Source of the DNA: Microbacter sp. GSS18
GTDB lineage: Bacteria; Actinomycetota; Actinomycetes; Actinomycetales; Microbacteriaceae
Direction of reading: 5' to 3'
DNA: 64,000 nt
NCBI GenBank assembly: GCA_029319145.1
Contig: CP119753.1
Coordinates: 62,001 to 126,000, forward strand
Part shown: positions 1 through 64,000 of the stretch, in pieces
Position numbering within the stretch: position 1 is the first letter of the stretch
Layout of the letters: the number at the start of each line of letters is the position of its first letter
Position numbers and translations under genes: made by a program
The notes under the pieces: model-generated
What the model was told of the DNA's origin: nothing
The model's input: only the letters and a program-made list of their open reading frames with translations
Databases searched by the model: none

Positions 1-35
1 GCAACATCCGCGGCGTCATCGTCCACGACATCTGA
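1..35 (+). CDS. C-terminal end of an upstream gene (partial)
   Basis: An open frame enters from the left edge and ends at the TGA at 33-35. Its last residues read NIRGVIVHDI. Endings of this kind occur in zinc-type alcohol dehydrogenases, but ten residues cannot identify the protein. It stops 15 bp before the UGSC gene on the same strand, so it is probably the preceding gene of the same operon. Confidence 0.4.
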   Translation, partial: NIRGVIVHDI

Positions 36-50
36 GGCGGAGAGGAAGAC

Positions 51-611
51 ATGCCCAACGCCATCCTCGATCCCACGGGCCGGGCGGCCGCGGCCGCCGC
101 GGCCGCCGAGACGGTCTACGCCGACCGGCCGGAGTCCCTCGCGGGGCTGCGGATCGGACTGCTCGACAACACCAAGCACAACGCGCTGCTGTTCCTCCAG
201 GAGCTCGGGCGTCTGCTGGTCGCCGAGCACGGCGCCCACGACGTCAGCATCGTCGAGACCAAGCAGAGCTTCTCGGTCCCCGTCGACGACGAGATCGTCG
301 CGCGGTACCAGGGGCGGTGCGATGTCGTGCTGACCGGCGTGGGCGATTGCGGCTCCTGCAGCGCCGCGGCCGTCGCCGACGGCATCAACTTCGAGAAGGC
401 GGGGCTGCCGGCGGCCGTGGTGCTGACGGATGCCTTCACGACCACCGGGCGCATGATGGCCGAGGTCCAGGGTGCCCCCGACTACGAGTGGATCACCACG
501 GCGCACCCGATGGCGAGCCTCACCGAGGACGAGGTCCGGGCGAGGGCCGCCGAGGTGCTGCCCGAGATCGTGGGCGCGCTCCTCGAGCAGCGGGTGGCGG
601 TGGCCGGATGA
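51..611 (+). CDS. UGSC family protein (cysteine form)
   Basis: The product has 186 residues. It matches the UGSC family: an N-terminal ILDPTG, an IGLLDNTKHNA segment, then TGVGDCGSCSAA. The name-giving motif is Sec-Gly-Ser-Cys in selenoprotein members; here it is C100-G-S-C103, and codon 100 is TGC rather than TGA, so this is the cysteine homologue. A run of eight alanines near residues 12-19 is encoded by GC-only DNA. The biochemical role of the family is not established; the vicinal cysteines suggest thiol or metal chemistry. GAGAGGAAG lies just before the ATG. The stop overlaps the next start (ATGA at 608-611), indicating translational coupling. The dehydrogenases and amidohydrolase downstream suggest a catabolic setting. 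Confidence 0.8.
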   Translation: MPNAILDPTGRAAAAAAAAETVYADRPESLAGLRIGLLDNTKHNALLFLQELGRLLVAEHGAHDVSIVETKQSFSVPVDDEIVARYQGRCDVVLTGVGDCGSCSAAAVADGINFEKAGLPAAVVLTDAFTTTGRMMAEVQGAPDYEWITTAHPMASLTEDEVRARAAEVLPEIVGALLEQRVAVAG

Positions 612-1663
612 GCATCGACACCGCCGTCGAAGTGGATCCCGACGTCGCGCAGGCCGCGATCGAGCACTGCTACGAGCAGGGCTGGTCGGACGGGCTGCCG
701 CTGGTGCCGGCGACCCGGCCCCTCGTCGACCGGTTCCTCGCGACGACCGCCCGTCCGGCCGACGAGGTCATCGGGCACATGCCGCAGGTCGATCGCGAGG
801 TCACCGTCGAACTCGCCGCGATCAACGCCGCGATGGCCGGCTGCAAGCCGGAGTACTTCCCGGTCGTGCTCGCGGCGTGGGACGCGCTGATGCGCGAGCG
901 TGCCGCGAAGGGCGGCGGTTGGCAGTCCACCAGCGGGCCCGCGCCCCTCCTGATCGTCAACGGACCCATCCGCGAGGAGCTCGGATTCAACAGCACCGGC
1001 GGCGTGTTCGGCCCGGGGTTCCGCGCCAACGCGACCGTCGCGCGGGCCATCGGACTCATCGTGCGCAACGCGTTCGGCGTGATCCCGCACGAGCTCGAGC
1101 AGGCCACGCAGGGGCTGCCCGGGCGATGGTCGATCTGCTTCGGCGAGAACGAGGAGGAGAGCCCGTGGGAGCCGCTGGCGGCGAGCCTCGGCACGCCCGG
1201 CAACGCCGTCACCGCGACGCTGCTGCGCACGTGCGAGTACGTCGACAATCGGCACACCACCGATCCGGAGCAGCTGCTGGCCGACTTCGCCGACACGATC
1301 GGGCGGTCGGGGTCGTGGATCTTCAAGCACGCGGGCGCCGGCGTCATCCTGTGCCCCGAGCACGCGAACCTGCTCGCCCGCGCCGGCTACAGCCGCGAGG
1401 ACGTGCAGAACTGGCTCGCGGAGCACTCCGGGCGGTCGACCGACGCGCTCGCCGCGGCCGGCAAGGACCTCGCCGAGGACGGCGTGCGCCGTCCCGGTGA
1501 CGGCGCGGGCTCGCACGCCTTCCAGCGCACGATCCCCGAGGGCGCCGAGCGCGGTGTCATCGTCGCCGTCGCGGGCGCCCGCACCGCCGGCATCTCGATG
1601 GTGGTGCGGTACTTCGCCGACTGGTCCGGCACGTCGGTCCCCGTCGAGGGGCCCGCCGCGTGA
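608..1663 (+). CDS. Conserved partner protein of the UGSC protein, function unknown
   Basis: The product has 351 residues, starting at the ATG inside the upstream stop. It begins MSIDTAVEVDPD and carries conserved-looking stretches such as EQGWSDGLPLVPATRP and NAAMAGCKPEYFPVV. No signal peptide or membrane segment is evident. I do not recognise a catalytic fold. The ATGA overlap upstream and the GTGA overlap downstream place it firmly between the UGSC gene and the SDR gene. Co-translation with the UGSC protein suggests the two act together, but that is inference. The open frame extends further upstream, but only in antiphase with the UGSC gene, so the 608 start is preferred. Confidence 0.75.
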   Translation: MSIDTAVEVDPDVAQAAIEHCYEQGWSDGLPLVPATRPLVDRFLATTARPADEVIGHMPQVDREVTVELAAINAAMAGCKPEYFPVVLAAWDALMRERAAKGGGWQSTSGPAPLLIVNGPIREELGFNSTGGVFGPGFRANATVARAIGLIVRNAFGVIPHELEQATQGLPGRWSICFGENEEESPWEPLAASLGTPGNAVTATLLRTCEYVDNRHTTDPEQLLADFADTIGRSGSWIFKHAGAGVILCPEHANLLARAGYSREDVQNWLAEHSGRSTDALAAAGKDLAEDGVRRPGDGAGSHAFQRTIPEGAERGVIVAVAGARTAGISMVVRYFADWSGTSVPVEGPAA

Positions 1664-2523
1664 GTCCGCTCACGCCGAACCCGGCGCTGGAGGATCCGCT
1701 CGCCGCCGTCGGCGAGCAGTGGATGATCGGGCGCACCGCTCTGGTCACCGGCGCCGGTCAGAACGGCGAGCTGCCGGGGGTCGGGTACGCCATCGCGCGA
1801 CTGCTCGCGGCCCACGGCGCCCGCGTGGCGGTGCTGGACCGCTCCGCCGATGCGGCCGACCGCACGGTCGCCCGCATCCGGTCCGCCGGCGGCGTGGCGA
1901 TCCCGCTCGTCGCCGACGTGACCGACGACATCGCGTGCGAACGCGCGGTGGAAGAGGTCGTCGAGCGGTTCGGCGCCCTGGACACCCTCGTCAACAACGT
2001 CGCCAGCGGCGACCGCGCGGGCATCTTCGAGGTCACTCCCGAACGCTTCGAGGAGCTCATCGACATCAACCTGAAGTCGGCGTGGCACGTCACGCGGCAC
2101 GCCGTCCCGGTGCTGCCGCGCGGGAGCGCCATCGTCAACATCTCGTCGGTGGGGGTCCGCGCCCGCGGGCCGGGCATGCCGTACTGCGTCGCGAAGGCGG
2201 GGATCGAGAACTTCACCGAGGGCTCCGCGACGACGCTCGGCCCCCAGGGCATCCGCGTCAACTGCGTCGAGGTCGGCGCGATCTGGGGCGCCTTCGCCGC
2301 CGCGAACATGGACGAGAGCATGCGCGAGCCGCGCCGGCAGTCGACAACCCTCAAGACCGAGGGCTCGGCGTGGGACATCGCCCACGCGACCCTGTTCCTG
2401 CTCAGCGACCGGGCGCGCTGGATCACCGGCCAGATCCTCGCCGTCGACGGCGGGCCGCCGAGCTACTTCCCGCCGGGGCCGCCGATCACGTCGGTGCCCA
2501 AGAGCATCCCGCAGCCGGCCTGA
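1660..2523 (+). CDS. Short-chain dehydrogenase/reductase (SDR)
   Basis: The product has 287 residues and starts at a GTG that overlaps the preceding stop. It shows a classical SDR pattern: TALVTGAGQNG...GVGYAIA for cofactor binding, with a few extra residues in the glycine loop; LVADVTDD; NNVAS in place of NNAG; the catalytic serine near S162/S163; and Y175xxxK179. The C-terminus has the common ITGQILAVDGG. It should oxidise or reduce a hydroxyl/carbonyl group using NAD(P)(H); the substrate is not deducible. Its place between the UGSC pair and a zinc dehydrogenase suggests successive steps of one pathway. Confidence 0.9.
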   Translation: MSPLTPNPALEDPLAAVGEQWMIGRTALVTGAGQNGELPGVGYAIARLLAAHGARVAVLDRSADAADRTVARIRSAGGVAIPLVADVTDDIACERAVEEVVERFGALDTLVNNVASGDRAGIFEVTPERFEELIDINLKSAWHVTRHAVPVLPRGSAIVNISSVGVRARGPGMPYCVAKAGIENFTEGSATTLGPQGIRVNCVEVGAIWGAFAAANMDESMREPRRQSTTLKTEGSAWDIAHATLFLLSDRARWITGQILAVDGGPPSYFPPGPPITSVPKSIPQPA

Positions 2524-2557
2524 GCCGGCCGACCCGACGACGAGACGAGAGACGAAC

Positions 2558-3664
2558 ATGGCAGAGATGGTGCGCGCGGCCGTGCAGACCGGCCCCCGGA
2601 GGATCGAGATGCGCGAGTTCCCGCGCCCGCAGATCGGTCCCGACGACGGGCTGCTGCGCGTCGAGGCCAACGGCATCTGCGGCAGCGACGTCGAGATCTA
2701 CCGCGGCCACATGGGGATGAACCCCAACCCCTTCATCCCCGGGCACGAGCCGATGGGCATCATCGAGGAACTGGGCGAGCGGGCCGCCGAGCGCTGGGGG
2801 GTCGAGGTCGGCGACCGCGTCGCGCTCGAGGTGATCGTGCCGTGCCGTGCGTGCGAGGACTGCCTGACCGGCAACTACCAGGCGTGCCGCTTCCGCAAGT
2901 ACGGCCACGGCGTCACCGGCATCGAGGTGAGCCCCAGCCTGTGGGGCGGGTTCGCCGAGTACCTCTACATCTCGCCGAACTCGGTCGTCCACAAGATCGA
3001 CAAGAGCCTGCCGGCCGAGATCGCCGCGATGTACAACCCGCTCGGCGCGGGCGTGCGGTGGGCCGTCGACCTCGGCGAGGTCGGCCTCGGCGCCACCATG
3101 CTCGTGCTCGGCTCCGGTCAGCGCGGGCTCGCCGCCGTGATCGCCGCCAAGGCCGCCGGTGCCGGCCAGGTCATCGTCACAGGGCTGGAGTCGGATGCCC
3201 ACAAGCTCGCGATCGCACGCGAGCTCGGGGCCGACCACACGCTCATCGTCGACGGCGAGGACGCGCCCGACACCGCCGACGCGGTGATGGAGCTCACCGG
3301 CGGCCGCGGCGTCGACGTCGCGCTCGATCTGACGCCGATGGCGGCAGGACCCATCACGGACGCGCTGAAGAGCGTGCGGCACGGCGGCCGCGTGGTCCTC
3401 GCCGGCCTCAAGGGCCAGCGCGAGATCCCGCTCGTGACCGACCTGATCATCAACCGCGCCGTCACGGTCAAGGGCGCCTTCGGCGTCGACGCCACCGCGA
3501 ACAAGAAGGCGATCGCCCTGCTGGAGTCCGGGCGCTTCCCGCTCGAGAAGCTGCACACGCACACCTTCGGCCTCGACGACGTCGGTCTCGCGATCGAGAC
3601 CCTCGCCGGCGAGACCGACGACAAGTCCGCCATCCACGTCTCCGTCCACCCCAGCCTCGCCTGA
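2558..3664 (+). CDS. Zinc-dependent medium-chain dehydrogenase
   Basis: The product has 368 residues. Family signatures are GICGSDVEIYRGH (catalytic zinc cysteine), GHEPMGII, the four-cysteine structural zinc lobe CRACEDC...YQAC, and the nucleotide-binding loop GSGQRGLAAVIAAKAAGA. The sorbitol/threonine dehydrogenase branch fits best. The start ATG follows the SDR stop by 34 bp; ACGAGACGAGAGACGAAC precedes it. It is likely cytosolic and NAD(P)-linked, and part of the same operon as the SDR and amidohydrolase. The substrate is unknown. Confidence 0.9.
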   Translation: MAEMVRAAVQTGPRRIEMREFPRPQIGPDDGLLRVEANGICGSDVEIYRGHMGMNPNPFIPGHEPMGIIEELGERAAERWGVEVGDRVALEVIVPCRACEDCLTGNYQACRFRKYGHGVTGIEVSPSLWGGFAEYLYISPNSVVHKIDKSLPAEIAAMYNPLGAGVRWAVDLGEVGLGATMLVLGSGQRGLAAVIAAKAAGAGQVIVTGLESDAHKLAIARELGADHTLIVDGEDAPDTADAVMELTGGRGVDVALDLTPMAAGPITDALKSVRHGGRVVLAGLKGQREIPLVTDLIINRAVTVKGAFGVDATANKKAIALLESGRFPLEKLHTHTFGLDDVGLAIETLAGETDDKSAIHVSVHPSLA

Positions 3665-3684
3665 CAGACCGAAAGGCCCCGCCC

Positions 3685-4719
3685 GTGCTCATCGACGCCC
3701 ACGCGCACCTTCTGCCCCGCGACTACCCCGAGGATGCCCCCGCGTGCTTCCCCCACATGGAAGCCATCGAGGGCAGCACCGACCGACTGCTCGTGTTCGA
3801 CCAGATGCGGTTCCCCGCTAAGGAGGTCTTCTGGGAGGCGGAGCGCCGCCTCGAGGCGATGGACGCCTCGGGGGTGGACGCCGAGGTGGTCAGCCCCATG
3901 CCGCCGCTGCTGCGGTACGACCTGCCGGCCGCCGACGGCCTGGCGCTCTCGCGTCACGTCAACGACGTCGCCGCCGAACTGAGCTCGCACGCCCCCGACC
4001 GCATCATCGCGCTCGGGATGGTGCCGATGCAGGACCCGGATGCCGCCACGACGGAGCTCGCCGCCATCAAGGCGCAGGGGCTGGCCGGTGTCGAGATCGC
4101 ATCGAACATCCTCGGCAGCTCGATCGGCGACGAGAAGTTCCTGCCGTTCTTCCAGGAGCTGGAACGTCTGTCGCTGCCGCTGTTCGTCCACGCGATGCCG
4201 TCGCCGAGCGACCGCCTGCCGTTCTCGGCGATGGGCACGTACGTCGTCGGGATCGAGGGCATGTACGCTGCGGCATCCCTCATCCTCGGCGGCACAGCCG
4301 CCGCCTGCCCGAACCTGCAGGTCTCGTTCAGCCACGCCGCGGGCGGGTTCGCGATGATGCTGCCGCGGGCGAACTACTTCTGGGGCGGATCGTGGAACGA
4401 GGAGCCGAGGGACCTCGCGCGCGCCGTCATGCCCGACGACGGCCCCTCGCCTCTCGACTACGCGCGGCGCTTCTACTACGACTCCATGGTGTTCGACCGG
4501 CGGACGATCCGGTACCTGGTGGACATCCTCGGTGCCGACCGGCTGCTCGTGGGATCCGACTTCCCCGCGATGCTCCGCGAGGAGCCGGCGGCGAAGACCC
4601 TGAAGTCGATGGAGCTGCCCGACGACCAGTGGCAGGACATCGCATGGCGCAACGCCATGCGCTGGCTCGGCCGTGAGGGCGCCGATCTGGGCTTGGCCGA
4701 AGCGGTCGCGACCGCCTGA
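3685..4719 (+). CDS. Amidohydrolase of the ACMSD (amidohydrolase 2) type
   Basis: The product has 344 residues and starts at a GTG (VLIDAHAHLLPRDYP), with GAAAGG about 8 bp upstream. The HAH near residue 6 supplies two metal ligands. Later the expected features appear: a mid-protein LPLFVHAMPS, SFSHAAGGFA, and the aspartate in GSDFPAMLREEP. Enzymes of this family hydrolyse or decarboxylate C-C/C-N bonds with a bound metal, often in aromatic catabolism. It is the last gene before a strong hairpin and so appears to end the catabolic operon. Substrate unknown. Confidence 0.88.
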   Translation: MLIDAHAHLLPRDYPEDAPACFPHMEAIEGSTDRLLVFDQMRFPAKEVFWEAERRLEAMDASGVDAEVVSPMPPLLRYDLPAADGLALSRHVNDVAAELSSHAPDRIIALGMVPMQDPDAATTELAAIKAQGLAGVEIASNILGSSIGDEKFLPFFQELERLSLPLFVHAMPSPSDRLPFSAMGTYVVGIEGMYAAASLILGGTAAACPNLQVSFSHAAGGFAMMLPRANYFWGGSWNEEPRDLARAVMPDDGPSPLDYARRFYYDSMVFDRRTIRYLVDILGADRLLVGSDFPAMLREEPAAKTLKSMELPDDQWQDIAWRNAMRWLGREGADLGLAEAVATA

Positions 4720-4745
4720 TCCGGCGCCCGCGACGCGCCTCCGCA

Positions 4746-4783
4746 GCGACGCTCCACCCCGTTCCGACGGGGTGGAGCGTCGC
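4746..4783 (+). terminator. Perfect 17-bp stem hairpin after the amidohydrolase gene
   Basis: Arms 4746-4762 and 4767-4783 are perfectly complementary around a TCCG loop. No T-run follows, as is common for actinobacterial terminators. It lies 27 bp after the stop codon and separates the catabolic genes from the transporter genes. Confidence 0.85.
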
Positions 4784-4866
4784 CGTCTGCGCGGCCGCGG
4801 CGCCTGCTCCGGGCGTCCTTTCGTCGGGCGGAAACAGCGTGGAAGGCACTCGGGCATCGGACGAGA

Positions 4867-4879
4867 CTTCCCAGGGAAG
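4867..4879. promoter_or_regulatory. 13-bp palindrome upstream of the transporter operon
   Basis: CTTCCCAGGGAAG is a perfect inverted repeat about 90 bp before the solute-binding protein start. A second short stem (GAGTCC...GGACTC) follows around 4896-4912. Either could be a regulator site for the ABC operon or part of its leader; no factor can be named. Confidence 0.35.
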
Positions 4880-4968
4880 CCCGGCGACGGGCCGAGAGTC
4901 CAAAGAAGGACTCGGCGACACGCACCCGCGGTCGCGACCAACAACCCTCAGTCCAAGGGGAGCGTCAC

Positions 4969-6720
4969 ATGAAGAGAATTCGGAAGGGCGGAAGGTCGGC
5001 GACGCGGCTGATCACATCGCTCGCGATCGTCCTGGGCCTCGGCCTGTCGACGGCGGCATGCACATCGGACGGCGGCGGAACCGACGGAGGCTCCGGCTCC
5101 GGCGAGCCGCAGTCCGGCGGCGACGTCACGGTCCTGCTCGACGCCGGCTTCGCCGGCGGCTGGGCCACGGGCCTCGACCCCGCCACCAGCAACACCACCG
5201 GTGCGAATCTGCCTCAGAACTCCGCCATCTTCGGCGGGCTGTTCACCCTCGAGGCCGACGCGGACGGTTCCAACGCACGCATCGAGCCCAACCAGGCCGA
5301 GAGCTACGAGTGGTCCGAGGACGGTCTCACGCTGACCGTCACACTCCGCGACGGCATCACGTTCACCGACGGCACCGACATGAACGCCGAGGCGGTCGTG
5401 TGGAACTGGATCCGCCTGCTCAACTCCGGCAGCACCGGCGCGCCGCGCCTCCAGCTTGACACCACCGGGGAGGCTCCCGACCTGAGCGACGAGTTCATGG
5501 ACAGCCTGTGGGCTGCGCTCCCCGAGGACGTCGACGAGGCCACCGTGATGGGCCACCTCGCCGCGATCCAGGCGACCGGCGACCTGACGGTGCAGATGAA
5601 GCTGCTCGCCGTCGACGGCTCGCTCGTCAACGGCTTCCCGGCCAGCGCCCTGAACCTCATCGCGTCGCCCTCGGCGTACGCGGAGGCGGGCGGCGAGGAG
5701 TTCAGCCTCATGCCGGTGGGTGCGGGGCCGTTCATCATCACGTCGAACAGCATGAGCGACCGTCTCGAGCTGGAGCGGAATCCGGACTACTTCAAGGACG
5801 GCCTGCCCTACCTCGACGCGATCAACTTCCAGGCTGTCGGCGGCGACCAGGTCGCGTACCAGACACTGCTGGCGGGCCAGGGCGACATCATCGAGGGTCT
5901 GTCGGCCGTCACGCTCATCCAGGAGGCGGAGGGCAACCCCGACGTCGCCGTATACCCCGGCGTTCCGACGTCGCCGTATGTCGTGCAGCTGAACACCCGC
6001 GTCCCTCCGTTCGACGACATCAAGGCGCGTGAGGCGATCTACTACGCCACCGACTTCTCGGCGATCAACGAGGGGCTGTTCAAGGGCGACGGCGAGATGA
6101 GCCAGTCGTTCACGGCATCCGGTGGTCTGTTCTGGAACCCCGAGGTCGAGGGCTACCGCGAGTACGACCTCGACAAGGCCAAGGCGCTGGTCGACGAGAT
6201 GGGCGGCCTGACCGTCACGCTCGGCACGACCGACATCGTCACGGCGCGCTCGGTCAACACGGCCCTGCAGACGCAGTGGAAGGAAGCCGGCATCGACGTC
6301 GAGATCACCGCACAGCCTCTGGGCGACGTGATCAACGACTTCCTCGGCGGGCAGTGGCAGGCGATGCTGCAGACCGCCGGAGCGTGGGACCCGTCGGTCG
6401 GCATCGGCGTCGGCGTCCGGTTCGGCTCCACCTCGCCGTTCAGCGGTGCTCCGCTGCCGGCCGAGGAGGGCGGCACCACCGAGCTCGACGATCTCCTGGC
6501 CGCCGCGGTGTCCACGATCGATCCCGACGAGCGCAAGATGTACTACGACGAGATCGCCAAGTTCATCTCCGACGAGGCCTACGCCCCGTTCGGCATGGCG
6601 TTCACGCCGGCGCAGGTCGTCCGCCAGGGCGTCCACGGTCCCGGTCTCGACGAGCCGATCCCCGCGCTCGCCGTGAACGAGGGCGTGCTGTACGACCGGG
6701 TCTGGGTCGAGAGTGACTGA
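4969..6720 (+). CDS. ABC transporter substrate-binding lipoprotein, peptide/opine family
   Basis: The product has 583 residues. A basic N-terminus (MKRIRKGGR), a hydrophobic stretch and the lipobox TAAC with Cys31 mark a membrane-anchored extracytoplasmic lipoprotein, followed by a Gly/Ser/Asp linker. The rest has the SBP family 5 layout, including SYEWSEDGLTLTVTLRDGITFTDGT and YYATDFSAIN. AAGGGGAG precedes the ATG. Ligands of this family include oligopeptides, nickel complexes and opines; the ligand here is not deducible. The catabolic operon upstream may process the imported compound. Its last bases overlap the first permease gene. Confidence 0.92.
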   Translation: MKRIRKGGRSATRLITSLAIVLGLGLSTAACTSDGGGTDGGSGSGEPQSGGDVTVLLDAGFAGGWATGLDPATSNTTGANLPQNSAIFGGLFTLEADADGSNARIEPNQAESYEWSEDGLTLTVTLRDGITFTDGTDMNAEAVVWNWIRLLNSGSTGAPRLQLDTTGEAPDLSDEFMDSLWAALPEDVDEATVMGHLAAIQATGDLTVQMKLLAVDGSLVNGFPASALNLIASPSAYAEAGGEEFSLMPVGAGPFIITSNSMSDRLELERNPDYFKDGLPYLDAINFQAVGGDQVAYQTLLAGQGDIIEGLSAVTLIQEAEGNPDVAVYPGVPTSPYVVQLNTRVPPFDDIKAREAIYYATDFSAINEGLFKGDGEMSQSFTASGGLFWNPEVEGYREYDLDKAKALVDEMGGLTVTLGTTDIVTARSVNTALQTQWKEAGIDVEITAQPLGDVINDFLGGQWQAMLQTAGAWDPSVGIGVGVRFGSTSPFSGAPLPAEEGGTTELDDLLAAAVSTIDPDERKMYYDEIAKFISDEAYAPFGMAFTPAQVVRQGVHGPGLDEPIPALAVNEGVLYDRVWVESD

Positions 6721-7756
6721 TACCCGCACCGTCGACGAGTCGACGACGTCCATCCGGACCGAGGCGCCCGCCGGGTTCCTCGGCCGGATGGCCGGGTCGC
6801 CGCTCCTGCGCCTGATCGCGCGCCGCGTCCTCATCGCCATCCCGCTGCTGTTCGCGATCAGCGTCCTCGTCTTCGCCCTCCTCGAGGCGATGCCGGGCGA
6901 CGTCGCGCAGCAGCAGGCCGGTATGGACGCCACCCCGGAGGAGGTCGAGGCCGTCCGCAAGCGGCTGGGCCTCGACCGTCCTCCGGTGGAGCGCTACCTG
7001 TCGTGGCTGGGCGGGTTCGTCACCGGTGACCTCGGCCGCTCGTCGGTCAGCGGTCAGCCGGTGGCGACCCTGCTCGGCGAGCGCATGGCGGTGACGATGG
7101 AGCTGGTGCTGCTGGCCTTCGCCGTCTCGCTCCTCATCGCCGTGCCGGTCGCGCTCCTGGCCGCCCGCAAGCCCGGCGGCATCTTCGACCGCATCGTCAT
7201 GGTGATGTCGATGACGCTCCTGGCCGTCCCGAACTACGTGCTGGCCCTGTTGCTGGTGCTCGTGTTCGCGGTCATGCTCCGCACGCTCCCGGCGATCGGC
7301 TACGTGCCGATCGACGAGGGACTGTGGGCCAACCTCAGATCCGTCATCCTCCCCGTGCTCGCGCTCGGCGTGCCGATCGCGTGCTTCTACACCCGCTTCC
7401 TGCGGGGCGACCTCGTCGAGCAGCTCAACTCCGCCGACTACATCGACACCGCCCGCGCGAAGGGCGTCGCTCCGTGGAAGATCCTGTGGAGCCACGCGTT
7501 CCGCAACTCGTCCTTCGGCCTGCTCACGCTGGTGGGCCTGAACATCGGCGGGCTCGTGGGCGGAACCATCATCATCGAGCAGATCTTCGCGATGCCCGGC
7601 ATGGGCATGATGATGCTCCAGGGCGCGATGTCGCGCGACGTGGCCGTCGTGCAGATCTGCGTCTTCATCTTCGCGGCGGTGGCGGTCTTCGCCAACCTGT
7701 TCGTGGATGTCATGTACGCCGTTCTAGACCCGAGGATCCGCTATGGCAGTCGCTGA
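6713..7756 (+). CDS. ABC transporter permease, DppB type
   Basis: The product has 347 residues and starts at a GTG inside the binding-protein gene (8-bp overlap). It has about six transmembrane helices beginning at LIARRVLIAIPLLFAISVLV. Family features include DRPPVERYLSWLGGFVTGDLG and the coupling EAA-like loop around DYIDTARAKGVAPWKILWSHAFRNS. It forms the membrane channel with the next gene product. The overlapping start indicates a co-translated transporter operon. Confidence 0.92.
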   Translation: MTDTRTVDESTTSIRTEAPAGFLGRMAGSPLLRLIARRVLIAIPLLFAISVLVFALLEAMPGDVAQQQAGMDATPEEVEAVRKRLGLDRPPVERYLSWLGGFVTGDLGRSSVSGQPVATLLGERMAVTMELVLLAFAVSLLIAVPVALLAARKPGGIFDRIVMVMSMTLLAVPNYVLALLLVLVFAVMLRTLPAIGYVPIDEGLWANLRSVILPVLALGVPIACFYTRFLRGDLVEQLNSADYIDTARAKGVAPWKILWSHAFRNSSFGLLTLVGLNIGGLVGGTIIIEQIFAMPGMGMMMLQGAMSRDVAVVQICVFIFAAVAVFANLFVDVMYAVLDPRIRYGSR

Positions 7757-8630
7757 TGTAGGAACGACGTCCCGGGTCCTCGTCCCGGTCGACACCGCCG
7801 CGCGCAGCATCATGTGGGCGAAGTGGCGCCGGCGCATGGTCGTCGGCATCCCCGCCGCGATCGTCGCGCTGCTGCTGTTCATCTGCTTCGTGGGGCCGTA
7901 CGTCTTCCCCCTGCCGGCGCCGGTGGGCGGGAGCATCCTCGACAGCGCGCTGCCGCCGGGCAGCCCCGGGCATCCGCTGGGCACCGACGTCAACGGCAAC
8001 GACGTGCTGTCGCGGCTCATCTACGGCGGGCGCGCCTCGCTCACCGTCGCGATCGCGGTCAACGCCATCGGCCTCGTGATCGGCGGCGGCATGGGGGCGC
8101 TGTCGGGCTACCTCGGCGGCACCGCCGACACGATCATCATGCGCGTGCTGGACGTGTTCATCGCGTTCCCGTCGCTGGTGCTCACGATCGCGATCGCCCA
8201 GGTGCTCGGGCCCAGCCTTCCGAACACGATCCTGGCCCTGTGCGCGTTCAGCATCCCGGCCGTCGCCCGCATCGCGAGATCGGCGACGCTGCGCGTGGTG
8301 AACATGCCGTTCATCCAGGCAGCGGAGCTCAGCGGCAGCCCGGCATGGCGCGTGCTGTTCCGGCACATCGCGCCGAACATCACGCCCCAGATGATCAACT
8401 TCGCCCTGCTGGGCATGGGGATCGTGATCGTGACCGAGGGTGCCCTGAGCTTCCTGGGCCTGGGCATCCCGGCGCCCGATCCGAGCTGGGGGAACATGAT
8501 CTTCGAGGGGCAGCAGTCGCTGTCGGCGACGCCGCTGCTGGTGCTGTGGCCGAGCCTGGCGCTGCTGGTGACCGTGCTGGCGTTCAACCTGCTCGGAGAG
8601 AACGTGCGAGACGAGATGAGCGGCCGATGA
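7743..8630 (+). CDS. ABC transporter permease, DppC type
   Basis: The product has 295 residues, with a 14-bp overlap with the upstream permease gene. Hallmarks are HPLGTDVNGNDVLSRLIYGGRASL near the N-terminus, several membrane helices, and the EAA-type loop FIQAAELSGSPAWRVLFRHIAPN. The later SFLGLGIPAPDPSWGNMI is very typical of DppC/OppC. It partners the preceding permease. The last codons overlap the ATPase start (ATGA at 8627-8630). Confidence 0.92.
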   Translation: MAVADVGTTSRVLVPVDTAARSIMWAKWRRRMVVGIPAAIVALLLFICFVGPYVFPLPAPVGGSILDSALPPGSPGHPLGTDVNGNDVLSRLIYGGRASLTVAIAVNAIGLVIGGGMGALSGYLGGTADTIIMRVLDVFIAFPSLVLTIAIAQVLGPSLPNTILALCAFSIPAVARIARSATLRVVNMPFIQAAELSGSPAWRVLFRHIAPNITPQMINFALLGMGIVIVTEGALSFLGLGIPAPDPSWGNMIFEGQQSLSATPLLVLWPSLALLVTVLAFNLLGENVRDEMSGR

Positions 8631-9799
8631 AGGTGCTGGACCGAATGACGACAGAGACGACGACCCCGACCGCCACCGAGCCCGAGACCGTCCTGACGGT
8701 CGAGGACCTGCGCATCACCTTCTCGCGGGGAGGGCGCCGCATCCACGCCGTCAACGGACTGTCGTACGAGCTGAAGGCGGGCAGGATGCTCGCCATCATC
8801 GGCGAATCCGGCTCGGGCAAGTCGGTGAGCGTGCGCGCCCTCATGGGTCTGCTGCCGCCGAGCGCGTTCATCACCGGCTCGGCCCGGCTGGGCGATGTGG
8901 AACTGGTCGGCAAGAGCGACAAGGCCATGCGGTCGATCCGCGGCCGCGACATCGCGATGGTCTTCCAGGACCCCGCCCGGTCGCTGAACCCCACCATGAG
9001 CGTCGGCGCGCAGATCACCGAGGCGCTGCGCACGCAGACCGACCTCGGCAGGAAGGAGGCCGAGGCGCGGGCCATCGAGCTGCTGAAGCTCGTGCGCCTC
9101 CCCGCCGCCGAGCGCCGGTTCCACGAGTACCCGCACCAGCTGTCGGGCGGCATGCGCCAGCGCGTCATGATCGCGATCGCGCTCGCCGCAGACCCCAAGG
9201 TGCTGATCGCCGACGAGGCCACGACGGCGCTGGACGTGACGACGCAGGCGCAGATCATGGAGCTGCTCGCCGACCTGCAGCACCGGCTCGGCACCGCGGT
9301 CATCATGATCAGCCACGACCTGGGCCTGGCCGCGAGCTACGCCGACGAGGTCATGGTCATGTACGCCGGCCAGGCCGTCGAGCACGCTGCGACCGAGACG
9401 CTGTTCCAGAACGTGCGGATGCCGTACACGAAGGCGCTGCTGGGGGCGATTCCGCAGTTGAGCACGCCCTCGCATTCCCTCCTGACGGTCATCGGCGGGC
9501 ATCCGCCGGACCTCAGCGCGCTGCCGGCGGGGTGTCCGTTCGCACCGCGGTGCCCGAAGGCGACCGACGCGTGCGGCGAGGCGCCGCCGCTGGAGGAGCA
9601 CGAGCCCGGGCATCTGTACGCGTGCTGGAACCCGGTGGCGAAGCAGGACTCCGCGCTGTTCGGCGGCCGCGTGCTGCCTGTGGACGAGACGCTCGAGCCG
9701 GTCGACGACGAGGACCGCACGCTCGACGCCGTGCACGCGCTGCCCGAACCCGAGCCGATCGAGGCCCTGAACGACCTGAACGAGGAGAAGGCGCTGTGA
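8627..9799 (+). CDS. ABC transporter ATPase, DppD type
   Basis: The product has 390 residues from the ATG at 8627, which overlaps the permease stop. A second ATG at 8645 (MTTETTT) is also possible and would shorten it by six residues. Motifs are Walker A GESGSGKS, the Q-loop in VFQDPARSLNP, signature LSGGMRQR, Walker B VLIADEATTALD, and the C-terminal oligopeptide/dipeptide extension with cysteines (GCPFAPRCPKATDAC). It has an extra acidic C-terminal tail of about 40 residues. It energises uptake together with the next gene product. Confidence 0.92.
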   Translation: MKVLDRMTTETTTPTATEPETVLTVEDLRITFSRGGRRIHAVNGLSYELKAGRMLAIIGESGSGKSVSVRALMGLLPPSAFITGSARLGDVELVGKSDKAMRSIRGRDIAMVFQDPARSLNPTMSVGAQITEALRTQTDLGRKEAEARAIELLKLVRLPAAERRFHEYPHQLSGGMRQRVMIAIALAADPKVLIADEATTALDVTTQAQIMELLADLQHRLGTAVIMISHDLGLAASYADEVMVMYAGQAVEHAATETLFQNVRMPYTKALLGAIPQLSTPSHSLLTVIGGHPPDLSALPAGCPFAPRCPKATDACGEAPPLEEHEPGHLYACWNPVAKQDSALFGGRVLPVDETLEPVDDEDRTLDAVHALPEPEPIEALNDLNEEKAL

Positions 9800-10899
9800 C
9801 GCTGGTAGAGCAGGCCGTCGACGCGCCGAGCGCCGACGGAGACGCCCCCATCCTGCAGGTGCGAAACGTCGTCCAGGAGTTCGTCACGAAGGGCCCGGGC
9901 GGTGTGCGCGCGGGCGTCGTGCACGCCGTGTCCGACGTGTCGTTCGAGCTGAGTCGCGGCGAGACCCTCGGGATCGTGGGCGAGACGGGGTCGGGCAAGT
10001 CCACCCTCGCGCGCGCGATCATCCAGGCCGATCCGCCGAAGTCCGGCGACGTCGTCTTCCGCGGGCGCAGCCTCGTGGGGATGAGCAAGCGCGAGCTGCG
10101 CAAGGCGCGCGCCGAGATGCAGATGGTGTACCAGGACCCGTTCGGCTCGCTGAACCCGCGCTGGCGCGTCGAGGACGTCGTCGCCGAGCCGCTGCTCGGC
10201 CACGCCTCGATGACGCGTGCCGAACGCCACGCGCGCGTGCGCGAGCTGCTGGACCTCGTCGGGCTCGACCCCGACCAGTATCTGAGGCGCCGTCCGCTGG
10301 AGCTGTCGGGCGGGCAGGCGCAGCGCGTGGCGATCGCCCGTGCGATCGCGCTGAACCCCGCGCTCATCATCTGCGACGAGGCGATCTCGTCGCTGGACGT
10401 GCTGATCCAGGCGCAGGTGCTGAACCTGTTCGAGAAGCTCCGTGAGGAGCTGGGGCTGGCGTACGTGTTCATCGCGCACGACTTGGCGACGGTCAAGCAG
10501 ATCAGCGACAAGGTCGCGGTCATGCACCTCGGTCAGCTCGCCGAAGTGGGCCCGGCCGAGGCGCTGTACGCCGCGCCGCGGCATCCGTACACGAAGGCGC
10601 TGCTGGACTCGATCCCGGGCCTCGATCCCGAGACCGGGCAGGCGCGCCGGCCCGTGCCGATCAAGGGCGAGCCGCCGTCGCCCCTGCATCCGCCGAGCGG
10701 ATGCCGCTTCCGCACACGCTGCTCGCGCGCGGACGACGTGTGCGCGCAGGTCGAACCGCGCCTGCGCGATGTCGGGGACGGTCAGCGGGTGGCGTGCCAC
10801 TTCCCGCTGGATCCGCCGACCTTCTCGGTGGATGCGCTGCGCTCGTCGATCCCGAGCACCGCGCCGGTCGCGAAGGGGGCTGCGTCGGCGGGATCGTGA
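9796..10899 (+). CDS. ABC transporter ATPase, DppF type
   Basis: The product has 367 residues and starts at a GTG overlapping the preceding stop (GTGA). Motifs are Walker A GETGSGKS, Q-loop YQDPFGSLNPRW, signature LSGGQAQR, Walker B LIICDEAISSLD and the switch histidine in FIAHDLATVKQ. The C-terminal zinc-type cysteines GCRFRTRCSRADDVCAQ are typical of the family. It completes the five-gene importer. Confidence 0.92.
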   Translation: MTLVEQAVDAPSADGDAPILQVRNVVQEFVTKGPGGVRAGVVHAVSDVSFELSRGETLGIVGETGSGKSTLARAIIQADPPKSGDVVFRGRSLVGMSKRELRKARAEMQMVYQDPFGSLNPRWRVEDVVAEPLLGHASMTRAERHARVRELLDLVGLDPDQYLRRRPLELSGGQAQRVAIARAIALNPALIICDEAISSLDVLIQAQVLNLFEKLREELGLAYVFIAHDLATVKQISDKVAVMHLGQLAEVGPAEALYAAPRHPYTKALLDSIPGLDPETGQARRPVPIKGEPPSPLHPPSGCRFRTRCSRADDVCAQVEPRLRDVGDGQRVACHFPLDPPTFSVDALRSSIPSTAPVAKGAASAGS

Positions 10900-10952
10900 T
10901 TCTCCCGCGCGGGCCGCTGCGGTGCGCGGCGGCCGGCGCGGGCGCTGGGGCC

Positions 10953-10982
10953 GGCGGGTCCGCCGTGTGCGGTGGGCCCGCC
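10953..10982. terminator. GC-rich hairpin between convergent genes
   Basis: GGCGGGTCCGCC (10953-10964) pairs imperfectly with GGTGGGCCCGCC (10971-10982). It lies between the ABC operon end and the convergent GNAT gene, so it may serve both strands. Confidence 0.5.
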
Positions 10983-10996
10983 GCGGAACACGTGTG

Positions 10997-11554
10997 TCAG
11001 GACGGTGGGGCGGCTGGGCGGGTGAGGTCGCGCACGTGGCGGCGCTCCCACAGCGAGTACGCCACGACGCCGTCGACGGTGCGTTCGTCGACGAGGATGC
11101 CGCCGTCCTCGACCCAGCCGTGCCGCCGGTAGAAGTCGGCCGCGCGTGCGTTCCCGTCGAGCACCCACAGGTGTGCCGCGGTGAAGCCCTGGGCCCGCAG
11201 ACCCTCCTCGCACGCCGTCATGAGTCTGTGCCCGACGCCGGTCGACCAGCGCTCGGCGAGCGCGTACAACGCGTAGACCTGGCCGCTGCCCTCGCGTTCG
11301 GGATCCACCGAGGGGCCGTATGCCGCCCAGCCGACCGGCGCGCCGTCGTCCTCGGCGAGCAGATCGGTGGCCCGCTCGTCGCGGTGCAGCTCGTCCCACG
11401 TGTCGGCGCGGCGCAGCGCTTCGCGCTCGGCGTCGAGCCGCTCGAGCACGGGGGCCGGCACGAGCCCGGCGTACGCCGTCCGCCACGTGTCGACGCGGAT
11501 GCGCGAGATCGCCGCGGCATCCGCTCGTCCGGCGCGTCGGATCGTCACGGGCAT
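10997..11554 (-). CDS. GNAT family N-acetyltransferase
   Basis: The product has 185 residues. N-terminal VTIRRAGRADAAAISRIRVDTWRTAYAG is the usual GNAT beginning; the acetyl-CoA loop is represented by GVGHRLMTACEEGLRAQG, followed by AHLWVLDGNARAADFYRRHGW. It transfers an acyl group from CoA to an unknown amine. A TATCGT box lies 7 nt before the ATG, so the mRNA may be leaderless. It is convergent with the transporter operon. Confidence 0.85.
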   Translation of the reverse strand: MPVTIRRAGRADAAAISRIRVDTWRTAYAGLVPAPVLERLDAEREALRRADTWDELHRDERATDLLAEDDGAPVGWAAYGPSVDPEREGSGQVYALYALAERWSTGVGHRLMTACEEGLRAQGFTAAHLWVLDGNARAADFYRRHGWVEDGGILVDERTVDGVVAYSLWERRHVRDLTRPAAPPS

Positions 11555-11561
11555 GCGCCCG

Positions 11562-11567
11562 ACGATA
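11562..11567 (-). promoter_or_regulatory. -10 box of the GNAT gene
   Basis: On the minus strand TATCGT is followed by 7 nt and then the ATG at 11554. No Shine-Dalgarno sequence is visible, which fits leaderless initiation. Confidence 0.5.
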
Positions 11568-11585
11568 GCGGGGAAGCGGGAGCGG

Positions 11586-13307
11586 TCAGTCCTCGATGAT
11601 GCGGCCGTGGTCGATCCGCACGACGCGGTCGATGAGGTCGCCGGGGACCGTGACGTGCGAGATCAGCACGACGGCGCGCTCGTGGTCGGCGGCGCCGAGC
11701 AGGTCGCGCAGCAGCGCGTCCGAGGCGGCCGGATCCACGCCGGCCGTCGGCTCGTCGAGCACCAGCACCGGGAACCCGCGCAGCAGGGCCCGCGCGAGCG
11801 CGATGCGCTGCGACTGCCCTCCCGACACCAGCGCGCCCCGCTCGCCGACGCGCGCGTCGAGGCCGCCGCGCCGGCGGACCCAGTCGCCGAGGCCCACGCG
11901 CTCGAGCACAGCCATGAGGTCGTCGTCGGTCGCGCGTTCGTTCGCGAACAGCAGGTTCTGGCGGATGTCCTCGTCGAACAGCTGCGGGCGCTGCTCGCAC
12001 AGTCCCACCGTCAGGCGCACGTCGTCGGCGGCGAGCGAAGCGGCATCCGTCCCGCCGATCTCGTACCGGCCCTCGACGTCGAGGAACCGCACGAGCGCGT
12101 GGGCCAGAGTCGACTTGCCCGCACCGCTGGAGCCCACCACCAGCAGCCGCTCGCCCGGGCGCACGTCGAGATCCAGGTCGTGGAGCGCCGGCTCGTCCGC
12201 ACCCGGCCAGCGCACCGTCGCACCCCGCAGCACGAGCCCGTCGCCGACGGGCGGGGCCTCGCCGGTGGCGGGAACGTCGTCGACGACGAGTTCGGCCGGG
12301 ATCTCGGAGGGGACCGATGCCGCCACGCGCGTCGCCGCGGCCCGCACTTGACGCCACGACGCGGCGGCCATCGGCACCGAGGCGAAGACGTCGAAGACCG
12401 CCATCGGCACGAGGACCGCCACCGCGAACGCCGGTCCGCTGAGCGTGCCGTCGGCGACGCCGGGTCCCGCCGTCAGCACGGCGGCGATGGTCGCGAGCCC
12501 CGCCATCACCGAGACCACGGCCGCGGTTCCCGCCTGGGCCGCCGCGCGGCGCACGACAGCCCGCCGCAGCGCGGCGTCGGCATCGCGGATGCGCTGAGCG
12601 CTCGCGGCGTCGGCGCCGTAGGCCTGCAGCACGTCGAGGCTCGAGAAGTGGTCCAGCAGCGCGTCGGCGAGCCGGCCGCGCATGGGTGCGATCGCCCGCT
12701 CCCAGCGTGCGCCGGCGGCCCAGCCCCAGCCGATCGCGGCGAGGGCCGCGATGATCAGGCATGCGAGGAGGGCGAGGGCGGCCGGCCACGACACGAACGC
12801 GACGAGCACGACCGAGCCGACCGCGACGAGTGCCGATGACACCAGCGGCTGCACCACGCGCAGCGGCAGATCCTGCAGTTCGTCGACGTCGTCCACGAGC
12901 GTTCCGAGCACCGAGCCGCGGCTCGTGCGCGCCAGTCCGTCGGGCGCGAGCGGCACGAGTCGCCGCACGATGGACGACCGGGCCACGGCGAGCTGCCGCA
13001 GGGCCGCGTCGTGGCCGGCGAGGCGCTCGCCGTAGCGGAAGACGGCGCGCGAGATCGCGAAGAACCGCACCCCCACGACCGCGACCTGCAGGTACAGCAC
13101 GGGCGGCATCTCGCTCGCGCGGACGATGAGCCATGCGCTCACGGCCAGCAGCGCGACGGCCGATGCCTCGGAGGCGAACCCGGCTGCCAGCGCCGGCCAG
13201 AATCGGCGCGCCGGCGGCAGGGCCTGGCGGAGGACGCCGGCGGCGGTGTCGGGCGAATCCGTGTGCCGGCCCGTGGTGCCGGCGGGGGAGGTGCGCGTGA
13301 GGCTCAT
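11586..13307 (-). CDS. cydC: Thiol reductant ABC exporter subunit CydC
   Basis: The product has 573 residues. An N-terminal membrane domain of about six helices is followed by an ATPase domain with Walker A GSSGAGKST, signature VSGGQSQR and Walker B VLVLDEPTAGVD. The start ATG overlaps the cydD stop by 4 nt. CydDC exports cysteine/glutathione-type thiols to the outside and is needed for cytochrome bd assembly in characterised bacteria. Position directly after cydA, cydB and cydD supports the name. The gene ends 31 bp from the GNAT start. Confidence 0.92.
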   Translation of the reverse strand: MSLTRTSPAGTTGRHTDSPDTAAGVLRQALPPARRFWPALAAGFASEASAVALLAVSAWLIVRASEMPPVLYLQVAVVGVRFFAISRAVFRYGERLAGHDAALRQLAVARSSIVRRLVPLAPDGLARTSRGSVLGTLVDDVDELQDLPLRVVQPLVSSALVAVGSVVLVAFVSWPAALALLACLIIAALAAIGWGWAAGARWERAIAPMRGRLADALLDHFSSLDVLQAYGADAASAQRIRDADAALRRAVVRRAAAQAGTAAVVSVMAGLATIAAVLTAGPGVADGTLSGPAFAVAVLVPMAVFDVFASVPMAAASWRQVRAAATRVAASVPSEIPAELVVDDVPATGEAPPVGDGLVLRGATVRWPGADEPALHDLDLDVRPGERLLVVGSSGAGKSTLAHALVRFLDVEGRYEIGGTDAASLAADDVRLTVGLCEQRPQLFDEDIRQNLLFANERATDDDLMAVLERVGLGDWVRRRGGLDARVGERGALVSGGQSQRIALARALLRGFPVLVLDEPTAGVDPAASDALLRDLLGAADHERAVVLISHVTVPGDLIDRVVRIDHGRIIED

Positions 13308-15022
13308 GCGAACACCTCGCCCACGCCCATCCGGACGACGACATCCGCGAAGTCCCGCGCGCTCTCGCGGTGCGAGACCAGCAGCACGGCCGCCCCGCCG
13401 TCGGCGAGCTCGCGCACCGACCGCCACAGGCGGGCCTCGGTGTGCGCGTCGAGCGCGGCGCTCGGCTCGTCCAGCGCGATGAGCCCGGCCCGGCCGCGCA
13501 GATGCCGGTAGACCGCCCGCGCGACGGCGACGCGCTGTCCCTGGCCGCCCGACAGGCCCGTACCCTGGACGCCCAGCGCGAGGTCGGGGCGGATGCCGTC
13601 GGCGCACGCCAGCTCGAGCGCCCGCTCCACGAGCCCGGGATCGGGGGCGTCGTCGCCGAGTGCGACGTTGGCGGCGACCGTTCCGCTCACCAGGCCCGGC
13701 TGCTGGCCCGCCCACGCCAGCCATTCCGACGGCGCGAGCGCGCGGACGTCCTGCCCGTTCCAGTGCGCGTCGCCGTCGAAGGGCGCCGCGCCGCGGAGCG
13801 CCGCGATGAGGCTCGTCTTGCCGGCGCCGCTCGGTCCCTCGACGAGGGTGACGGTCCCGGGAGCGGCGGTGAGGCCGACGGGATCGAGCGCGCGCCCGCC
13901 GCGGCGGACACGGACGTCCGCGAGGACGAGACCGGGGGCGCGGCCGCCGTCGCGTCGTGCCCGCTCGGCGTCCGGCGCGGCCGTTCGCGCAGCGCCCGCC
14001 GCTGCCGTCGCGCCCGAGGATGCGCGAGCGGCGTCGAGCACCTCGAAGACGTCGTCGGTCGCCGCGACGCCCTCGGCTGCGGCGTGGAACTGCACGCCCA
14101 CCTGGCGCAGCGGCAGGTAGGCCTCGGGCGCCAGCAGCAGCACGAACAGGCCGACGGCCAGGGTCAGCGAGCCGTCGACCAGGCGGAAGCCGATCGACAC
14201 GGCGACGATCGCGACCGAGATGCTCGCGAAGAACTCCAGCGCGAGGCCCGACAGGAACGACACGCGCAGCACCTTCATCGTCTCGGCGCGGTAGCGCTCG
14301 GTGACGGCGGCGATCGAGGCCGCGGCGCGGTGCTGCCGTCCGTACACCTTCAGCGTCGACAGGCCCTGGACGGTGTCCGAGAAGCGCGCGGCGAGGTGCT
14401 GGAGGGTCTTCCACTGCTTCTGCTGGATCGCCCGCGTGACCAGGCCGATCAGCACCATGAAGATCGGGATGAGGGGGAGGGTGAGCAGCACCGTCAGCCC
14501 CGAGATCCAGTCCTCCCACCACATCACGAGCAGGATGAGCGGCGTGACGACGACGGTCTGCACCAGCTGCGGGAGGTAGCGGCCGAAGTAGGCCTCGAGC
14601 GCGTCCAGACCCCGGCCCGCGGTGACGGCCAGGCCCGCGGTCGAGCGCGCGCCGAGCCATTCGGGTCCGAGCTCGCCGACGGCGTCGACGAGCCTGCCGC
14701 GCAGCTCGGTCTGCACGCGGGCGGCGGCGCGCGAGGCGACGGTCTCGCGCGCCCACAGCAGCAGCGCGCGCACGGCGACGACGCCGCCGAGCATCCCCAG
14801 CGTCGCGGCCACGTCGGCGAAGGGCATCCCGTCGATGACGCCGGTGACGGCGCGCGTCGCCAGCCAGGCGAAGGCCACGATCACGGCGGCCTGGGCGGCG
14901 GCGATCAGCGCGATGGCGGCGAAGAACACCCGCGAGGCGCGCGCGTAGCGCAGCAGCCGGGGGTCCACGGGCCTCATGCGCTCGCGCGGGGCCGCGTCGT
15001 CGGCATCCGATCGTTCAGTCAC
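13304..15022 (-). CDS. cydD: Thiol reductant ABC exporter subunit CydD
   Basis: The product has 572 residues from a GTG start (VTERSDADD). The membrane domain (residues about 30-320) has the CydD-like ALLLWARETVASRAAARVQTELR segment. The ATPase domain carries Walker A GPSGAGKTS, signature LSGGQGQR and Walker B LIALDEPSAALD. A TAGGCT box lies 9 nt upstream of the GTG, so cydDC may have its own promoter in addition to read-through from cydAB. It pairs with CydC as a heterodimeric exporter in the membrane. Confidence 0.92.
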   Translation of the reverse strand: MTERSDADDAAPRERMRPVDPRLLRYARASRVFFAAIALIAAAQAAVIVAFAWLATRAVTGVIDGMPFADVAATLGMLGGVVAVRALLLWARETVASRAAARVQTELRGRLVDAVGELGPEWLGARSTAGLAVTAGRGLDALEAYFGRYLPQLVQTVVVTPLILLVMWWEDWISGLTVLLTLPLIPIFMVLIGLVTRAIQQKQWKTLQHLAARFSDTVQGLSTLKVYGRQHRAAASIAAVTERYRAETMKVLRVSFLSGLALEFFASISVAIVAVSIGFRLVDGSLTLAVGLFVLLLAPEAYLPLRQVGVQFHAAAEGVAATDDVFEVLDAARASSGATAAAGAARTAAPDAERARRDGGRAPGLVLADVRVRRGGRALDPVGLTAAPGTVTLVEGPSGAGKTSLIAALRGAAPFDGDAHWNGQDVRALAPSEWLAWAGQQPGLVSGTVAANVALGDDAPDPGLVERALELACADGIRPDLALGVQGTGLSGGQGQRVAVARAVYRHLRGRAGLIALDEPSAALDAHTEARLWRSVRELADGGAAVLLVSHRESARDFADVVVRMGVGEVFA

Positions 15023-15049
15023 AGCAGTTCGAGCCTAGGCGACGTCGAG

Positions 15050-15126
15050 CCGCCCCCTTCGCGTCGAACCGCCCCCGTCACGACCGCCACCACAGGGGTG
15101 GCTCGGCGCGAAAGGGGCGGTTCGGC
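15050..15126 (-). terminator. Compound inverted repeat between cydB and cydD
   Basis: CCGCCCCCTTCGCG (15050-15063) can pair with CGCGAAAGGGGCGG (15107-15120), while TCGAACCGCCCC (15064-15075) can alternatively pair with GGGGCGGTTCGGC (15114-15126). A small inner stem GCCACC/GGTGGC lies in between. The mutually exclusive pairings suggest a terminator or attenuator tuning cydDC relative to cydAB. Confidence 0.55.
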
Positions 15127-15136
15127 GAGGGGCGGG

Positions 15137-16168
15137 TCAGTGCACCGACGCCTCGGCCTTCTCGATGTGGGCGCGCGTGACGCGCTTGCGGAAGACCCAG
15201 TACGTCCAGCCCTGGTACAGCAGCACCAGCGGCAGGAAGATCAGCGCGGCCCAGCTCATGATCGTCAGCGTCAGGTCGGTGCTCGAGGCGTTCTCGATCG
15301 TGAGGCTGAAGGCGTCGTCGGTCGTCGACGGCATCACGTACGGGAACAGCGCCGTCCACAGGGACAGGACCGCGGTCGCGATCGTGAGGGCGCCGAAGCC
15401 GAACGCCCAGCCCTCGCGCTTGATCCAGTTCGCCCACACCGACAGCAGCAGGGCGACGGCGGCGATCGCGCCGGTCGCGACGCTCAGCCACAGCAGCGGC
15501 GCGTCGCGGCCGCCCGCGATGACCCACGTCCACACGACGGTTCCCGCGGCGAAGACGACGGTGGGGATCGCGAGGCGCTTGGCCAGTCCGTTCGCGTCCT
15601 GCTGAACCTGACCGTCCGTCTTGAGGGCGATGAAGTACACGCCGTGCAGCCAGAACAGCATCAGCGTCGTCACGCCGACCCACAGGCCGTACGGGTTCAG
15701 CAGTGTCAGCAGCGTCCCGGTGAAGTTGAAGTCGGCGTCGATCGGCACGCCCTGCACGATGTTGCCGACCGCGACGCCCCACAGCAGCGCCGGGAGGGCC
15801 GAGCCGATCACGATCATCCAGTCGAAGCGCGCCTTCCACTTCGGGTCGTTGCGCTGGTGGCGGTACTCGAACGAAACGCCGCGGGCGATGAGTGCGAGCA
15901 GGATCAGTAGCAGCGCGAGGTAGAACCCGCTGAAGAGCGTGGCGTACCACTCGGGGAACGCCGCGAACAGGCACGCGCCGGCGACGATGACCCACGTCTC
16001 GTTGAGGTCCCACACGGGGCCGATGGTGTTGATGATCTGCCGGCGCGAGACCTCGTTCTTGCCGAGGAAGGGCAGCGACATGCCGACGCCGAAGTCGAAG
16101 CCGTCGAGGACGAAGTAGCCGACGAAGAGGACGCCGACGATGAAGAACCAGAGGTATGCGAGATCCAT
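15137..16168 (-). CDS. cydB: Cytochrome bd ubiquinol/menaquinol oxidase subunit II
   Basis: The product has 343 residues and about eight membrane helices. It begins MDLAYLWFFIVGVLFVGYFVLDGFDFGVG, with the family's GPVWDLNETWVIVAGACLFAAFPEWYA. It forms the bd-type terminal oxidase with CydA, reducing oxygen to water with quinol electrons at high oxygen affinity. AGGAG precedes the ATG, and only 9 bp separate it from the cydA stop. Confidence 0.95.
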   Translation of the reverse strand: MDLAYLWFFIVGVLFVGYFVLDGFDFGVGMSLPFLGKNEVSRRQIINTIGPVWDLNETWVIVAGACLFAAFPEWYATLFSGFYLALLLILLALIARGVSFEYRHQRNDPKWKARFDWMIVIGSALPALLWGVAVGNIVQGVPIDADFNFTGTLLTLLNPYGLWVGVTTLMLFWLHGVYFIALKTDGQVQQDANGLAKRLAIPTVVFAAGTVVWTWVIAGGRDAPLLWLSVATGAIAAVALLLSVWANWIKREGWAFGFGALTIATAVLSLWTALFPYVMPSTTDDAFSLTIENASSTDLTLTIMSWAALIFLPLVLLYQGWTYWVFRKRVTRAHIEKAEASVH

Positions 16169-16177
16169 GGCGCGCTC

Positions 16178-17623
16178 CTAGTAGACCGTGCTGGGGGTGT
16201 CTTCGACGGACATGTCGGATGGATGGGGGTCATCCGGTCCCGGCAGAGGATCGGGTCCCTTCTTCACGGCCTTGAAGATCAGGCCGAACTCGACGACCGC
16301 CAGGATCAGATAGATCAGCGTGAAGGCGACGAGCGAGACCAGGACGTTCCACCCGGGCACGTTCGGCGAGACGCCGTCCTCGGTGAGCATCAGCCCGAAG
16401 ACGATCCAGGGCTGTCGTCCCATCTCGGTGAAGATCCAGCCGACGAGGATGCCGAGGAGCGCGAGCGGCGCCTGCCAGATCGCGACCTTCCACATCCACG
16501 GCGCGGGCTCGCGCTTGGCGTTCTTGCGCGTGACCCACAGGCCCACGACGGCGATGAGCGCGGCGATGCCGCCGAAGCCCATCATCCAGCGGAACGACCA
16601 GTAGGTGACCCACAGGATCGGGGCGAAGTTCCCGTCGACCTGGTCGGCGAACTGCGGGAAGATCTCGGTGGTGTAGGCGAGGTTCAGGTCGTTGATGCCC
16701 TCGACGCAGCCGTTGAGCGTGTGCGTCGACAGGAACGCCAGCAGGTACGGCACGCGCAGCGACCAGATCTCGCTCGTGCCGTCGGGCGTCCCGATCGAGA
16801 ACAGCGAGAACGAGGCGTCCGCGCCGCACGCGCTGTTGAACAGCGCCTCGGCGGCTGCCATCTTCATGGGCTGCGTCTCGACCATGACCAGGCCCAGCTG
16901 GTCGCCCGAGACGGCGACGCCGACGAAGGCGATGACGACCGACCACAGGCCGAGCTTGAGGGCGGGGCGCATGACCTCGACGTTCTGCTTGCGGGCGAGG
17001 TGCCACGCGGCGGCGGCGACCATGACGCCGCCCGAGAACATGATGGCCGAGATGATCGTATGCGGGAACTGCGTCAGCGCCACGGGGTTGGTGAGCACCG
17101 CGACGAAGTCCGCCATCTCGGCACGGCCGCCGTCCTGCGCCATCTGGTAGCCGACCGGGTTCTGCATGAAGGCGTTGGCGGCGAGGATGAAGTACGCCGA
17201 CAGCCACGTGCCCACGACCGTGATCCAGATGGTGGCCAGGTGCAGGCCCTTGGGGAGCTTGTCCCACCCGAAGATCCACAGGCCGATGAAGGTCGCCTCG
17301 AAGAAGAAGGCCATGAGGCCCTCGAAGGCCAGCGGCGCGCCGAAGACGTCGCCGACGAAGCGGCTGTACGAGGACCAGTTCATGCCGAACTGGAACTCCT
17401 GCACGATGCCGGTGACGATTCCCATGGCGAAGTTGATCAGGAAGATCTTGCCGAAGAACCGCGTCAGGAGCAGGTACTTCACGTCCGCCGTGCGGTACCA
17501 GGCGCTCTGGAAGATCGCCACGAAGAGCGACATGCCCAGCGTCAGCGGCACGAAGATGAAGTGGTAAAGCGTCGTCAGGCCGAACTGCCAGCGTGCCAGC
17601 AGCAGCGGGTCGAGGAACTCCAC
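16178..17623 (-). CDS. cydA: Cytochrome bd oxidase subunit I
   Basis: The product has 481 residues and starts at a GTG (VEFLDPLLLARWQFGLTTLYHFIFVPLTLG). Conserved elements include the haem-region EFQFGMNWSSYSRFVGDVFGAPLAFEGL, FFFEATFIGLWIFGW and QPWIVFG. It holds the quinol site and the haems. It leads the cydABDC set. Upstream lie a TAGAAT -10 box and a palindrome shared with the DoxX gene, so expression is probably repressor-controlled. GGAG lies 9 bp before the start. Confidence 0.96.
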   Translation of the reverse strand: MEFLDPLLLARWQFGLTTLYHFIFVPLTLGMSLFVAIFQSAWYRTADVKYLLLTRFFGKIFLINFAMGIVTGIVQEFQFGMNWSSYSRFVGDVFGAPLAFEGLMAFFFEATFIGLWIFGWDKLPKGLHLATIWITVVGTWLSAYFILAANAFMQNPVGYQMAQDGGRAEMADFVAVLTNPVALTQFPHTIISAIMFSGGVMVAAAAWHLARKQNVEVMRPALKLGLWSVVIAFVGVAVSGDQLGLVMVETQPMKMAAAEALFNSACGADASFSLFSIGTPDGTSEIWSLRVPYLLAFLSTHTLNGCVEGINDLNLAYTTEIFPQFADQVDGNFAPILWVTYWSFRWMMGFGGIAALIAVVGLWVTRKNAKREPAPWMWKVAIWQAPLALLGILVGWIFTEMGRQPWIVFGLMLTEDGVSPNVPGWNVLVSLVAFTLIYLILAVVEFGLIFKAVKKGPDPLPGPDDPHPSDMSVEDTPSTVY

Positions 17624-17668
17624 GGTGAAGACTCCGATCGCGGGTGAGAGGACGGCGAGGTCCGGGCC

Positions 17669-17691
17669 ATTCTAAACAGTGGTCAGACCAC
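17669..17691 (-). promoter_or_regulatory. cydA promoter with FadR/GntR-type palindrome
   Basis: The palindrome GTGGTCAGACCAC spans 17679-17691. On the minus strand it ends 4 nt before a TAGAAT -10 box (17669-17674), about 45 nt from the cydA start. The core TGGTCnGACCA is the pattern bound by FadR-subfamily GntR regulators (LldR, PdhR, FadR). The same 13 bp occur in the palindrome upstream of the DoxX gene at 29370. Confidence 0.65.
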
Positions 17692-17858
17692 AATGGGCGC
17701 AGGGGTCGTGCTCCCAGGTGGTTCTCAGAATCGCAGGTGCCCGGGGCCCCCACCACCCAAGACCCGGGACCTAGGTCCCACGGGGCGGCGCTGCCGGCGG
17801 TCCCGCGGCCGTTCCCGCACCGTATCCTCGCGCCGACGCCCCGGGGGTCCTCGGCGGG

Positions 17859-17864
17859 TAGCCT
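17859..17864 (+). promoter_or_regulatory. -10 box before the moaA leader ORF
   Basis: TAGCCT stands exactly 6 nt before the ATG of a 13-codon ORF (17871), the spacing expected for a leaderless start. Confidence 0.5.
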
Positions 17865-17870
17865 CGGAGC

Positions 17871-17912
17871 ATGGCGCGCTCGAGCAGCACACGCCGGGGA
17901 GCGGCCTCGTGA
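17871..17912 (+). CDS. 13-codon leader ORF overlapping the moaA start
   Basis: ATG at 17871 opens a frame encoding MARSSSTRRGAAS. Its TGA (17910-17912) overlaps the moaA GTG (17909-17911) as GTGA. A TAGCCT box lies 6 nt upstream. The GGGGAG that would serve as the moaA ribosome binding site lies inside this ORF. The arrangement suggests that translation of the short ORF delivers ribosomes to moaA. No conserved peptide function is claimed. Confidence 0.5.
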   Translation: MARSSSTRRGAAS

Positions 17913-18970
17913 CCGCGATCCCGGTGATGATCGGCCTGCGCCCGCCTGCGCCCGAGGCGGTCGGCGGTGACGGGCCCCTCGTCGACACGCACGGACGGGT
18001 GCACCGCGACCTGCGCATCTCGCTCACCGACCGCTGCTCGCTGCGCTGCACCTACTGCATGCCCGAGCAGGGCAACGAGTGGCTCGCGCGCAGCAGCATC
18101 CTGACCGTCGACGAGATCCTCGAGGTCGCACGAGGTGCGGCTGCCGCGGGCATCACGACGTTCCGGCTGACCGGCGGCGAGCCGCTGCTGCGCACCGACA
18201 TCGCCGACATCGTCCGGCGCCTGGCGACGATCACGGGTCCCGACGGTTCGCGCGTCGAGGTCGCGATGACGACCAACGGCATCCGCCTGCCCGAGTTCCT
18301 GCCCGACCTGATCGACGCGGGACTGTCGCGCCTGAACATCTCGATCGACACGCTGCGCCGGGACCGGTTCCGCGATCTGACGCGTCGCGACCGGCTCGAC
18401 GACGTGCTCGCCGGCATCGCGGCGGCGGCCGCGTCGGGCCTGCGACCCCTCAAGCTCAACGCCGTGGCGATGCGCGGGGTCAACGACGACGAGCTCGTGG
18501 AGCTGGTCGAGTTCGCCACCCGCCACAGCGCCCAGCTGCGCTTCATCGAGCAGATGCCGCTCGACGCCGGGCACACGTGGGACCGCGCGAGCATGGTCAC
18601 CCGGGACGAGATCCTCGACGCGCTGTCGGCGCGGTGGCGTCTGGACCCGATCCCGGGGCGCGGGGGAGCGCCGGCGGAGCGCTGGACGCTCGACGGCGGT
18701 CCCGACACCGTCGGGGTCATCGCGTCGGTGACCGCCCCGTTCTGCGGCGACTGCGACCGGCTGCGGCTGACCGCCGACGGCCAGCTGCGCAACTGCCTGT
18801 TCTCCACGACCGAGTACGACCTGCTGCCGGTGCTGCGGGACTCGGGCGAGGCGCCGGAGGGGATCGATCGGATGCTTCGCGCGTGTGTCCGCGGCAAGCT
18901 GCCGGGCCATGCCATCAACGATCCGTCGTTCCTGCAGCCCGCGCGCGGCATGAACGCGATTGGCGGCTGA
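17909..18970 (+). CDS. moaA: GTP 3',8-cyclase, molybdenum cofactor biosynthesis
   Basis: The product has 353 residues from the GTG at 17909 (GGGGAG 8 bp upstream); an ATG at 17927 is an alternative. The radical-SAM cluster motif is C43-SLR-C47-TY-C50. TTFRLTGGEPLLR follows, and the second cluster appears as FCGDCDRLRLTADG...RNCLF. The protein ends in the functional Gly-Gly. It converts GTP to 3',8-cyclo-dihydro-GTP, the first step to molybdopterin. fdhD lies two genes downstream, consistent with molybdoenzyme maturation. Confidence 0.95.
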   Translation: MTAIPVMIGLRPPAPEAVGGDGPLVDTHGRVHRDLRISLTDRCSLRCTYCMPEQGNEWLARSSILTVDEILEVARGAAAAGITTFRLTGGEPLLRTDIADIVRRLATITGPDGSRVEVAMTTNGIRLPEFLPDLIDAGLSRLNISIDTLRRDRFRDLTRRDRLDDVLAGIAAAAASGLRPLKLNAVAMRGVNDDELVELVEFATRHSAQLRFIEQMPLDAGHTWDRASMVTRDEILDALSARWRLDPIPGRGGAPAERWTLDGGPDTVGVIASVTAPFCGDCDRLRLTADGQLRNCLFSTTEYDLLPVLRDSGEAPEGIDRMLRACVRGKLPGHAINDPSFLQPARGMNAIGG

Positions 18971-19017
18971 CGGAAGGATCGGGCCCCGGCGGCGGAATCC
19001 ACGGCAGAGTAGTCACG

Positions 19018-20478
19018 ATGACTCCTGCGCCGCCCACCGGAACGGTCGACCTGACGCATCCTCAGCGCTGGCGGGCGTTCTGGGTCGCGGTCGGCGTCGC
19101 CTCGCTGACGATCCTGGACCTGTCGAAGGTCAACGTCGCGCTGCCCTCGATCGAAGTCGCGCTCGGGGCCGGATCCACGGCCCTGCAGCTCATCGTCTCG
19201 GGGTACGTGCTGACGTTCGGCCTCGTCCTGGTGCCGATGGGTCGCCTGGGGGATCAGCGCTCGCGGCGGGCTCTGTTCATCATCGGGCTGTCGATGTTCA
19301 CGGTGCTGAGTCTCGTGTGCGCGATCGCGCCGACGACCGAGGTCCTCATGATCGGCCGGCTGCTGCAGGGCGTGGCCGCCGGCATCCAGATGCCCCAGGT
19401 CCTGGGGCTCATCCAGCAGCTGTTCCACGGCGAGGAGCGCGGCCGGGCGTTCGGGCTGTTCGGCGCCACCGTCGGGGTCGCGACGGCGTTCGGGCCGACG
19501 CTCGGCGGCCTGCTCATCGCCCTCGGCGGAGAGCAGGACGGCTGGCGCTGGGTGTTCTGGATGAACGTGCCGCTCGGGATCGTGGCGATCGCGGCGGCGA
19601 TCTGGGTGCTGCCGAGCACGCGGAGCGGGTCGCGCAAGCCGCTGCAGCTCGATCCGTTCGGCGTCGTGCTGTTCGGCATCACGGTGCTGGCGCTGATGTG
19701 GCCGTTCCTGTTCACGACCGGGTCGCCCGACGACGACCCGCGCCGCTGGTGGCTGCTGGCCGTCTTCGTGCTGTTCGCCGCGGGCTTCCTGGCCTGGGAG
19801 CGGCACTACGAGCGACTCGGCAAGGCGCCGCTCGTGCCGTTCGGGCTGTTCCGCATCACGTCCTACCGCAACGGCACGGTGCTTCAGGCCGTCTACTTCG
19901 CCGCGGCCCCCGCGCTGTTCCTCCTCACGACCCTCTTCCTGCAGGGCGGCGTGGGGCTCGCGCCGGTCTTCGCGGGCATGGTGACGATCGGCTTCGCGCT
20001 GGCGAGCGCGGTGTCGTCGTGGATCGGCGGCAACATCGTCACCCGCTACGGCCGGCCTGTCGTGATCTGGGGGCTGGCGGGCATGCTGCTGGCGGTGGGG
20101 CTGCTCGCCCTCAGCGCGACCCTGCTGCCCGAGTCCGTCATCGCGTGGGTGATGGCGGGCGTCATGGTGATCGGCGGATTCGGCGGCGGACTCGTCATCG
20201 CGCCGAATCAGACGCTCACGCTCCACGACGTCCCCGTCCGGCAGGGCGGCATCGCCGGTTCGGTCGGGCAGCTGGGCCAGCGCGTGGGCACCGCCGTCGG
20301 CACGGCCGTGGCGCTGTCGCTGTTCTACGCCACGATCTTCCGCGAGTCCGGCGACGTGGCGGCCTACGTGGCGTTCCATGACGCCTACACCTACGGGCTG
20401 ATGGCGATCGGCCTGTTCGTCGCGATCGCCTTCATCATCGCCGTGATGGACCTCAACGACCGGCGCCGGCGCGGCTGA
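19018..20478 (+). CDS. MFS transporter, DHA2 (EmrB/QacA) family
   Basis: The product has 486 residues with about 14 predicted membrane segments. Motifs include TILDLSKVNVALPSIEVALG (helix 1, with the family aspartate), GRLGDQRSRR (motif A) and RLLQGVAAGIQMPQVLGLI. It is probably a proton-driven exporter of small hydrophobic compounds. It sits 47 bp after moaA and 42 bp before fdhD on the same strand, so it interrupts an otherwise molybdenum-related pair. The ATG at 19018 is chosen because the frame upstream is antiphase to moaA. Confidence 0.88.
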   Translation: MTPAPPTGTVDLTHPQRWRAFWVAVGVASLTILDLSKVNVALPSIEVALGAGSTALQLIVSGYVLTFGLVLVPMGRLGDQRSRRALFIIGLSMFTVLSLVCAIAPTTEVLMIGRLLQGVAAGIQMPQVLGLIQQLFHGEERGRAFGLFGATVGVATAFGPTLGGLLIALGGEQDGWRWVFWMNVPLGIVAIAAAIWVLPSTRSGSRKPLQLDPFGVVLFGITVLALMWPFLFTTGSPDDDPRRWWLLAVFVLFAAGFLAWERHYERLGKAPLVPFGLFRITSYRNGTVLQAVYFAAAPALFLLTTLFLQGGVGLAPVFAGMVTIGFALASAVSSWIGGNIVTRYGRPVVIWGLAGMLLAVGLLALSATLLPESVIAWVMAGVMVIGGFGGGLVIAPNQTLTLHDVPVRQGGIAGSVGQLGQRVGTAVGTAVALSLFYATIFRESGDVAAYVAFHDAYTYGLMAIGLFVAIAFIIAVMDLNDRRRRG

Positions 20479-20508
20479 CCGGGCAGAGCCGGTGCCCCCG
20501 AACGCGAC

Positions 20509-20514
20509 TACGCT
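20509..20514 (+). promoter_or_regulatory. -10 box of fdhD
   Basis: TACGCT ends 6 nt before the fdhD ATG, and no ribosome binding site is seen, suggesting leaderless transcription. Confidence 0.5.
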
Positions 20515-20520
20515 CTGACC

Positions 20521-21402
20521 ATGGGCCGCATCACCGCACGCCGCCCCGTGGTGAAGATCACGGTGGGAGGTTCCCAGACCCGCCGCCCCGACACGCTCGC
20601 CGTCGAGGAGCCGCTCGAGATCCGCGTCGGCGGGGAGCCGCTCGCGGTGACGATGCGCACGCCCGGGCACGACGTCGAGCTCGCCGCCGGATTCCTCGTG
20701 TCCGAGGGGGTCATCGGCCACGCCGGCGAGTTCCGCTCGGCCATCCACTGCGGCGGGCCCGGCACCGGCGGCCCGCTCGCCGGGAACTCCGAGAACACCT
20801 ACAACGTCCTCGACGTCACGCTCGCCCCGGGCGTCGAGCTGTCGGCGTCGTCGCTCTCGCGCAACTTCTACACGACGTCGTCGTGCGGGGTGTGCGGCAA
20901 GGCCTCGATCGACGCCGTCGAGACGGTGTCGAGGTTCGCGCTGAAGACGGATGCCGCCCGCGTCGGCGCCGAGACGCTGGTCACCTTCCCCGACCGGCTC
21001 CGCGAGGAGCAGGCGGTGTTCGAGAAGACCGGGGGGCTGCACGCAGCTGCCCTGTTCGACGCGGCGACGGGCGAGCTGCTCGTGGTCCGCGAGGACGTCG
21101 GCCGTCACAACGCCGTCGACAAGGTCGTCGGCTGGGCGGTGCTCGAGGATCGCCTGCCGCTGAGCGCAACGGTGCTGCAGGTGTCGGGACGCGCCAGCTT
21201 CGAGCTCGTGCAGAAGGCCGTCATGGCCGGCATCCCGATCCTCGCAGCGGTCTCGGCGCCGTCGTCGCTCGCGGTCGAGCTCGCGGCGGCATCCGATCTG
21301 ACGCTCGTGGGGTTCCTGCGCGGGAACTCGATGAACGTCTACACCGGCGTCGGGCGCGTGGCCGTGCCCGAGACGGCGGGCGATCGCCCGGCCGCGACCT
21401 GA
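20521..21402 (+). CDS. fdhD: Formate dehydrogenase accessory sulfurtransferase
   Basis: The product has 293 residues. The conserved [12 protein letters not shown] holds the C122-x-x-C125 pair that relays sulfur from a cysteine desulfurase to the bis-MGD cofactor. Other family stretches are [17 protein letters not shown] and [25 protein letters not shown]. It matures formate dehydrogenase; no such enzyme gene is in the window. A TACGCT box lies 6 nt before the ATG. Confidence 0.95.
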
Positions 21403-21405
21403 GGG

Positions 21406-21765
21406 TCAGAAGACGAACAGCTGCCCGAGCACCACGATCGCGATGATGAAGAGGGCGATGACGGCCGCGATGATCGACAGCGTGCGGCGCGACAGCGTCG
21501 CGACGCCCCAGCCGGCGAGGAACGGCAGCGACACGAGGAAGATCGACACGACCCACCAGAACGCCATGTAGCCACCGGTCGTGGCCTCTTCCAGGCGTCC
21601 GGCGAAGAGCTGCTGCGTGCGCGGGTGCGTCGCGAAGGCGACCGAGGCGGACAGGGGCACGGCGATGAACGCCGCGACGATCAGGCCGACCAGGAACCCC
21701 CACAGCGTCGGGCTTCCCCCGCCGCCGATGATTCCGCCGGACATCTCTTCGCGCTGGTTGGGCAT
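21406..21765 (-). CDS. Small membrane protein, unknown function
   Basis: The product has 119 residues with three hydrophobic segments: around LWGFLVGLIVAAFIAVPLSA, the FWWVVSIFLVSLPFLAGWG region and a C-terminal IIAAVIALFIIAIVVLGQLFVF. No catalytic motif is visible. It converges with fdhD, with only 3 bp between the stops. I do not recognise the family. Confidence 0.7.
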   Translation of the reverse strand: MPNQREEMSGGIIGGGGSPTLWGFLVGLIVAAFIAVPLSASVAFATHPRTQQLFAGRLEEATTGGYMAFWWVVSIFLVSLPFLAGWGVATLSRRTLSIIAAVIALFIIAIVVLGQLFVF

Positions 21766-21805
21766 GCCGACAACTCTATCCAGTCGGCCGCGGGCGGCAT
21801 GACGC

Positions 21806-21840
21806 GGCGCCGCCCGCGGCTGGGGAGCGCGGGCGGCGCC
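21806..21840 (-). terminator. 13-bp perfect stem after dps
   Basis: Arms GGCGCCGCCCGCG (21806-21818) and CGCGGGCGGCGCC (21828-21840) flank a 9-nt loop, 16 bp beyond the dps stop. It is a strong hairpin without a T-run. Confidence 0.8.
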
Positions 21841-21856
21841 GTGTGAGCGCCTGGGA

Positions 21857-22429
21857 TCATCGCTTCGGCGTGCGGTTCTCCGCGCTCACCATCCACGACA
21901 GCTGCTCGACGCGCTCCAGGATTCCGTGGAGGATGTCGGCGCTCGTGGGGTCTTCGTCGTCGACGGCATCGTGGACGTCGCGGCACGTGTGCGCCACGGT
22001 GTCCAGTCGCTCGGTGATCAGGTCGACGACCTCGCTGGTGTCGAGCTCGCCCTGCGGGAACTCCGGCAGGGTCGTGGTCTCGGCGACCGTGTCGCTGCGG
22101 CCGTCGGGCAGCGCGTGCAGTGCGCGCATCCGCTCGGCGACGTCGTCCGAGAAGGCGCGTGCGGCGTCGATGATCTCGTCCAGCTGCAGATGGGTGTCGC
22201 GGAAGTTGCGGCCCACGACGTTCCAGTGGGCCTGCTTGCCCTGCAGCGACAGCTCGATGAGGTCGACGAGCACCTTCTGCATGCTCTCGCCGAGGGCGGC
22301 GGAGGCCGAGAACCCGGTCTCTGCGTTCTGCTCGCCCGTGAGTGCTGCGCCCATGCCGCCTCGGGCGGCACGTCGGCGGTTTCGCGCGCCGGGCGTCGGC
22401 GTGGTCTTCTTCACGGTTGCGGTGGCCAT
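21857..22429 (-). CDS. dps: Dps family DNA-protecting ferritin-like protein
   Basis: The product has 190 residues. The ferroxidase segment reads KQAHWNVVGRNFRDTHLQLDEIID, with the histidines and acidic residues expected at the dimer interface. The N-terminus has a basic, Thr/Pro/Arg-rich tail of about 25 residues (TVKKTTPTPGARNRRRAARGG) that may bind DNA. Dps shells store iron by consuming hydrogen peroxide and compact DNA under stress. GAGGAG precedes the ATG. It is an isolated gene bounded by its own hairpin. Confidence 0.92.
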   Translation of the reverse strand: MATATVKKTTPTPGARNRRRAARGGMGAALTGEQNAETGFSASAALGESMQKVLVDLIELSLQGKQAHWNVVGRNFRDTHLQLDEIIDAARAFSDDVAERMRALHALPDGRSDTVAETTTLPEFPQGELDTSEVVDLITERLDTVAHTCRDVHDAVDDEDPTSADILHGILERVEQLSWMVSAENRTPKR

Positions 22430-22537
22430 GTGGGGCTCCTCCCGGTCGGTCGACGGTGTGCTCGGGTCGTGAGCGCGCTCGACGATACGCGCGCAGCCTG
22501 ACCGCGGCAGGGGGATTGCCTCTGTGCGCGCTGGATG

Positions 22538-23161
22538 CTACGCCGAGGCGGATGCCGCGCGCTCGAGCCCGTCGAGGATGAGGTCGAGCCCGATCGCGAA
22601 CCCGTCGCCGGGCGGGCGATCCTCGAGATGCTGGTGCGCGTGGATGCTCAGGTGCGGGTACGTGCGGATGGTGTCGAGAAGCTCATCGACACGGGTCGGG
22701 GTGTCGAGCGGGGCGAACTGCAGCGCCTGCCAGGTGTAGCCGTACACGTGGCCGTCGATGATGTGGAGCGCGTGGAATGCGAGGTCCTCGGGCACGCCTC
22801 CCGCGGCGAGCTGTGCCAGCGTCGCGTCGATGACCGCGAGGCGGGATTCGCCGCCCTCGGTGAGGGGAAGGGCGAAGAACCACGGGTGCGCGAGCAGCGC
22901 GGCGTGCGCGGAGCCGGCGAGCCGGTGCAGCGCCGCGCGCCAGTCGGGCTCGTCGCGCGCGAGATCGACCGCGCGCCACACCGCGTCGATGAGGCCCCGT
23001 TCGAGGTCGGCCTTGCTGCGCACGTGGTTGTAGAGCGACATCGCCTCGACGCCCAGCTCGGCCGCGAGCCGGCGCATCGACAGCGCGGGCAGTCCGTCGC
23101 GGTCGGCGAGCGCGAGTGCGGCGGCCAGGACGCCCTCCCGGGTCAGGCCCGCTCTGGCCAT
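22538..23161 (-). CDS. TetR/AcrR family transcriptional regulator
   Basis: The product has 207 residues. The helix-turn-helix is LSMRRLAAELGVEAMSLYNHVRSKADL (residues about 26-52), and the C-terminal part resembles the TetR_C_1 (tetracycline-repressor type) ligand domain. It is transcribed divergently from an oxidoreductase gene, and two related palindromes lie in the shared 86-bp gap. It most likely represses both genes until an unknown ligand binds. Confidence 0.88.
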   Translation of the reverse strand: MARAGLTREGVLAAALALADRDGLPALSMRRLAAELGVEAMSLYNHVRSKADLERGLIDAVWRAVDLARDEPDWRAALHRLAGSAHAALLAHPWFFALPLTEGGESRLAVIDATLAQLAAGGVPEDLAFHALHIIDGHVYGYTWQALQFAPLDTPTRVDELLDTIRTYPHLSIHAHQHLEDRPPGDGFAIGLDLILDGLERAASASA

Positions 23162-23170
23162 GGCGCCTCC

Positions 23171-23223
23171 TTGACATGCTTACGCCGTAAGTATAGCGTC
23201 GTGCTCGGACATACACTGTAAGT
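23171..23223. promoter_or_regulatory. Divergent promoter region with two TetR-type operators
   Basis: A plus-strand promoter TTGACA (23171) - 17 bp - TAGCGT (23194) holds the perfect palindrome CTTACGCCGTAAG (23179-23191) in its spacer. A degenerate copy, CATACACTGTAAGT, lies at 23210-23223; in the same orientation ACTTACGGCGTAAG and ACTTACAGTGTATG share 11 of 14 positions. This layout fits steric repression by the divergent TetR protein. Confidence 0.7.
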
Positions 23224-23247
23224 TTTCGCGACAGGCGAGGAGCCGCC

Positions 23248-24228
23248 ATGAGGGCCGTCACACACGATCGGTACACGGATGCCGAGGGGCTCACGCTCGG
23301 GGAGGTGCCCGTTCCCGAGCCGGGCGCCGATCGCATCCGCATCCGCGTCGAGGCCGCCGCCCTGAACCCCTTCGACTGGCACCTGTACCGCGGCGAACCC
23401 TGGATCATGCGTCTGCAGCAGGGCCTGCGGGTGCGCGGACCGCGGGGCGTGGGGGCGGACGTCGCCGGTGTGGTCGAGGCCGTGGGGGAGGACGTCGACC
23501 GCTTCCGGGTCGGCGACCGCGTGTTCGGGACCATCGGCCGCGGCGCCCTCGCCGAAGCCGCGGTGGCGCGTCCGGCGGCCTTGGCCGCGGTGCCCGACGG
23601 CGTCTCCTCCGACGACGCGGCCGCCGCGGCGATGGCCGGCGTCACGGCGCTCCAGGCGCTGCGCGACACGGCGCGGCTCGAGGCAGGGGAGCGCGTGCTG
23701 GTGTGGGGCGCGTCGGGGGGCGTCGGCCATCTCGCCGTCCAGCTCGCCCGGGTCCTCGGAGCCGGGAGCGTCGATGCCGTCTGCTCGGGCCGCAACGCCG
23801 ACCTGGTGCGGGGTCTCGGCGCCGACGAGGTCTACGACTACACGACCTCGGCCGCGCCGGTGGGGCCGTACGACGTCGTACTCGACACCGTCGGGACGGC
23901 ATCGATATCGCGGCTGAAGGGGCTGCTCGCGCCGGAAGGGCGCGTGGTGCTGGTCGGCGCCCTGGGCGGCGGGCGCCTTCTCGGCCCGCTCGGTGGGACC
24001 CTGCGGCGCGGCATCGGCGCCCGCCTGCGCGGCGTGGACCACCGCGGGATGCTGGCGACGGTGCGCGGCGGCGACCTCGCCCTGCTCGGCGGATGGCTGG
24101 CCGACGGTTCGCTGGTGCCGGCGGTGCAGCAGACGTTCGGGCTCGACGGCGCGATCGAGGCGCTGCGGATGCTCGAGGCCGGGCATGTGGCCGGAAAGCT
24201 CGTGGTCCGGCCGCGAGCGGGGGAGTGA
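23248..24228 (+). CDS. NAD(P)-dependent zinc-less medium-chain oxidoreductase (quinone reductase-like)
   Basis: The product has 326 residues. It begins MRAVTHDRYTDAEGLTLGEVPVPEPG, has NPFDWHLYRGEP and DVAGVVEAVGEDVDRFRVGDRVFG, and the nucleotide-binding loop VWGASGGVGHLAVQLARVLGA. The zinc cysteine cluster is absent, pointing to the quinone-reductase/zeta-crystallin group. GAGGAG lies before the ATG. Divergent TetR control suggests induction by a reactive or toxic small molecule. Confidence 0.88.
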   Translation: MRAVTHDRYTDAEGLTLGEVPVPEPGADRIRIRVEAAALNPFDWHLYRGEPWIMRLQQGLRVRGPRGVGADVAGVVEAVGEDVDRFRVGDRVFGTIGRGALAEAAVARPAALAAVPDGVSSDDAAAAAMAGVTALQALRDTARLEAGERVLVWGASGGVGHLAVQLARVLGAGSVDAVCSGRNADLVRGLGADEVYDYTTSAAPVGPYDVVLDTVGTASISRLKGLLAPEGRVVLVGALGGGRLLGPLGGTLRRGIGARLRGVDHRGMLATVRGGDLALLGGWLADGSLVPAVQQTFGLDGAIEALRMLEAGHVAGKLVVRPRAGE

Positions 24229-24256
24229 CGTCCGGGGAGCAGCGCGCCGCGGAGGA

Positions 24257-24676
24257 TCACCCGTCGCCGGGCTCGGCATCGAGCTGTTCCCGGAGCGTGT
24301 CGGCGTCGAGCAACTCCCACACTTCGGCGATGCGCTCGCCGTCGAATCGCAGGAAGAACATGTGCGGCACCGCGATCGTCCGCCCGGTGGGTGCGCGGCC
24401 CTGGAACCCGCCCTCGTGGGTTCCGCGGAGCGTCGCGCGAACGGCGACGTGATCGCCGGACGCGACGACGGCGTGCAGCTCGAAGCGGAAGTCGGGGAAC
24501 CCCGCGTGCCAGCGGTCGACGAAGTCCCGCAGCTCGGCGGCGTCGCTCTCGCGCGTCTGCGCCCCGATGTGCAGGCGGAAGCTCTGCAGCGCTGCGGCGG
24601 TGGTCGTGAAGTCGCGGCGGTTCCACGCGTCCTCGAACACCGCGCGGGCGACGTCGGTCCTGCTGGGCTCCGCCAT
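24257..24676 (-). CDS. SnoaL-like / ester cyclase family protein
   Basis: The product has 139 residues. The pattern FEDAWNRRDF...FRLHIGAQTRESDAAELRDFVDRWHAGFPDFRFELHAVVASGDHVAVRATLRGTHEG is that of SnoaL-like polyketide-cyclase/NTF2-fold proteins. Its ATG overlaps the stop of the glutamine-synthetase-like gene by one base (TGATG), so it is co-translated with it. These proteins act as cyclases, isomerases or hydrolases on small molecules; the substrate is unknown. Confidence 0.8.
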   Translation of the reverse strand: MAEPSRTDVARAVFEDAWNRRDFTTTAAALQSFRLHIGAQTRESDAAELRDFVDRWHAGFPDFRFELHAVVASGDHVAVRATLRGTHEGGFQGRAPTGRTIAVPHMFFLRFDGERIAEVWELLDADTLREQLDAEPGDG

Positions 24677-25962
24677 CAGTTCGTCCAGGCGTAGCGCAGG
24701 CGCTCCGCCGTCTCGGCCACGGCCTGCTCGGCGTACGTCTCGTGCTCCGTCGTGCGCACCGCGGTCAGCGCCTCGATGATCCACGCGCCCAGGGCTGTCG
24801 CGGCGACCGGGGATCGCGCGAGACGCGCGAGCTGGTCGGGCACGTCGACGGGGAGGAGCGCCGGCGGGGGATCCGCCGCGGCCGGATTCACCGTCACCTC
24901 GGCCGGGAGCACGCTTCCCGCGCGGATGCCGACGTGTGCGGCCTCGAGCAGCACGGCGGTGGCCGAATAGGGATTGGCCGACGGATCGATGCACTTGACC
25001 TCGAGATTCGCCCCGCCCGCGGCGCCCGGCCCGTCTGCGATGAGCCGCACCGCCGCCTCGCGGTTCTCGACGCCCCAGCAGCGCCATGCCCCCGACCACA
25101 TCCCGGGCGTCATGCGCTGCACTGACAGCGGCGAGGACGCCAGCACGCCCATGAGTTCGGGAAGCGCCGAAAGGATGCCGCCGATCGCGCCGGCGCCGGC
25201 ATCCGTCATGCCGTGTTCGCGCGCCCCGCCGGCGAAGACGGGCACACCTCCGGTCGTGATCGACAGATGAACGTGCGCGCCGTTGCCCGAGCCGCCGGCC
25301 GACGGCAGCGGCGAGAACGACGCAGCCATGCCGTGCTCGCGGGCGGCCTGCGAGATGACCGTGCGCGCCAGAACGAGCGCGTCCGCGGCTTCGACGGGCG
25401 GCAGCGCCCGGAGTGAGATCTCGAACTGGTTCGCACCGAACTCGGCGTGCACCTGGGCGACTCCGAGGTCGGCGACCCAGGCGCGGGCGAGCACGCTCTG
25501 GAGGAATCGGCGCTGATCCAGTGCCGCGCCCAGTCCGTACGCCGACCAGTGGGGTGCGGCGACCCCGTCGAACAGTGTGAACTCGAGTTCGTGGCCCACG
25601 CGCGCGGCGATGCCGTCGGCGCCGAGCCGTTCGACGGTGCGCGCCAGCGCCGACCGCGTGCACACCGGCGAGACCGCGCCGTCCTGGGTGTGCACGGTCG
25701 CCGGCGCCCACTGCACGCCGTCGCCGAGACTCCGCAGCGCGCCGGGCTCGATGCGAAGCCGCTGGTCGCCGACGACCCCGAAGCGGTCGGTGAAGGCCAG
25801 CTGGTCGTCCGCGCAGAACACGTTCCAGCTGGGCGAGGCACCCATGCCGACGCTCACGAACTCGTCCAGCCGGTCGGCCGGAACGGCCTTGGCGCGCGTC
25901 ACACCGCCGGGGTCGACGATCGAGCCGAACACGAGGGGTTCGACGGGGGCGGGCTCGGTCAT
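24676..25962 (-). CDS. Glutamine synthetase-like enzyme (gamma-glutamyl ligase type)
   Basis: The product has 428 residues. Catalytic landmarks of type I glutamine synthetases are present: VGHELEFTLFDG, QVHAEFGANQFEIS, the ATP/glutamate loop GSGNGAHVHLS, and a C-terminal VKCIDPSANPYSATAVLL. The usual N-terminal Asp50 loop differs and no adenylylation-type ending is seen, so it more likely ligates glutamate to an amine other than ammonia. The start overlaps the upstream amidohydrolase stop by 4 nt. The pair corresponds to the two halves of fungal FluG-type fusion proteins. Confidence 0.85.
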   Translation of the reverse strand: MTEPAPVEPLVFGSIVDPGGVTRAKAVPADRLDEFVSVGMGASPSWNVFCADDQLAFTDRFGVVGDQRLRIEPGALRSLGDGVQWAPATVHTQDGAVSPVCTRSALARTVERLGADGIAARVGHELEFTLFDGVAAPHWSAYGLGAALDQRRFLQSVLARAWVADLGVAQVHAEFGANQFEISLRALPPVEAADALVLARTVISQAAREHGMAASFSPLPSAGGSGNGAHVHLSITTGGVPVFAGGAREHGMTDAGAGAIGGILSALPELMGVLASSPLSVQRMTPGMWSGAWRCWGVENREAAVRLIADGPGAAGGANLEVKCIDPSANPYSATAVLLEAAHVGIRAGSVLPAEVTVNPAAADPPPALLPVDVPDQLARLARSPVAATALGAWIIEALTAVRTTEHETYAEQAVAETAERLRYAWTN

Positions 25963-27128
25963 GGTCCTTCGCCTTCCGTGGGGAGTCCGTAGACGCGCTC
26001 GGCGTTGCCGCGCCCGATCATGCCGGCGACGCGCACCGCGTCGTCGAGCGCCCATTCGCCCGCTTCGACGTGGTCGCCGAGCACGCTGACCATCGCGTCG
26101 CGCCACAGCCGGGCGCCGAGCAGGTACAGCTCGGGCAGCCCCCACGCGTCCGTCGAGAAGAGCACGGTGTGCAGCGGTGCGAGGCCCAGCGCCTGCCGCA
26201 CGCTGTCGATCGAGCGTGCACCCAGGTGCGGCACGGCCAGCCCGACGTCCATCACGACCCGCGGGAAGGCGTGGCACAGGTACGCCGCCTCGCGCTCGAA
26301 CGGATGACAGTGCAGCAGGGCGATCACGGCGCCAGTGCCCGCGGCGCGCGCGATGAGCGGCTGCAGATGCAGGGGGTTCGCGTCGGCGAGGAGCAGGTCG
26401 GGGTCGCCGAATCCGGTGTGCACCTGCAGGACGGCCCGACGTCGCAGCGCCCACCACACGAGGTGGCGGATGAGCACCGGATGGCGCAGTCGCGGGTCGC
26501 CGGCCGCGAGCCACTCGGCTGCCGCCGTGCGCACCTCGTCGTCGTCCGGAGGCTCCGGATCGAAGGCGAGGCCCGTGCGGTACGCCGCGATCGTCTTGAA
26601 GCCCGCAGCTCCCGTGCGCGCCGCCTCGAGCCGGGCGCCGATCGTCCGGACCAGATCGTCGGGGTCCTTCGCCGTCTGGAACGCCCGCTCGGCCTCGTGC
26701 TCGAGCCGCACGACGGGGAGCGTCGGCACGCCGGTGGTGGCGGTGAAGTCCTCGGGCGACAGCAATCGCTCCGCCGCGTGGCCGTGGTCGACGAGCGCGA
26801 GGGCGATGCCGGCCGCGGCGACGAGACGGCGCGTCGTCTCGGCGCTGCCGAGCTCGGACCGCCGATCGAGGTAGGCATCGGGCGAGGCGAACGGCTCGAG
26901 CCCCAGCACGGGCGCGCAATGACGGCGCACGGCGAAGCCGAGCTGGCTGTCGAAGGCCGTCGCCGGGGGTGTCGGCCGGTGGTGCGCCTCGGTCATGGCG
27001 TTCTCGAACGCGGGCCGGTCGAGATCGGCGGCCATGACACTGTGCGCGTGGTGGTCGATCAGCGCGATGTCGTCGACCGCGCGCCGCAGGACGTCGCGGG
27101 CCGACGGGGCTCCCGCGGGCCGCTGCAT
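25959..27128 (-). CDS. Amidohydrolase family protein (FluG N-terminal type)
   Basis: The product has 389 residues. LIDHHAHSV near residue 25 gives the first metal histidines. VLQVHTGFGD, ALLHCHPFEREAAYL and LFSTDAWGLPELYLLGARLWR provide later ligands and the catalytic aspartate of the amidohydrolase-2 fold. It heads a three-gene minus-strand operon with the GS-like and SnoaL-like genes. A plausible role is hydrolysis of a gamma-glutamyl or amide product made by the ligase partner. A TACCGT box lies 7 nt before the ATG. Confidence 0.85.
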   Translation of the reverse strand: MQRPAGAPSARDVLRRAVDDIALIDHHAHSVMAADLDRPAFENAMTEAHHRPTPPATAFDSQLGFAVRRHCAPVLGLEPFASPDAYLDRRSELGSAETTRRLVAAAGIALALVDHGHAAERLLSPEDFTATTGVPTLPVVRLEHEAERAFQTAKDPDDLVRTIGARLEAARTGAAGFKTIAAYRTGLAFDPEPPDDDEVRTAAAEWLAAGDPRLRHPVLIRHLVWWALRRRAVLQVHTGFGDPDLLLADANPLHLQPLIARAAGTGAVIALLHCHPFEREAAYLCHAFPRVVMDVGLAVPHLGARSIDSVRQALGLAPLHTVLFSTDAWGLPELYLLGARLWRDAMVSVLGDHVEAGEWALDDAVRVAGMIGRGNAERVYGLPTEGEGP

Positions 27129-27135
27129 GGACCCG

Positions 27136-27141
27136 ACGGTA
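27136..27141 (-). promoter_or_regulatory. -10 box of the FluG-like operon
   Basis: On the minus strand TACCGT is 7 nt before the ATG at 27128, compatible with a leaderless mRNA. The rest of the 236-bp divergent gap up to the amidase gene shows no clear palindrome. Confidence 0.45.
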
Positions 27142-27364
27142 GCCCCGACGCGCGGCGCGGGGAACCCCCGCCGAGCCCCGCGGCGCTTCGGGCGGTCGTG
27201 CTTTCCGCCTGCCTGCCGCGCACCAAGCGCGCTCCGAGTCTCGGATCGTCGCGCCTGAATCGGGCCACCGCGCCCGGATTCGCCGAGGCTCGCGCGGCTC
27301 TCCGATGTTCGGATCTCCCGGGCGCGCGGCGGCGGTGCGTGGTTGGATCGAGGAGGGGGTGCGG

Positions 27365-28819
27365 ATGCAGGACGAGCCGTCGCAGACGACTGCAGGGCTG
27401 CCGAGCGCGCGGAGGATCGCGGCCGTCGTCGCGGCGCGAGCGGTGTCGGCGCGCGACGTGATCGACGCGCACCTCGCCCGGATCGAGACGCGCAATCCTC
27501 GCCTCACAGCCGTCACGGTCGCTTTCGCCGACCGGGCGCGCGCCGAGGCGGCGTCCCTCGACCACGATCTCGCCGCGGGGCGCCCGGCCGGCCCGCTCGC
27601 GGGGGTGCCGTTCACGGTCAAGGAGAACATCGACCTCACGTGGTCGGCGACGACGAACGCGTGGCACGGGGCCGAGGACGCCGTCCCCCGGGCCGACGCC
27701 GCCGTCGTCAGGCGCCTGCGCGATGCCGGCGCGATCCCCATCGGGCGCGGCAACATGCCCGACTTCGGCATGCGCTGGGACACCGACAACGACCTGTTCG
27801 GCCGCACGCTCAATCCGTGGGATCCGTCCCGCAGTCCGGGCGGGTCCAGCGGCGGGGATGCCGTCGCGGTCGCGACGGGCATGTCCGCGCTCGGGCTCGG
27901 GAACGACTTCGGCGGATCGGTGCGCATCCCGGCGTACGCGGCGGGGATCTGCGGACTGCGTCCGTCCCGCGGGCGCGTTCCGCGGGCAGCCGTCGGCGAC
28001 CTGCCCGTTGCGCTCACGCTCCAGCAGTTCTCGGTCAACGGCCCGCTGGCACGCTCGGTCGACGATCTGGCGCTCGCGCTCGACGTGCTCGAGGGGCCGG
28101 ATCCCGATGACCCGGTCTCGGTCGCCGTCGTCGATCCGGCGGATCTCCCGCGCCGTGTCGGCGTCGTCGCCGATCCGCTCGGGTGGGGTGTGGACGTCGA
28201 GGTGGCGGCCGCGGTCGGGCGCGCCGCCGCGGCGCTGACCGATGCCGGCTGGGACGTCGTGCCGGTCGAGCCGCCCCATCTCGAGGAGGCGATCGTGCTG
28301 TGGCGGCGCCTGGCGTGCACCGACATGCTCTTCAGCCTCGGGCCGGAGGCGCTGCCGATCCCGCTCGGCCGCTCGGCGTCGCGGTTCCTCCGCGACAGCA
28401 CGGCGGCCGCCGTGCCGTACGAGACCGCCCGCGAGTACGCCGATGCGTGGGCGCGCTGCGCCGTGATCGCCGCGGCGTGGCGTCGGCTCCAGACCGAGGT
28501 GCCGGTGATGCTCGGGCCCGTCTCGGCCACGCGCATGGGCCCGCCCGACTACGACCTGGCGGGCCGCGGAGCCGGCGACGGCACCGATGGAGGCGAGGCG
28601 GCCACGCACGCGTGGCGCGACCTGCGCCTCACGGTCGCGGTCAATCTGCTGGGGCTCCCGGCGGTGGCGGTGCCGACCGGGGCGGATGCCGACGGGCTTC
28701 CGACGGGCGTCCAGCTCATCGGCCCGATGCACGGCGACCGCCTCGCGCTCGAGGCCTCTCGCGCGGTCGAGGCGGTGTGCGGGATGCTGGTACCGCCGGC
28801 ATCGAAGGAGACCGCATGA
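27365..28819 (+). CDS. Amidase (amidase signature family)
   Basis: The product has 484 residues from the ATG at 27365, with GAGGAGGGG 8 bp upstream. The Ser-cisSer-Lys triad is visible as K86 (FTVKENID), S161 (PGGSSGG) and S185 (NDFGGSVRIPA), with spacing like malonamidase E2. It hydrolyses an amide or acyl bond in the cytoplasm. It is divergent from the FluG-like operon and overlaps the Nudix gene by ATGA, so related nitrogen-compound metabolism is plausible. Confidence 0.9.
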   Translation: MQDEPSQTTAGLPSARRIAAVVAARAVSARDVIDAHLARIETRNPRLTAVTVAFADRARAEAASLDHDLAAGRPAGPLAGVPFTVKENIDLTWSATTNAWHGAEDAVPRADAAVVRRLRDAGAIPIGRGNMPDFGMRWDTDNDLFGRTLNPWDPSRSPGGSSGGDAVAVATGMSALGLGNDFGGSVRIPAYAAGICGLRPSRGRVPRAAVGDLPVALTLQQFSVNGPLARSVDDLALALDVLEGPDPDDPVSVAVVDPADLPRRVGVVADPLGWGVDVEVAAAVGRAAAALTDAGWDVVPVEPPHLEEAIVLWRRLACTDMLFSLGPEALPIPLGRSASRFLRDSTAAAVPYETAREYADAWARCAVIAAAWRRLQTEVPVMLGPVSATRMGPPDYDLAGRGAGDGTDGGEAATHAWRDLRLTVAVNLLGLPAVAVPTGADADGLPTGVQLIGPMHGDRLALEASRAVEAVCGMLVPPASKETA

Positions 28820-29214
28820 CTGAGCCGCTCGTGGTCGTCGCCGCGGTCATCGAACGCGAAGGGCGGATCCTGGCGTGCCGCCGCCGGCCCGGGAAGATCG
28901 CGGGCGGTCGCTGGGAGTTCCCGGGCGGGAAGGTCGAGCACGGCGAGGACCCCGAGAGCGCGCTGGTGCGCGAGATCGCCGAAGAGCTCGGCGTCGGCAT
29001 CCGCATCACCGGCCTTCTCACCACCGACGAGACGGATGCCGGGGATCGCGTGATCCGATTGAGCTGCTTCCGCGCCGAACTCGTCGGGGCCGGGCCGGTC
29101 GCCAGCACCGATCACGACCGTCTGGCGTGGCTCGAGCCCGCCGCGCTCCCGGGCCTGGCGTGGGCGGCACCCGACGTTCCGGCGGTCCGGCTGCTCACCG
29201 GCGCGCAGTCCTGA
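28816..29214 (+). CDS. Nudix hydrolase, MutT-like 8-oxo-dGTPase group
   Basis: The product has 132 residues. The Nudix box is GGKVEHGEDPESALVREIAEELGV, matching Gx5Ex7REUXEExGU, preceded by the MutT-typical GRWEFPG. AGGAG lies just upstream of the ATG, and the start overlaps the amidase stop. It likely removes pyrophosphate from oxidised or other nucleotides. The small size fits the MutT/NudG class rather than NADH pyrophosphatases. Confidence 0.88.
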   Translation: MTEPLVVVAAVIEREGRILACRRRPGKIAGGRWEFPGGKVEHGEDPESALVREIAEELGVGIRITGLLTTDETDAGDRVIRLSCFRAELVGAGPVASTDHDRLAWLEPAALPGLAWAAPDVPAVRLLTGAQS

Positions 29215-29235
29215 GAGAGTCCTGAACGTCGGGCG

Positions 29236-29247
29236 GGACCAAGGTCC
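29236..29247. promoter_or_regulatory. 12-bp palindrome upstream of the DoxX-like gene
   Basis: GGACCAAGGTCC is a perfect inverted repeat about 40 bp upstream of the larger palindrome at 29276. It has no assigned factor. Confidence 0.3.
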
Positions 29248-29275
29248 TATGCGGACGCATCGAATCCGGGGGACT

Positions 29276-29298
29276 CTTGTGTGGTCAGACCACACAAG
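29276..29298. promoter_or_regulatory. 23-bp perfect palindrome, FadR/GntR-type operator
   Basis: Arms CTTGTGTGGTC (29276-29286) and GACCACACAAG (29288-29298) flank a single A. The central GTGGTCAGACCAC is identical to the site upstream of cydA. It lies 71 bp before the DoxX-like start. It could in principle also fold as an RNA hairpin, but the recurrence favours a protein site. Confidence 0.6.
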
Positions 29299-29369
29299 AC
29301 GAAAGCGAGACCAGCAGCCGCCCCGACCCGGACGACCGCCCGGCCTCCTCACCGAAGGAGATCCCCCTC

Positions 29370-29963
29370 ATGACCACGCACGCAGTCCACACCACCGGCG
29401 CCGTCGCGACCGCTCGCCCGGCCGCTGCCGCCAAGCCCGTCGTCTTCGAGCGCGACATCGTCACGACCGTCGCCGGCCGCCGCTCGCTCGCGGTGCTCCG
29501 GCTCGCGACCGGCTTCATCTTCCTGTGGGCCTTCCTCGACAAGACCTTCGGCCTCGGCTTCTCGACACCGGTCGAGCGCGCCTGGGTCAACGGCGGTGCT
29601 CCCGCTCAGGGCTTCCTGAACAACGCCGTGACCGGTCCGCTGCAGCCCTGGTTCCAGTCCATCGCGAGCCCGCTCGTCGACGTGCTGTTCATGCTCGGCC
29701 TGCTCGCCATCGGCGCGGCGCTCATGCTCGGCATCGGCCTGCGTGTCGCCGCCGTCGCGACCACCGCGATGATGCTGCTGATGTACCTGGCCGAGTGGCC
29801 GTTCGCCGCCAACGCGGGCTCGACCAACCCCCTCGTCGACTACCACATCGTTTACGCCCTCGCCGCGATCGCCATCGCCGTGCTGGCCGCCGGCGACACG
29901 TGGGGCCTGGGCGCCTGGTGGAAGAAGCTGCCCTTCGTGCAGAAGTTCCGCTGGCTGATCTGA
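29370..29963 (+). CDS. DoxX/DoxD-like membrane protein
   Basis: The product has 197 residues with about four membrane helices: around LAVLRLATGFIFLWAFLDKTFG, LVDVLFMLGLLAIGAALMLGIGLRVA, TTAMMLLMYLAEWPF and VYALAAIAIAVLAAG. The long loop between helices 1 and 2 and the NPLVDYHIVYAL segment match the DoxD-type (thiosulfate:quinone oxidoreductase subunit) group. A disordered Ala/Thr-rich N-terminus precedes. GAAGGAG lies 11 bp upstream of the ATG. The upstream palindrome shared with cydA suggests a role in respiration or redox balance; the reaction is not known. Confidence 0.8.
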   Translation: MTTHAVHTTGAVATARPAAAAKPVVFERDIVTTVAGRRSLAVLRLATGFIFLWAFLDKTFGLGFSTPVERAWVNGGAPAQGFLNNAVTGPLQPWFQSIASPLVDVLFMLGLLAIGAALMLGIGLRVAAVATTAMMLLMYLAEWPFAANAGSTNPLVDYHIVYALAAIAIAVLAAGDTWGLGAWWKKLPFVQKFRWLI

Positions 29964-29979
29964 GCGCGTTCACCCGTCC

Positions 29980-30026
29980 GACGAGCCGGCGCGGGTCTCC
30001 CCCGGGAGGCCCGCGCCGGCGTCGTC
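29980..30026. terminator. Long bidirectional hairpin
   Basis: Arms 29980-30000 and 30005-30026 pair over about 20 bp (core GCCGGCGCGGG / CCCGCGCCGGC) around a CCCG loop, between convergent genes. It reaches into the stop codon of the VOC gene. Confidence 0.8.
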
Positions 30027-30450
30027 ATGCGTGGTCCGCGTGGAACGACGGCAGGTAGGACAGCCCCACCAGCAGGCCCTCGGGGCTCTGCAGGCGCGCG
30101 GTCGTCTGCCCCCACGGCTCCTCGTGCGCGTCGACGAGGATCTCATGGCCCTGCGCCCGAAGCTCCTCGGCGCCGGCGGCCACGGCATCCGGCGACGCGA
30201 GCTCGAACTCGAGCCACGCCTGCGGGACCGGCCGGTCGGCCGGCCACTGCTGCGTCCCGAAGGTCGCCTCGGCCGCCTGCGCGAGCGGCCACAGTGCGAA
30301 CGCCTTCGTGCCGGGCAGATCGTGCGAGTGGAAGTAGCCGGGACCGACCTCTTCGAACCCGATGCCGAACGAGTGCGACCAGAAGGCGAGCGCATCGTCG
30401 GCCGTGCCGCGTGTGATGGGGCCGAAGCCCGCGACGAACTGGATGTCCAT
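30025..30450 (-). CDS. VOC (glyoxalase/bleomycin-resistance fold) protein
   Basis: The product has 141 residues. It begins MDIQFVAGFGPITRGTADDALAFWSHSFGIGF and continues with two beta-alpha-beta modules; LEFELASPDAVAAGAEELRAQGHEILVDAHEEPWGQTTARLQSPEGLLVGLSY is typical of the second module. Such proteins are metal-dependent lyases, dioxygenases or drug binders; the role here is unknown. A TACACT box is exactly 6 nt before the ATG. Confidence 0.85.
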   Translation of the reverse strand: MDIQFVAGFGPITRGTADDALAFWSHSFGIGFEEVGPGYFHSHDLPGTKAFALWPLAQAAEATFGTQQWPADRPVPQAWLEFELASPDAVAAGAEELRAQGHEILVDAHEEPWGQTTARLQSPEGLLVGLSYLPSFHADHA

Positions 30451-30456
30451 GTCGCG

Positions 30457-30462
30457 AGTGTA
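30457..30462 (-). promoter_or_regulatory. -10 box of the VOC gene
   Basis: TACACT on the minus strand, followed by CGCGAC and the ATG. The 6-nt spacing suggests leaderless initiation. Confidence 0.5.
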
Positions 30463-30551
30463 CGAAGGTCCGCCGACGGCGTCACCGGGTGGGGCGTGAC
30501 GCGAGGCGGCGGGCGTCGGTAGCCTGGCCGCGGGGGAGAGGGGAATGCCCG

Positions 30552-30911
30552 ATGAACGTCTCGCCGGAGGTCGACGCGTGGTTCGACCGGTACGACAATC
30601 CGCAGAAGGACCTGGTCGATGCCGTGCGCCGCGTCGTGCTGGCGGCCGACGACCGTGTGACCGAGACGATCAAGTGGCAGGCGCCGACGTTCGTCTACCA
30701 GGGCAACATCGCGTCGTTCTTCCCCAAGGCGCGCGCGCACGCGAGCCTGATGTTCCACACGGGGGCCTCGCTGCCCGACCCCGACGGCATCCTCGAGGGT
30801 GACGGGGCGACCTCGCGCGTGGCGAAGTTCGCCGATCTCGCGGACCTCGAGGCCAAGACCACGGCGCTGCAGGGACTGATCCGCGCGTGGATCGCGCAGC
30901 AGGATGGGTGA
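30552..30911 (+). CDS. DUF1801 (YdhG-like) family protein
   Basis: The product has 119 residues from the ATG at 30552, with GGGGGAGAGGGG upstream. The pattern VSPEVDAWFDRYDNPQKDLVDAVRRVVLAADDRVTETIKWQAPTFVYQGNIASFFPKARAHASLMFH is that of DUF1801. The fold resembles frataxin/YdhG-type domains and its function is not established. Its last codons overlap the MFS gene by 8 bp. Confidence 0.85.
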   Translation: MNVSPEVDAWFDRYDNPQKDLVDAVRRVVLAADDRVTETIKWQAPTFVYQGNIASFFPKARAHASLMFHTGASLPDPDGILEGDGATSRVAKFADLADLEAKTTALQGLIRAWIAQQDG

Positions 30912-32208
30912 TCCGGATGCCTCGCCCTCGCGCCCGCCCACGCAGCCGCCGCTGAGCGGCTCCCCGCCCGCAGCGCGCGAAGAGGGCGACGCCGCCCGCC
31001 GGCCCCGCATCTCGCCGTGGCGGTTCGTCGTCGTCTTCGGCGTCGTGAGCCTGCTCGCCGACGTCGTGTACGAGGGTGCGCGGGCCGTCACGGGTCCGAT
31101 CCTGGCCGCCGTCGGCGCGAGTGCCGTCGTGGTCGGCGTCGTGACGGGCATCGGCGAGTCCGCGGCGCTGCTGCTGCGCTTCGTGTCGGGGCCGCTCACC
31201 GACCGCACGCGCCGGTTCTGGGCGTGGGCGATCAGCGGCTATGCGATCACGATCATCAGCGTGCCGCTGCTGGGGTACGCCTCGGTGCTGTGGGTCGCCG
31301 CGCTCCTGATCATCGCCGAACGGGTCGGCAAGGCCGTCCGCTCCCCGGCGAAGGACGCGATGCTGTCGTTCGCGACGTCGCAGACCGGCCGCGGCCGCGG
31401 ATTCGCCGTGCACGAGGCGATCGATCAGTTCGGGGCGGTCCTGGGCCCGCTCGCGGTCGCCGGGATGCTGGCGCTCACCGGCGACGACTACGGTCCGAGC
31501 CTGGCGGTGCTGGCCATCCCGGGCATCGCCGTGATCGCCCTGCTGCTGTGGCTGCGGGCGCGGGCGCCGCAGCCCGCGATGTTCGAGGACGTCCCGGCGC
31601 CGCAGGCGGCCCGAACCCGCGAGCCGGTGACGCGGCTGCCGGCCGTCTTCTGGGCCTACTCGATCTTCGTCGCGGTGACGCTCGCGGGCTTCGCGACCTT
31701 CGGCCTCGTCTCGTTCCATGCCGTGCAGTGGGGAATCGTGGCCACCCCATGGATCCCGGTGCTGTACGCGGCGGTGATGGTGGTCGATGCGCTGGTCGCG
31801 CTCGCCGTCGGGTGGCTGTACGACCGGATCGGAGCGGGCGTGCTCGTGCTGCTCCCGGCGATCGCGGCGGTGGTCCCGGCCCTGGCGTTCTCGTACGAGC
31901 CGGGCCTGTTCGTCGTCGGCGCGCTGCTGTGGGGCGCCGCACTCGGCGTCCAGGAGTCGACGATGCGAGCGGTCGTCGCCGACGTCGTCGCGGCGCGCCG
32001 CCGCGGCACCGCGTACGGCGCGTTCGGGGCGATCGCGGGTGTCGCCGCCGCGATCGGCGGGGCGCTCGCCGGCTGGCTCTACGACGTGTCGATCCCGTGG
32101 CTGGTGGCGATCACGATCCTGCTGCAGATGCTGGCCGTCGCGGTGCTGGCCGTCGCCGTCGTGCTCATGCGGGTACACCGGAGTGCCGAGGCCCGCTCGC
32201 GACGCTGA
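30904..32208 (+). CDS. MFS transporter
   Basis: The product has 434 residues with a Pro/Ala-rich cytoplasmic N-terminus of about 35 residues and roughly 12 membrane helices. GPLTDRTRRFWAWAISGYAIT resembles MFS motif A between helices 2 and 3, and VGKAVRSPAKDAMLSFATSQTGRGRGFAVHEAIDQFGAVLGPL resembles bacterial MFS proteins with a conserved RxPxxDAM loop. Substrate unknown. It is coupled to the DUF1801 gene and converges with the P450 gene with a 20-bp gap. Confidence 0.82.
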   Translation: MGDPDASPSRPPTQPPLSGSPPAAREEGDAARRPRISPWRFVVVFGVVSLLADVVYEGARAVTGPILAAVGASAVVVGVVTGIGESAALLLRFVSGPLTDRTRRFWAWAISGYAITIISVPLLGYASVLWVAALLIIAERVGKAVRSPAKDAMLSFATSQTGRGRGFAVHEAIDQFGAVLGPLAVAGMLALTGDDYGPSLAVLAIPGIAVIALLLWLRARAPQPAMFEDVPAPQAARTREPVTRLPAVFWAYSIFVAVTLAGFATFGLVSFHAVQWGIVATPWIPVLYAAVMVVDALVALAVGWLYDRIGAGVLVLLPAIAAVVPALAFSYEPGLFVVGALLWGAALGVQESTMRAVVADVVAARRRGTAYGAFGAIAGVAAAIGGALAGWLYDVSIPWLVAITILLQMLAVAVLAVAVVLMRVHRSAEARSRR

Positions 32209-32228
32209 GCTGTGTCGCGGCTGTCGTG

Positions 32229-33566
32229 TCAGCGGCGCTCTATGAGCATCGGAAGCCCTGATTCGAAGCTCAGTGTGCCGTGCATGTGCCATCGCGGCCG
32301 GGCGCCTTCGGCGAGACGTGGCGAGAATCGCTGGGCGAGGACCGCGAGCAGCAGGTGCGACTCGAGCAGCGAGAAGCTGTTGCCGATGCAGATCCGCGGT
32401 CCTGCCGCGAACGGATGGTACTGGTGGCTGTGCATGTCGGCCTCTCGCCGACCACCCCACCGATCGGGATCGAAGTCTTCCGGGCCGTCCCAGAAGTCGG
32501 GGTGTCGATGGGTCCAGTACGGCGAGAGCATCACCGTCGTCCGCGCCGGCACGGCTGTGCCTGCGATCTCTGTATTCGTGATGGCGTCGCGCGCGTAGAA
32601 CGGGGCGGCCGGGAACATGCGAAGAACCTCTTTGACGACCCGAAGCGTGTAGGGCAGATCGTGCAGGTCGGCAGCAGTCGGCGTACGGGTGCCGAGCACC
32701 TCGTCCAGCTCGGCATCGAGGCGTGCGCGGGCCTCGGGATTCACCGCCAGCGCATACCACGCGAACGCCAGCGTTCGGGCTGTGGTCTCGTGTCCAGCGA
32801 AGAACGTGGTGATCGACTCATCGCGCAGAAGCGTCTCGCTCATCGGTTCGCCGGTGCTCGGATCGCGCGCGAGCATGAGCCGTGAGAGGAGATCGGCGGG
32901 CCAGTCCGCTTCGTCGATGCTGCGGCGCTTCGTGATCACGTCCGCAATCGTGCCGTGCACCAGAGTTCGCGCCGCGAGGTATCGACGGTTCCGCGGCGTG
33001 GGGACGGAGAGCGGCATCCGGATGCCCTTCACCGTGTCGCCGGAGAACCGGATCATCTCGGCTACGGCGTCCTTGATCTCGGTGATCGAGTCCGTCGTGG
33101 CCGTACTGAACATCGACGTGAGGATGATCGACGCGGTGATGAGCGTCATCTCGTCCGACATGTCGACACGGCCGTCGGAGTCCGCCAGGTTGTCCCATCG
33201 CTCGGACAGGGCGATCGCGTCCCGCAGCATGATCTCGGAGTAGGCCTGGACGCCGCGCGGCGTGAAGAACGGCGCCATGAGCTTGCGCTGACGCTTCCAG
33301 AGGTCGCCGGTGCTGCCGACGAGGCCCGAGCCGATCAGGTAGGCGCGAACGCCGTCGTAGCTCTTGCCCTTCGTGAAATCGTCGCGCGACGACACGTTGA
33401 TCTGGGCGACGGCGTCGGGGTGCATCAGGAACATGAGCCGCTGCGAGCCGATCCGCACGTCGAAGGCATCTCCGTGCGCGCGCCACAGGTCGCCGGTCGC
33501 GTCGAGAAAGCCACGACGACGGACTGCTCCGATGAATCGCGGCGCGGGAACGCGGGTCGCTCTCAT
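32229..33566 (-). CDS. Cytochrome P450
   Basis: The product has 445 residues. The haem-binding loop is FAAGPRICIG with axial Cys393; the I-helix AGHETT spans residues 257-262; ExxR is E313-R316; and WKRQR near residue 90 is the C-helix haem-propionate contact. The protein has no signal or membrane anchor, so it is a soluble monooxygenase. The Tyr/Pro-rich middle (PYWTHRHPDFWDGPEDFDPDRW) resembles CYP4/CYP102-like bacterial P450s. No ferredoxin or reductase gene is adjacent, so electrons must come from elsewhere. GAGGAG precedes the ATG. Confidence 0.92.
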   Translation of the reverse strand: MRATRVPAPRFIGAVRRRGFLDATGDLWRAHGDAFDVRIGSQRLMFLMHPDAVAQINVSSRDDFTKGKSYDGVRAYLIGSGLVGSTGDLWKRQRKLMAPFFTPRGVQAYSEIMLRDAIALSERWDNLADSDGRVDMSDEMTLITASIILTSMFSTATTDSITEIKDAVAEMIRFSGDTVKGIRMPLSVPTPRNRRYLAARTLVHGTIADVITKRRSIDEADWPADLLSRLMLARDPSTGEPMSETLLRDESITTFFAGHETTARTLAFAWYALAVNPEARARLDAELDEVLGTRTPTAADLHDLPYTLRVVKEVLRMFPAAPFYARDAITNTEIAGTAVPARTTVMLSPYWTHRHPDFWDGPEDFDPDRWGGRREADMHSHQYHPFAAGPRICIGNSFSLLESHLLLAVLAQRFSPRLAEGARPRWHMHGTLSFESGLPMLIERR

Positions 33567-33636
33567 ATCGGCTCCTCTGCCTCGGATCCGGACGCCTGAG
33601 TCCGGTGCTCCCCTCTGCGTCAGGCTACCCGGGTAG

Positions 33637-34038
33637 TCAACGTCGCGTCAGGCGGACGACGGGAATCGTCCGCTCCGTGCGCTCTTGGTACGAGCGGAAA
33701 CCCTCGCTGCGCTCCGTGAACAGCTGCCAGGCGGCATCCCGTTCCTCGGGGCCGAGGATCTCGGCGTGTACGTCCACCGTTCCTTCCGGGGTCTCGATCG
33801 AGACGTCGGGGTGCGCGCGGAGGTTGTGGAACCAGGCCGGATGCGTCGGCGCCCCGCCCATGGATGCGGCGATCAGCCACGTGTCGTCATCGGGCCGGAT
33901 CGCCATCACCGGCGACGTCCGCGTCGTGCCGCTGCGGGCGCCGACATGGTGCAGCAGCACGAGAGTTCGCCCGAACCCCTGCACGCGTCCCGCGTTCGCG
34001 CGGAACTCGCCGATGACATTCTCGTTGAAATCCGACAT
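33637..34038 (-). CDS. Deazaflavin (F420)-dependent nitroreductase family protein
   Basis: The product has 133 residues. GRTLVLLHHVGARSGTTRTSPVMAI, WLIAASMGGAPTHPAWFHNLRAHPDVSIE and the terminal TIPVVRLTRR match the Ddn/FDOR-A split-barrel family that uses F420H2. It reduces unknown electron-poor substrates in the cytoplasm or at the membrane. GGAGGCGCC precedes the ATG. With the F420:NADP reductase-like gene at 35278 it suggests F420 use in this organism. Confidence 0.88.
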   Translation of the reverse strand: MSDFNENVIGEFRANAGRVQGFGRTLVLLHHVGARSGTTRTSPVMAIRPDDDTWLIAASMGGAPTHPAWFHNLRAHPDVSIETPEGTVDVHAEILGPEERDAAWQLFTERSEGFRSYQERTERTIPVVRLTRR

Positions 34039-34069
34039 GGCGCCTCCCTCTCGGAGACAACGCTACGAC

Positions 34070-34094
34070 GCGGTGAGGCGAGGCGCCTCACCGC
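34070..34094. terminator. Hairpin overlapping the TehA-family stop
   Basis: GCGGTGAGG (34070-34078) pairs with CCTCACCGC (34086-34094) around a 7-nt loop; the right arm contains the stop codon of the minus-strand gene. Confidence 0.5.
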
Positions 34095-35176
34095 CTCCAG
34101 GCGGCACCGCTGCGCATCGCGCCGATGGTCATGACGGCGAGCGCCGCGACGACGATGAGCAGCCCGACCCACAGCACGGGGATCGCCGCGGCGAGCCACG
34201 CGAAGCCCCACACGTGTGCGACTTCGCCGGTGAGCCCGACGAAGGCGGCTGTTGGGAACCCGAAGCCCCACCACCCGAGGTGGAACCGCAGGTCGCGGCG
34301 CTCCTTCGCGATGACCCGCACGGCCAGCAGCAGCCACCACATCGAGAACCCCCACATCGCGGTGACGATCAGGGCCGAGACGCCGTCGATCCCCGCGAGG
34401 ACCCCGGCGTCGCCCACCATCCGCGTCGTCGCGACGAGCCCCATGCCGCCGGCGCCGAGGGGAGCGAGCCACGCCCACCACGCGGGCGCCTGCTGGGCGG
34501 CCGGCGGCGGAGCCACCAGCAGCCGGCTCCCGACGATCGAGGCGAGCAGCAGGAAGAGCGTGAAGCCGACGCCCCAGCCGAGCACGGCCAGGAACGCCCA
34601 CAGCCGGGGGTCGCCGCCGAGGCCCAGCTCGACGGCGCGGAACAGGATGCTGGGAGTCAGCACGAGCGGAACGACCGGGATGAACCACTGCCCGGACACG
34701 GCGGCGTGCGGCACATCGGCCAGTCCGATGATGCGCGTGTAGAAGGCGTAGCCCGCGGCGAGGGTGCCCGCGAGACCCGGGACGAAGACCGACAGTCCGC
34801 CCACGAGGGCGACGTCGGAGGGCAGAGCGCCGATGACGCCGGCCTGCAGGATCGCCAGGGCGAGGATCTGAAGCCCGGCGGGCCACGACGCGACCATGGC
34901 GCCCATGCCCGGGTGGGCGAGGTCGCCGGCGAACGCCTGACGGTGCGCGATCATGCGCACGAGTCCGGCGACGGTGAGGACGACGCCGACCGCCGTGGCC
35001 GCGGCCAGGAGTGCGAGACCGAGGACCTCGTCCACGCCGCTCCCGGGGATCGGGTCGCGCAGCGAGATGAGCGCGGCGCCGCCGAGGCTCATGAGCGTCG
35101 CGCCCCACGCGGGGTGCAGCGTCGCGATGGGGGGCGGGGCAGGGGCCGGGGCGGTCGTCGGGGCGGATGCGCTCAT
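34088..35176 (-). CDS. TehA/SLAC1 family transporter (tellurite-resistance/dicarboxylate/sulfite type)
   Basis: The product has 362 residues with about ten membrane helices. After a Pro/Ala-rich N-terminus come HPAWGATLMSLGGAAL, RMIAHRQAFAGDLAHPGMGAM and SGQWFIPVVPLVLTP; RFHLGWWGFGFPTAAFVGLT near the C-terminus is the SLAC1/TehA/Ssu1 pattern. Members export sulfite, dicarboxylates or tellurite-related anions. A CsoR/CstR-like palindrome covers the -10 box, which would fit sulfur- or copper-responsive control, and so a sulfite export role; this is inference. Confidence 0.83.
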   Translation of the reverse strand: MSASAPTTAPAPAPPPIATLHPAWGATLMSLGGAALISLRDPIPGSGVDEVLGLALLAAATAVGVVLTVAGLVRMIAHRQAFAGDLAHPGMGAMVASWPAGLQILALAILQAGVIGALPSDVALVGGLSVFVPGLAGTLAAGYAFYTRIIGLADVPHAAVSGQWFIPVVPLVLTPSILFRAVELGLGGDPRLWAFLAVLGWGVGFTLFLLLASIVGSRLLVAPPPAAQQAPAWWAWLAPLGAGGMGLVATTRMVGDAGVLAGIDGVSALIVTAMWGFSMWWLLLAVRVIAKERRDLRFHLGWWGFGFPTAAFVGLTGEVAHVWGFAWLAAAIPVLWVGLLIVVAALAVMTIGAMRSGAAWRR

Positions 35177-35183
35177 GGGGACG

Positions 35184-35201
35184 AGATTACCCCAGGGGGT
35201 A
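35184..35201 (-). promoter_or_regulatory. CsoR/CstR-like operator over the TehA-family promoter
   Basis: TACCCCAGGGGGTA (35188-35201) is a perfect palindrome of TACCCC and GGGGTA around AG. The minus-strand -10 TAATCT (35184-35189) overlaps it and ends 7 nt before the ATG. CsoR-family copper or persulfide sensors bind C-rich/G-rich palindromes of this kind. No CsoR-like gene lies in the window. Confidence 0.55.
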
Positions 35202-35221
35202 TACCGTTTCGGGGGACGAAA

Positions 35222-35257
35222 GACCCCCGGCCCGACGTGTGGGTCGAGCCGGGGGTC
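35222..35257 (-). terminator. Hairpin after the F420 reductase-like gene
   Basis: GACCCCCGGC (35222-35231) pairs with GCCGGGGGTC (35248-35257), with an inner CGAC/GTCG extension. It sits 21 bp beyond the stop. Confidence 0.75.
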
Positions 35258-35277
35258 CGGTCTGGTCGTCGGCTGTG

Positions 35278-35856
35278 TCAGCGCGCGACGGCGAAGCCGC
35301 CGGTCCACGGCAGCTTCTCGCCGACCGCGGCGGTCAGCTGCAGGAAGCCCAGGGCCTCGAGCTCGTGGGCGCGGCTGAGGGCGCCGGCGTCGAGGGCGGC
35401 GACGCCGCCCGCCTCGATGGCGGCGGCCAGCTGGGCCTTGGAGTTCGCGTCGTCGCCGGCGATGAGCACGGTGGTGCCGAGCTCGCCGACCTTCTTCGAC
35501 GCCAGCGTTGCGGCGAAGTTGGTGTTGAAGGCCTTCACGACGTGGCTGGCGGGGAGCTTGGCCTGGATCTCGGCCGCGGCCGAGCTGCCGGCCGGGACGA
35601 CGAGCTCGTCGAAGGTCTCGAAGTTGAGCGGGTTGGTGATGTCGACGACGGTCTTGCCGGCGAGCTGGTCCGCGTAGGTCGACACGATGCCGTCCACGGC
35701 GGGGTAGGGGACGGCCAGGACGGCGATGTCCCCGTCGATGGTCGCCGTGCCGACGCTTTCGCGGGCGACGTAGGTGACGCTGCTGCCGCCGTCGGCGAAG
35801 AGGCCGCCGATCGCGTTCGCCATGCTGCCGGTGCCGATGATCGTGATGTGTGCCAC
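35278..35856 (-). CDS. NADPH-dependent F420 reductase-like protein
   Basis: The product has 192 residues from a GTG (VAHITIIGTGSMANAIGGLFADGG) with AAGGAGAA upstream. The GxGxMxxAI nucleotide-binding loop, VAVPYPAVDGIV, VVDITNPLNFETFDELVVPAGSSAAAEI and VVKAFNTNFAATL are the hallmarks of F420:NADP oxidoreductase-like proteins. It would transfer hydride between NADPH and F420. It is divergent from a MarR gene whose paired operators overlap its promoter, so its expression is probably MarR-controlled. Confidence 0.87.
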   Translation of the reverse strand: MAHITIIGTGSMANAIGGLFADGGSSVTYVARESVGTATIDGDIAVLAVPYPAVDGIVSTYADQLAGKTVVDITNPLNFETFDELVVPAGSSAAAEIQAKLPASHVVKAFNTNFAATLASKKVGELGTTVLIAGDDANSKAQLAAAIEAGGVAALDAGALSRAHELEALGFLQLTAAVGEKLPWTGGFAVAR

Positions 35857-35906
35857 GAGGTTCTCCTTGTGATCGGGCGGTCCGGTTGTGGATCGCACGG
35901 TGTTGC

Positions 35907-35966
35907 TTGTAGGTACAACCATCACTGTAGCGGAGGTTTGTTGTAGATGCAACCATCCGGTAGGAT
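35907..35966. promoter_or_regulatory. Divergent promoters with two MarR-type operators
   Basis: Palindromes TTGTAGGTACAA (35907-35918) and TTGTAGATGCAA (35941-35952) lie 34 bp apart. Minus-strand promoter: TTGCAT (35952-35947), 17 bp, TACAGT (35929-35924). Plus-strand promoter: TTGTTG (35938-35943), 17 bp, TAGGAT (35961-35966), 6 nt before the marR ATG. The second operator overlaps both -35 boxes; the first lies at the expected start site of the minus-strand transcript. Confidence 0.72.
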
Positions 35967-35972
35967 CGAGGC

Positions 35973-36551
35973 ATGGCAGACCTCCAGTACGACGAGCGCG
36001 TGGCGATCGCGCGCCTGCACGCGCTGCTCGAGCTGCTGCCGACGGCGCTCGACAAGGAACTCGCTCCGGCGGGCCTGACCTCGTTCGAGTTCACGCTGCT
36101 CGAGGCGCTCAGCGAGGCCGATGGGCACCGTCTGCGCCTGAGCGCTCTCGCTTCGCGCACCAACGCGACGCTCGCGCGTCTGTCGCGCGTCGTGACCGGG
36201 CTCGAGCGCAAGAAGCTCGTCGTGCGCACGCCGTGCGCGGAGGACGGCCGCGCCACCAATGCCGTGCTCACCGACGCCGGCCAGACGGCGTACCAGCAGT
36301 CGCGTCCCCTGTACGCCGACGCCGTGCGCCGCATGATCCTCGACGGCCTGGACGACGACGGCGTGGACCAGCTCGCGTCGCTGTCGTACGCGATCCTCGC
36401 CAAGCTCGACCCCGACCGCCGCCTGGCGGTGACCGTCAGCGGTGACGCGTCGTGTGCCGCCGATCCCGTGCCCGACGGAGCGTGCGCCGCCGACCCCGCA
36501 CCCGTCGAGGAGTGCGCCGCCGATCCGGCGCCCCTGGCCGAGCGCGTCTGA
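35973..36551 (+). CDS. MarR family regulator with repeated Cys-rich tail
   Basis: The product has 192 residues. The winged-helix core (residues about 10-145) has LRLSALASRTNATLARLSRVVTGLERKKLVVRTPCAEDGRATNAVLTDAG, typical of MarR. The last 35 residues are unusual: three copies of the element CAADP[VA]P (SCAADPVP, ACAADPAP, ECAADPAP), giving three regularly spaced cysteines. These could sense thiol or oxidant stress, or be a spurious extension. It probably represses itself and the divergent F420 reductase-like gene. The transcript looks leaderless. Confidence 0.86.
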   Translation: MADLQYDERVAIARLHALLELLPTALDKELAPAGLTSFEFTLLEALSEADGHRLRLSALASRTNATLARLSRVVTGLERKKLVVRTPCAEDGRATNAVLTDAGQTAYQQSRPLYADAVRRMILDGLDDDGVDQLASLSYAILAKLDPDRRLAVTVSGDASCAADPVPDGACAADPAPVEECAADPAPLAERV

Positions 36552-36643
36552 CCCGGGCTCGGAGCAGGCCCGAAGCGCCACCGGCCGCATCCGCGGGGCG
36601 AAGGCCCTGCGCCATGGTCGCCGGCGTGCGGCACAATCGTGCC

Positions 36644-37414
36644 ATGGCGATTCCTCCGGTCGGGGGGCTCTCCGGTGCCGTCGGCGGGCCCAGCGGGTAT
36701 TCCTATGGCGCCGTCGCCGTCGCGGGCGGGGCGGATGCCGTGCCTGCGCTCGCCCGGACGCTGAGCGAGATCCGCTTCACGGGCTGGATCGTGCCGCCGC
36801 GCGAGGGATGGATCATCGTGCTGGGCGGTGCCGGCGTCGTCGCGAGCGGGCGCCGCGGGATCATCGAGGTCGGCGGCGAGCTCGCGGCCCGGTCACCCGG
36901 GCCCGTCTTCGCGTTCCGCGTGCGCCACGATCGTCAGCTCGGCGTCGTCGCGTGGGACCACGGGGCCGAGGTCGGGCGGTTCTGCAGCGATCCGTCCCGT
37001 GAGCCTCATGCCGACGACGACGTCCTCGCCGAGCCGGTGGGCATCGGCGCAGCGGGCGCCTTCGGGCAGGTGACGGGGCACCCCGAGGCGATCGCCCCCC
37101 TCACCGAGCTGCTCGGCGAGCGCTACCAGTTCCCATGGAGCGTCTTCGAGTCGGAGCGGCTGCGCGATGTGCTGCGGCTGCTCGGCATGCCGGACTGGCT
37201 TGTGGCGGCGGCCGAGCTGCCGCGTGACATCCCGACGGGCCCGCGGGCGCGCGAGCTGACGCGCGTGCGGGTGGGCCGCGTCGGGGCGCGAGGGCTCGCC
37301 GCGGACTGGTTCGTCAGGCGCTTCCGCGGCGAGCGCACACCACCGCCGGTGATCGCGGACCCGCCGCGCGAGTGGATGGCATCGCTCGACGACATCGAGC
37401 CCTGGATGCTGTGA
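36644..37414 (+). CDS. Hypothetical protein, 256 aa
   Basis: The product starts MAIPPVGGLSGAVGGPSGYSYGAVAVAGG. It alternates beta-like stretches (GWIIVLGGAGVVASGRRGIIEVGG, VFAFRVRHDRQLGVVAWDHGAEVG) and ends with an Arg-rich part and DDIEPWML. No signal peptide or membrane segment is seen. I do not recognise the family. A CACAAT sequence stands 6 nt before the ATG and could be a -10 box. It converges with the response regulator gene. Confidence 0.6.
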   Translation: MAIPPVGGLSGAVGGPSGYSYGAVAVAGGADAVPALARTLSEIRFTGWIVPPREGWIIVLGGAGVVASGRRGIIEVGGELAARSPGPVFAFRVRHDRQLGVVAWDHGAEVGRFCSDPSREPHADDDVLAEPVGIGAAGAFGQVTGHPEAIAPLTELLGERYQFPWSVFESERLRDVLRLLGMPDWLVAAAELPRDIPTGPRARELTRVRVGRVGARGLAADWFVRRFRGERTPPPVIADPPREWMASLDDIEPWML

Positions 37415-37425
37415 GCCGGTCGCGG

Positions 37426-37444
37426 TCGATCACCCCGTGATCGA
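37426..37444. terminator. 19-nt palindrome at the convergent stop
   Basis: TCGATCAC and GTGATCGA flank CCC and include the response-regulator stop codon. It is a short stem, so termination is only possible. Confidence 0.4.
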
Positions 37445-38116
37445 CGGCCCGACCTCATCCGGGTCGGCTCCGACGCCGGCATCCCGTGCGATGGCGATCG
37501 CCTCGGCCCGATCGGCGACGTGCAGCTTGGCGAAGATGTTCGAGATGTGGTTCCGCACGGTCTTCGGGCTGATGTACAGGCGCCGGGCGATGTCGGCATT
37601 GCCGGTGCCCGCGGCGATGAGCTCGAGCACTTCGCGCTCGCGGGCGGTCAGCTCGGGGAACGGCGTCGGCGCCGGCCGGGAGCGGGCGGCCGCGAAGTAC
37701 GACAGCACGCGGTCGGCGATGCCCGGTCCGAAGACGGCCTCGCCGCGCGCCGCGGCCGCGACGGCGCCGGCGATCTCCTCGGGACCCGCGCCCTTGAGCA
37801 GATAGCCGCGCGCACCCGCGCGAAGCGCGGCGAAGACCGAATCGGCGTCTTCGAGCATCGTCAGGACCAGCACCGCGACATGAGGGCTCGCCGCGACGAT
37901 CGCGCGAGTGGCCTCGACGCCGCTGAAGGTCGGCAGGTTCAGATCCATCAGGACGACGTCGGGCTGGAGGCGCTCGGCATCGCGCACCGCGTCGGGACCG
38001 TCGGCGCTCATGCCGCACACCTCGACGTCGGGCACGGTGGCGAACACGCCGGCGATACCCTCGCGGAAGATCGGGTGATCGTCGACGATGAGCAGGCGCG
38101 TGGTCTCATCGGTCAC
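37430..38116 (-). CDS. LuxR/NarL-type response regulator
   Basis: The product has 228 residues. The receiver domain holds VDDHP at its start and phospho-acceptor D58 in VVLMDLNLP, then LTM and KG at conserved positions. The C-terminal helix-turn-helix reads LTAREREVLELIAAGTGNADIARRLYISPKTVRNHISNIFAKLHVADR. Its ATG overlaps the kinase stop by 4 nt. It should be phosphorylated by the kinase and control unknown promoters. Confidence 0.93.
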   Translation of the reverse strand: MTDETTRLLIVDDHPIFREGIAGVFATVPDVEVCGMSADGPDAVRDAERLQPDVVLMDLNLPTFSGVEATRAIVAASPHVAVLVLTMLEDADSVFAALRAGARGYLLKGAGPEEIAGAVAAAARGEAVFGPGIADRVLSYFAAARSRPAPTPFPELTAREREVLELIAAGTGNADIARRLYISPKTVRNHISNIFAKLHVADRAEAIAIARDAGVGADPDEVGPSITG

Positions 38117-40173
38117 GGCGCATCCTCCGCGTCATCGCGTGGTGGCTCGGCGGTCGCGGGAACCGGTATCACCGCTCGCACGCGGGTGCCTGCACCGGGT
38201 GCCCGTTCGATGACGCACTCACCGCCCAGCTCCACCGCCCGCTCCCGCATCGACGACATCCCGACCCCGGGCTGCGCGTCCCCGGAGATGCCCCTGCCGT
38301 CGTCGGTCACCGTCAGGAGCACCGTCTGCGGGGCGGTGACCGCGTCCAGGCGCACGGTGATCGTCCGTGCCCCGCTGTGGCGCGCGGCGTTCGTCATCGC
38401 CTCGGTGGCGATGCGGTAGGCGGCGACGTCGACGGCGGCGGGCAGAGCGACCTCGCCCATGCGCACGTCGAGGGTCACCGCTCCGGGCATGAGGGCATCG
38501 GCGCGCTCGCGGAGTGCCCCGGCCAGCCCCAGGTCGTCGAGGGCGGGCGGCCGCAGATCGTCGACGATGCGGCGGATGTCGATCACGGTCTCTCTGATGC
38601 CGTCCTCGAGCCGGGTGGCCAGTCCCGCAGCCGACTCGGGCGACTCCGGCAATGCGCGGCGCACGTTCCCGGCCTGCAGCGCGAGCGCAGCGAGCGACGA
38701 GCCGACGCCGTCGTGAAGATCGCGTCGGACGCGCCGGCGCTCCTCCTCGCGGGCCAGGACGAGACGTTCCCGGGACGCCTGCAGATCGGCGGCGAGCTGG
38801 ACGGCGCGCACGGTGCCGGCGACCTGGCGGGCGACGTCCTGCAGCAAGCGCACGTCGGCGGCCGAGAACTGATCGGACGGGCCTCGGCGGCCGACCTCGA
38901 GCGTCCCGACCGGCTCGCCTTGATGCACGAGGTCGAACGACTCCGGTTCGCTCGTGCGCGCGCCGTGCATCGCTGTCGGTGTGGTCGAGCCGGCGACGTA
39001 CACCGCGACGTACGGCACCTTGAGCGCCTCGCCCACGCTCTCGGCCACCGCGGGCAGGAGGGCGGCCGGCGTGAGGGTCTCGGACACCCGCTGTGCCAGG
39101 CGCGACATCGCACGCGCTGGGTCGTCGCGATCGCCGTACATGAGGCGGTTCACCAGTCGCTGGAGCCATTCGCGAACCGGGTACGCCGCGATCGCCACCG
39201 CGACCACCACGAGCACCGATCCGCGCCAGTCCACGTCCAGCGGGGTGAGCGATGTCACCGCGACGACGACCAGCCCGTAGGCCGCGACGACGAGGAGCGT
39301 GAGTCCGCCGTAGACGAGTGTTCGGTTGATGACGACGTCGATGTCGTAGAGGCGGTACTTCACGATCGCGATCGTCACCGCCACCGGGATCAGCACAAGG
39401 GGGATCCAGGTGAAGAGGGCGGTGAGGAAGCCGAAGCCGATGTCGAGCGAGCCGAGGATGAACGTGATCGCCCACCCGACCAGAGACAGCGCTGCGGCCC
39501 AGAGCATCCACCGCAGCTGCTCCCGCTCGTCTCCGCGCGCACGCCGCCGCCGCACGATGACCGCTGCCAGCGCGACCCCCACGGCGACAGGGGTGAGCAG
39601 CATGAGCCCTCCGATCGGGTACGCCCAGCCGTATCCGACGGGAGGGGTCACCTCCGGGAAGTCGATGTACTCGTGGGGCGCCAGGGAGTATCCGATCGAG
39701 GCGAGGGCGAGCCAGACGGCGGTCGCGACGACGACCCACCGCCATCGCGGGCTCGGCGGCCGCCCATCGGGGAAGAGCAGAGGGATGAAGATGACCAGCG
39801 TCAGCATCGACGGGAACCAGTTCCAGTCGACGAACCACGCCACCCACGCGGTGCCCGGGAGTCCGCCCTCGCGCAGATAGAGACCGTCGATGACGTACCA
39901 GCGCGCCGCGGTGTCGACGATCACGGCCGCGACGGCGGCCACGAGGATCCAGCCGATCGGATGCCGCGGGTGGTGGCGCAGGATGACCGCGCCCAGCGCG
40001 CCGAAGATCGGCACGATGAGTGCGGTGCCGATGTAGATCGGGACCTGCTCGTCCAGATGGGGCGGCATCGCTTCCGGGTTCGACAGCACGAGGCCGACGA
40101 GCGCAGCCCCGGAGGCGAAGGCGAGTCCGGTGACCGCCCACGCCCACACCGGGGCTGCGCTTCGCGTGGTCAT
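38113..40173 (-). CDS. Membrane sensor histidine kinase, NarL/DesK (HisKA_3) type
   Basis: The product has 686 residues. About ten membrane helices fill residues 10-330. A GAF-like domain follows (about 365-460), then the HisKA_3 motif RRDLHDGVGSSLAALALQ with phosphorylated H487. The ATPase domain has the N-box ATEAMTNAARHS and G-box DDGRGISGDAQPGVGMSSMRERA. The large membrane part suggests sensing within the membrane or of a neighbouring membrane protein. The gene is 43 bp after a multi-spanning membrane protein gene, a plausible signalling partner. Confidence 0.92.
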   Translation of the reverse strand: MTTRSAAPVWAWAVTGLAFASGAALVGLVLSNPEAMPPHLDEQVPIYIGTALIVPIFGALGAVILRHHPRHPIGWILVAAVAAVIVDTAARWYVIDGLYLREGGLPGTAWVAWFVDWNWFPSMLTLVIFIPLLFPDGRPPSPRWRWVVVATAVWLALASIGYSLAPHEYIDFPEVTPPVGYGWAYPIGGLMLLTPVAVGVALAAVIVRRRRARGDEREQLRWMLWAAALSLVGWAITFILGSLDIGFGFLTALFTWIPLVLIPVAVTIAIVKYRLYDIDVVINRTLVYGGLTLLVVAAYGLVVVAVTSLTPLDVDWRGSVLVVVAVAIAAYPVREWLQRLVNRLMYGDRDDPARAMSRLAQRVSETLTPAALLPAVAESVGEALKVPYVAVYVAGSTTPTAMHGARTSEPESFDLVHQGEPVGTLEVGRRGPSDQFSAADVRLLQDVARQVAGTVRAVQLAADLQASRERLVLAREEERRRVRRDLHDGVGSSLAALALQAGNVRRALPESPESAAGLATRLEDGIRETVIDIRRIVDDLRPPALDDLGLAGALRERADALMPGAVTLDVRMGEVALPAAVDVAAYRIATEAMTNAARHSGARTITVRLDAVTAPQTVLLTVTDDGRGISGDAQPGVGMSSMRERAVELGGECVIERAPGAGTRVRAVIPVPATAEPPRDDAEDAP

Positions 40174-40216
40174 GCGCCGACGCCTCCCGTCGATGACGGC
40201 CTGGTCCTGAGTTGTC

Positions 40217-40909
40217 TCAGCGCTGGGGCTCAGTATCCACCATCGTCGTCACCACGGCGACCCAGATCACGATGAGGAACAGCGGCATCATGCCCAGCAC
40301 CCACGCGATCGGCATGAGCGGCGCGAGCACGTAGCCGGCCCACGCCAGCCACCCCGGAAGCCGTCCGGCCCGGCGCAGGCCGTACCCGAGCGCCACGACG
40401 ACGATCGACAGGCCCACGAGCGCCGGGTTGAACAGCTGGCTGCTGAACATCGCCAGGCCGTAGCCCGTCTCGGGCGACGAGGGGAAGCCGCTGCCCTCCG
40501 CCTGCCAGACGACGTGGGCCCCCGCCGTTGCGGCGGCCGCTGCGACGGACGTGCCGATCGCGGTGAACGCCGCGCCGAACGCCGCGACCCGGCCCGCGGC
40601 GTGCACCGCCGGCTCGGCGCCGAGCGCCTGGCGCACCCGCGCGACGGATGCCGCGAGCAGCAGGCCGGCCAGCGGGAACAGGAACAGCGACGCGATCATG
40701 AGGAGGTTCAGGCGCCCTTCGTCTCCGAACGCCGCGGCATAGCCCTCGAGGGTGCCGGAGTAGATGTCGGGTGGCAGCACCATGATCGTGAAGCCCGCGC
40801 CGAACAGGATGAGGAAGCCGACTCCGAGGAGCCGGGACGGCGCGAAGCCGCGCTTCGCGGACGGTGCTCCGGTCGTCGCCGGCGCGGAGCGCTGAGTGTG
40901 GGTGGACAT
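40217..40909 (-). CDS. Multi-spanning membrane protein, unknown function
   Basis: The product has 230 residues from the ATG at 40909, with GGAGG upstream; a start further upstream is open but lacks a comparable site. About six hydrophobic segments include LLGVGFLILFGAGFTIMVLPP, LLMIASLFLFPLAGLLLAASVARV and PLMPIAWVLGMMPLFLIVIWVAVV. It precedes the two-component genes in the same orientation and is probably co-transcribed. I do not recognise the family; a DUF4386-like protein is possible. Confidence 0.72.
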   Translation of the reverse strand: MSTHTQRSAPATTGAPSAKRGFAPSRLLGVGFLILFGAGFTIMVLPPDIYSGTLEGYAAAFGDEGRLNLLMIASLFLFPLAGLLLAASVARVRQALGAEPAVHAAGRVAAFGAAFTAIGTSVAAAAATAGAHVVWQAEGSGFPSSPETGYGLAMFSSQLFNPALVGLSIVVVALGYGLRRAGRLPGWLAWAGYVLAPLMPIAWVLGMMPLFLIVIWVAVVTTMVDTEPQR

Positions 40910-41080
40910 GGGATCCTCCGGTCGTGTGGGTGTGGACGTCTTCACCCTCGTCGTCCCGGTGTCCCGGGCGCATGGGACCGGTGGTCCTGGATTCCCGGGC
41001 TCAGTCCTCCGGCTCCCACGACCGGAGCCCGTGCTGCGGCGGCCGCTTGTCGTGCAGGTGCGGTTTCATGCGGGATCGTC

Positions 41081-41131
41081 GGGGCCGGGAAGGCGCGCGG
41101 CATCCGTCGTCGCGCCCGCCTTCCCGGCCCC
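41081..41131. terminator. 15-bp perfect stem upstream of deoC
   Basis: GGGGCCGGGAAGGCG (41081-41095) pairs with CGCCTTCCCGGCCCC (41117-41131) around a 21-nt loop. It lies in the divergent gap, 24 bp before the deoC ATG, where a terminator for an upstream gene is not needed. It may instead be an attenuator or operator-like structure. The other half of the 246-bp gap shows nothing clear. Confidence 0.45.
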
Positions 41132-41155
41132 GCGGCGCTCGGGCAGAATTGAACC

Positions 41156-41821
41156 ATGAACTCCGCCGAACTCGCGCGCACCGTCGACCACACCCTGCTC
41201 AAGCCCGAGGCGACGACCGCCGACGTCCAGGCGACGATCGCGGAGGCCGCCGAACTCGGCGCCTACAGCGTCTGCCTGTCTCCGTCGGCGCTGCCGGTCA
41301 CCGTGCCCGAGGGGCTCAAGCTCGCCGTCGTGTGCGGGTTCCCCAGCGGCAAGCACCACTCCGAGATCAAGGCCGCCGAAGCCGCCCTCTCAGCCGCGCA
41401 GGGCGCGGACGAGATCGACATGGTCATCGACATCGGCGCCGCACGTGAAGGGCGGTTCGCCGACGTCGAGGCCGACATCCGCGCGGTGCGCGCCGCGGCG
41501 CCGCACCCGGTGGTGCTCAAGGTCATCATCGAGTCGGCCGCGCTCACCGACGAGCAGATCGTGGGTGTGTGCGAGGCGGCGGAGTCCGCCGGTGCCGACT
41601 TCGTCAAGACGTCCACGGGCTTCCACCCCGCCGGCGGCGCCTCGGTCCAGGCCGTGGCGCTGATGAAGCAGACGGTCGGCGACCGTCTCGAGGTCAAGGC
41701 CTCCGGCGGCATCCGGACGCGGGCGGATGCCGAGGCGATGCTCGCCGCGGGCGCCACACGCCTGGGCCTGTCGGCGACCCGCACGATCCTCGCCGACGGC
41801 GAGACCGCCGGGGGCTACTGA
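41156..41821 (+). CDS. deoC: Deoxyribose-phosphate aldolase
   Basis: The product has 221 residues. It begins [20 protein letters not shown], with [36 protein letters not shown] (K122) and [15 protein letters not shown] (Schiff-base K151). It cleaves 2-deoxyribose 5-phosphate to glyceraldehyde 3-phosphate and acetaldehyde in deoxynucleoside salvage. CAGAAT 6 nt before the ATG may act as a -10 box. The gene stands alone and ends before a complex hairpin. Confidence 0.95.
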
Positions 41822-41842
41822 CCTACCCGTCGCCGCCCCCAA

Positions 41843-41913
41843 GACGGGGTGTGTCCCACTTCTTGTCGCGTGGCTTCGCCCGAAGCGGCCAGAAGTGGGA
41901 CAAGACCCCCGTC
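41843..41913. terminator. Nested multi-stem hairpin between convergent genes
   Basis: Three concentric stems are visible: GACGGGG/CCCCGTC (41843/41907), TGTCCCACTTCT/AGAAGTGGGACA (41852-41863/41891-41902) and the inner GCTTCG/CGAAGC (41873/41881). It ends 3 bp before the stop of the minus-strand gene and so probably ends transcription from both sides. Confidence 0.75.
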
Positions 41914-41915
41914 GG

Positions 41916-43568
41916 TCAGCCCGCCAGGGCGCGGTGGACCGACGCCACTGCGCTGGACCCTTCGCCGACGGCCGCGGCGACGCGCTTCATGGAGCCGCGC
42001 CGCACGTCTCCGGCCGCGAACACGCGCGGCAGCGACGTCTCGAACGGCAGCGGCTCGCGCCCGAGCACGCGCCAGCGGGCGTCGAGCGCGTCGGCGGGGA
42101 CGTCCACGCCCGTCGAGAGGAAGCCGTCGCGGTCGCGGTGCAGGCCGGGCAGCCACGCCGTGGCGGGCTGGGCGCCGATGAAGCAGAAGAGGCCGCGGGC
42201 CTCCCTCTCGCCGATCCGGTCGATGCGCACCCGCTCCAGCGTGTCCCCGCCGTCGAGGCCGACGACCTGCGCGCGCGTGAGGACCTCGACGCGCGGATCC
42301 TCGAGGAGCCGGTCCACCAGATACGACGACATCCGCGCCCCGAGGTCGTCGCCGCGGGCGACGAGGGTCACGGGACATCCGCCCGCCGCGAGGTACAGCG
42401 CGGCCTGACCGGCGGAGTTGGCGCCGCCGACCACCACGACAGGCGCGTCCTGGACCTGCCGCAGCTCCAGAGGTGTCGCGGCGTAATAGATGCCCGCGCC
42501 CTCGAACTGCGACCACCGGTCGAGGTCGAGCGTGCGATACGCGGCGCCGGAGGTCACGATCGCCGCCCGCGCCCGCACCACCCGGCCGTCGCTGAGCGTG
42601 ACCTCGAGTGCGTCGTCGACGGTCTCGAGCCGCACCGCCTCGCACGGCGCGTACAGCCTGACGCCGAACTTGAGCGCCTGCAGCGAGGCCTGGCCGATGA
42701 GGGCGCCGCCGCTGACCCCGAACGGGAAGCCGAGGAAGTTCTCGATGCGCGACGTCGCGGCCGCCTGACCGCCGGGCGCGACGGCGTCGAGCAGCACCGT
42801 GCTCAGCCCCTCCGACGCCCCGTAGATGGCGGCGGCGAGCCCGGCGGGTCCGCCGCCGATGACGGCGAGGTCGACCACGTCGTCGCCGGCATGTCCCTGG
42901 TAGCTCAGCCCGAGCCGGTCGGCCACGATCCCGGGGGTGGCGTTGCGGATGGGCTCGCCCTGGATGAACGCGATCGGCAGATCGACCTCGGTCGCGCCGG
43001 CGGAGGCCAGGTGCTGCATGGTCGCGTCGTCCGCCTCGACGGCGGTGTGCACCAGATCGGTGCGCTCGGCGAACCGGCGCAGCGCGAGGAAGTCGCTCGA
43101 GGAGGAGCGCCCGACGAACTTCAGCGTCCACGCCGCCGAACCGGAGCGCAGGTACTCCCGCCGGGCCCAGAAGGCGTGCAGGAGGATGTCGCACAGCTCG
43201 TCGTCCTCGCTCATGAGCCGTCGGCGCTGCGCGTCGTCCAGCAGGTGCACGCGGCCGGCTTCGCTCATGCGCGCCGACAGGAACGGCGACTGATTGTTGA
43301 GCAGCCCCAGCTCGCCGACGAACGTGCGCGGGCCCATGCGGATCAGGACCTCCTCGTCGAGCCACGCGAGTGCGTCCCGGACGACCTCGACCTCGCCCGT
43401 CTCGACGAGCACGAGGTCGTAGCCGGGATCCCCCGAGCGGAAGAGGTACTCGCCCGCGGCGACGTCCTCGGGGCGTCCGTAGGAGACCAGCCGGGCCCAC
43501 TGCGCGTCGGTCAAGGGCGGCTGCTGGACCGCCGGGAAGGGTTTCGCGCCCGTGCCGTGAGAGCTCAC
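41916..43568 (-). CDS. cNMP-binding/thioredoxin reductase-like fusion lacking the redox CxxC
   Basis: The product has 550 residues from a GTG. Residues 15-130 form a cyclic-nucleotide-binding-like domain (EYLFRSGDPG, GELGLLNNQ). Residues 145-225 look like a thioredoxin-like domain. From 232 comes a thioredoxin-reductase fold with FAD loop IGGGPAGLAAAIYG, NADPH loop GGANSAGQAA and VFAAGDVRRGS. Where TrxR has CATC, this protein has A363-A-T-P366, so the usual disulfide is absent. It is therefore not a classical TrxR; it may use flavin and NADPH differently, with the N-terminal domain as a switch. It is divergent from a GNAT gene. Confidence 0.88.
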   Translation of the reverse strand: MSSHGTGAKPFPAVQQPPLTDAQWARLVSYGRPEDVAAGEYLFRSGDPGYDLVLVETGEVEVVRDALAWLDEEVLIRMGPRTFVGELGLLNNQSPFLSARMSEAGRVHLLDDAQRRRLMSEDDELCDILLHAFWARREYLRSGSAAWTLKFVGRSSSSDFLALRRFAERTDLVHTAVEADDATMQHLASAGATEVDLPIAFIQGEPIRNATPGIVADRLGLSYQGHAGDDVVDLAVIGGGPAGLAAAIYGASEGLSTVLLDAVAPGGQAAATSRIENFLGFPFGVSGGALIGQASLQALKFGVRLYAPCEAVRLETVDDALEVTLSDGRVVRARAAIVTSGAAYRTLDLDRWSQFEGAGIYYAATPLELRQVQDAPVVVVGGANSAGQAALYLAAGGCPVTLVARGDDLGARMSSYLVDRLLEDPRVEVLTRAQVVGLDGGDTLERVRIDRIGEREARGLFCFIGAQPATAWLPGLHRDRDGFLSTGVDVPADALDARWRVLGREPLPFETSLPRVFAAGDVRRGSMKRVAAAVGEGSSAVASVHRALAG

Positions 43569-43607
43569 GCGTTCACGGTAGCCCCGTCGACAGCCGCGGG
43601 CACCCCG

Positions 43608-43613
43608 TATTGT
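43608..43613 (+). promoter_or_regulatory. -10 box of the GNAT gene at 43620
   Basis: TATTGT ends 6 nt before the GTG start and no Shine-Dalgarno is present, which fits leaderless transcription. Confidence 0.5.
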
Positions 43614-43619
43614 CGAAGC

Positions 43620-44120
43620 GTGATCGATCGAACTCTTGCCGACGGTGCCCTTCTTCGCGCAGCCCGCCCGGGTGACGAGGCCGGGATCCTCGCCTGCATC
43701 CAGGCCCTAGCCGAGTACGAGAAGGAGCCGGATGCCGTCGAGAACACCGTCGAGGCGCTGACCGCGACCCTGTTCGGCGACGACCCGCGGGCGTTCGCCC
43801 ACGTCGTGGAGCGCGGCGGCGAGGTCGTGGGCATCGCCATCTGGTTCCTGACGTACTCCACCTGGACCGGCACGCACGGCATCTGGCTCGAGGACCTGTT
43901 CGTCTACGACTCCGAGCGCGGCCAGGGCTACGGGCACGCTCTCATCACGTCGCTCGCGGCGCTGTGCGTCGAGCGCGGCTACCGCCGGCTGGAGTGGACG
44001 GTGCTGGACTGGAACGCTCCCGCGCTCGCCTTCTACCGCTCGCTCGGTGCCGACCCGATGGACGAGTGGACCACGCAGCGGGTCAGCGGCGAGAAGCTCG
44101 AGGCGATGGCGCGCGCCTGA
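43620..44120 (+). CDS. GNAT family N-acetyltransferase (spermidine/diamine acetyltransferase-like)
   Basis: The product has 166 residues from the GTG at 43620. LLRAARPGDEAGILACIQALAEYEKEPDAVENT, HGIWLEDLFVYDSERGQGYGHALITSLAALCVERGYRRLEWTVLDWNAPALAFYRSLGA match the SAT/PaiA-like group of GNATs, with the acetyl-CoA loop RGQGYG. Substrates are often polyamines or amino-acid derivatives; not determinable here. The mRNA appears leaderless. Confidence 0.88.
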   Translation: MIDRTLADGALLRAARPGDEAGILACIQALAEYEKEPDAVENTVEALTATLFGDDPRAFAHVVERGGEVVGIAIWFLTYSTWTGTHGIWLEDLFVYDSERGQGYGHALITSLAALCVERGYRRLEWTVLDWNAPALAFYRSLGADPMDEWTTQRVSGEKLEAMARA

Positions 44121-44198
44121 CACCCGGCCCCGCTACCGTCTTCGCGGCGGTTGGGCAATCCCCCCTCTGCGGGCGCAGCGATGCGCCAGAGTGAGGGC

Positions 44199-45131
44199 AT
44201 GACAACCTCGCCCCTCGCCGTCGTCTTCAACCCCAGCAAGATCTCGCGCGAAGACCTCTGTGACGCCTTCGACCGTGTGGACGCCGACGCGTGCGCGCGT
44301 GCCGCATGGTTCGAGACCACGGTCGACGACCCCGGCCGGGGTCCCGCGCGCGATGCGCTCGACGCCGGCGCCCGGCTCGTGATCGTCGCGGGAGGCGACG
44401 GCACGGTGCGTGCGGTCGCCGAGGTGCTCGCGGGCACGGACGTTCCGCTCGGCATCGTGCCGCAGGGCACGGGGAACCTGCTCGCGCGGAACCTCGAGGT
44501 GCCGATCGGCGACGTCGACGCCGCGATCACCCGTGCCCTGGAGCCTGCCGAGCGCCGCATCGACCTGGGATGGATCGACATCGACGGCGACGACGAGGAC
44601 GAGCGCGTCTTCGCGGTGATGGTCGGCTTCGGGCTGGACGCGCAGATGCTCGTCGAGACCGATGAGGACCTCAAGGACAAGGCCGGCTGGCTCGCCTACG
44701 TCGAAGCGCTCGGACGCGCCGTGTCGGCATCCGAGGTCGTCGCGTTCGATCTCGCGCTCGACGGCGGCGAACCGGAGCGCGTCGAAGGACACACGCTCAT
44801 GATCGGCAACTGCGGGACGATCCAGGGGGGCGTTGCGCTGCTTCCCGCCGCCGCCATCGACGACGGCCAGCTCGATCTGCTGCTGATCAGCGCCGACTCG
44901 GCAGCGGGCTGGCTCGACACGGTGCGCTCGTTCGTGTGGGACAACGGCGTGCGCCGCTTCTTCGCGAAGGACGACGACACCCTCGATTCCGACACGGCGC
45001 AGCACCGGTGTGCGACGCGCATGCGCGTCGAGCTGCCGACGCCGGTCCCGTTCGAGATCGACGGCGAGGAGATCGGCGACGTGCAGGCGTTCACGGTGCG
45101 CGTCGAGGCGGGCGCGCTCGTCGTGCGCTGA
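44199..45131 (+). CDS. Diacylglycerol/lipid kinase family protein
   Basis: The product has 310 residues. It begins MTTSPLAVVFNPSKIS, with the nucleotide motif VIVAGGDGTVRAVAEVL, LGIVPQGTGNLLARNLEVP, and the C-terminal lobe IGNCGTIQGGVALLPAAAIDDGQLDLLLIS...FEIDGEEIG. These match bacterial DgkB/YegS-like kinases that phosphorylate lipids or sphingoid-like molecules with ATP. GAGTGAGGG lies before the ATG. Isolated gene; physiological lipid unknown. Confidence 0.9.
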   Translation: MTTSPLAVVFNPSKISREDLCDAFDRVDADACARAAWFETTVDDPGRGPARDALDAGARLVIVAGGDGTVRAVAEVLAGTDVPLGIVPQGTGNLLARNLEVPIGDVDAAITRALEPAERRIDLGWIDIDGDDEDERVFAVMVGFGLDAQMLVETDEDLKDKAGWLAYVEALGRAVSASEVVAFDLALDGGEPERVEGHTLMIGNCGTIQGGVALLPAAAIDDGQLDLLLISADSAAGWLDTVRSFVWDNGVRRFFAKDDDTLDSDTAQHRCATRMRVELPTPVPFEIDGEEIGDVQAFTVRVEAGALVVR

Positions 45132-45220
45132 GTGGGCTTCGCGATCGGTCCGCCTGACATCCGGGCGAAACGCGACGGGAGTAGCGTGACGTCGAGTTCG
45201 CCGCCGGTCAGGAGGTCCCC

Positions 45221-46267
45221 ATGTCGTTCCACGTCCCGCTCGTCGACATCACGTCGTACGTCACCGGCGGCACCGCTGACGAACGCGCCGCGACCGCCCA
45301 GGCGATCGACGACGCCTGCCGCACGGTCGGCTTCATCCAGATCACGGGGCACGGCATCCCCACGAGTGTCTCCGACGGCCTCGCGGACGCGCTGGACCGC
45401 TTCTTCGGGCTGGACCTCGACGCGAAGAAGGCCTACCGCACCGCGCCCGAGGTGAACCGCGGCTACAGCCCGCCGAAGTCGGAGTCGCTGAGCCTGTCGC
45501 TCGGGGTCGAGCAGGCGAGCCGGATGAACGACTTCTTCGAGGCCTTCAACGTCGGTGCCTCGGCGGCGGACTATCCGCACGTCGCCGATCTGCCGCAGCC
45601 GGACTACGCCGAGAACGTGTGGCCGGACGTCGACGGCTACCGCGAGCAGGTTCGCACCTACTTCGCCGAGGCCGCCCGGGTCGCCCGCACGCTGACGCGC
45701 ATCTTCGCTGACGCGCTCGGGCTGCCGGAGGAGTTCTTCGCCTCCCGCACCGACCACTCGCTCGACGTGCTGCGGATGAACAACTACGCCCTTCCGCCGG
45801 GCACGGACGTCACCCTCGACGGCGACCTCATCGGCATGGGCGAGCACACCGACTTCGGCATCGTGACGGTGCTGTGGGCCGACCAGGTGGCCGGCCTCCA
45901 GGTGCTCGGCACGGACGGTTCGTGGAACGACGTCATGCCCGCCGACGGCGCGCTGCTGGTCAACCTCGGCGACATCACGGCGCGGCTCACGAACGAGCGG
46001 TGGATGTCGACGCTCCACCGGGTGAAGCCGCCGGTGATCGACGGCACGATCGAACGGCGGCGGAGCGCGGCGTTCTTCCACGACGGCAACGTCGAGACCG
46101 TCATCGAGACGCTGCCGTCGTGCGTCGACGACGAGCACCCGAACCTGTACGCCGAGCCGATCACGATCGCCGAGCACATCGCGGCGAAGCTGGGCGGCTC
46201 CCGCCAGGGCAGGCTCAACGACAAGGCCGAGCGCGAGTCGGCGCGGGTGCTGTCGAGCAGGTACTGA
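45221..46267 (+). CDS. 2-oxoglutarate/Fe(II) dioxygenase (isopenicillin N synthase family)
   Basis: The product has 348 residues, with GGAGGT before the ATG. The double-stranded beta-helix ligands are H209-x-D211 (GEHTDFG) and H266 (LHRV), with the 2OG-binding R281-S282. The N-terminal half has the DIOX_N pattern VPLVDITSYVTGGTADERAATAQAIDDACRTVGFIQITGHG. It hydroxylates, desaturates or cyclises an unknown small molecule. No biosynthetic cluster is evident nearby. Confidence 0.9.
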   Translation: MSFHVPLVDITSYVTGGTADERAATAQAIDDACRTVGFIQITGHGIPTSVSDGLADALDRFFGLDLDAKKAYRTAPEVNRGYSPPKSESLSLSLGVEQASRMNDFFEAFNVGASAADYPHVADLPQPDYAENVWPDVDGYREQVRTYFAEAARVARTLTRIFADALGLPEEFFASRTDHSLDVLRMNNYALPPGTDVTLDGDLIGMGEHTDFGIVTVLWADQVAGLQVLGTDGSWNDVMPADGALLVNLGDITARLTNERWMSTLHRVKPPVIDGTIERRRSAAFFHDGNVETVIETLPSCVDDEHPNLYAEPITIAEHIAAKLGGSRQGRLNDKAERESARVLSSRY

Positions 46268-46298
46268 CCGGGCGGCTCGCTCCCGGTGGCCGACGCGA

Positions 46299-49034
<2,736 letters not shown>

Positions 49035-49222
49035 CCCCGGGCGTCCCGCCGCGTCGTCCCGTCCGATCCGCGCTCCGAATGCGGCCGTTCGGCACCGTGG
49101 CCCGTCCTCGTGTGCCGTCGGAGCCCTGGCCGATCGCGGCGTGGGTCGTTGGCCCCTGGCCGGATGACGACGGGGCCTTGATGCTGGGTGGCAGATGCCG
49201 CGATGACGCGAAGGAGGCGATC

Positions 49223-50776
49223 ATGGCCGGTGACCTCGACCCGGTGTCGTCCGAGCTCGACCGGGCGGTCGACGAACTGCTCGCGCGGCACGCCACCGTG
49301 GGCCTTGCGGTGGGCGTGATCCGCACCGGCGAGCCGACGTGGTTCCGCGCGCACGGTGTCGCCGACGTTCCCTCACAGGCGCCGATCACCGAGGACACCG
49401 TCTTCCGCATCGCGTCCATCACGAAGACACTCACGGCGATCTCCGTCATGCAGCTGGTCGAACGGGGACTCATCGACCTCGATGCGCCCGCCAACACCTA
49501 CCTGCGGGCCTACAAGCTGGTGCCGGATGACCCGGATTGGGCACCGGCGACCATCCGGCACCTGCTCACCCACACCGCCGGTCTCGGCGAGCTCGCGCAT
49601 CCGTCCGGTGCATTCCGTCCCGACTTCGGCGAGAGCGTGCCCGCGGGGGAGCGCCTCCCCTCGGCCGGAGAGTTCTACCGGAGCGCGCTGGCCGTGCGCG
49701 CCGAGCCCGGCACGCGCTTCGTCTACACCAACCACGCCCCGACGACGCTGGGCCAGATCGTCGAGGACGTCACCGGGACGCCGCTCGCCGAGTACGCCGC
49801 CGAGCACGTCTTCGGCCCGATCGGCATGACGTCGAGCAGCCTCTCACGAACCGAGAGCGTCGCGGCGGGCCTCGCCACCGGGTACGAGATCGGGCGCGGC
49901 GGCGTGAAGCGGATCGCCGAGCGCGACATGGTCACGACGGGTGCGGCATCCGCCTTCTCGACTCCGCGCGACATGGCGCGGTATGCCGCGGTCCTGCTGA
50001 ACCAGGGCCGCACGGCGAACGGCTCCGTGCTGACGCCCGACGCGCTCGCCGCGATGTTCGCGCCGCAGTTCCAGCCCGACCCGCGCATCCCGGGGATGGG
50101 CCTGGGGTTCTTCCGCGCCGAGATCGCCGGGCACGCCGCCGTGCGGCATCAGGGCACGCATCCGGGCTTCCACAGCGAGCTGTGCGTGGTCCCGGATGCC
50201 GGGCTCGCCGTGATCGCGTTCACCAACGGCGCCGAGCAGGCGGACCTGTGGCTGCCGGCGGAGGTCGCGGTTCTCGCGGGCCGGGTGCTCGGCGAATCGG
50301 GGGCGCGCTTGCCGGCCGCGCCCTCGGACCCCTCGCGATGGCGAGAGCGCTGCGGGTGGTACCGGCTCGCTGCGCGTGCCTCGGATATTCGGCTCCGGGC
50401 GATGCTCGGGTTCGGTGCCGAGGTGTTCGTCGACGACGGTCGTCTGATGGTGCGCTTCCTCGCCGTCGTGCCGAGCCTGCTGCGCGGCTTCCCGCTCGTG
50501 CCCGCCGACCCGGACGATCCCGATGTGTTCCGCATCCTGTTCGGCGCGTCGGGTCTGCAGTCGATGGGCGTCGTCTTCGGGCGCACTGCGGCCGGGCGCC
50601 CGTGCCTGCACCTTGACCTGATGCCCCTCACACTCGAGAAGCAGCCGGCGCGCACGAATCCCCGGCGGTGGGCCGTCGCCGCGCTGACAGCCGGCGCGGT
50701 GGCGGCGGCCGCTCTCACCGGCGCCGCGGTTCGCCGCCGCCGTCGACCCTCGGAGCGGGCGACGCCACCGTCCTGA
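49223..50776 (+). CDS. Beta-lactamase-fold serine hydrolase with C-terminal membrane segment
   Basis: The product has 517 residues; AAGGAGG precedes the ATG by 5 bp. FRIASITKTLTAISVMQLVERG holds the SxxK nucleophile (SITK), RFVYTNHAPTTLGQIVEDVTG holds the YxN element, and the H-x-G position is near HQGTHPGFHSE. This is the class C/esterase EstB/PBP group. No signal peptide is visible, but AVAALTAGAVAAAALTGAAV near the C-terminus could anchor it in the membrane. The substrate may be a beta-lactam, D-peptide or ester. 188 bp upstream show no clear promoter. Confidence 0.86.
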   Translation: MAGDLDPVSSELDRAVDELLARHATVGLAVGVIRTGEPTWFRAHGVADVPSQAPITEDTVFRIASITKTLTAISVMQLVERGLIDLDAPANTYLRAYKLVPDDPDWAPATIRHLLTHTAGLGELAHPSGAFRPDFGESVPAGERLPSAGEFYRSALAVRAEPGTRFVYTNHAPTTLGQIVEDVTGTPLAEYAAEHVFGPIGMTSSSLSRTESVAAGLATGYEIGRGGVKRIAERDMVTTGAASAFSTPRDMARYAAVLLNQGRTANGSVLTPDALAAMFAPQFQPDPRIPGMGLGFFRAEIAGHAAVRHQGTHPGFHSELCVVPDAGLAVIAFTNGAEQADLWLPAEVAVLAGRVLGESGARLPAAPSDPSRWRERCGWYRLAARASDIRLRAMLGFGAEVFVDDGRLMVRFLAVVPSLLRGFPLVPADPDDPDVFRILFGASGLQSMGVVFGRTAAGRPCLHLDLMPLTLEKQPARTNPRRWAVAALTAGAVAAAALTGAAVRRRRRPSERATPPS

Positions 50777-50805
50777 ACCATCCCCGGCGCTTGAGTGTCA
50801 CGGAT

Positions 50806-50874
50806 GGCGGGGACTCTGGCCGACACGCCGCCCGCAGCAATCCGTCATCCGGCGTGTCGCCTGCAATCCCCGCC
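50806..50874. repeat. Nested inverted repeat downstream of the serine hydrolase gene
   Basis: Outer arms GGCGGGGA (50806-50813) and TCCCCGCC (50867-50874) enclose CGACACGCC (50821-50829) and GGCGTGTCG (50851-50859). Possibly a terminator or a mobile palindromic element similar in style to the repeats near 57.8 kb. Confidence 0.5.
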
Positions 50875-50974
50875 GACCGGCACGCTCCATATGCCCGCAG
50901 CCCGCCGTTCCGCACGCTCCGCGTGCCGTCGCGCTGCCGTTTCCACTCCGCCGCGCCCCGTCCGCCCCCGGGTC

Positions 50975-50980
50975 TACCCT
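50975..50980 (+). promoter_or_regulatory. -10 box of the YcaQ-like gene
   Basis: TACCCT stands 7 nt before the GTG start at 50988, without a ribosome binding site. Confidence 0.45.
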
Positions 50981-50987
50981 GTTGCCC

Positions 50988-52073
50988 GTGACCCCGCACC
51001 GGCTGACACGCGATCAGGCGCGGCGCCTGGTCGTGCGCGCGCAGCTGCTCGACGCCGCCCGCCCGGGTGACGTGGTCGAGGTCGCCGAGCAGCTCACCTA
51101 CGTCAAGATCGATCCCACGGCCGTCATCGCCCCGTGCGAGCACACGGTGCTGTGGAGCCGCATCGGTTGGTCGTACGGGCCGGGGCAGCTGACCAAGGCG
51201 GCCGAGCTCGACCGGCTGCTGTTCGAGTTCGGCGGCGCGTTCCGCCCCACGAGCCTGCTGCCGCTCATGCTGCCGGTCATGCGGGCGTGGCCCGCGCGCG
51301 AGAGCACGCGCGAGTGGCTCGAGGAGAACGCGCGGTTCCGCGACGACGTGCTCGCGCGGCTGCGGGCCGACGGTCCGCTGCTCGCGCGCGACATCCCCGA
51401 CACGGCGCAGGTGGCGCGTGCGCCCGACGGCTGGTCGGGCTCGAACCAGGTGCCCATCATGCTCGACATGCTCGCGCGCCAGGGCCTGACCGCAGTCGTC
51501 GGCCGCGAGGGGCGCCACCGCCGCTGGGATCTCGCCGAGCGCGTGTACCCGCAGGGCCTGCCCGAGTACGACGGCGATGAGGCCGCCGAGCTGCTCGGCG
51601 AGCGCAAGCTGCAGGCGGCCGGCATCGCCCGCGCGCACTGGCATTGGAGCGGCGTGGGCAAGACCAGCGGCGAATCGGCGGTCGTCGAGGGGACGACGGG
51701 CACGTGGCGGGTCGATCCCGGGGCTCTCGCGTCGCTCGACGAGGACGACGGCGGTCGCGTCGCCTTCTTGAACCCGTACGACAGCATGCTGTTCGACCGC
51801 AAGCGTCTGACGGAGCTGTTCGCGTTCACGTACGTGCTCGAGCAGTTCAAGCCGAAGCCGCAGCGCGTCTACGGCGCGTTCGCGCACCCGATCCTGATGG
51901 GCGACCGGTTCGTCGGGATGCTCGACGCCGAGCTCGACGGCCCTCGCGAGACGCTCCGCGTGAACGCGGTCCACGAGTTCGCGCCGTTCGAGCCGGAAGA
52001 GACCGACATGGTGCGCGCCGAGATCGGCGACCTCGCGGAGTGGCTCGGCGTAGGGGTCTCGGGGCTCGCCTGA
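50988..52073 (+). CDS. Winged-helix AlkZ/YcaQ-like DNA glycosylase family protein
   Basis: The product has 361 residues from the GTG at 50988; a TTG at 50982 is less likely. It has tandem winged-helix-type segments: RLTRDQARRLVVRAQLLDA, DVLARLRADGPLLARDIPD and a C-terminal FLNPYDSMLFDRKRLTELFAFTYVLEQFKPKPQRVYG, which match the HTH_42 (YcaQ/AlkZ) family. These enzymes excise interstrand crosslinks or bulky alkylated bases. The family QxD/QxQ position appears here as K40-I-D42, so the catalytic glutamine is replaced and activity may be altered. Confidence 0.82.
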   Translation: MTPHRLTRDQARRLVVRAQLLDAARPGDVVEVAEQLTYVKIDPTAVIAPCEHTVLWSRIGWSYGPGQLTKAAELDRLLFEFGGAFRPTSLLPLMLPVMRAWPARESTREWLEENARFRDDVLARLRADGPLLARDIPDTAQVARAPDGWSGSNQVPIMLDMLARQGLTAVVGREGRHRRWDLAERVYPQGLPEYDGDEAAELLGERKLQAAGIARAHWHWSGVGKTSGESAVVEGTTGTWRVDPGALASLDEDDGGRVAFLNPYDSMLFDRKRLTELFAFTYVLEQFKPKPQRVYGAFAHPILMGDRFVGMLDAELDGPRETLRVNAVHEFAPFEPEETDMVRAEIGDLAEWLGVGVSGLA

Positions 52074-52111
52074 ATCGTCCGAGAGGCGGCCCGGCTCACG
52101 GCGATGACGAC

Positions 52112-52143
52112 GGATGCCGCGGGCGCCGTTGCCCGCGGCATCC
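52112..52143. terminator. 13-bp perfect stem between convergent genes
   Basis: GGATGCCGCGGGC (52112-52124) and GCCCGCGGCATCC (52131-52143) flank a 6-nt loop between the YcaQ-like and msrA stops. It can act on both strands. Confidence 0.85.
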
Positions 52144-52153
52144 GCCCTGATGT

Positions 52154-52696
52154 CTACGCGGTGGCGTCCGCGCGCTTCGGCAGCACCCAGCCCGCCCGCG
52201 GGAAATGGCACGTGTAGCCGTTGGGGTACTTCACCAGGTAGTCCTGGTGCTCGGGCTCGGCCTCCCAGAAGGGGCCCTCGGCCTCGATCGTGGTCACCGC
52301 CTTGCCCGGCCACAGGCCGGACGCGTCGACGTCGGCGATCGTGTCGCGGGCGACCTGCTCCTGCTCGGGCGAGAGCGGGAAGATCGCCGAGCGGTAGCTC
52401 GACCCGATGTCGTTGCCCTGACGGTTCAGCGTCGACGGGTCGTGGATCTGGAAGAAGAACGCCAGGACGTCGCGGTACGTCGTCTTGGCGGGGTCGAACA
52501 CGATCTCGACGGCCTCGGCGTGACCCGGGTGGTAGCCGTACGTGGCGTGGGCGTTCTGCCCGCCCGTGTACCCGACGCGGGTCTGCAGGATGCCGGGCTG
52601 CTTGCGGATCAGATCCTGCATGCCCCAGAAGCAGCCGCCGGCGAGGACGGCGGTCTCGGTCCCGGGGACGCGGGTGATGGTTCCGGTGGCTGTCAT
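52154..52696 (-). CDS. msrA: Peptide methionine sulfoxide reductase A
   Basis: The product has 180 residues from the ATG at 52696 with AGGAG upstream. [17 protein letters not shown] holds the catalytic Cys22; [56 protein letters not shown] and TCHFPRAG are invariant MsrA stretches. It repairs methionine S-sulfoxide in oxidised proteins. A longer start 13 codons upstream lacks conservation. Confidence 0.95.
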
Positions 52697-52929
52697 GACG
52701 GGATGCTCCTCGATCGTCTGTCGGCAGTCTGACACGCGCGCCGTGCGGCGCGGCGGTCTTCGTCATACAAGACAACCAACGCCGCCTCCCATTTGGTCCC
52801 GCCAAGCTGGGGGGCGCCTGGGAGTTCCTCGGTTCGTCACATTCGCCCGCGGCGGGACACGGCCTATCGCTCGGCACCGCGCGGTATCACAATGGACCCA
52901 TCGGGCCTCGTCGATGACGGAGGCAGTAT

Positions 52930-53310
52930 ATGAGCGGGCAGGACAGGTCAGAGGCGAACGGCGGCGGCCGACGCGTCGAGCTCGACCTCGCGCTCCCACG
53001 ACCGATAGATCCGGCGGGCACGCGTCGCGTGCACGTCGTGGTGGAGGACATCTCCCAGGCAGATGGCCGCGCCACCGTGCTGTACGAGACCGAGGTGGAT
53101 TCACCGCCGGTCCGATCTGATGGAACGCTCGACCCCATCGAGGTCGAGGTACCCGACCTTCCACCCGCGGTCGAACCCGCGATTCGCGTCCACGTCGACG
53201 AAGGGTCGACGGGCGCGATGACAGCAGGGGACTTCATCAACCCTGCCGTGGTCCGCCTCCCCGAGGGACCGCGCTCGGTCGTCGACGTGTCGATGACCGA
53301 GTTGCGATAG
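52930..53310 (+). CDS. Small beta-rich protein, YbaY/YscW-like (tentative)
   Basis: The product has 126 residues, with GGAGG 8 bp before the ATG. After a hydrophilic start it reads as a beta-sandwich: RRVHVVVEDISQADGRATVLYETEVDSPP, DPIEVEVPDLPPAVEPAIRVHVDEGSTGAMTAGDFINPAVVRLP. The order resembles the YbaY/YscW lipoprotein-chaperone domain, but no signal peptide or lipobox is present. It lies 44 bp before the metallopeptidase gene and is probably its co-expressed partner or inhibitor; this is inference. The 233 bp upstream have unusually AT-richer sequence but no firm motif. Confidence 0.6.
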   Translation: MSGQDRSEANGGGRRVELDLALPRPIDPAGTRRVHVVVEDISQADGRATVLYETEVDSPPVRSDGTLDPIEVEVPDLPPAVEPAIRVHVDEGSTGAMTAGDFINPAVVRLPEGPRSVVDVSMTELR

Positions 53311-53354
53311 GGGGTCCGCCATGGGCCCGCACCAACTGGGAATGGAAGAGACAG

Positions 53355-55301
53355 ATGGCTACCAACAACTCCAAGTCGGGATCGTCGAAGTCCCGCGCCG
53401 GGTCGAACTCGAAGGCGAAGGCCTCCGCTGACGCCTCGGACGCCGTCGCGAAGGGCGAGCTGCAGACGTCGTCCGACATCCGCAGCGGCTACCTGACCGG
53501 CCCCGGCGTCGATCATCTGCCGGTGCGCTACAGCGTCATCGACGGGCTGGCGGTGTTCGACGGCGACATCGAACTGGGCACGGTCGAACAGGTCGAGGCG
53601 GATGCCGCCGCCGCGCGCGCGGCCCGCGCCGAGGCGCTGGCCGAACCCCTGCACGCCGAGGAGGACGCCCCGGACGACGACCTCGAGTTCGAGCTGGCGG
53701 GCGTCGGCGTGCCGACCTCGTCGTCGTTGCTGTGGCCGGGCGGCGTCGTGCCGTTCGAGATCGACAGCAGCCTGCAGAACCCGGGTCGCGTGAATCAGGC
53801 GATCACGCACCTGCGCGATCGCTCGGCGATCCGGCTGGTGCCCCGCACGAACCAGTCGAACTACGTCGACTTCATCGGTGCGACCGGCAACAGCTCCAAG
53901 ATCGGCATGCAGGGCGGCCGGCAGACGATCCGCCTGACCGCGAACTCGCCGGTCGGAACGGTCGTGCACGAGATCCTCCACGCGATCGGCATCTACCACG
54001 AGCAGTCACGGTCGGACCGCGACGCGTTCATCGACATCAAGTGGCAGAACATCGAGGCCGATGCGCTGCACAACTTCCAGACGGTGCCGGGGTCGGTCGA
54101 CTACTACGACTACGACTACGGCTCGGTGATGCACTATCCCGAGTGGGCGTTCTCGAAGAACGGCCAGGACACGATCGTGCCGCTGCAGTCGGGGGTCACG
54201 ATCGGGCAGCGCGACGGGCTGTCGTGGACCGACCGGCAGACGATCGCGAAGCTGTACGAGCGGTTCTTCACGAACGGCTATTCGGGGGTGTGGGCTCCCG
54301 GCACGGGCAAGTACGCGCTGTGGGTCAACGCCAGCTGGGACAGCTTCAAGGCCAAGTGGCAGCAGTGGAGCGCGCAGGGCCTGCGCCTCGTCGACATCCA
54401 CGTGCGCCGCGTAGGCAACACCAACCGGTACTCGGGCGTCTATCTGCCGGGAACCGGGGCGTACGGCCTGTGGGCGAACGTGTCATGGGCCAGTTTCAAG
54501 GCCAAGCACGCCGAGTGGACGCAGCAGGGCCTGCGCCTGGTCAGCCTGCACGTGCACCGCGTCGGCAACCAGAACCGCTACTCGGGTGTGTTCCTGCCCG
54601 GCTCGGGCGCATGGGGCCTGTGGGTGAACGCGAGCTGGGACAGCTTCAAGGCCAAGTGGCAGCAGTGGAGCGGTCAGGGCCTGCGTCTGGTCGACATCCA
54701 CGTCCACAAGGTCAACGGCCAGACCCGGTACTCGGGCGTCTTCGCCGCGGGCACCGGCAGCTACGCGCTGTGGGCGAATGCGTCGTGGACGAGCTTCATC
54801 GCGAAGTGGAAGCAGTGGAGCGGCCAGGGGCTGCGGCTGGTGGACCTCAACATCCACCGCGACAACGGCAAGAACCGGTACACCGGGGTCTTCCGCCAGG
54901 GCTCGGGCGCCTACTACCTGTGGGCGAACGTGACGTGGGAGGGCTTCCGCGCGAAGTGGCAGGAGCTCGCCGAGAAGGGCCTGCGGCTCGTCGACTACGA
55001 ATTCCCGGCTCCGGAGGTCGGCGGGGTCTTCTCGTCGGCTGATGCCGGCCTCGAGGGCGAGCAGGAGCTGCTGGATCCCGGGATGGAGCAGGACGGCTTC
55101 GGAGGCGTCTTCGGTGAGGACGATGAGACGGATGCCGCGGCTGCGGCGACCGAGGCGGCGGGCCTCGGCGGCTACGTGTTCGGCGAGGTCGACGGCGTTC
55201 CGCTCGTGGTCGACCCCGAGGGCGACGGTGCCGCGGAGCTGCCCGAGCACGCTCCGGTCGAGGAACAGCCGGTCGTCGCGGTCATCGGCGGAGGGGAGTG
55301 A
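53355..55301 (+). CDS. Astacin-like zinc metallopeptidase with five 50-aa tandem repeats
   Basis: The product has 648 residues. A Ser/Lys/Asn/Ala-rich disordered N-terminus (about 1-40) has no signal peptide. The zinc motif is H205-E-I-L-H209-A-I-G-I-Y-H215-E and the Met-turn is S257-V-M-H-Y261, as in astacins (M12A). Then come five repeats with the pattern RYSGV-PGTG-Y-LW-N-SW-SF-AKW--W--QGLRLVD-HVH, beginning at Y309, 359, 409, 459 and 509, resembling the bacterial tandem repeat domain 1 (BTRD1) seen with polyglycine hydrolases. The last 90 residues are acidic. It may cleave an external protein target; the export route is unclear. GGAAGAGACAG precedes the ATG. Confidence 0.87.
   Translation: MATNNSKSGSSKSRAGSNSKAKASADASDAVAKGELQTSSDIRSGYLTGPGVDHLPVRYSVIDGLAVFDGDIELGTVEQVEADAAAARAARAEALAEPLHAEEDAPDDDLEFELAGVGVPTSSSLLWPGGVVPFEIDSSLQNPGRVNQAITHLRDRSAIRLVPRTNQSNYVDFIGATGNSSKIGMQGGRQTIRLTANSPVGTVVHEILHAIGIYHEQSRSDRDAFIDIKWQNIEADALHNFQTVPGSVDYYDYDYGSVMHYPEWAFSKNGQDTIVPLQSGVTIGQRDGLSWTDRQTIAKLYERFFTNGYSGVWAPGTGKYALWVNASWDSFKAKWQQWSAQGLRLVDIHVRRVGNTNRYSGVYLPGTGAYGLWANVSWASFKAKHAEWTQQGLRLVSLHVHRVGNQNRYSGVFLPGSGAWGLWVNASWDSFKAKWQQWSGQGLRLVDIHVHKVNGQTRYSGVFAAGTGSYALWANASWTSFIAKWKQWSGQGLRLVDLNIHRDNGKNRYTGVFRQGSGAYYLWANVTWEGFRAKWQELAEKGLRLVDYEFPAPEVGGVFSSADAGLEGEQELLDPGMEQDGFGGVFGEDDETDAAAAATEAAGLGGYVFGEVDGVPLVVDPEGDGAAELPEHAPVEEQPVVAVIGGGE
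54279..55028 (+). repeat. Five in-frame 150-bp repeats in the metallopeptidase gene
   Basis: The repeat start codon TAC/TAT recurs at 54279, 54429, 54579, 54729 and 54879, exactly 150 bp apart. Copies 1 and 3 are especially close (shared LWVNASWDSFKAKWQQWS), indicating recent duplication or conversion. Confidence 0.9.
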
Positions 55302-55328
55302 TCCTCCCGCCGAAGCGGCGGTGTGACG

Positions 55329-55369
55329 CGGCGGTGCCGTCGACCCGGCAGGGGTCGGCGGCACCGCCG
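55329..55369. terminator. 11-bp stem with inner stem, convergent terminator
   Basis: CGGCGGTGCCG (55329-55339) pairs with CGGCACCGCCG (55359-55369), and GACCC/GGGTC pairs inside. It lies between the metallopeptidase and exporter stops. Confidence 0.8.
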
Positions 55370-55380
55370 TACGCGGAGGA

Positions 55381-57764
<2,384 letters not shown>

Positions 57765-57806
57765 ATTCCGACCAGAGTGCACACAAAGGGCGGCCTCCGA
57801 CGCGCT

Positions 57807-57917
57807 GCGCGACCCGTCCCCGGCGTCTCCCGTGTGCCGGAACTCAGGCGGAATCCAGCGGCACCCGGATAGCAGGGTGTGTCGGCGGAATCCTGCCTGC
57901 GTGATGACACGCGTGCG
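57807..57917. repeat. Intergenic repeat, copy 1 (111 bp)
   Basis: It starts GCGCGACCCGTCC and ends GACACGCGTGCG. It is about 85% identical by eye to copy 2, 139 bp downstream. Internal complementary arms (ACTCAGGCGGA with TCCTGCCTG) let the unit fold as a long hairpin. Confidence 0.75.
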
Positions 57918-57945
57918 GCGGCCAGGGTTGCCGGAGGCCGCGGCC

Positions 57946-58057
57946 GCGCGACCCGTCCTCGGCGTCTCCCGTGTGCAGAAACTCAGGCGGAATCGCGCGG
58001 CACGCGGGAGGTGCAGGCGTGTCGGCCGCATCCTGCCTGAGTCATGACACACGTGCG
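57946..58057. repeat. Intergenic repeat, copy 2 (112 bp)
   Basis: It has the same borders as copy 1. Internal arms CGTGTG/CACACG and CTCAGGC/GCCTGAG are better matched here than in copy 1. The two copies and the tract that follows fill most of the 396 bp between the TetR and sigma genes, which holds no gene. Confidence 0.75.
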
Positions 58058-58060
58058 TCC

Positions 58061-58120
58061 GGAGGGGGATGGGAAGGAGGGGTATGGGAAGGAGGGGGAT
58101 GGGGAAGGAGGGGGAGGAGG
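58061..58120 (+). repeat. Polypurine tandem repeat, G-quadruplex-prone
   Basis: Units GGAGGGGGATGGGAA (58061), GGAGGGGTATGGGAA (58076), GGAGGGGGATGGGGAA (58091) and a partial GGAGGGGGAGGAGG (58107). The strand is almost purely purine with many GGG runs. It lies 22 bp beyond the stop of the minus-strand sigma gene. Confidence 0.85.
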
Positions 58121-58142
58121 TCACGGGGCGGCCACGGGCGCG

Positions 58143-59399
58143 TCAGCCCGTCAGCGCCTCAGCCTTCGCCCGCAGCACCTGCTGCTGAGCGGCGTTCGCG
58201 GTCAGCGCGGCGGCGGTCAGCAACGCTGACCGAGCCTCTTCGGTCCGGCCCAGCTGCGCCAGCAACTCGCCGCGCACGCTCGGCAGCAGGTGCGACCCGC
58301 GCAGCGCCCCGGATTCTTCCAGCGCGTCGACGATCGCCAGGGCCTCGGCCGGCCCGGAGGCCATCGAGACCGCGACCGCACGGTTGAGCTCCACGACGGG
58401 ACCGGGTGCGATACGGCCGAGCACCTCGTACAGCACGACGATGCGGGCCCAGTCGGTGTCGGCGACGCTCGGCGCGACGGCATGGCATGCGGCGATCGCC
58501 GCCTGCAGGGCGTACGGCCCGCGCCCTGTGCCCCGCGCGGCCGAGGCGGCATCCGCCCTCCGGAGCAGGTCGAGGCCGCGCGCGATCTGCCCGCGGTCCC
58601 AGCGGCGGCGGTCCTGGTCGGCGAGGAGCACCGGACCCGAGCCCGACTCGCGCGCCGCGAAGCGGGAGCGCTGAAGCTCCATGAGGGCCAGCAGGCCCAG
58701 CGGCTCGGGTTCGCGGGGGAGGAGCCCGGTCACGATGCGGCCGAGCCGGATCGCCTCGTCGGCGAGGTCGGGGCGCACCCAGCGGTCGCCCGCGGTGGCG
58801 GCGTAGCCCTCGGTGAACACCAGGTAGACCACCCCCAGAACCGCCGTGAGCCGTTCGCGCCACTCCGCCGGATCGGGCGTCTCGAACGGCACGCCGGCCG
58901 CCGCGAGCGTCTTCTTCGCCCGCGTGATGCGCGCCTGCACCGTCGGCACGGTCGTCAGCAGCATCCGCGCGATCTCGTCCGTCGACAGCCCCGCGACCAC
59001 GCGCAGGGTGAGCGCCACCTGCGACTCTCGCGACAGGGCGGGATGGCACGCGGTGAATACGAGGCGCAGCATGTCGTCGTCTATGGGCTCCCACGCGTCG
59101 TCGGAGGCGTCGTCGAGCGTGTGCGCGATGGCGGCGTACCGCTCGTCGAGGCGCTCACGGCGTCGCCACGCGTCGATCGCGCGACGCTTGGCGACGGCCG
59201 TGAGCCAGGCTCCGGGATTGCGGGGGATGCCGGCCTCCGGCCAGGACTGCAGCGCCTCGAGCACCGACTCCTGCGCGACGTCCTCGGCGAGGCCGATGTC
59301 CCCGGTCATCCTGGCGACGGATGCCGTGATCCGCAGGCCCTCGATGCGCCAGATCGCGTCTACCGTGCGCCGGACGTCGTCCATGCCGGGGCCGCTCAC
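58143..59399 (-). CDS. ECF sigma factor, ECF42-like with TPR-type C-terminal extension
   Basis: The product has 418 residues from a GTG overlapping the YCII gene stop (GTGA), with GAGGAG upstream; an ATG at 59384 is the alternative. Sigma region 2 includes LAEDVAQESVLEALQSWPEAGIPRNPGAWLTAVAKRRAIDAWRRR and region 4 includes GLSTDEIARMLLTTVPTVQARITRAKKTL. A helical extension of about 230 residues follows (YLVFTEGYAA, ELNRAVAVSMASGPAEAL), the hallmark of ECF42 sigma factors, which lack a classical anti-sigma and pair with DGPF/YCII proteins. Confidence 0.92.
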   Translation of the reverse strand: MSGPGMDDVRRTVDAIWRIEGLRITASVARMTGDIGLAEDVAQESVLEALQSWPEAGIPRNPGAWLTAVAKRRAIDAWRRRERLDERYAAIAHTLDDASDDAWEPIDDDMLRLVFTACHPALSRESQVALTLRVVAGLSTDEIARMLLTTVPTVQARITRAKKTLAAAGVPFETPDPAEWRERLTAVLGVVYLVFTEGYAATAGDRWVRPDLADEAIRLGRIVTGLLPREPEPLGLLALMELQRSRFAARESGSGPVLLADQDRRRWDRGQIARGLDLLRRADAASAARGTGRGPYALQAAIAACHAVAPSVADTDWARIVVLYEVLGRIAPGPVVELNRAVAVSMASGPAEALAIVDALEESGALRGSHLLPSVRGELLAQLGRTEEARSALLTAAALTANAAQQQVLRAKAEALTG

Positions 59400-59815
59400 T
59401 CGGTGCCGAGCTCCTCGCGCCAGCCCTTCTCCTTCTGGATGTACTCGTTGTCGGCGTGCTCGGCGAAGTCGCTCTCGTCGGTCACGCGGCGCACCTCGAG
59501 CTTGTTGCCGGGGGTCAGCGGGCATCGCTTGGCCCACTCGAGCGCCTCTTCGGCGGTGGCCGTCTGGATGATCCAGAATCCGTTGAACAGCTCGTGCACT
59601 TCGCCGTAGGGGCCGTCGCTGACGATCGGCGCCTCACCCGAGAAGTCGACGACGTAGCCGGGCTCCATCGCGAGACCCTCGCCCGCGACCAGCACGCCCG
59701 CGGCGATCATCGCCTCGTTGTACGCGCCCATGGCGTTGATGACGGCCTCGAAGTCCATCTCCTGGTAGTTCGTCACGGCCTCGGCGGTCGCCCGCATGAT
59801 CAGCATGTGCTTCAT
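59396..59815 (-). CDS. YCII/DGPF domain protein, ECF42 partner
   Basis: The product has 139 residues. The DGPF-type motif is SDGPYGEVHELFNGFWIIQTATAEEALEWAKRCPL; the N-terminus MKHMLIMRATAEAVTNY fits the YCII-related family. It is co-translated with the sigma factor. Such partners are thought to influence the sigma factor, but the mechanism is unknown. Confidence 0.9.
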   Translation of the reverse strand: MKHMLIMRATAEAVTNYQEMDFEAVINAMGAYNEAMIAAGVLVAGEGLAMEPGYVVDFSGEAPIVSDGPYGEVHELFNGFWIIQTATAEEALEWAKRCPLTPGNKLEVRRVTDESDFAEHADNEYIQKEKGWREELGTE

Positions 59816-59998
59816 CTCTTGCTCCCTGTTCGGCGGGGATCTGTCGTCCCCTCTCACTATCGCGTCGAACGGCGACCGCGGGGATCGACATGGCCGCGGA
59901 ATCTCCTCTCGGGTATCATCCGCGGCCGTTCGGCGGTGAGGGGGCGGGCGTCCGCCGAACGCGCGGTCTGGGCCATGCGTGTCTGCACCCGTTGCCCC

Positions 59999-60004
59999 TA
60001 TCGT
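59999..60004 (+). promoter_or_regulatory. -10 box of the GNAT gene at 60011
   Basis: TATCGT ends 6 nt before the ATG, with no ribosome binding site. Confidence 0.5.
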
Positions 60005-60010
60005 GGCGCC

Positions 60011-60661
60011 ATGGACATGGAGCGCATCTGGCCGCTGTTCGGTCTGCGGCTGCAGACGCCGAGGCTCGTGCTGCGCCCGGTGCGGGACGAGGATTTCCCG
60101 GGGCTCGTCGACGCGGCCGTCGCCGGCATCCATGAGCCCGGCCGGCTGCCGTTCCTTTCGCCGTGGTCCGAGGCCGAGCCCGACGCCCTGGCACGCTCGA
60201 TGGTGCAGTTCCACTGGGGCCTGCGCGTCGGGGCGGGTCCGCAGAAGTGGACGGTGAGCTTCGCCGTGCTGCGGGACGGCGTGCCGATCGGCGTGCAGGA
60301 CGTGGGCGCCGTGCACTTCGCCGATCGGCGCACGATCGAGTCCGGCTCGTGGCTCACGCAGGCGCATCAGGGTCAGGGCCTCGGCACCGAGATGCGCGCC
60401 GGGCTGCTGATGTTCGCGTTCGACCATCTCGGAGCCGAGGTCGCGGAGTCCAGTGCGTTCGCGTGGAACGCGCCCTCGCTCGGGGTGTCGCGAAAGCTCG
60501 GGTACGAGCTCAACGGTCGTACGCGCGCCCGCCCCAAGCCCGGCGAGGTGGCCGACGAGATCCGCGTCCGCATCACGCCCGAGCTGTTCCGGCGCCCCGA
60601 CTGGGAGCTCGGCGTCGAGGGCGTGGAGCCGGCGAGGCGGCAGCTGCTGGGCGCCGACTGA
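60011..60661 (+). CDS. GNAT family N-acetyltransferase (RimJ/RimL type)
   Basis: The product has 216 residues. GLRLQTPRLVLRPVRDEDFPGLVDAAVAGIHE is the RimJ/RimL-like start; WLTQAHQGQGLGTEMRAGLLMFAFDHLGAEVAESSAFAWNAPSLGVSRKLGYELNG contains the acetyl-CoA loop and the Asn-x-x-S element. It acetylates an amino group of a protein or small molecule. The transcript seems leaderless. Confidence 0.88.
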   Translation: MDMERIWPLFGLRLQTPRLVLRPVRDEDFPGLVDAAVAGIHEPGRLPFLSPWSEAEPDALARSMVQFHWGLRVGAGPQKWTVSFAVLRDGVPIGVQDVGAVHFADRRTIESGSWLTQAHQGQGLGTEMRAGLLMFAFDHLGAEVAESSAFAWNAPSLGVSRKLGYELNGRTRARPKPGEVADEIRVRITPELFRRPDWELGVEGVEPARRQLLGAD

Positions 60662-60737
60662 CGTCGCCGGGCCGGGTGCGCGAACCTGTGCGGCTCGTGT
60701 GAAATGCCCGATGCCCCTGTTGCCGAGCACGCGTTAA

Positions 60738-60767
60738 CGATATATCGGTAGGTATCGCCCGTGTATC
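60738..60767 (+). promoter_or_regulatory. Probable PadR operator with phased TATC steps
   Basis: A perfect CGATATATCG palindrome (60738-60747) is followed by further TATC elements; TATC starts at 60743, 60753 and 60764, 10-11 bp apart, that is on one face of the helix. The region is markedly AT-rich against its surroundings and lies 31-60 bp upstream of the padR ATG. Confidence 0.55.
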
Positions 60768-60797
60768 AGGCGACATCATCCCTGTGAGGAGGTCATC

Positions 60798-61376
60798 ATG
60801 AACGATTCCTATGGCGACCGCGGAGGATCGCGGCGCGGACCCGGCTCCGGATTCGGGCGCGGCTTCTCGGGCTCCGACATCTGGGAGGCCATGGACCAGC
60901 TCAAGGAAGGCTTCGAGCAGCGCTTCGGCGGCATGCGCATGGGCCGCGGCGACGTCCGCTCGGCGGTCCTCGCGCTCCTTGCCGAAGAGCCCATGCACGG
61001 CTATCAGATCATCCACGAGATCGAGGAGCGCTCCGGCGGCATGTGGAAGCCGAGCCCCGGCTCGGTGTACCCGACGCTGCAGATGCTGGCCGACGAGGGT
61101 CTCATCACGGCCGAGACCTCCGGCGACAAGAAGGTGTACTCGCTGACGGATGCCGGCAAGGAGGAGGCCGCCGCGGCCGCCGACAAGTCCGCGCCGTGGG
61201 AGTCGCCCATGATGAAGGACGCCGCGCGCGCCACGGCGCTGCCCAAGGCCGGCGCCAAGCTCGCCCAGGCCGCCGCTCAGGTGGGCCAGGCAGGCACGCG
61301 CGAGCAGGTCGACGAGGCCGTCGCGGTGCTCGAAGAAGCGCGCCGCAGGCTGTACGCGATCCTCGCCGAGGACTGA
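60798..61376 (+). CDS. PadR family transcriptional regulator
   Basis: The product has 192 residues, with GAGGAGG upstream of the ATG. A Gly/Arg/Ser-rich N-terminus precedes the winged helix: VRSAVLALLAEEPMHGYQIIHEIEERSGGMWKPSPGSVYPTLQMLADEGLITAET. The helical C-terminus (EQVDEAVAVLEEARRRLYAILAED) is the dimerisation part. It probably represses itself and the ABC1-kinase gene 33 bp downstream. Confidence 0.92.
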   Translation: MNDSYGDRGGSRRGPGSGFGRGFSGSDIWEAMDQLKEGFEQRFGGMRMGRGDVRSAVLALLAEEPMHGYQIIHEIEERSGGMWKPSPGSVYPTLQMLADEGLITAETSGDKKVYSLTDAGKEEAAAAADKSAPWESPMMKDAARATALPKAGAKLAQAAAQVGQAGTREQVDEAVAVLEEARRRLYAILAED

Positions 61377-61409
61377 TCCGTGCCGCCCGAACGTCGGCAT
61401 CATGGAGAC

Positions 61410-63101
61410 ATGACGACCGACGCCCGGGCCGCGCGCGCCCGCTACCGCCGCATCATGCGGTTCGCCTGGCGGTACATGGTCCAGGCGTGGTGGTTCGAGC
61501 TGTTCCTGCCGCGGGTGGGGCTCGGACCGTTCGCGGCGCGCGGCCGATCGGAGCGCATGCGGCGCATCGCCCGCAACTTCCATGACGTGGCGGTCGAGCT
61601 CGGCGGACTGATGATCAAGGTCGGCCAGTTCATGTCGAGCCGTCTCGACGTGCTGCCCCCCGAGATCACCAGCGAACTCGAGAGCCTCCAGGACGAGGTC
61701 CCGCCCGTCGACTTCGCGGCCATCCGGTCGCTCGCCGAATCGGAGCTCGGACGGTCGCTGGATCACGCGTTCGCGTCGGTCGACCCGGCTCCGCTGGCGG
61801 CGGCATCCCTCGGTCAGGCACATCGGGCGACGCTGCTCGAGTCGGATGCCGACGACACCGGGTTCGCGGGCGTCGTCGTGAAGATCCAGCGGCCCGGCAT
61901 CGAGGACATCGTCGCGATCGACCTCACGGCTCTGCGCCGCGTCGCGCGGCTGATGAACCGCGTGCGCATCGTGCGACAGCACGTCGACCTGCCCGCGCTC
62001 ATCGAGGAGTTCGCCGCGACGAGCCTCGAGGAGATCGACTACATCCACGAGGCCGCCAACGCCGCGCGCTTCGCGGAGGACTTCGCCGGCGACCCGCGTG
62101 TGCGTGTGCCCGAGGTCGCGTGGGAGCGCTCGACGCGACGCGTGCTGACGCTGCAGGACGTCTCGGCGATCAAGATCAACGACCACGAGGCGCTCCGGGC
62201 GGCCGGGATCGACCCGAGCGAGGTCGCCCGTGTGTTCGCCGACGTGATGTTCGACCAGATGTTCGCGCACGGCTACTTCCACGCCGATCCGCATCCGGGC
62301 AATCTGTTCGTGACTCCCACTCCGGAGGCCGCGGACGGTCCGGGCTTCGCGCTCACCTTCGTCGATTTCGGCATGATGGGCCAGGTTCCGGATCGGCTGC
62401 GCAGCGGCATGCGGCAGCTGATGATCGCGGTCGCGGGGCGCGACAGCAGACAGCTCGTCGGCGCCATCCGCGACATGGGCGTGCTGCTGCCCACCGCCGA
62501 CACCGGCGAGCTCGAGCATGCGATGCGCGAGCTGTTCTCGCGCTTCGGAGGCATGGCGTTCTCCGAGCTTCAGCAGGTCGACGTCCGCGAGTTCGAGGAC
62601 TTCGCGGTCGAGTTCGGCGAGACGATGCGCTCGATGCCGTTCCAGCTGCCCGAGAACTTCCTGCTCATCATCCGCGCGGTCTCGCTCACGTCGGGCCTGT
62701 GCAGCTCGCTCGATCCCGCCTTCAACGTGTGGGACGCGGCGGAGCCGTACGCGCAGCAGCTGCTGCGCGAGGAGCGCGGCAACATCGTGCAGTCCGTCGC
62801 GAAGGAGGTCTCGAGCGTGGCGGGCATCGTGGCGCGGCTGCCGCGGCGCGTCGACGACCTGGTCACCAAGCTCGACGACGGCAAGCTCGCGGTCGACATG
62901 TCGAGTCTGGACCGCAGATTCGCCCGTCTCGAGCGCCTCGCGCGCCGCGGCGTGTGGGGAGCCGTCTTCGGGTCGCTGCTCGTCGGCGGCGCGCTGCTGT
63001 ACGGGTCCGAGGCGGCGTGGGGGACGACGCTCATGCTGCTGTCGATCCCACCGGGCCTCGCGGCGATCTTCTCCGGCGTGGGGCGTCGCGGGCCGCGCTA
63101 G
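61410..63101 (+). CDS. ABC1/UbiB family atypical kinase
   Basis: The product has 563 residues. The family KxGQ motif is K70-V-G-Q73 (GLMIKVGQFMSSR), the nucleotide lysine is in GVVVKIQRPG, HADPHPGN is the catalytic loop and FVDFGMMG the metal site. Two hydrophobic stretches at the C-terminus (GAVFGSLLVGGALLYG, LMLLSIPPGLAAIFSG) anchor it in the membrane. UbiB/ABC1 proteins support isoprenoid quinone synthesis through an ATPase activity. It follows padR in the same direction. Confidence 0.92.
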   Translation: MTTDARAARARYRRIMRFAWRYMVQAWWFELFLPRVGLGPFAARGRSERMRRIARNFHDVAVELGGLMIKVGQFMSSRLDVLPPEITSELESLQDEVPPVDFAAIRSLAESELGRSLDHAFASVDPAPLAAASLGQAHRATLLESDADDTGFAGVVVKIQRPGIEDIVAIDLTALRRVARLMNRVRIVRQHVDLPALIEEFAATSLEEIDYIHEAANAARFAEDFAGDPRVRVPEVAWERSTRRVLTLQDVSAIKINDHEALRAAGIDPSEVARVFADVMFDQMFAHGYFHADPHPGNLFVTPTPEAADGPGFALTFVDFGMMGQVPDRLRSGMRQLMIAVAGRDSRQLVGAIRDMGVLLPTADTGELEHAMRELFSRFGGMAFSELQQVDVREFEDFAVEFGETMRSMPFQLPENFLLIIRAVSLTSGLCSSLDPAFNVWDAAEPYAQQLLREERGNIVQSVAKEVSSVAGIVARLPRRVDDLVTKLDDGKLAVDMSSLDRRFARLERLARRGVWGAVFGSLLVGGALLYGSEAAWGTTLMLLSIPPGLAAIFSGVGRRGPR

Positions 63102-63180
63102 CCGCGCCCGCCTCGCGACGCCGAACGCGACCTAGACTGGCCACGAGGGCGCTGGGCGCACCGGCGCCGAGAGGGCAGCC

Positions 63181-63444
63181 ATGCCGGCATCGGATGACGA
63201 TCTGTCTCCCGAGGAGGCGGAGGAGATCGCCCGTCATGCCCGCGAAGGGCGACTCGACACCGGCGATCCCGAGATCCGTCGCGTCGTGCACGAGGCGAAC
63301 CGCGAAGTCGTGCGGCACTCGCTGTGGGGCGACATGCCCGTCAGGCAGCGCCGGCTGCTGCTGATCGGCGGCATCGCCTTCATCGCCCTGTGGGTGATCG
63401 GCCTCGCCGTGCCGCTGCTTCTGACCTTCGGGTCCGGTCCCTGA
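63181..63444 (+). CDS. Small single-span membrane protein
   Basis: The product has 87 residues: an acidic/polar N-terminus (DDDLSPEEAEEIARHAREG), then one hydrophobic helix near the C-terminus (RRLLLIGGIAFIALWVIGLAVPLLLTFG). GAGAGGGCAGCC precedes the ATG. I do not recognise a family; likely cytosolic N-terminus and membrane anchor. Confidence 0.65.
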   Translation: MPASDDDLSPEEAEEIARHAREGRLDTGDPEIRRVVHEANREVVRHSLWGDMPVRQRRLLLIGGIAFIALWVIGLAVPLLLTFGSGP

Positions 63445-63496
63445 CCGGACCGCGATCGGTTCGCCGCGGCCGTGACGCTCTGGCATCCCCGCGTGA

Positions 63497-63525
63497 TTGT
63501 GAACGATGCGTTCACTATCTAGGCT
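63497..63525 (+). promoter_or_regulatory. Promoter with a 17-bp palindrome in the spacer
   Basis: TTGTGA (63497-63502), 17 bp, TAGGCT (63520-63525), 7 nt before the ATG. GTGAACG (63499-63505) and CGTTCAC (63509-63515) flank ATG and form a perfect palindrome reaching from the -35 into the spacer, typical of repressor sites (TetR-like). Confidence 0.7.
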
Positions 63526-63532
63526 GGGAGAC

Positions 63533-64000
63533 ATGACTGACGACTGGTGTCTCCCCCTCGCCGACCTGACCGCCGCCGATCTCGACACGGCGGGCGGCAA
63601 GGGTGCGAACCTCGGCGAACTCGTGCGCGCCGGGTTCGCCGTGCCCGCCGGATTCGTCGTGACGACAGGGGCGTATCGCGACGCGGTCGCCGGCATTGCA
63701 GGGCCGGCGCACGACACGGTGCTGGCGGCTGAGATGCCCGAAGCGGTGCGCGACGGCATCCTGTCCCGCTACGCAGAGCTCGGTGAGGGGCGCGTCGCGG
63801 TGCGCTCGAGTGCGACGGCCGAGGATCTCCCCGGGGCGGCGTTCGCGGGGCAGCAGGACACGTTCCTGGGGATCGAGGGTCCTGATGCTCTGCTCGACGC
63901 GGTGCGGCGCTGCTGGGCGTCGCTGTGGACCGAGCGCGCGATCGCGTACCGGGCGCGGCTGGGTGTCGACGACGGAACCGTGTCGATCGCCGTGGTCGTC
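63533..64000 (+). CDS. PEP/pyruvate-binding domain enzyme, N-terminal part (partial)
   Basis: 156 codons are visible before the right edge. LADLTAADLDTAGGKGANLGELVRAGFAVPAGFVVTTGAYRDAV and VAVRSSATAEDLPGAAFAGQQDTFLGIEG match the ATP-grasp/PPDK N-terminal domain of PEP synthase, pyruvate phosphate dikinase and rifampicin phosphotransferase. Which of these cannot be told without the central and C-terminal domains. A palindrome in its promoter suggests inducible expression, which would suit a drug-phosphotransferase-type enzyme. Confidence 0.85.
   Translation, partial: MTDDWCLPLADLTAADLDTAGGKGANLGELVRAGFAVPAGFVVTTGAYRDAVAGIAGPAHDTVLAAEMPEAVRDGILSRYAELGEGRVAVRSSATAEDLPGAAFAGQQDTFLGIEGPDALLDAVRRCWASLWTERAIAYRARLGVDDGTVSIAVVV

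Follow-up and report, generated by a model that had tools for sequence, protein, structure and literature searches.

A putative LldR-type operator upstream of cytochrome bd and fermentation genes in Microbacterium

The 13-bp sequence GTGGTCAGACCAC, located upstream of both the cytochrome bd genes and a DoxX-like gene in the analyzed window (the whole stretch of DNA under study, 64,000 nucleotides), is probably an operator of the LldR type, belonging to a lactate-relieved repressor whose control would have been extended to cydAB and, in the species carrying pflB, to fermentation genes. The operators, the genes that they precede, their conservation, and their co-occurrence with LldR were established by sequence comparison. 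Searches of the open-licence literature revealed neither an account of a comparable Microbacterium regulon nor any relevant paper combining Microbacterium with either LldR or pyruvate formate-lyase.

Operator copies in the window and in the genome

The first copy of GTGGTCAGACCAC (17679-17691) is located 55 bp upstream of the start of cydA, and the second copy (29281-29293) is 77 bp upstream of the start of the DoxX-like gene, where it is enclosed in a 23-bp palindrome with a central A, CTTGTGTGGTCAGACCACACAAG (29276-29298). Both positions agree with the first-pass annotation, as does the proximity of the first site to a -10 box: on the way from this operator to cydA, the candidate hexamer TAGAAT (17669-17674, minus strand; recognized by eye) follows after 4 bp. 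Subunits I and II of the cytochrome bd oxidase are encoded on the minus strand by cydA (16178-17623; Pfam PF01654, 2.6e-156) and cydB (15137-16168; NCBIfam TIGR00203, 326.6 bits at a cut-off of 117.3), respectively. The DoxX-like gene (29370-29963, plus strand) encodes a membrane protein of 197 aa, the homologs of which are named 'DoxX family protein' in their sources; at 1e-3, the protein matches nothing in Pfam or NCBIfam, curated DoxX models included. Apart from the opposite-strand readings of both sites, the window contains no further copies of GTGGTCAGACCAC with up to two mismatches. The operator contains TGGTCNGACCA, a TKGT/ACMA palindrome with 3 nt between GT and AC, and thus follows the rule for operators of the FadR subfamily given in the available text of PMC4494728.

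When the window is modeled as an order-3 Markov chain, 0.0016 exact copies of GTGGTCAGACCAC are expected per 64 kb in either orientation. In the 4.03-Mb genome, the 13-mer with a free center, GTGGTCNGACCAC, is present in 15 copies compared with 0.61 expected (Poisson p ~3e-16), the reversed pattern used as a control is absent, and the 11-mer core has 18 copies vs. 3.9 expected. Chance, already considered improbable in the first-pass annotation, is rejected as the origin of these copies. Rather than being scattered within coding sequence, the majority of the operators (13/15) overlap a predicted start or precede one by at most 160 bp (11 by measured spacings, the farther pflB copy, at 160 bp, by coordinates, and one by its overlap with the longest possible start of a thioredoxin-fold lipoprotein ORF). 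The genes preceded by these sites include cydA, DoxX, pflB (two copies), adhE, the formate/nitrite transporter gene (FNT), and others. One of the remaining operators is 306 bp from the assumed start of UbiA, and the other, at 131766, has no assigned gene. Start positions were obtained with a home-made gene caller based on a GC3 rule, because of which some small or wrong-frame script ORFs are unreliable; the main targets were verified by Pfam/NCBIfam or tblastn. The reference set used for naming targets at 65 loci draws partly on those loci, nine of which have no assigned target, and since its proteins came from the examined loci, the target entries confined to a single genome are self-matches.

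The candidate regulator

The best candidate for the regulator of the 13-mer is an LldR-like protein of the GntR/FCD type, the gene of which (G000:C1:276135-276854) neighbors an lldD-like gene. It combines a GntR winged helix-turn-helix domain (PF00392, 61.8 bits, cut-off 27) with an FCD effector domain (PF07729, 70.1 bits, cut-off 24.3). Its closest solved structure is 2DI3 (163 bits, 1.1e-46, residues 10-237), clearly ahead of NanR (54 bits), a chain named Rv0494 (52 bits), and PdhR (47 bits); according to the available text of PMC4494728, 2DI3 is LldR of Corynebacterium glutamicum. The neighboring gene encodes an FMN-dependent dehydrogenase (PF01070, 3e-125) and is probably lldD, the gene for L-lactate dehydrogenase. 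In some relatives, lldD is located apart from lldR.

The lldR promoter contains two operator copies with one mismatch each, located 24 bp apart at 48 and 24 bp before the start and flanking a GATAAT hexamer, so that the gene has both lldD as its neighbor and the operator in its own promoter. A GntR gene carrying the site in this way is what the first-pass annotation had suggested looking for, under the assumption of a FadR-type regulator. The operator is indeed of the FadR-subfamily type, whereas the regulator is LldR-like, and the fatty-acid regulator FadR itself was rejected (NF003444, 43.5 bits vs. a cut-off of 189). The equivalog model of E. coli LldR also scores below its cut-off (NF007741, 90.3 vs. 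311 bits), which indicates a related protein of a different orthologue type. No operator copy with up to two mismatches was found within 350 bp upstream of the nine other FCD regulators scanned. These scans used home-made start calls and covered 10 of the 11 FCD proteins of the genome, lldR included (L047, with an unclear frame call, was left out). The residues of the GVGRSSVREA helix are identical in all 15 aligned LldR proteins, five of which come from pflB carriers.

The operator described here is the strict GTGGTCNGACCAC, compared with a looser site for corynebacterial LldR. In C. glutamicum, LldR represses the L-lactate utilization operon as well as the fermentative gene ldhA, and its binding is inhibited by L-lactate, according to the available text of PMC7999487. 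No mention of cydAB, pflB, or adhE as a target of C. glutamicum LldR was found in the open-licence literature, as far as its available text extends.

It is conceivable, if rather unlikely, that LldR binds these operators but responds, where cydAB and the fermentation genes are concerned, chiefly to pyruvate or some other 2-hydroxy or 2-oxo acid, in the manner of E. coli PdhR. Like the present regulator, PdhR belongs to the FadR subfamily and is tied to pyruvate/lactate, and a pyruvate signal would suit pflB. According to the available text of PMC7660256, PdhR recognizes GGTnnnACC sites and binds upstream of several respiratory genes, among them cyoABCDE, ndh, and lldPRD, with a further site at cydA; however, its depletion had no effect on E. 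coli cydAB, and pflB is not mentioned in that text. Against a PdhR-like effector also stand the order of the structural matches, with LldR and not PdhR as the closest solved relative, and the position of the regulator gene next to lldD. By the NCBIfam PdhR model (NF007001, 69 bits vs. a cut-off of 330), PdhR orthology was rejected, and the two proteins fall into different orthologous groups.

Operators and LldR among related genomes

Of 80 fetched loci with a named lldR, 79 were used (L313 was dropped for too little upstream sequence). An exact operator copy is present at 75 of them and a copy with up to one mismatch at 77, and operator pairs 21-26 bp apart were found at 75/79, compared with none for the reversed control. 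In other genera of the family, an LldR orthologue follows the operator at 12 of the 20 fetched operator loci. Within the genus, LldR orthologues (at least 55% identity) are present in 51/59 genomes. The seven genomes without an exact operator copy all belong to the eight lacking an LldR orthologue (Fisher p 2e-8), a correlation that is partly trivial because the only sites of many genomes are the lldR promoter copies, that treats related genomes as independent (no tree), and that includes two incomplete genomes (77 and 44%) among the seven. The lldR pair provides the only exact operators in 12 of the 30 genomes with a fetched lldR locus. At the lldR gene of G050, no upstream copy has fewer than four mismatches.

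Conservation upstream of cydA, on which the first-pass annotation had made its proposal depend, is patchy: the operator is present in at least 25 of the 57 CydA-bearing genomes of the genus and absent from the five closest CydA relatives (83-89%; G008, G018, G046, G048, and G037), all of which have LldR, as does G010, also without a cydA operator. Both lldD and cydA carry the operator in 12 genomes, and in 10 of these they account for the only two operators. In 12 genomes with a single cydA operator near the start, the lldD operator is 16-22 bp before its gene (12 of 13 second-site loci compared; the comparison did not include L208, a third site in G058). Two cydA copies with up to one mismatch each were observed at 7/30 loci, with a spacing of 20-23 bp, similar to the distance within the lldR pair. 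In G044 (88% complete, 650 contigs), operators precede cydA and lldD, and no LldR orthologue was found.

The pflB gene is present in 12/59 genomes of the genus. An exact operator precedes it in all 10 genomes with an lldR match (one of these matches contains an in-frame stop) and in neither of the two genomes without, the comparison thus resting on two LldR-less genomes. One of the latter, G035, retains a pflB copy with one mismatch. DoxX is among the operator targets in 4 of the 10 examined genomes that have both pflB and LldR, and nrdD is preceded by an operator in some relatives. The site marks a regulon, as first proposed. To see in it a dedicated connection of the oxidase with a quinone-related DoxX protein is too narrow: the regulon covers lldR-lldD, cydAB, pflB, adhE, FNT, and, in relatives, nrdD.

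The lldR promoters of three pflB carriers (G008, G037, and G048) contain operator copies with one to three mismatches, and the operators of pflB and adhE in the same genomes are exact. This pattern also fits a second, unrecognized FCD/GntR paralogue operating pflB, adhE, FNT, and DoxX, with LldR restricted to lldR-lldD and perhaps cydAB. The promoter comparison covered the pflB carriers other than G010, G013, G018, G031, and G046. In G031, the lldR match contains one in-frame TGA, which may reflect either a defective LldR or a sequence error, and the pflB, adhE, and cydA operators of this genome are exact. The 11 FCD proteins encoded in the window's genome would offer candidates for such a paralogue. 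We nonetheless regard it as unlikely, given that lldR alone among the 10 scanned FCD regulators has the site in its promoter, that G008, G037, and G048 retain the same LldR helix, and that both LldR-less pflB carriers lack an exact operator.

Exact copies of the operator are also located ~35 bp beyond tRNA-Arg genes in four relatives, some with an integrase-like ORF nearby (by eye), and look non-regulatory; that the two window copies are themselves a coincidence or another element, such as a terminator or an attachment site, is extremely improbable in view of the 15 genome copies vs. 0.6 expected, the location of most copies before the starts of functionally related genes, and their recurrence before orthologous cydA, DoxX, pflB, adhE, and FNT in relatives.

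DosR-type boxes and the proposed regulatory scheme

Six of the 15 operators have a DosR-type box within 100 bp upstream (binomial p ~2.5e-12 under uniform placement, an optimistic value because the pattern was picked after four of the six had been noticed by eye). The scanned pattern was GGGAC-N4-GTCCC, which we take to be the DosR consensus; with up to one mismatch, it has 57 matches in the genome vs. 17 for its reversed form. The published consensus of OsdR is AGGGCCGATCGGCCCT (available text of PMC5069765). In the window, a perfect box, GGGACCTAGGTCCC (17766-17779), is located between cydA and a divergent moaA-like gene (named by eye), and a box with one mismatch, GGGACCAAGGTCCT (29235-29248), is 46 bp upstream of the second operator copy, start to start. 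Other perfect boxes are found before a PTS-like gene and near genes without an evident hypoxia theme (by eye), which makes the assignment to DosR tentative.

Two adjacent genes of this genome encode a response regulator, for which DevR is the best match (3c3w, 2.6e-66; next best 4.6e-35), and a GAF-domain kinase of the DosS/T type. The first sensor domain of the kinase matches 2vzw best (1e-46), presumably DosT, followed by DevS (7e-41). The best box of this operon is 66 bp before a universal-stress-like gene preceding the kinase, with one mismatch to the N4 form and two to the Y/R form. Both the DevR-like and DosT/DevS-like pair and the boxes before six operators resemble the DevR/DosR-DosS/T and OsdRK systems of actinobacteria. 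Boxes paired with operators were observed for this genome alone: among 92 loci scanned in relatives (89 with an operator), a box with up to one mismatch was found within 200 bp at a single locus (L109). No relevant paper on DosR in Microbacterium was found in the open-licence literature.

From these data we infer binding and repression by LldR, L-lactate as the signal, and the action of DosR. An LldR dimer on GTGGTCNGACCAC within or beside a promoter would block it, and two copies approximately two helical turns apart would lock the promoter of lldR itself. L-lactate would lower the affinity of LldR, as in C. glutamicum, and thereby release the genes. With LldR attached to cydAB at the level of the genus, quinone-linked lactate oxidation and the quinol oxidase could rise together, as we propose. 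In pflB-carrying species, LldR would additionally control pflB, adhE, the formate/nitrite transporter, and other genes (including nrdD in certain species). With this arrangement, lactate accumulating under oxygen shortage would open a low-oxygen program. The boxes upstream of operators suggest an AND-like gate at six promoters, combining activation by hypoxia with derepression by lactate. The low-oxygen regulons of Rex, ArcA, and FNR have similar targets (cydAB, pfl, and adhE), whereas their proteins and operators are unrelated to those described here.

The genomes can be arranged in apparent stages, from the lldR pair alone, through operators at lldD and cydA only, to the 15-operator regulon with pflB, adhE, FNT, and cydAB (and nrdD in others). 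That the lactate repressor of Microbacterium has grown into a main low-oxygen switch, with LldR operators and DosR-type boxes combined in the present genome, is a tentative reading to which we give somewhat less than even weight. If true, a local catabolic regulator would have risen to global control of low-oxygen metabolism, the intermediate stages would still be visible within one genus, and a defined operator would be available for testing at individual promoters. Microbacteria are usually described as aerobic, and LldR would provide a candidate explanation for the control of their pyruvate formate-lyase and AdhE; in one genome, the same promoters seem to receive both a hypoxia signal of the DosR type and a metabolite repressor.

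Operator copies in the window and the genome

The 13-mer GTGGTCAGACCAC, a short palindrome that is probably the docking site (operator) of an LldR-like GntR/FCD repressor, is found in the window at 17679-17691, 55 bp upstream of cydA, and at 29281-29293, in the center of a 23-bp palindrome located 77 bp upstream of a DoxX-like gene. No further occurrence was detected within the 64 kb, even with up to two mismatches allowed. In the complete genome (4.03 Mb, a single contig, with the window at bases 62001-126000), GTGGTCNGACCAC occurs 15 times versus 0.61 expected under an order-3 Markov model of the window, the reversed control yields none, and TGGTCNGACCA occurs 18 times. The first-pass annotation, which had proposed a shared 13-mer before cydA and the DoxX-like gene, was right on this point and understated the case.

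The genes located at most 160 bp downstream of the operators are cydA, the DoxX-like gene, adhE, pflB (two copies, the farther one at 160 bp according to coordinates), and genes encoding a formate/nitrite transporter (FNT), an Fe-dependent alcohol dehydrogenase, a DUF4062 protein, a class II aldolase-type protein, and a flavodoxin-fold protein, as well as two small ORFs without Pfam matches: a 41-aa ORF (L032:3106-3231) 20 bp directly downstream of its operator, and a 61-aa ORF with two Cys-X2-Cys motifs (L030:3442-3627) 62 bp directly downstream. A thioredoxin-fold lipoprotein gene is also a candidate target, its longest ORF overlapping the site. UbiA is 306 bp from the nearest copy, and one of the 15 copies (131766) has no target gene given.

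In four relatives (L209, L210, L217, L220) the exact 13-mer is localized approximately 35 bp past a tRNA-Arg(CCT) gene, at some loci with an integrase-like ORF (by eye); a fifth similar locus (L232) has no tRNA on the fetched stretch. The 13-mers beyond tRNA-Arg(CCT) are probably an attachment-site or terminator feature rather than operators.

The candidate LldR-like regulator and its putative autoregulatory pair

A GntR gene with the site in its own promoter, as the first-pass annotation suggested looking for, is present at 276135-276854. Two one-mismatch copies precede its start by 48 and 24 bp, with a GATAAT hexamer between them (by eye), and the next gene, encoding an FMN-dependent dehydrogenase, is taken to be lldD. 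The GntR part of the proposed FadR-type regulon stands, but FadR itself was rejected as the regulator. The best solved relative of the protein is 2di3 (1.1e-46), listed in PMC4494728 as C. glutamicum LldR. The protein's scores against the E. coli-type LldR, FadR, and PdhR models fall under the curated cut-offs, and we therefore regard it as an LldR-like protein of the corynebacterial kind. The helix sequence GVGRSSVREA is shared by 15 LldR proteins, including five from pflB carriers.

The putative autoregulatory sites were compared at 80 named lldR loci with the nearest LldR proteins (79 titled Microbacterium, one Microbacteriaceae bacterium). At the 79 loci whose upstream sequence was long enough, lldR is preceded by an exact copy in 75, by a copy of at most one mismatch in 77, and by a pair 21-26 bp apart in 75 (reversed control, 0). 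In the sample of 59 genus genomes, whose lldR set may overlap the named one, 27 of the 30 fetched lldR loci have a copy of at most one mismatch, the exceptions being G037, G048, and G050. At three loci (L186, L187, and L188, from G037, G048, and G008) the operator pair of the lldR promoter is degenerate; the pflB and adhE operators of these genomes are exact. At least one exact copy is present in 86/199 genomes of the family sample; in other genera, 12 of 20 fetched operator loci (18 genomes) are directly upstream of an LldR orthologue (58-68% identity).

Operator conservation and putative regulon content in the genus

At least one exact copy occurs in 52 and an LldR orthologue (≥55% identity) in 51 of the 59 genus genomes. 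LldR is missing from eight genomes, which include all seven that are operator-free; the remaining one, G044, whose assembly is incomplete, has operators upstream of lldD and cydA. Among the 52 genomes with ≥90% completeness and ≤5% contamination, sites were observed in 47/47 LldR carriers and 0/5 non-carriers. This co-occurrence is partly trivial, since 12 of the 30 genomes whose lldR locus was fetched have just two exact copies, namely the lldR pair.

The comparison of pflB, present in 12/59 genomes, is less trivial. All ten carriers with an lldR match have an exact operator before pflB, whereas the two LldR-less carriers, G035 and G054 (PflB 83% identical), have none, G035 retaining one single-mismatch copy. 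A second pflB copy (exact to 3 mismatches) is 66-70 bp away in nine of the ten (L294-L301, L304) and 24 bp away in the tenth (G025); in seven of these nine one of the two copies is degraded. The 66-70 bp spacing, in contrast to that of the lldR pair (21-26 bp), could permit a DNA loop. In G031, one of the ten, the lldR match (G031:C1:2348947-2349645) contains one in-frame TGA; its pflB, adhE, and cydA operators are exact.

The 65 operator loci examined in the ten genomes with pflB and LldR (9 without an assigned target) precede pflB in 10 genomes, adhE in 8, the thioredoxin-fold lipoprotein gene in 6, FNT in 5, DoxX in 4 (49-70% identity in the other three), cydA and nrdD in 3 each, and Fe-alcohol dehydrogenase, class II aldolase-type protein, AdhP, NAD-binding protein, and lldR in 2 each. 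NrdD (of G048), AdhE, and PflB score above NCBIfam equivalog cut-offs; FNT passes Pfam and is below the NCBIfam subfamily cut-off. The common theme is low-oxygen metabolism, and the oxidase-DoxX link suggested earlier gives way to a putative lactate and low-oxygen regulon.

Conservation upstream of cydA is partial. CydA is encoded in 57/59 genomes, and a copy of at most one mismatch precedes cydA at 21/30 fetched loci, or in at least 25/57 genomes after adding G025, G050, G051, and G055, but the site is absent from the five nearest relatives by CydA and from G010, all of which carry LldR. Four of the 30 loci come from genomes without LldR; the site is missing in G003, G015, and G035 and present in G044. 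Seven genomes have two cydA copies (≤1 mismatch each) separated by 20-23 bp, a distance similar to that within the lldR pair. Twelve others combine a single copy starting approximately 40-45 bp before cydA with an operator 16-22 bp before lldD (13 second-site loci tested, the thirteenth being a further site of G020), and in ten of the twelve these are the only two exact copies.

A possible second signal and the proposed mechanism

A GGGAC-N4-GTCCC box of DosR type is located within 100 bp upstream of 6 of the 15 operators: those of cydA (window 17766-17779), DoxX (window 29235-29248), FNT (G000:C1:1368405), adhE (G000:C1:1391333; GGGACTTAAGTCCC, which we take to match the DosR consensus), and two further operators (G000:C1:145633 and 234847). 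The genome contains 57 boxes of at most one mismatch versus 17 for the reversed pattern. Adjacent genes at G000:C1:3410782-3413063 (L291:2783-5064) encode a response regulator that most resembles DevR (2.6e-66; next best 4.6e-35) and a DosS/T-like kinase; the nearest matches to the first GAF domain of the kinase are 2vzw (1e-46), presumably DosT, and DevS. The kinase gene is preceded by a universal-stress-like gene (by eye), 66 bp upstream of which lies a degenerate box. Apart from one weak case, the relatives' loci showed no such pairing of box and operator, so it would either have arisen recently or reflect too much being read into a common palindrome. Perfect GGGACYNNRGTCCC boxes (L242/L293, L244) also stand before a PTS-like gene and near what may be a LacI-type site (by eye), where no link to hypoxia is apparent.

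By eye, promoter-like hexamers overlap the operators or lie next to them, an arrangement that would be compatible with repression. Binding of C. glutamicum LldR is inhibited by L-lactate, and LldR also represses the fermentative ldhA (PMC7999487). E. coli PdhR, a metabolite regulator of the FadR subfamily, offers a precedent in that it has sites upstream of oxidase genes, although its loss left cydAB unaffected (PMC7660256). Inferring function from sequence throughout, we read the 13-mer regulon as a putative lactate and low-oxygen regulon under an LldR-like protein, in which, by analogy, lactate accumulating when respiration lags would probably open cydAB and the fermentation genes.
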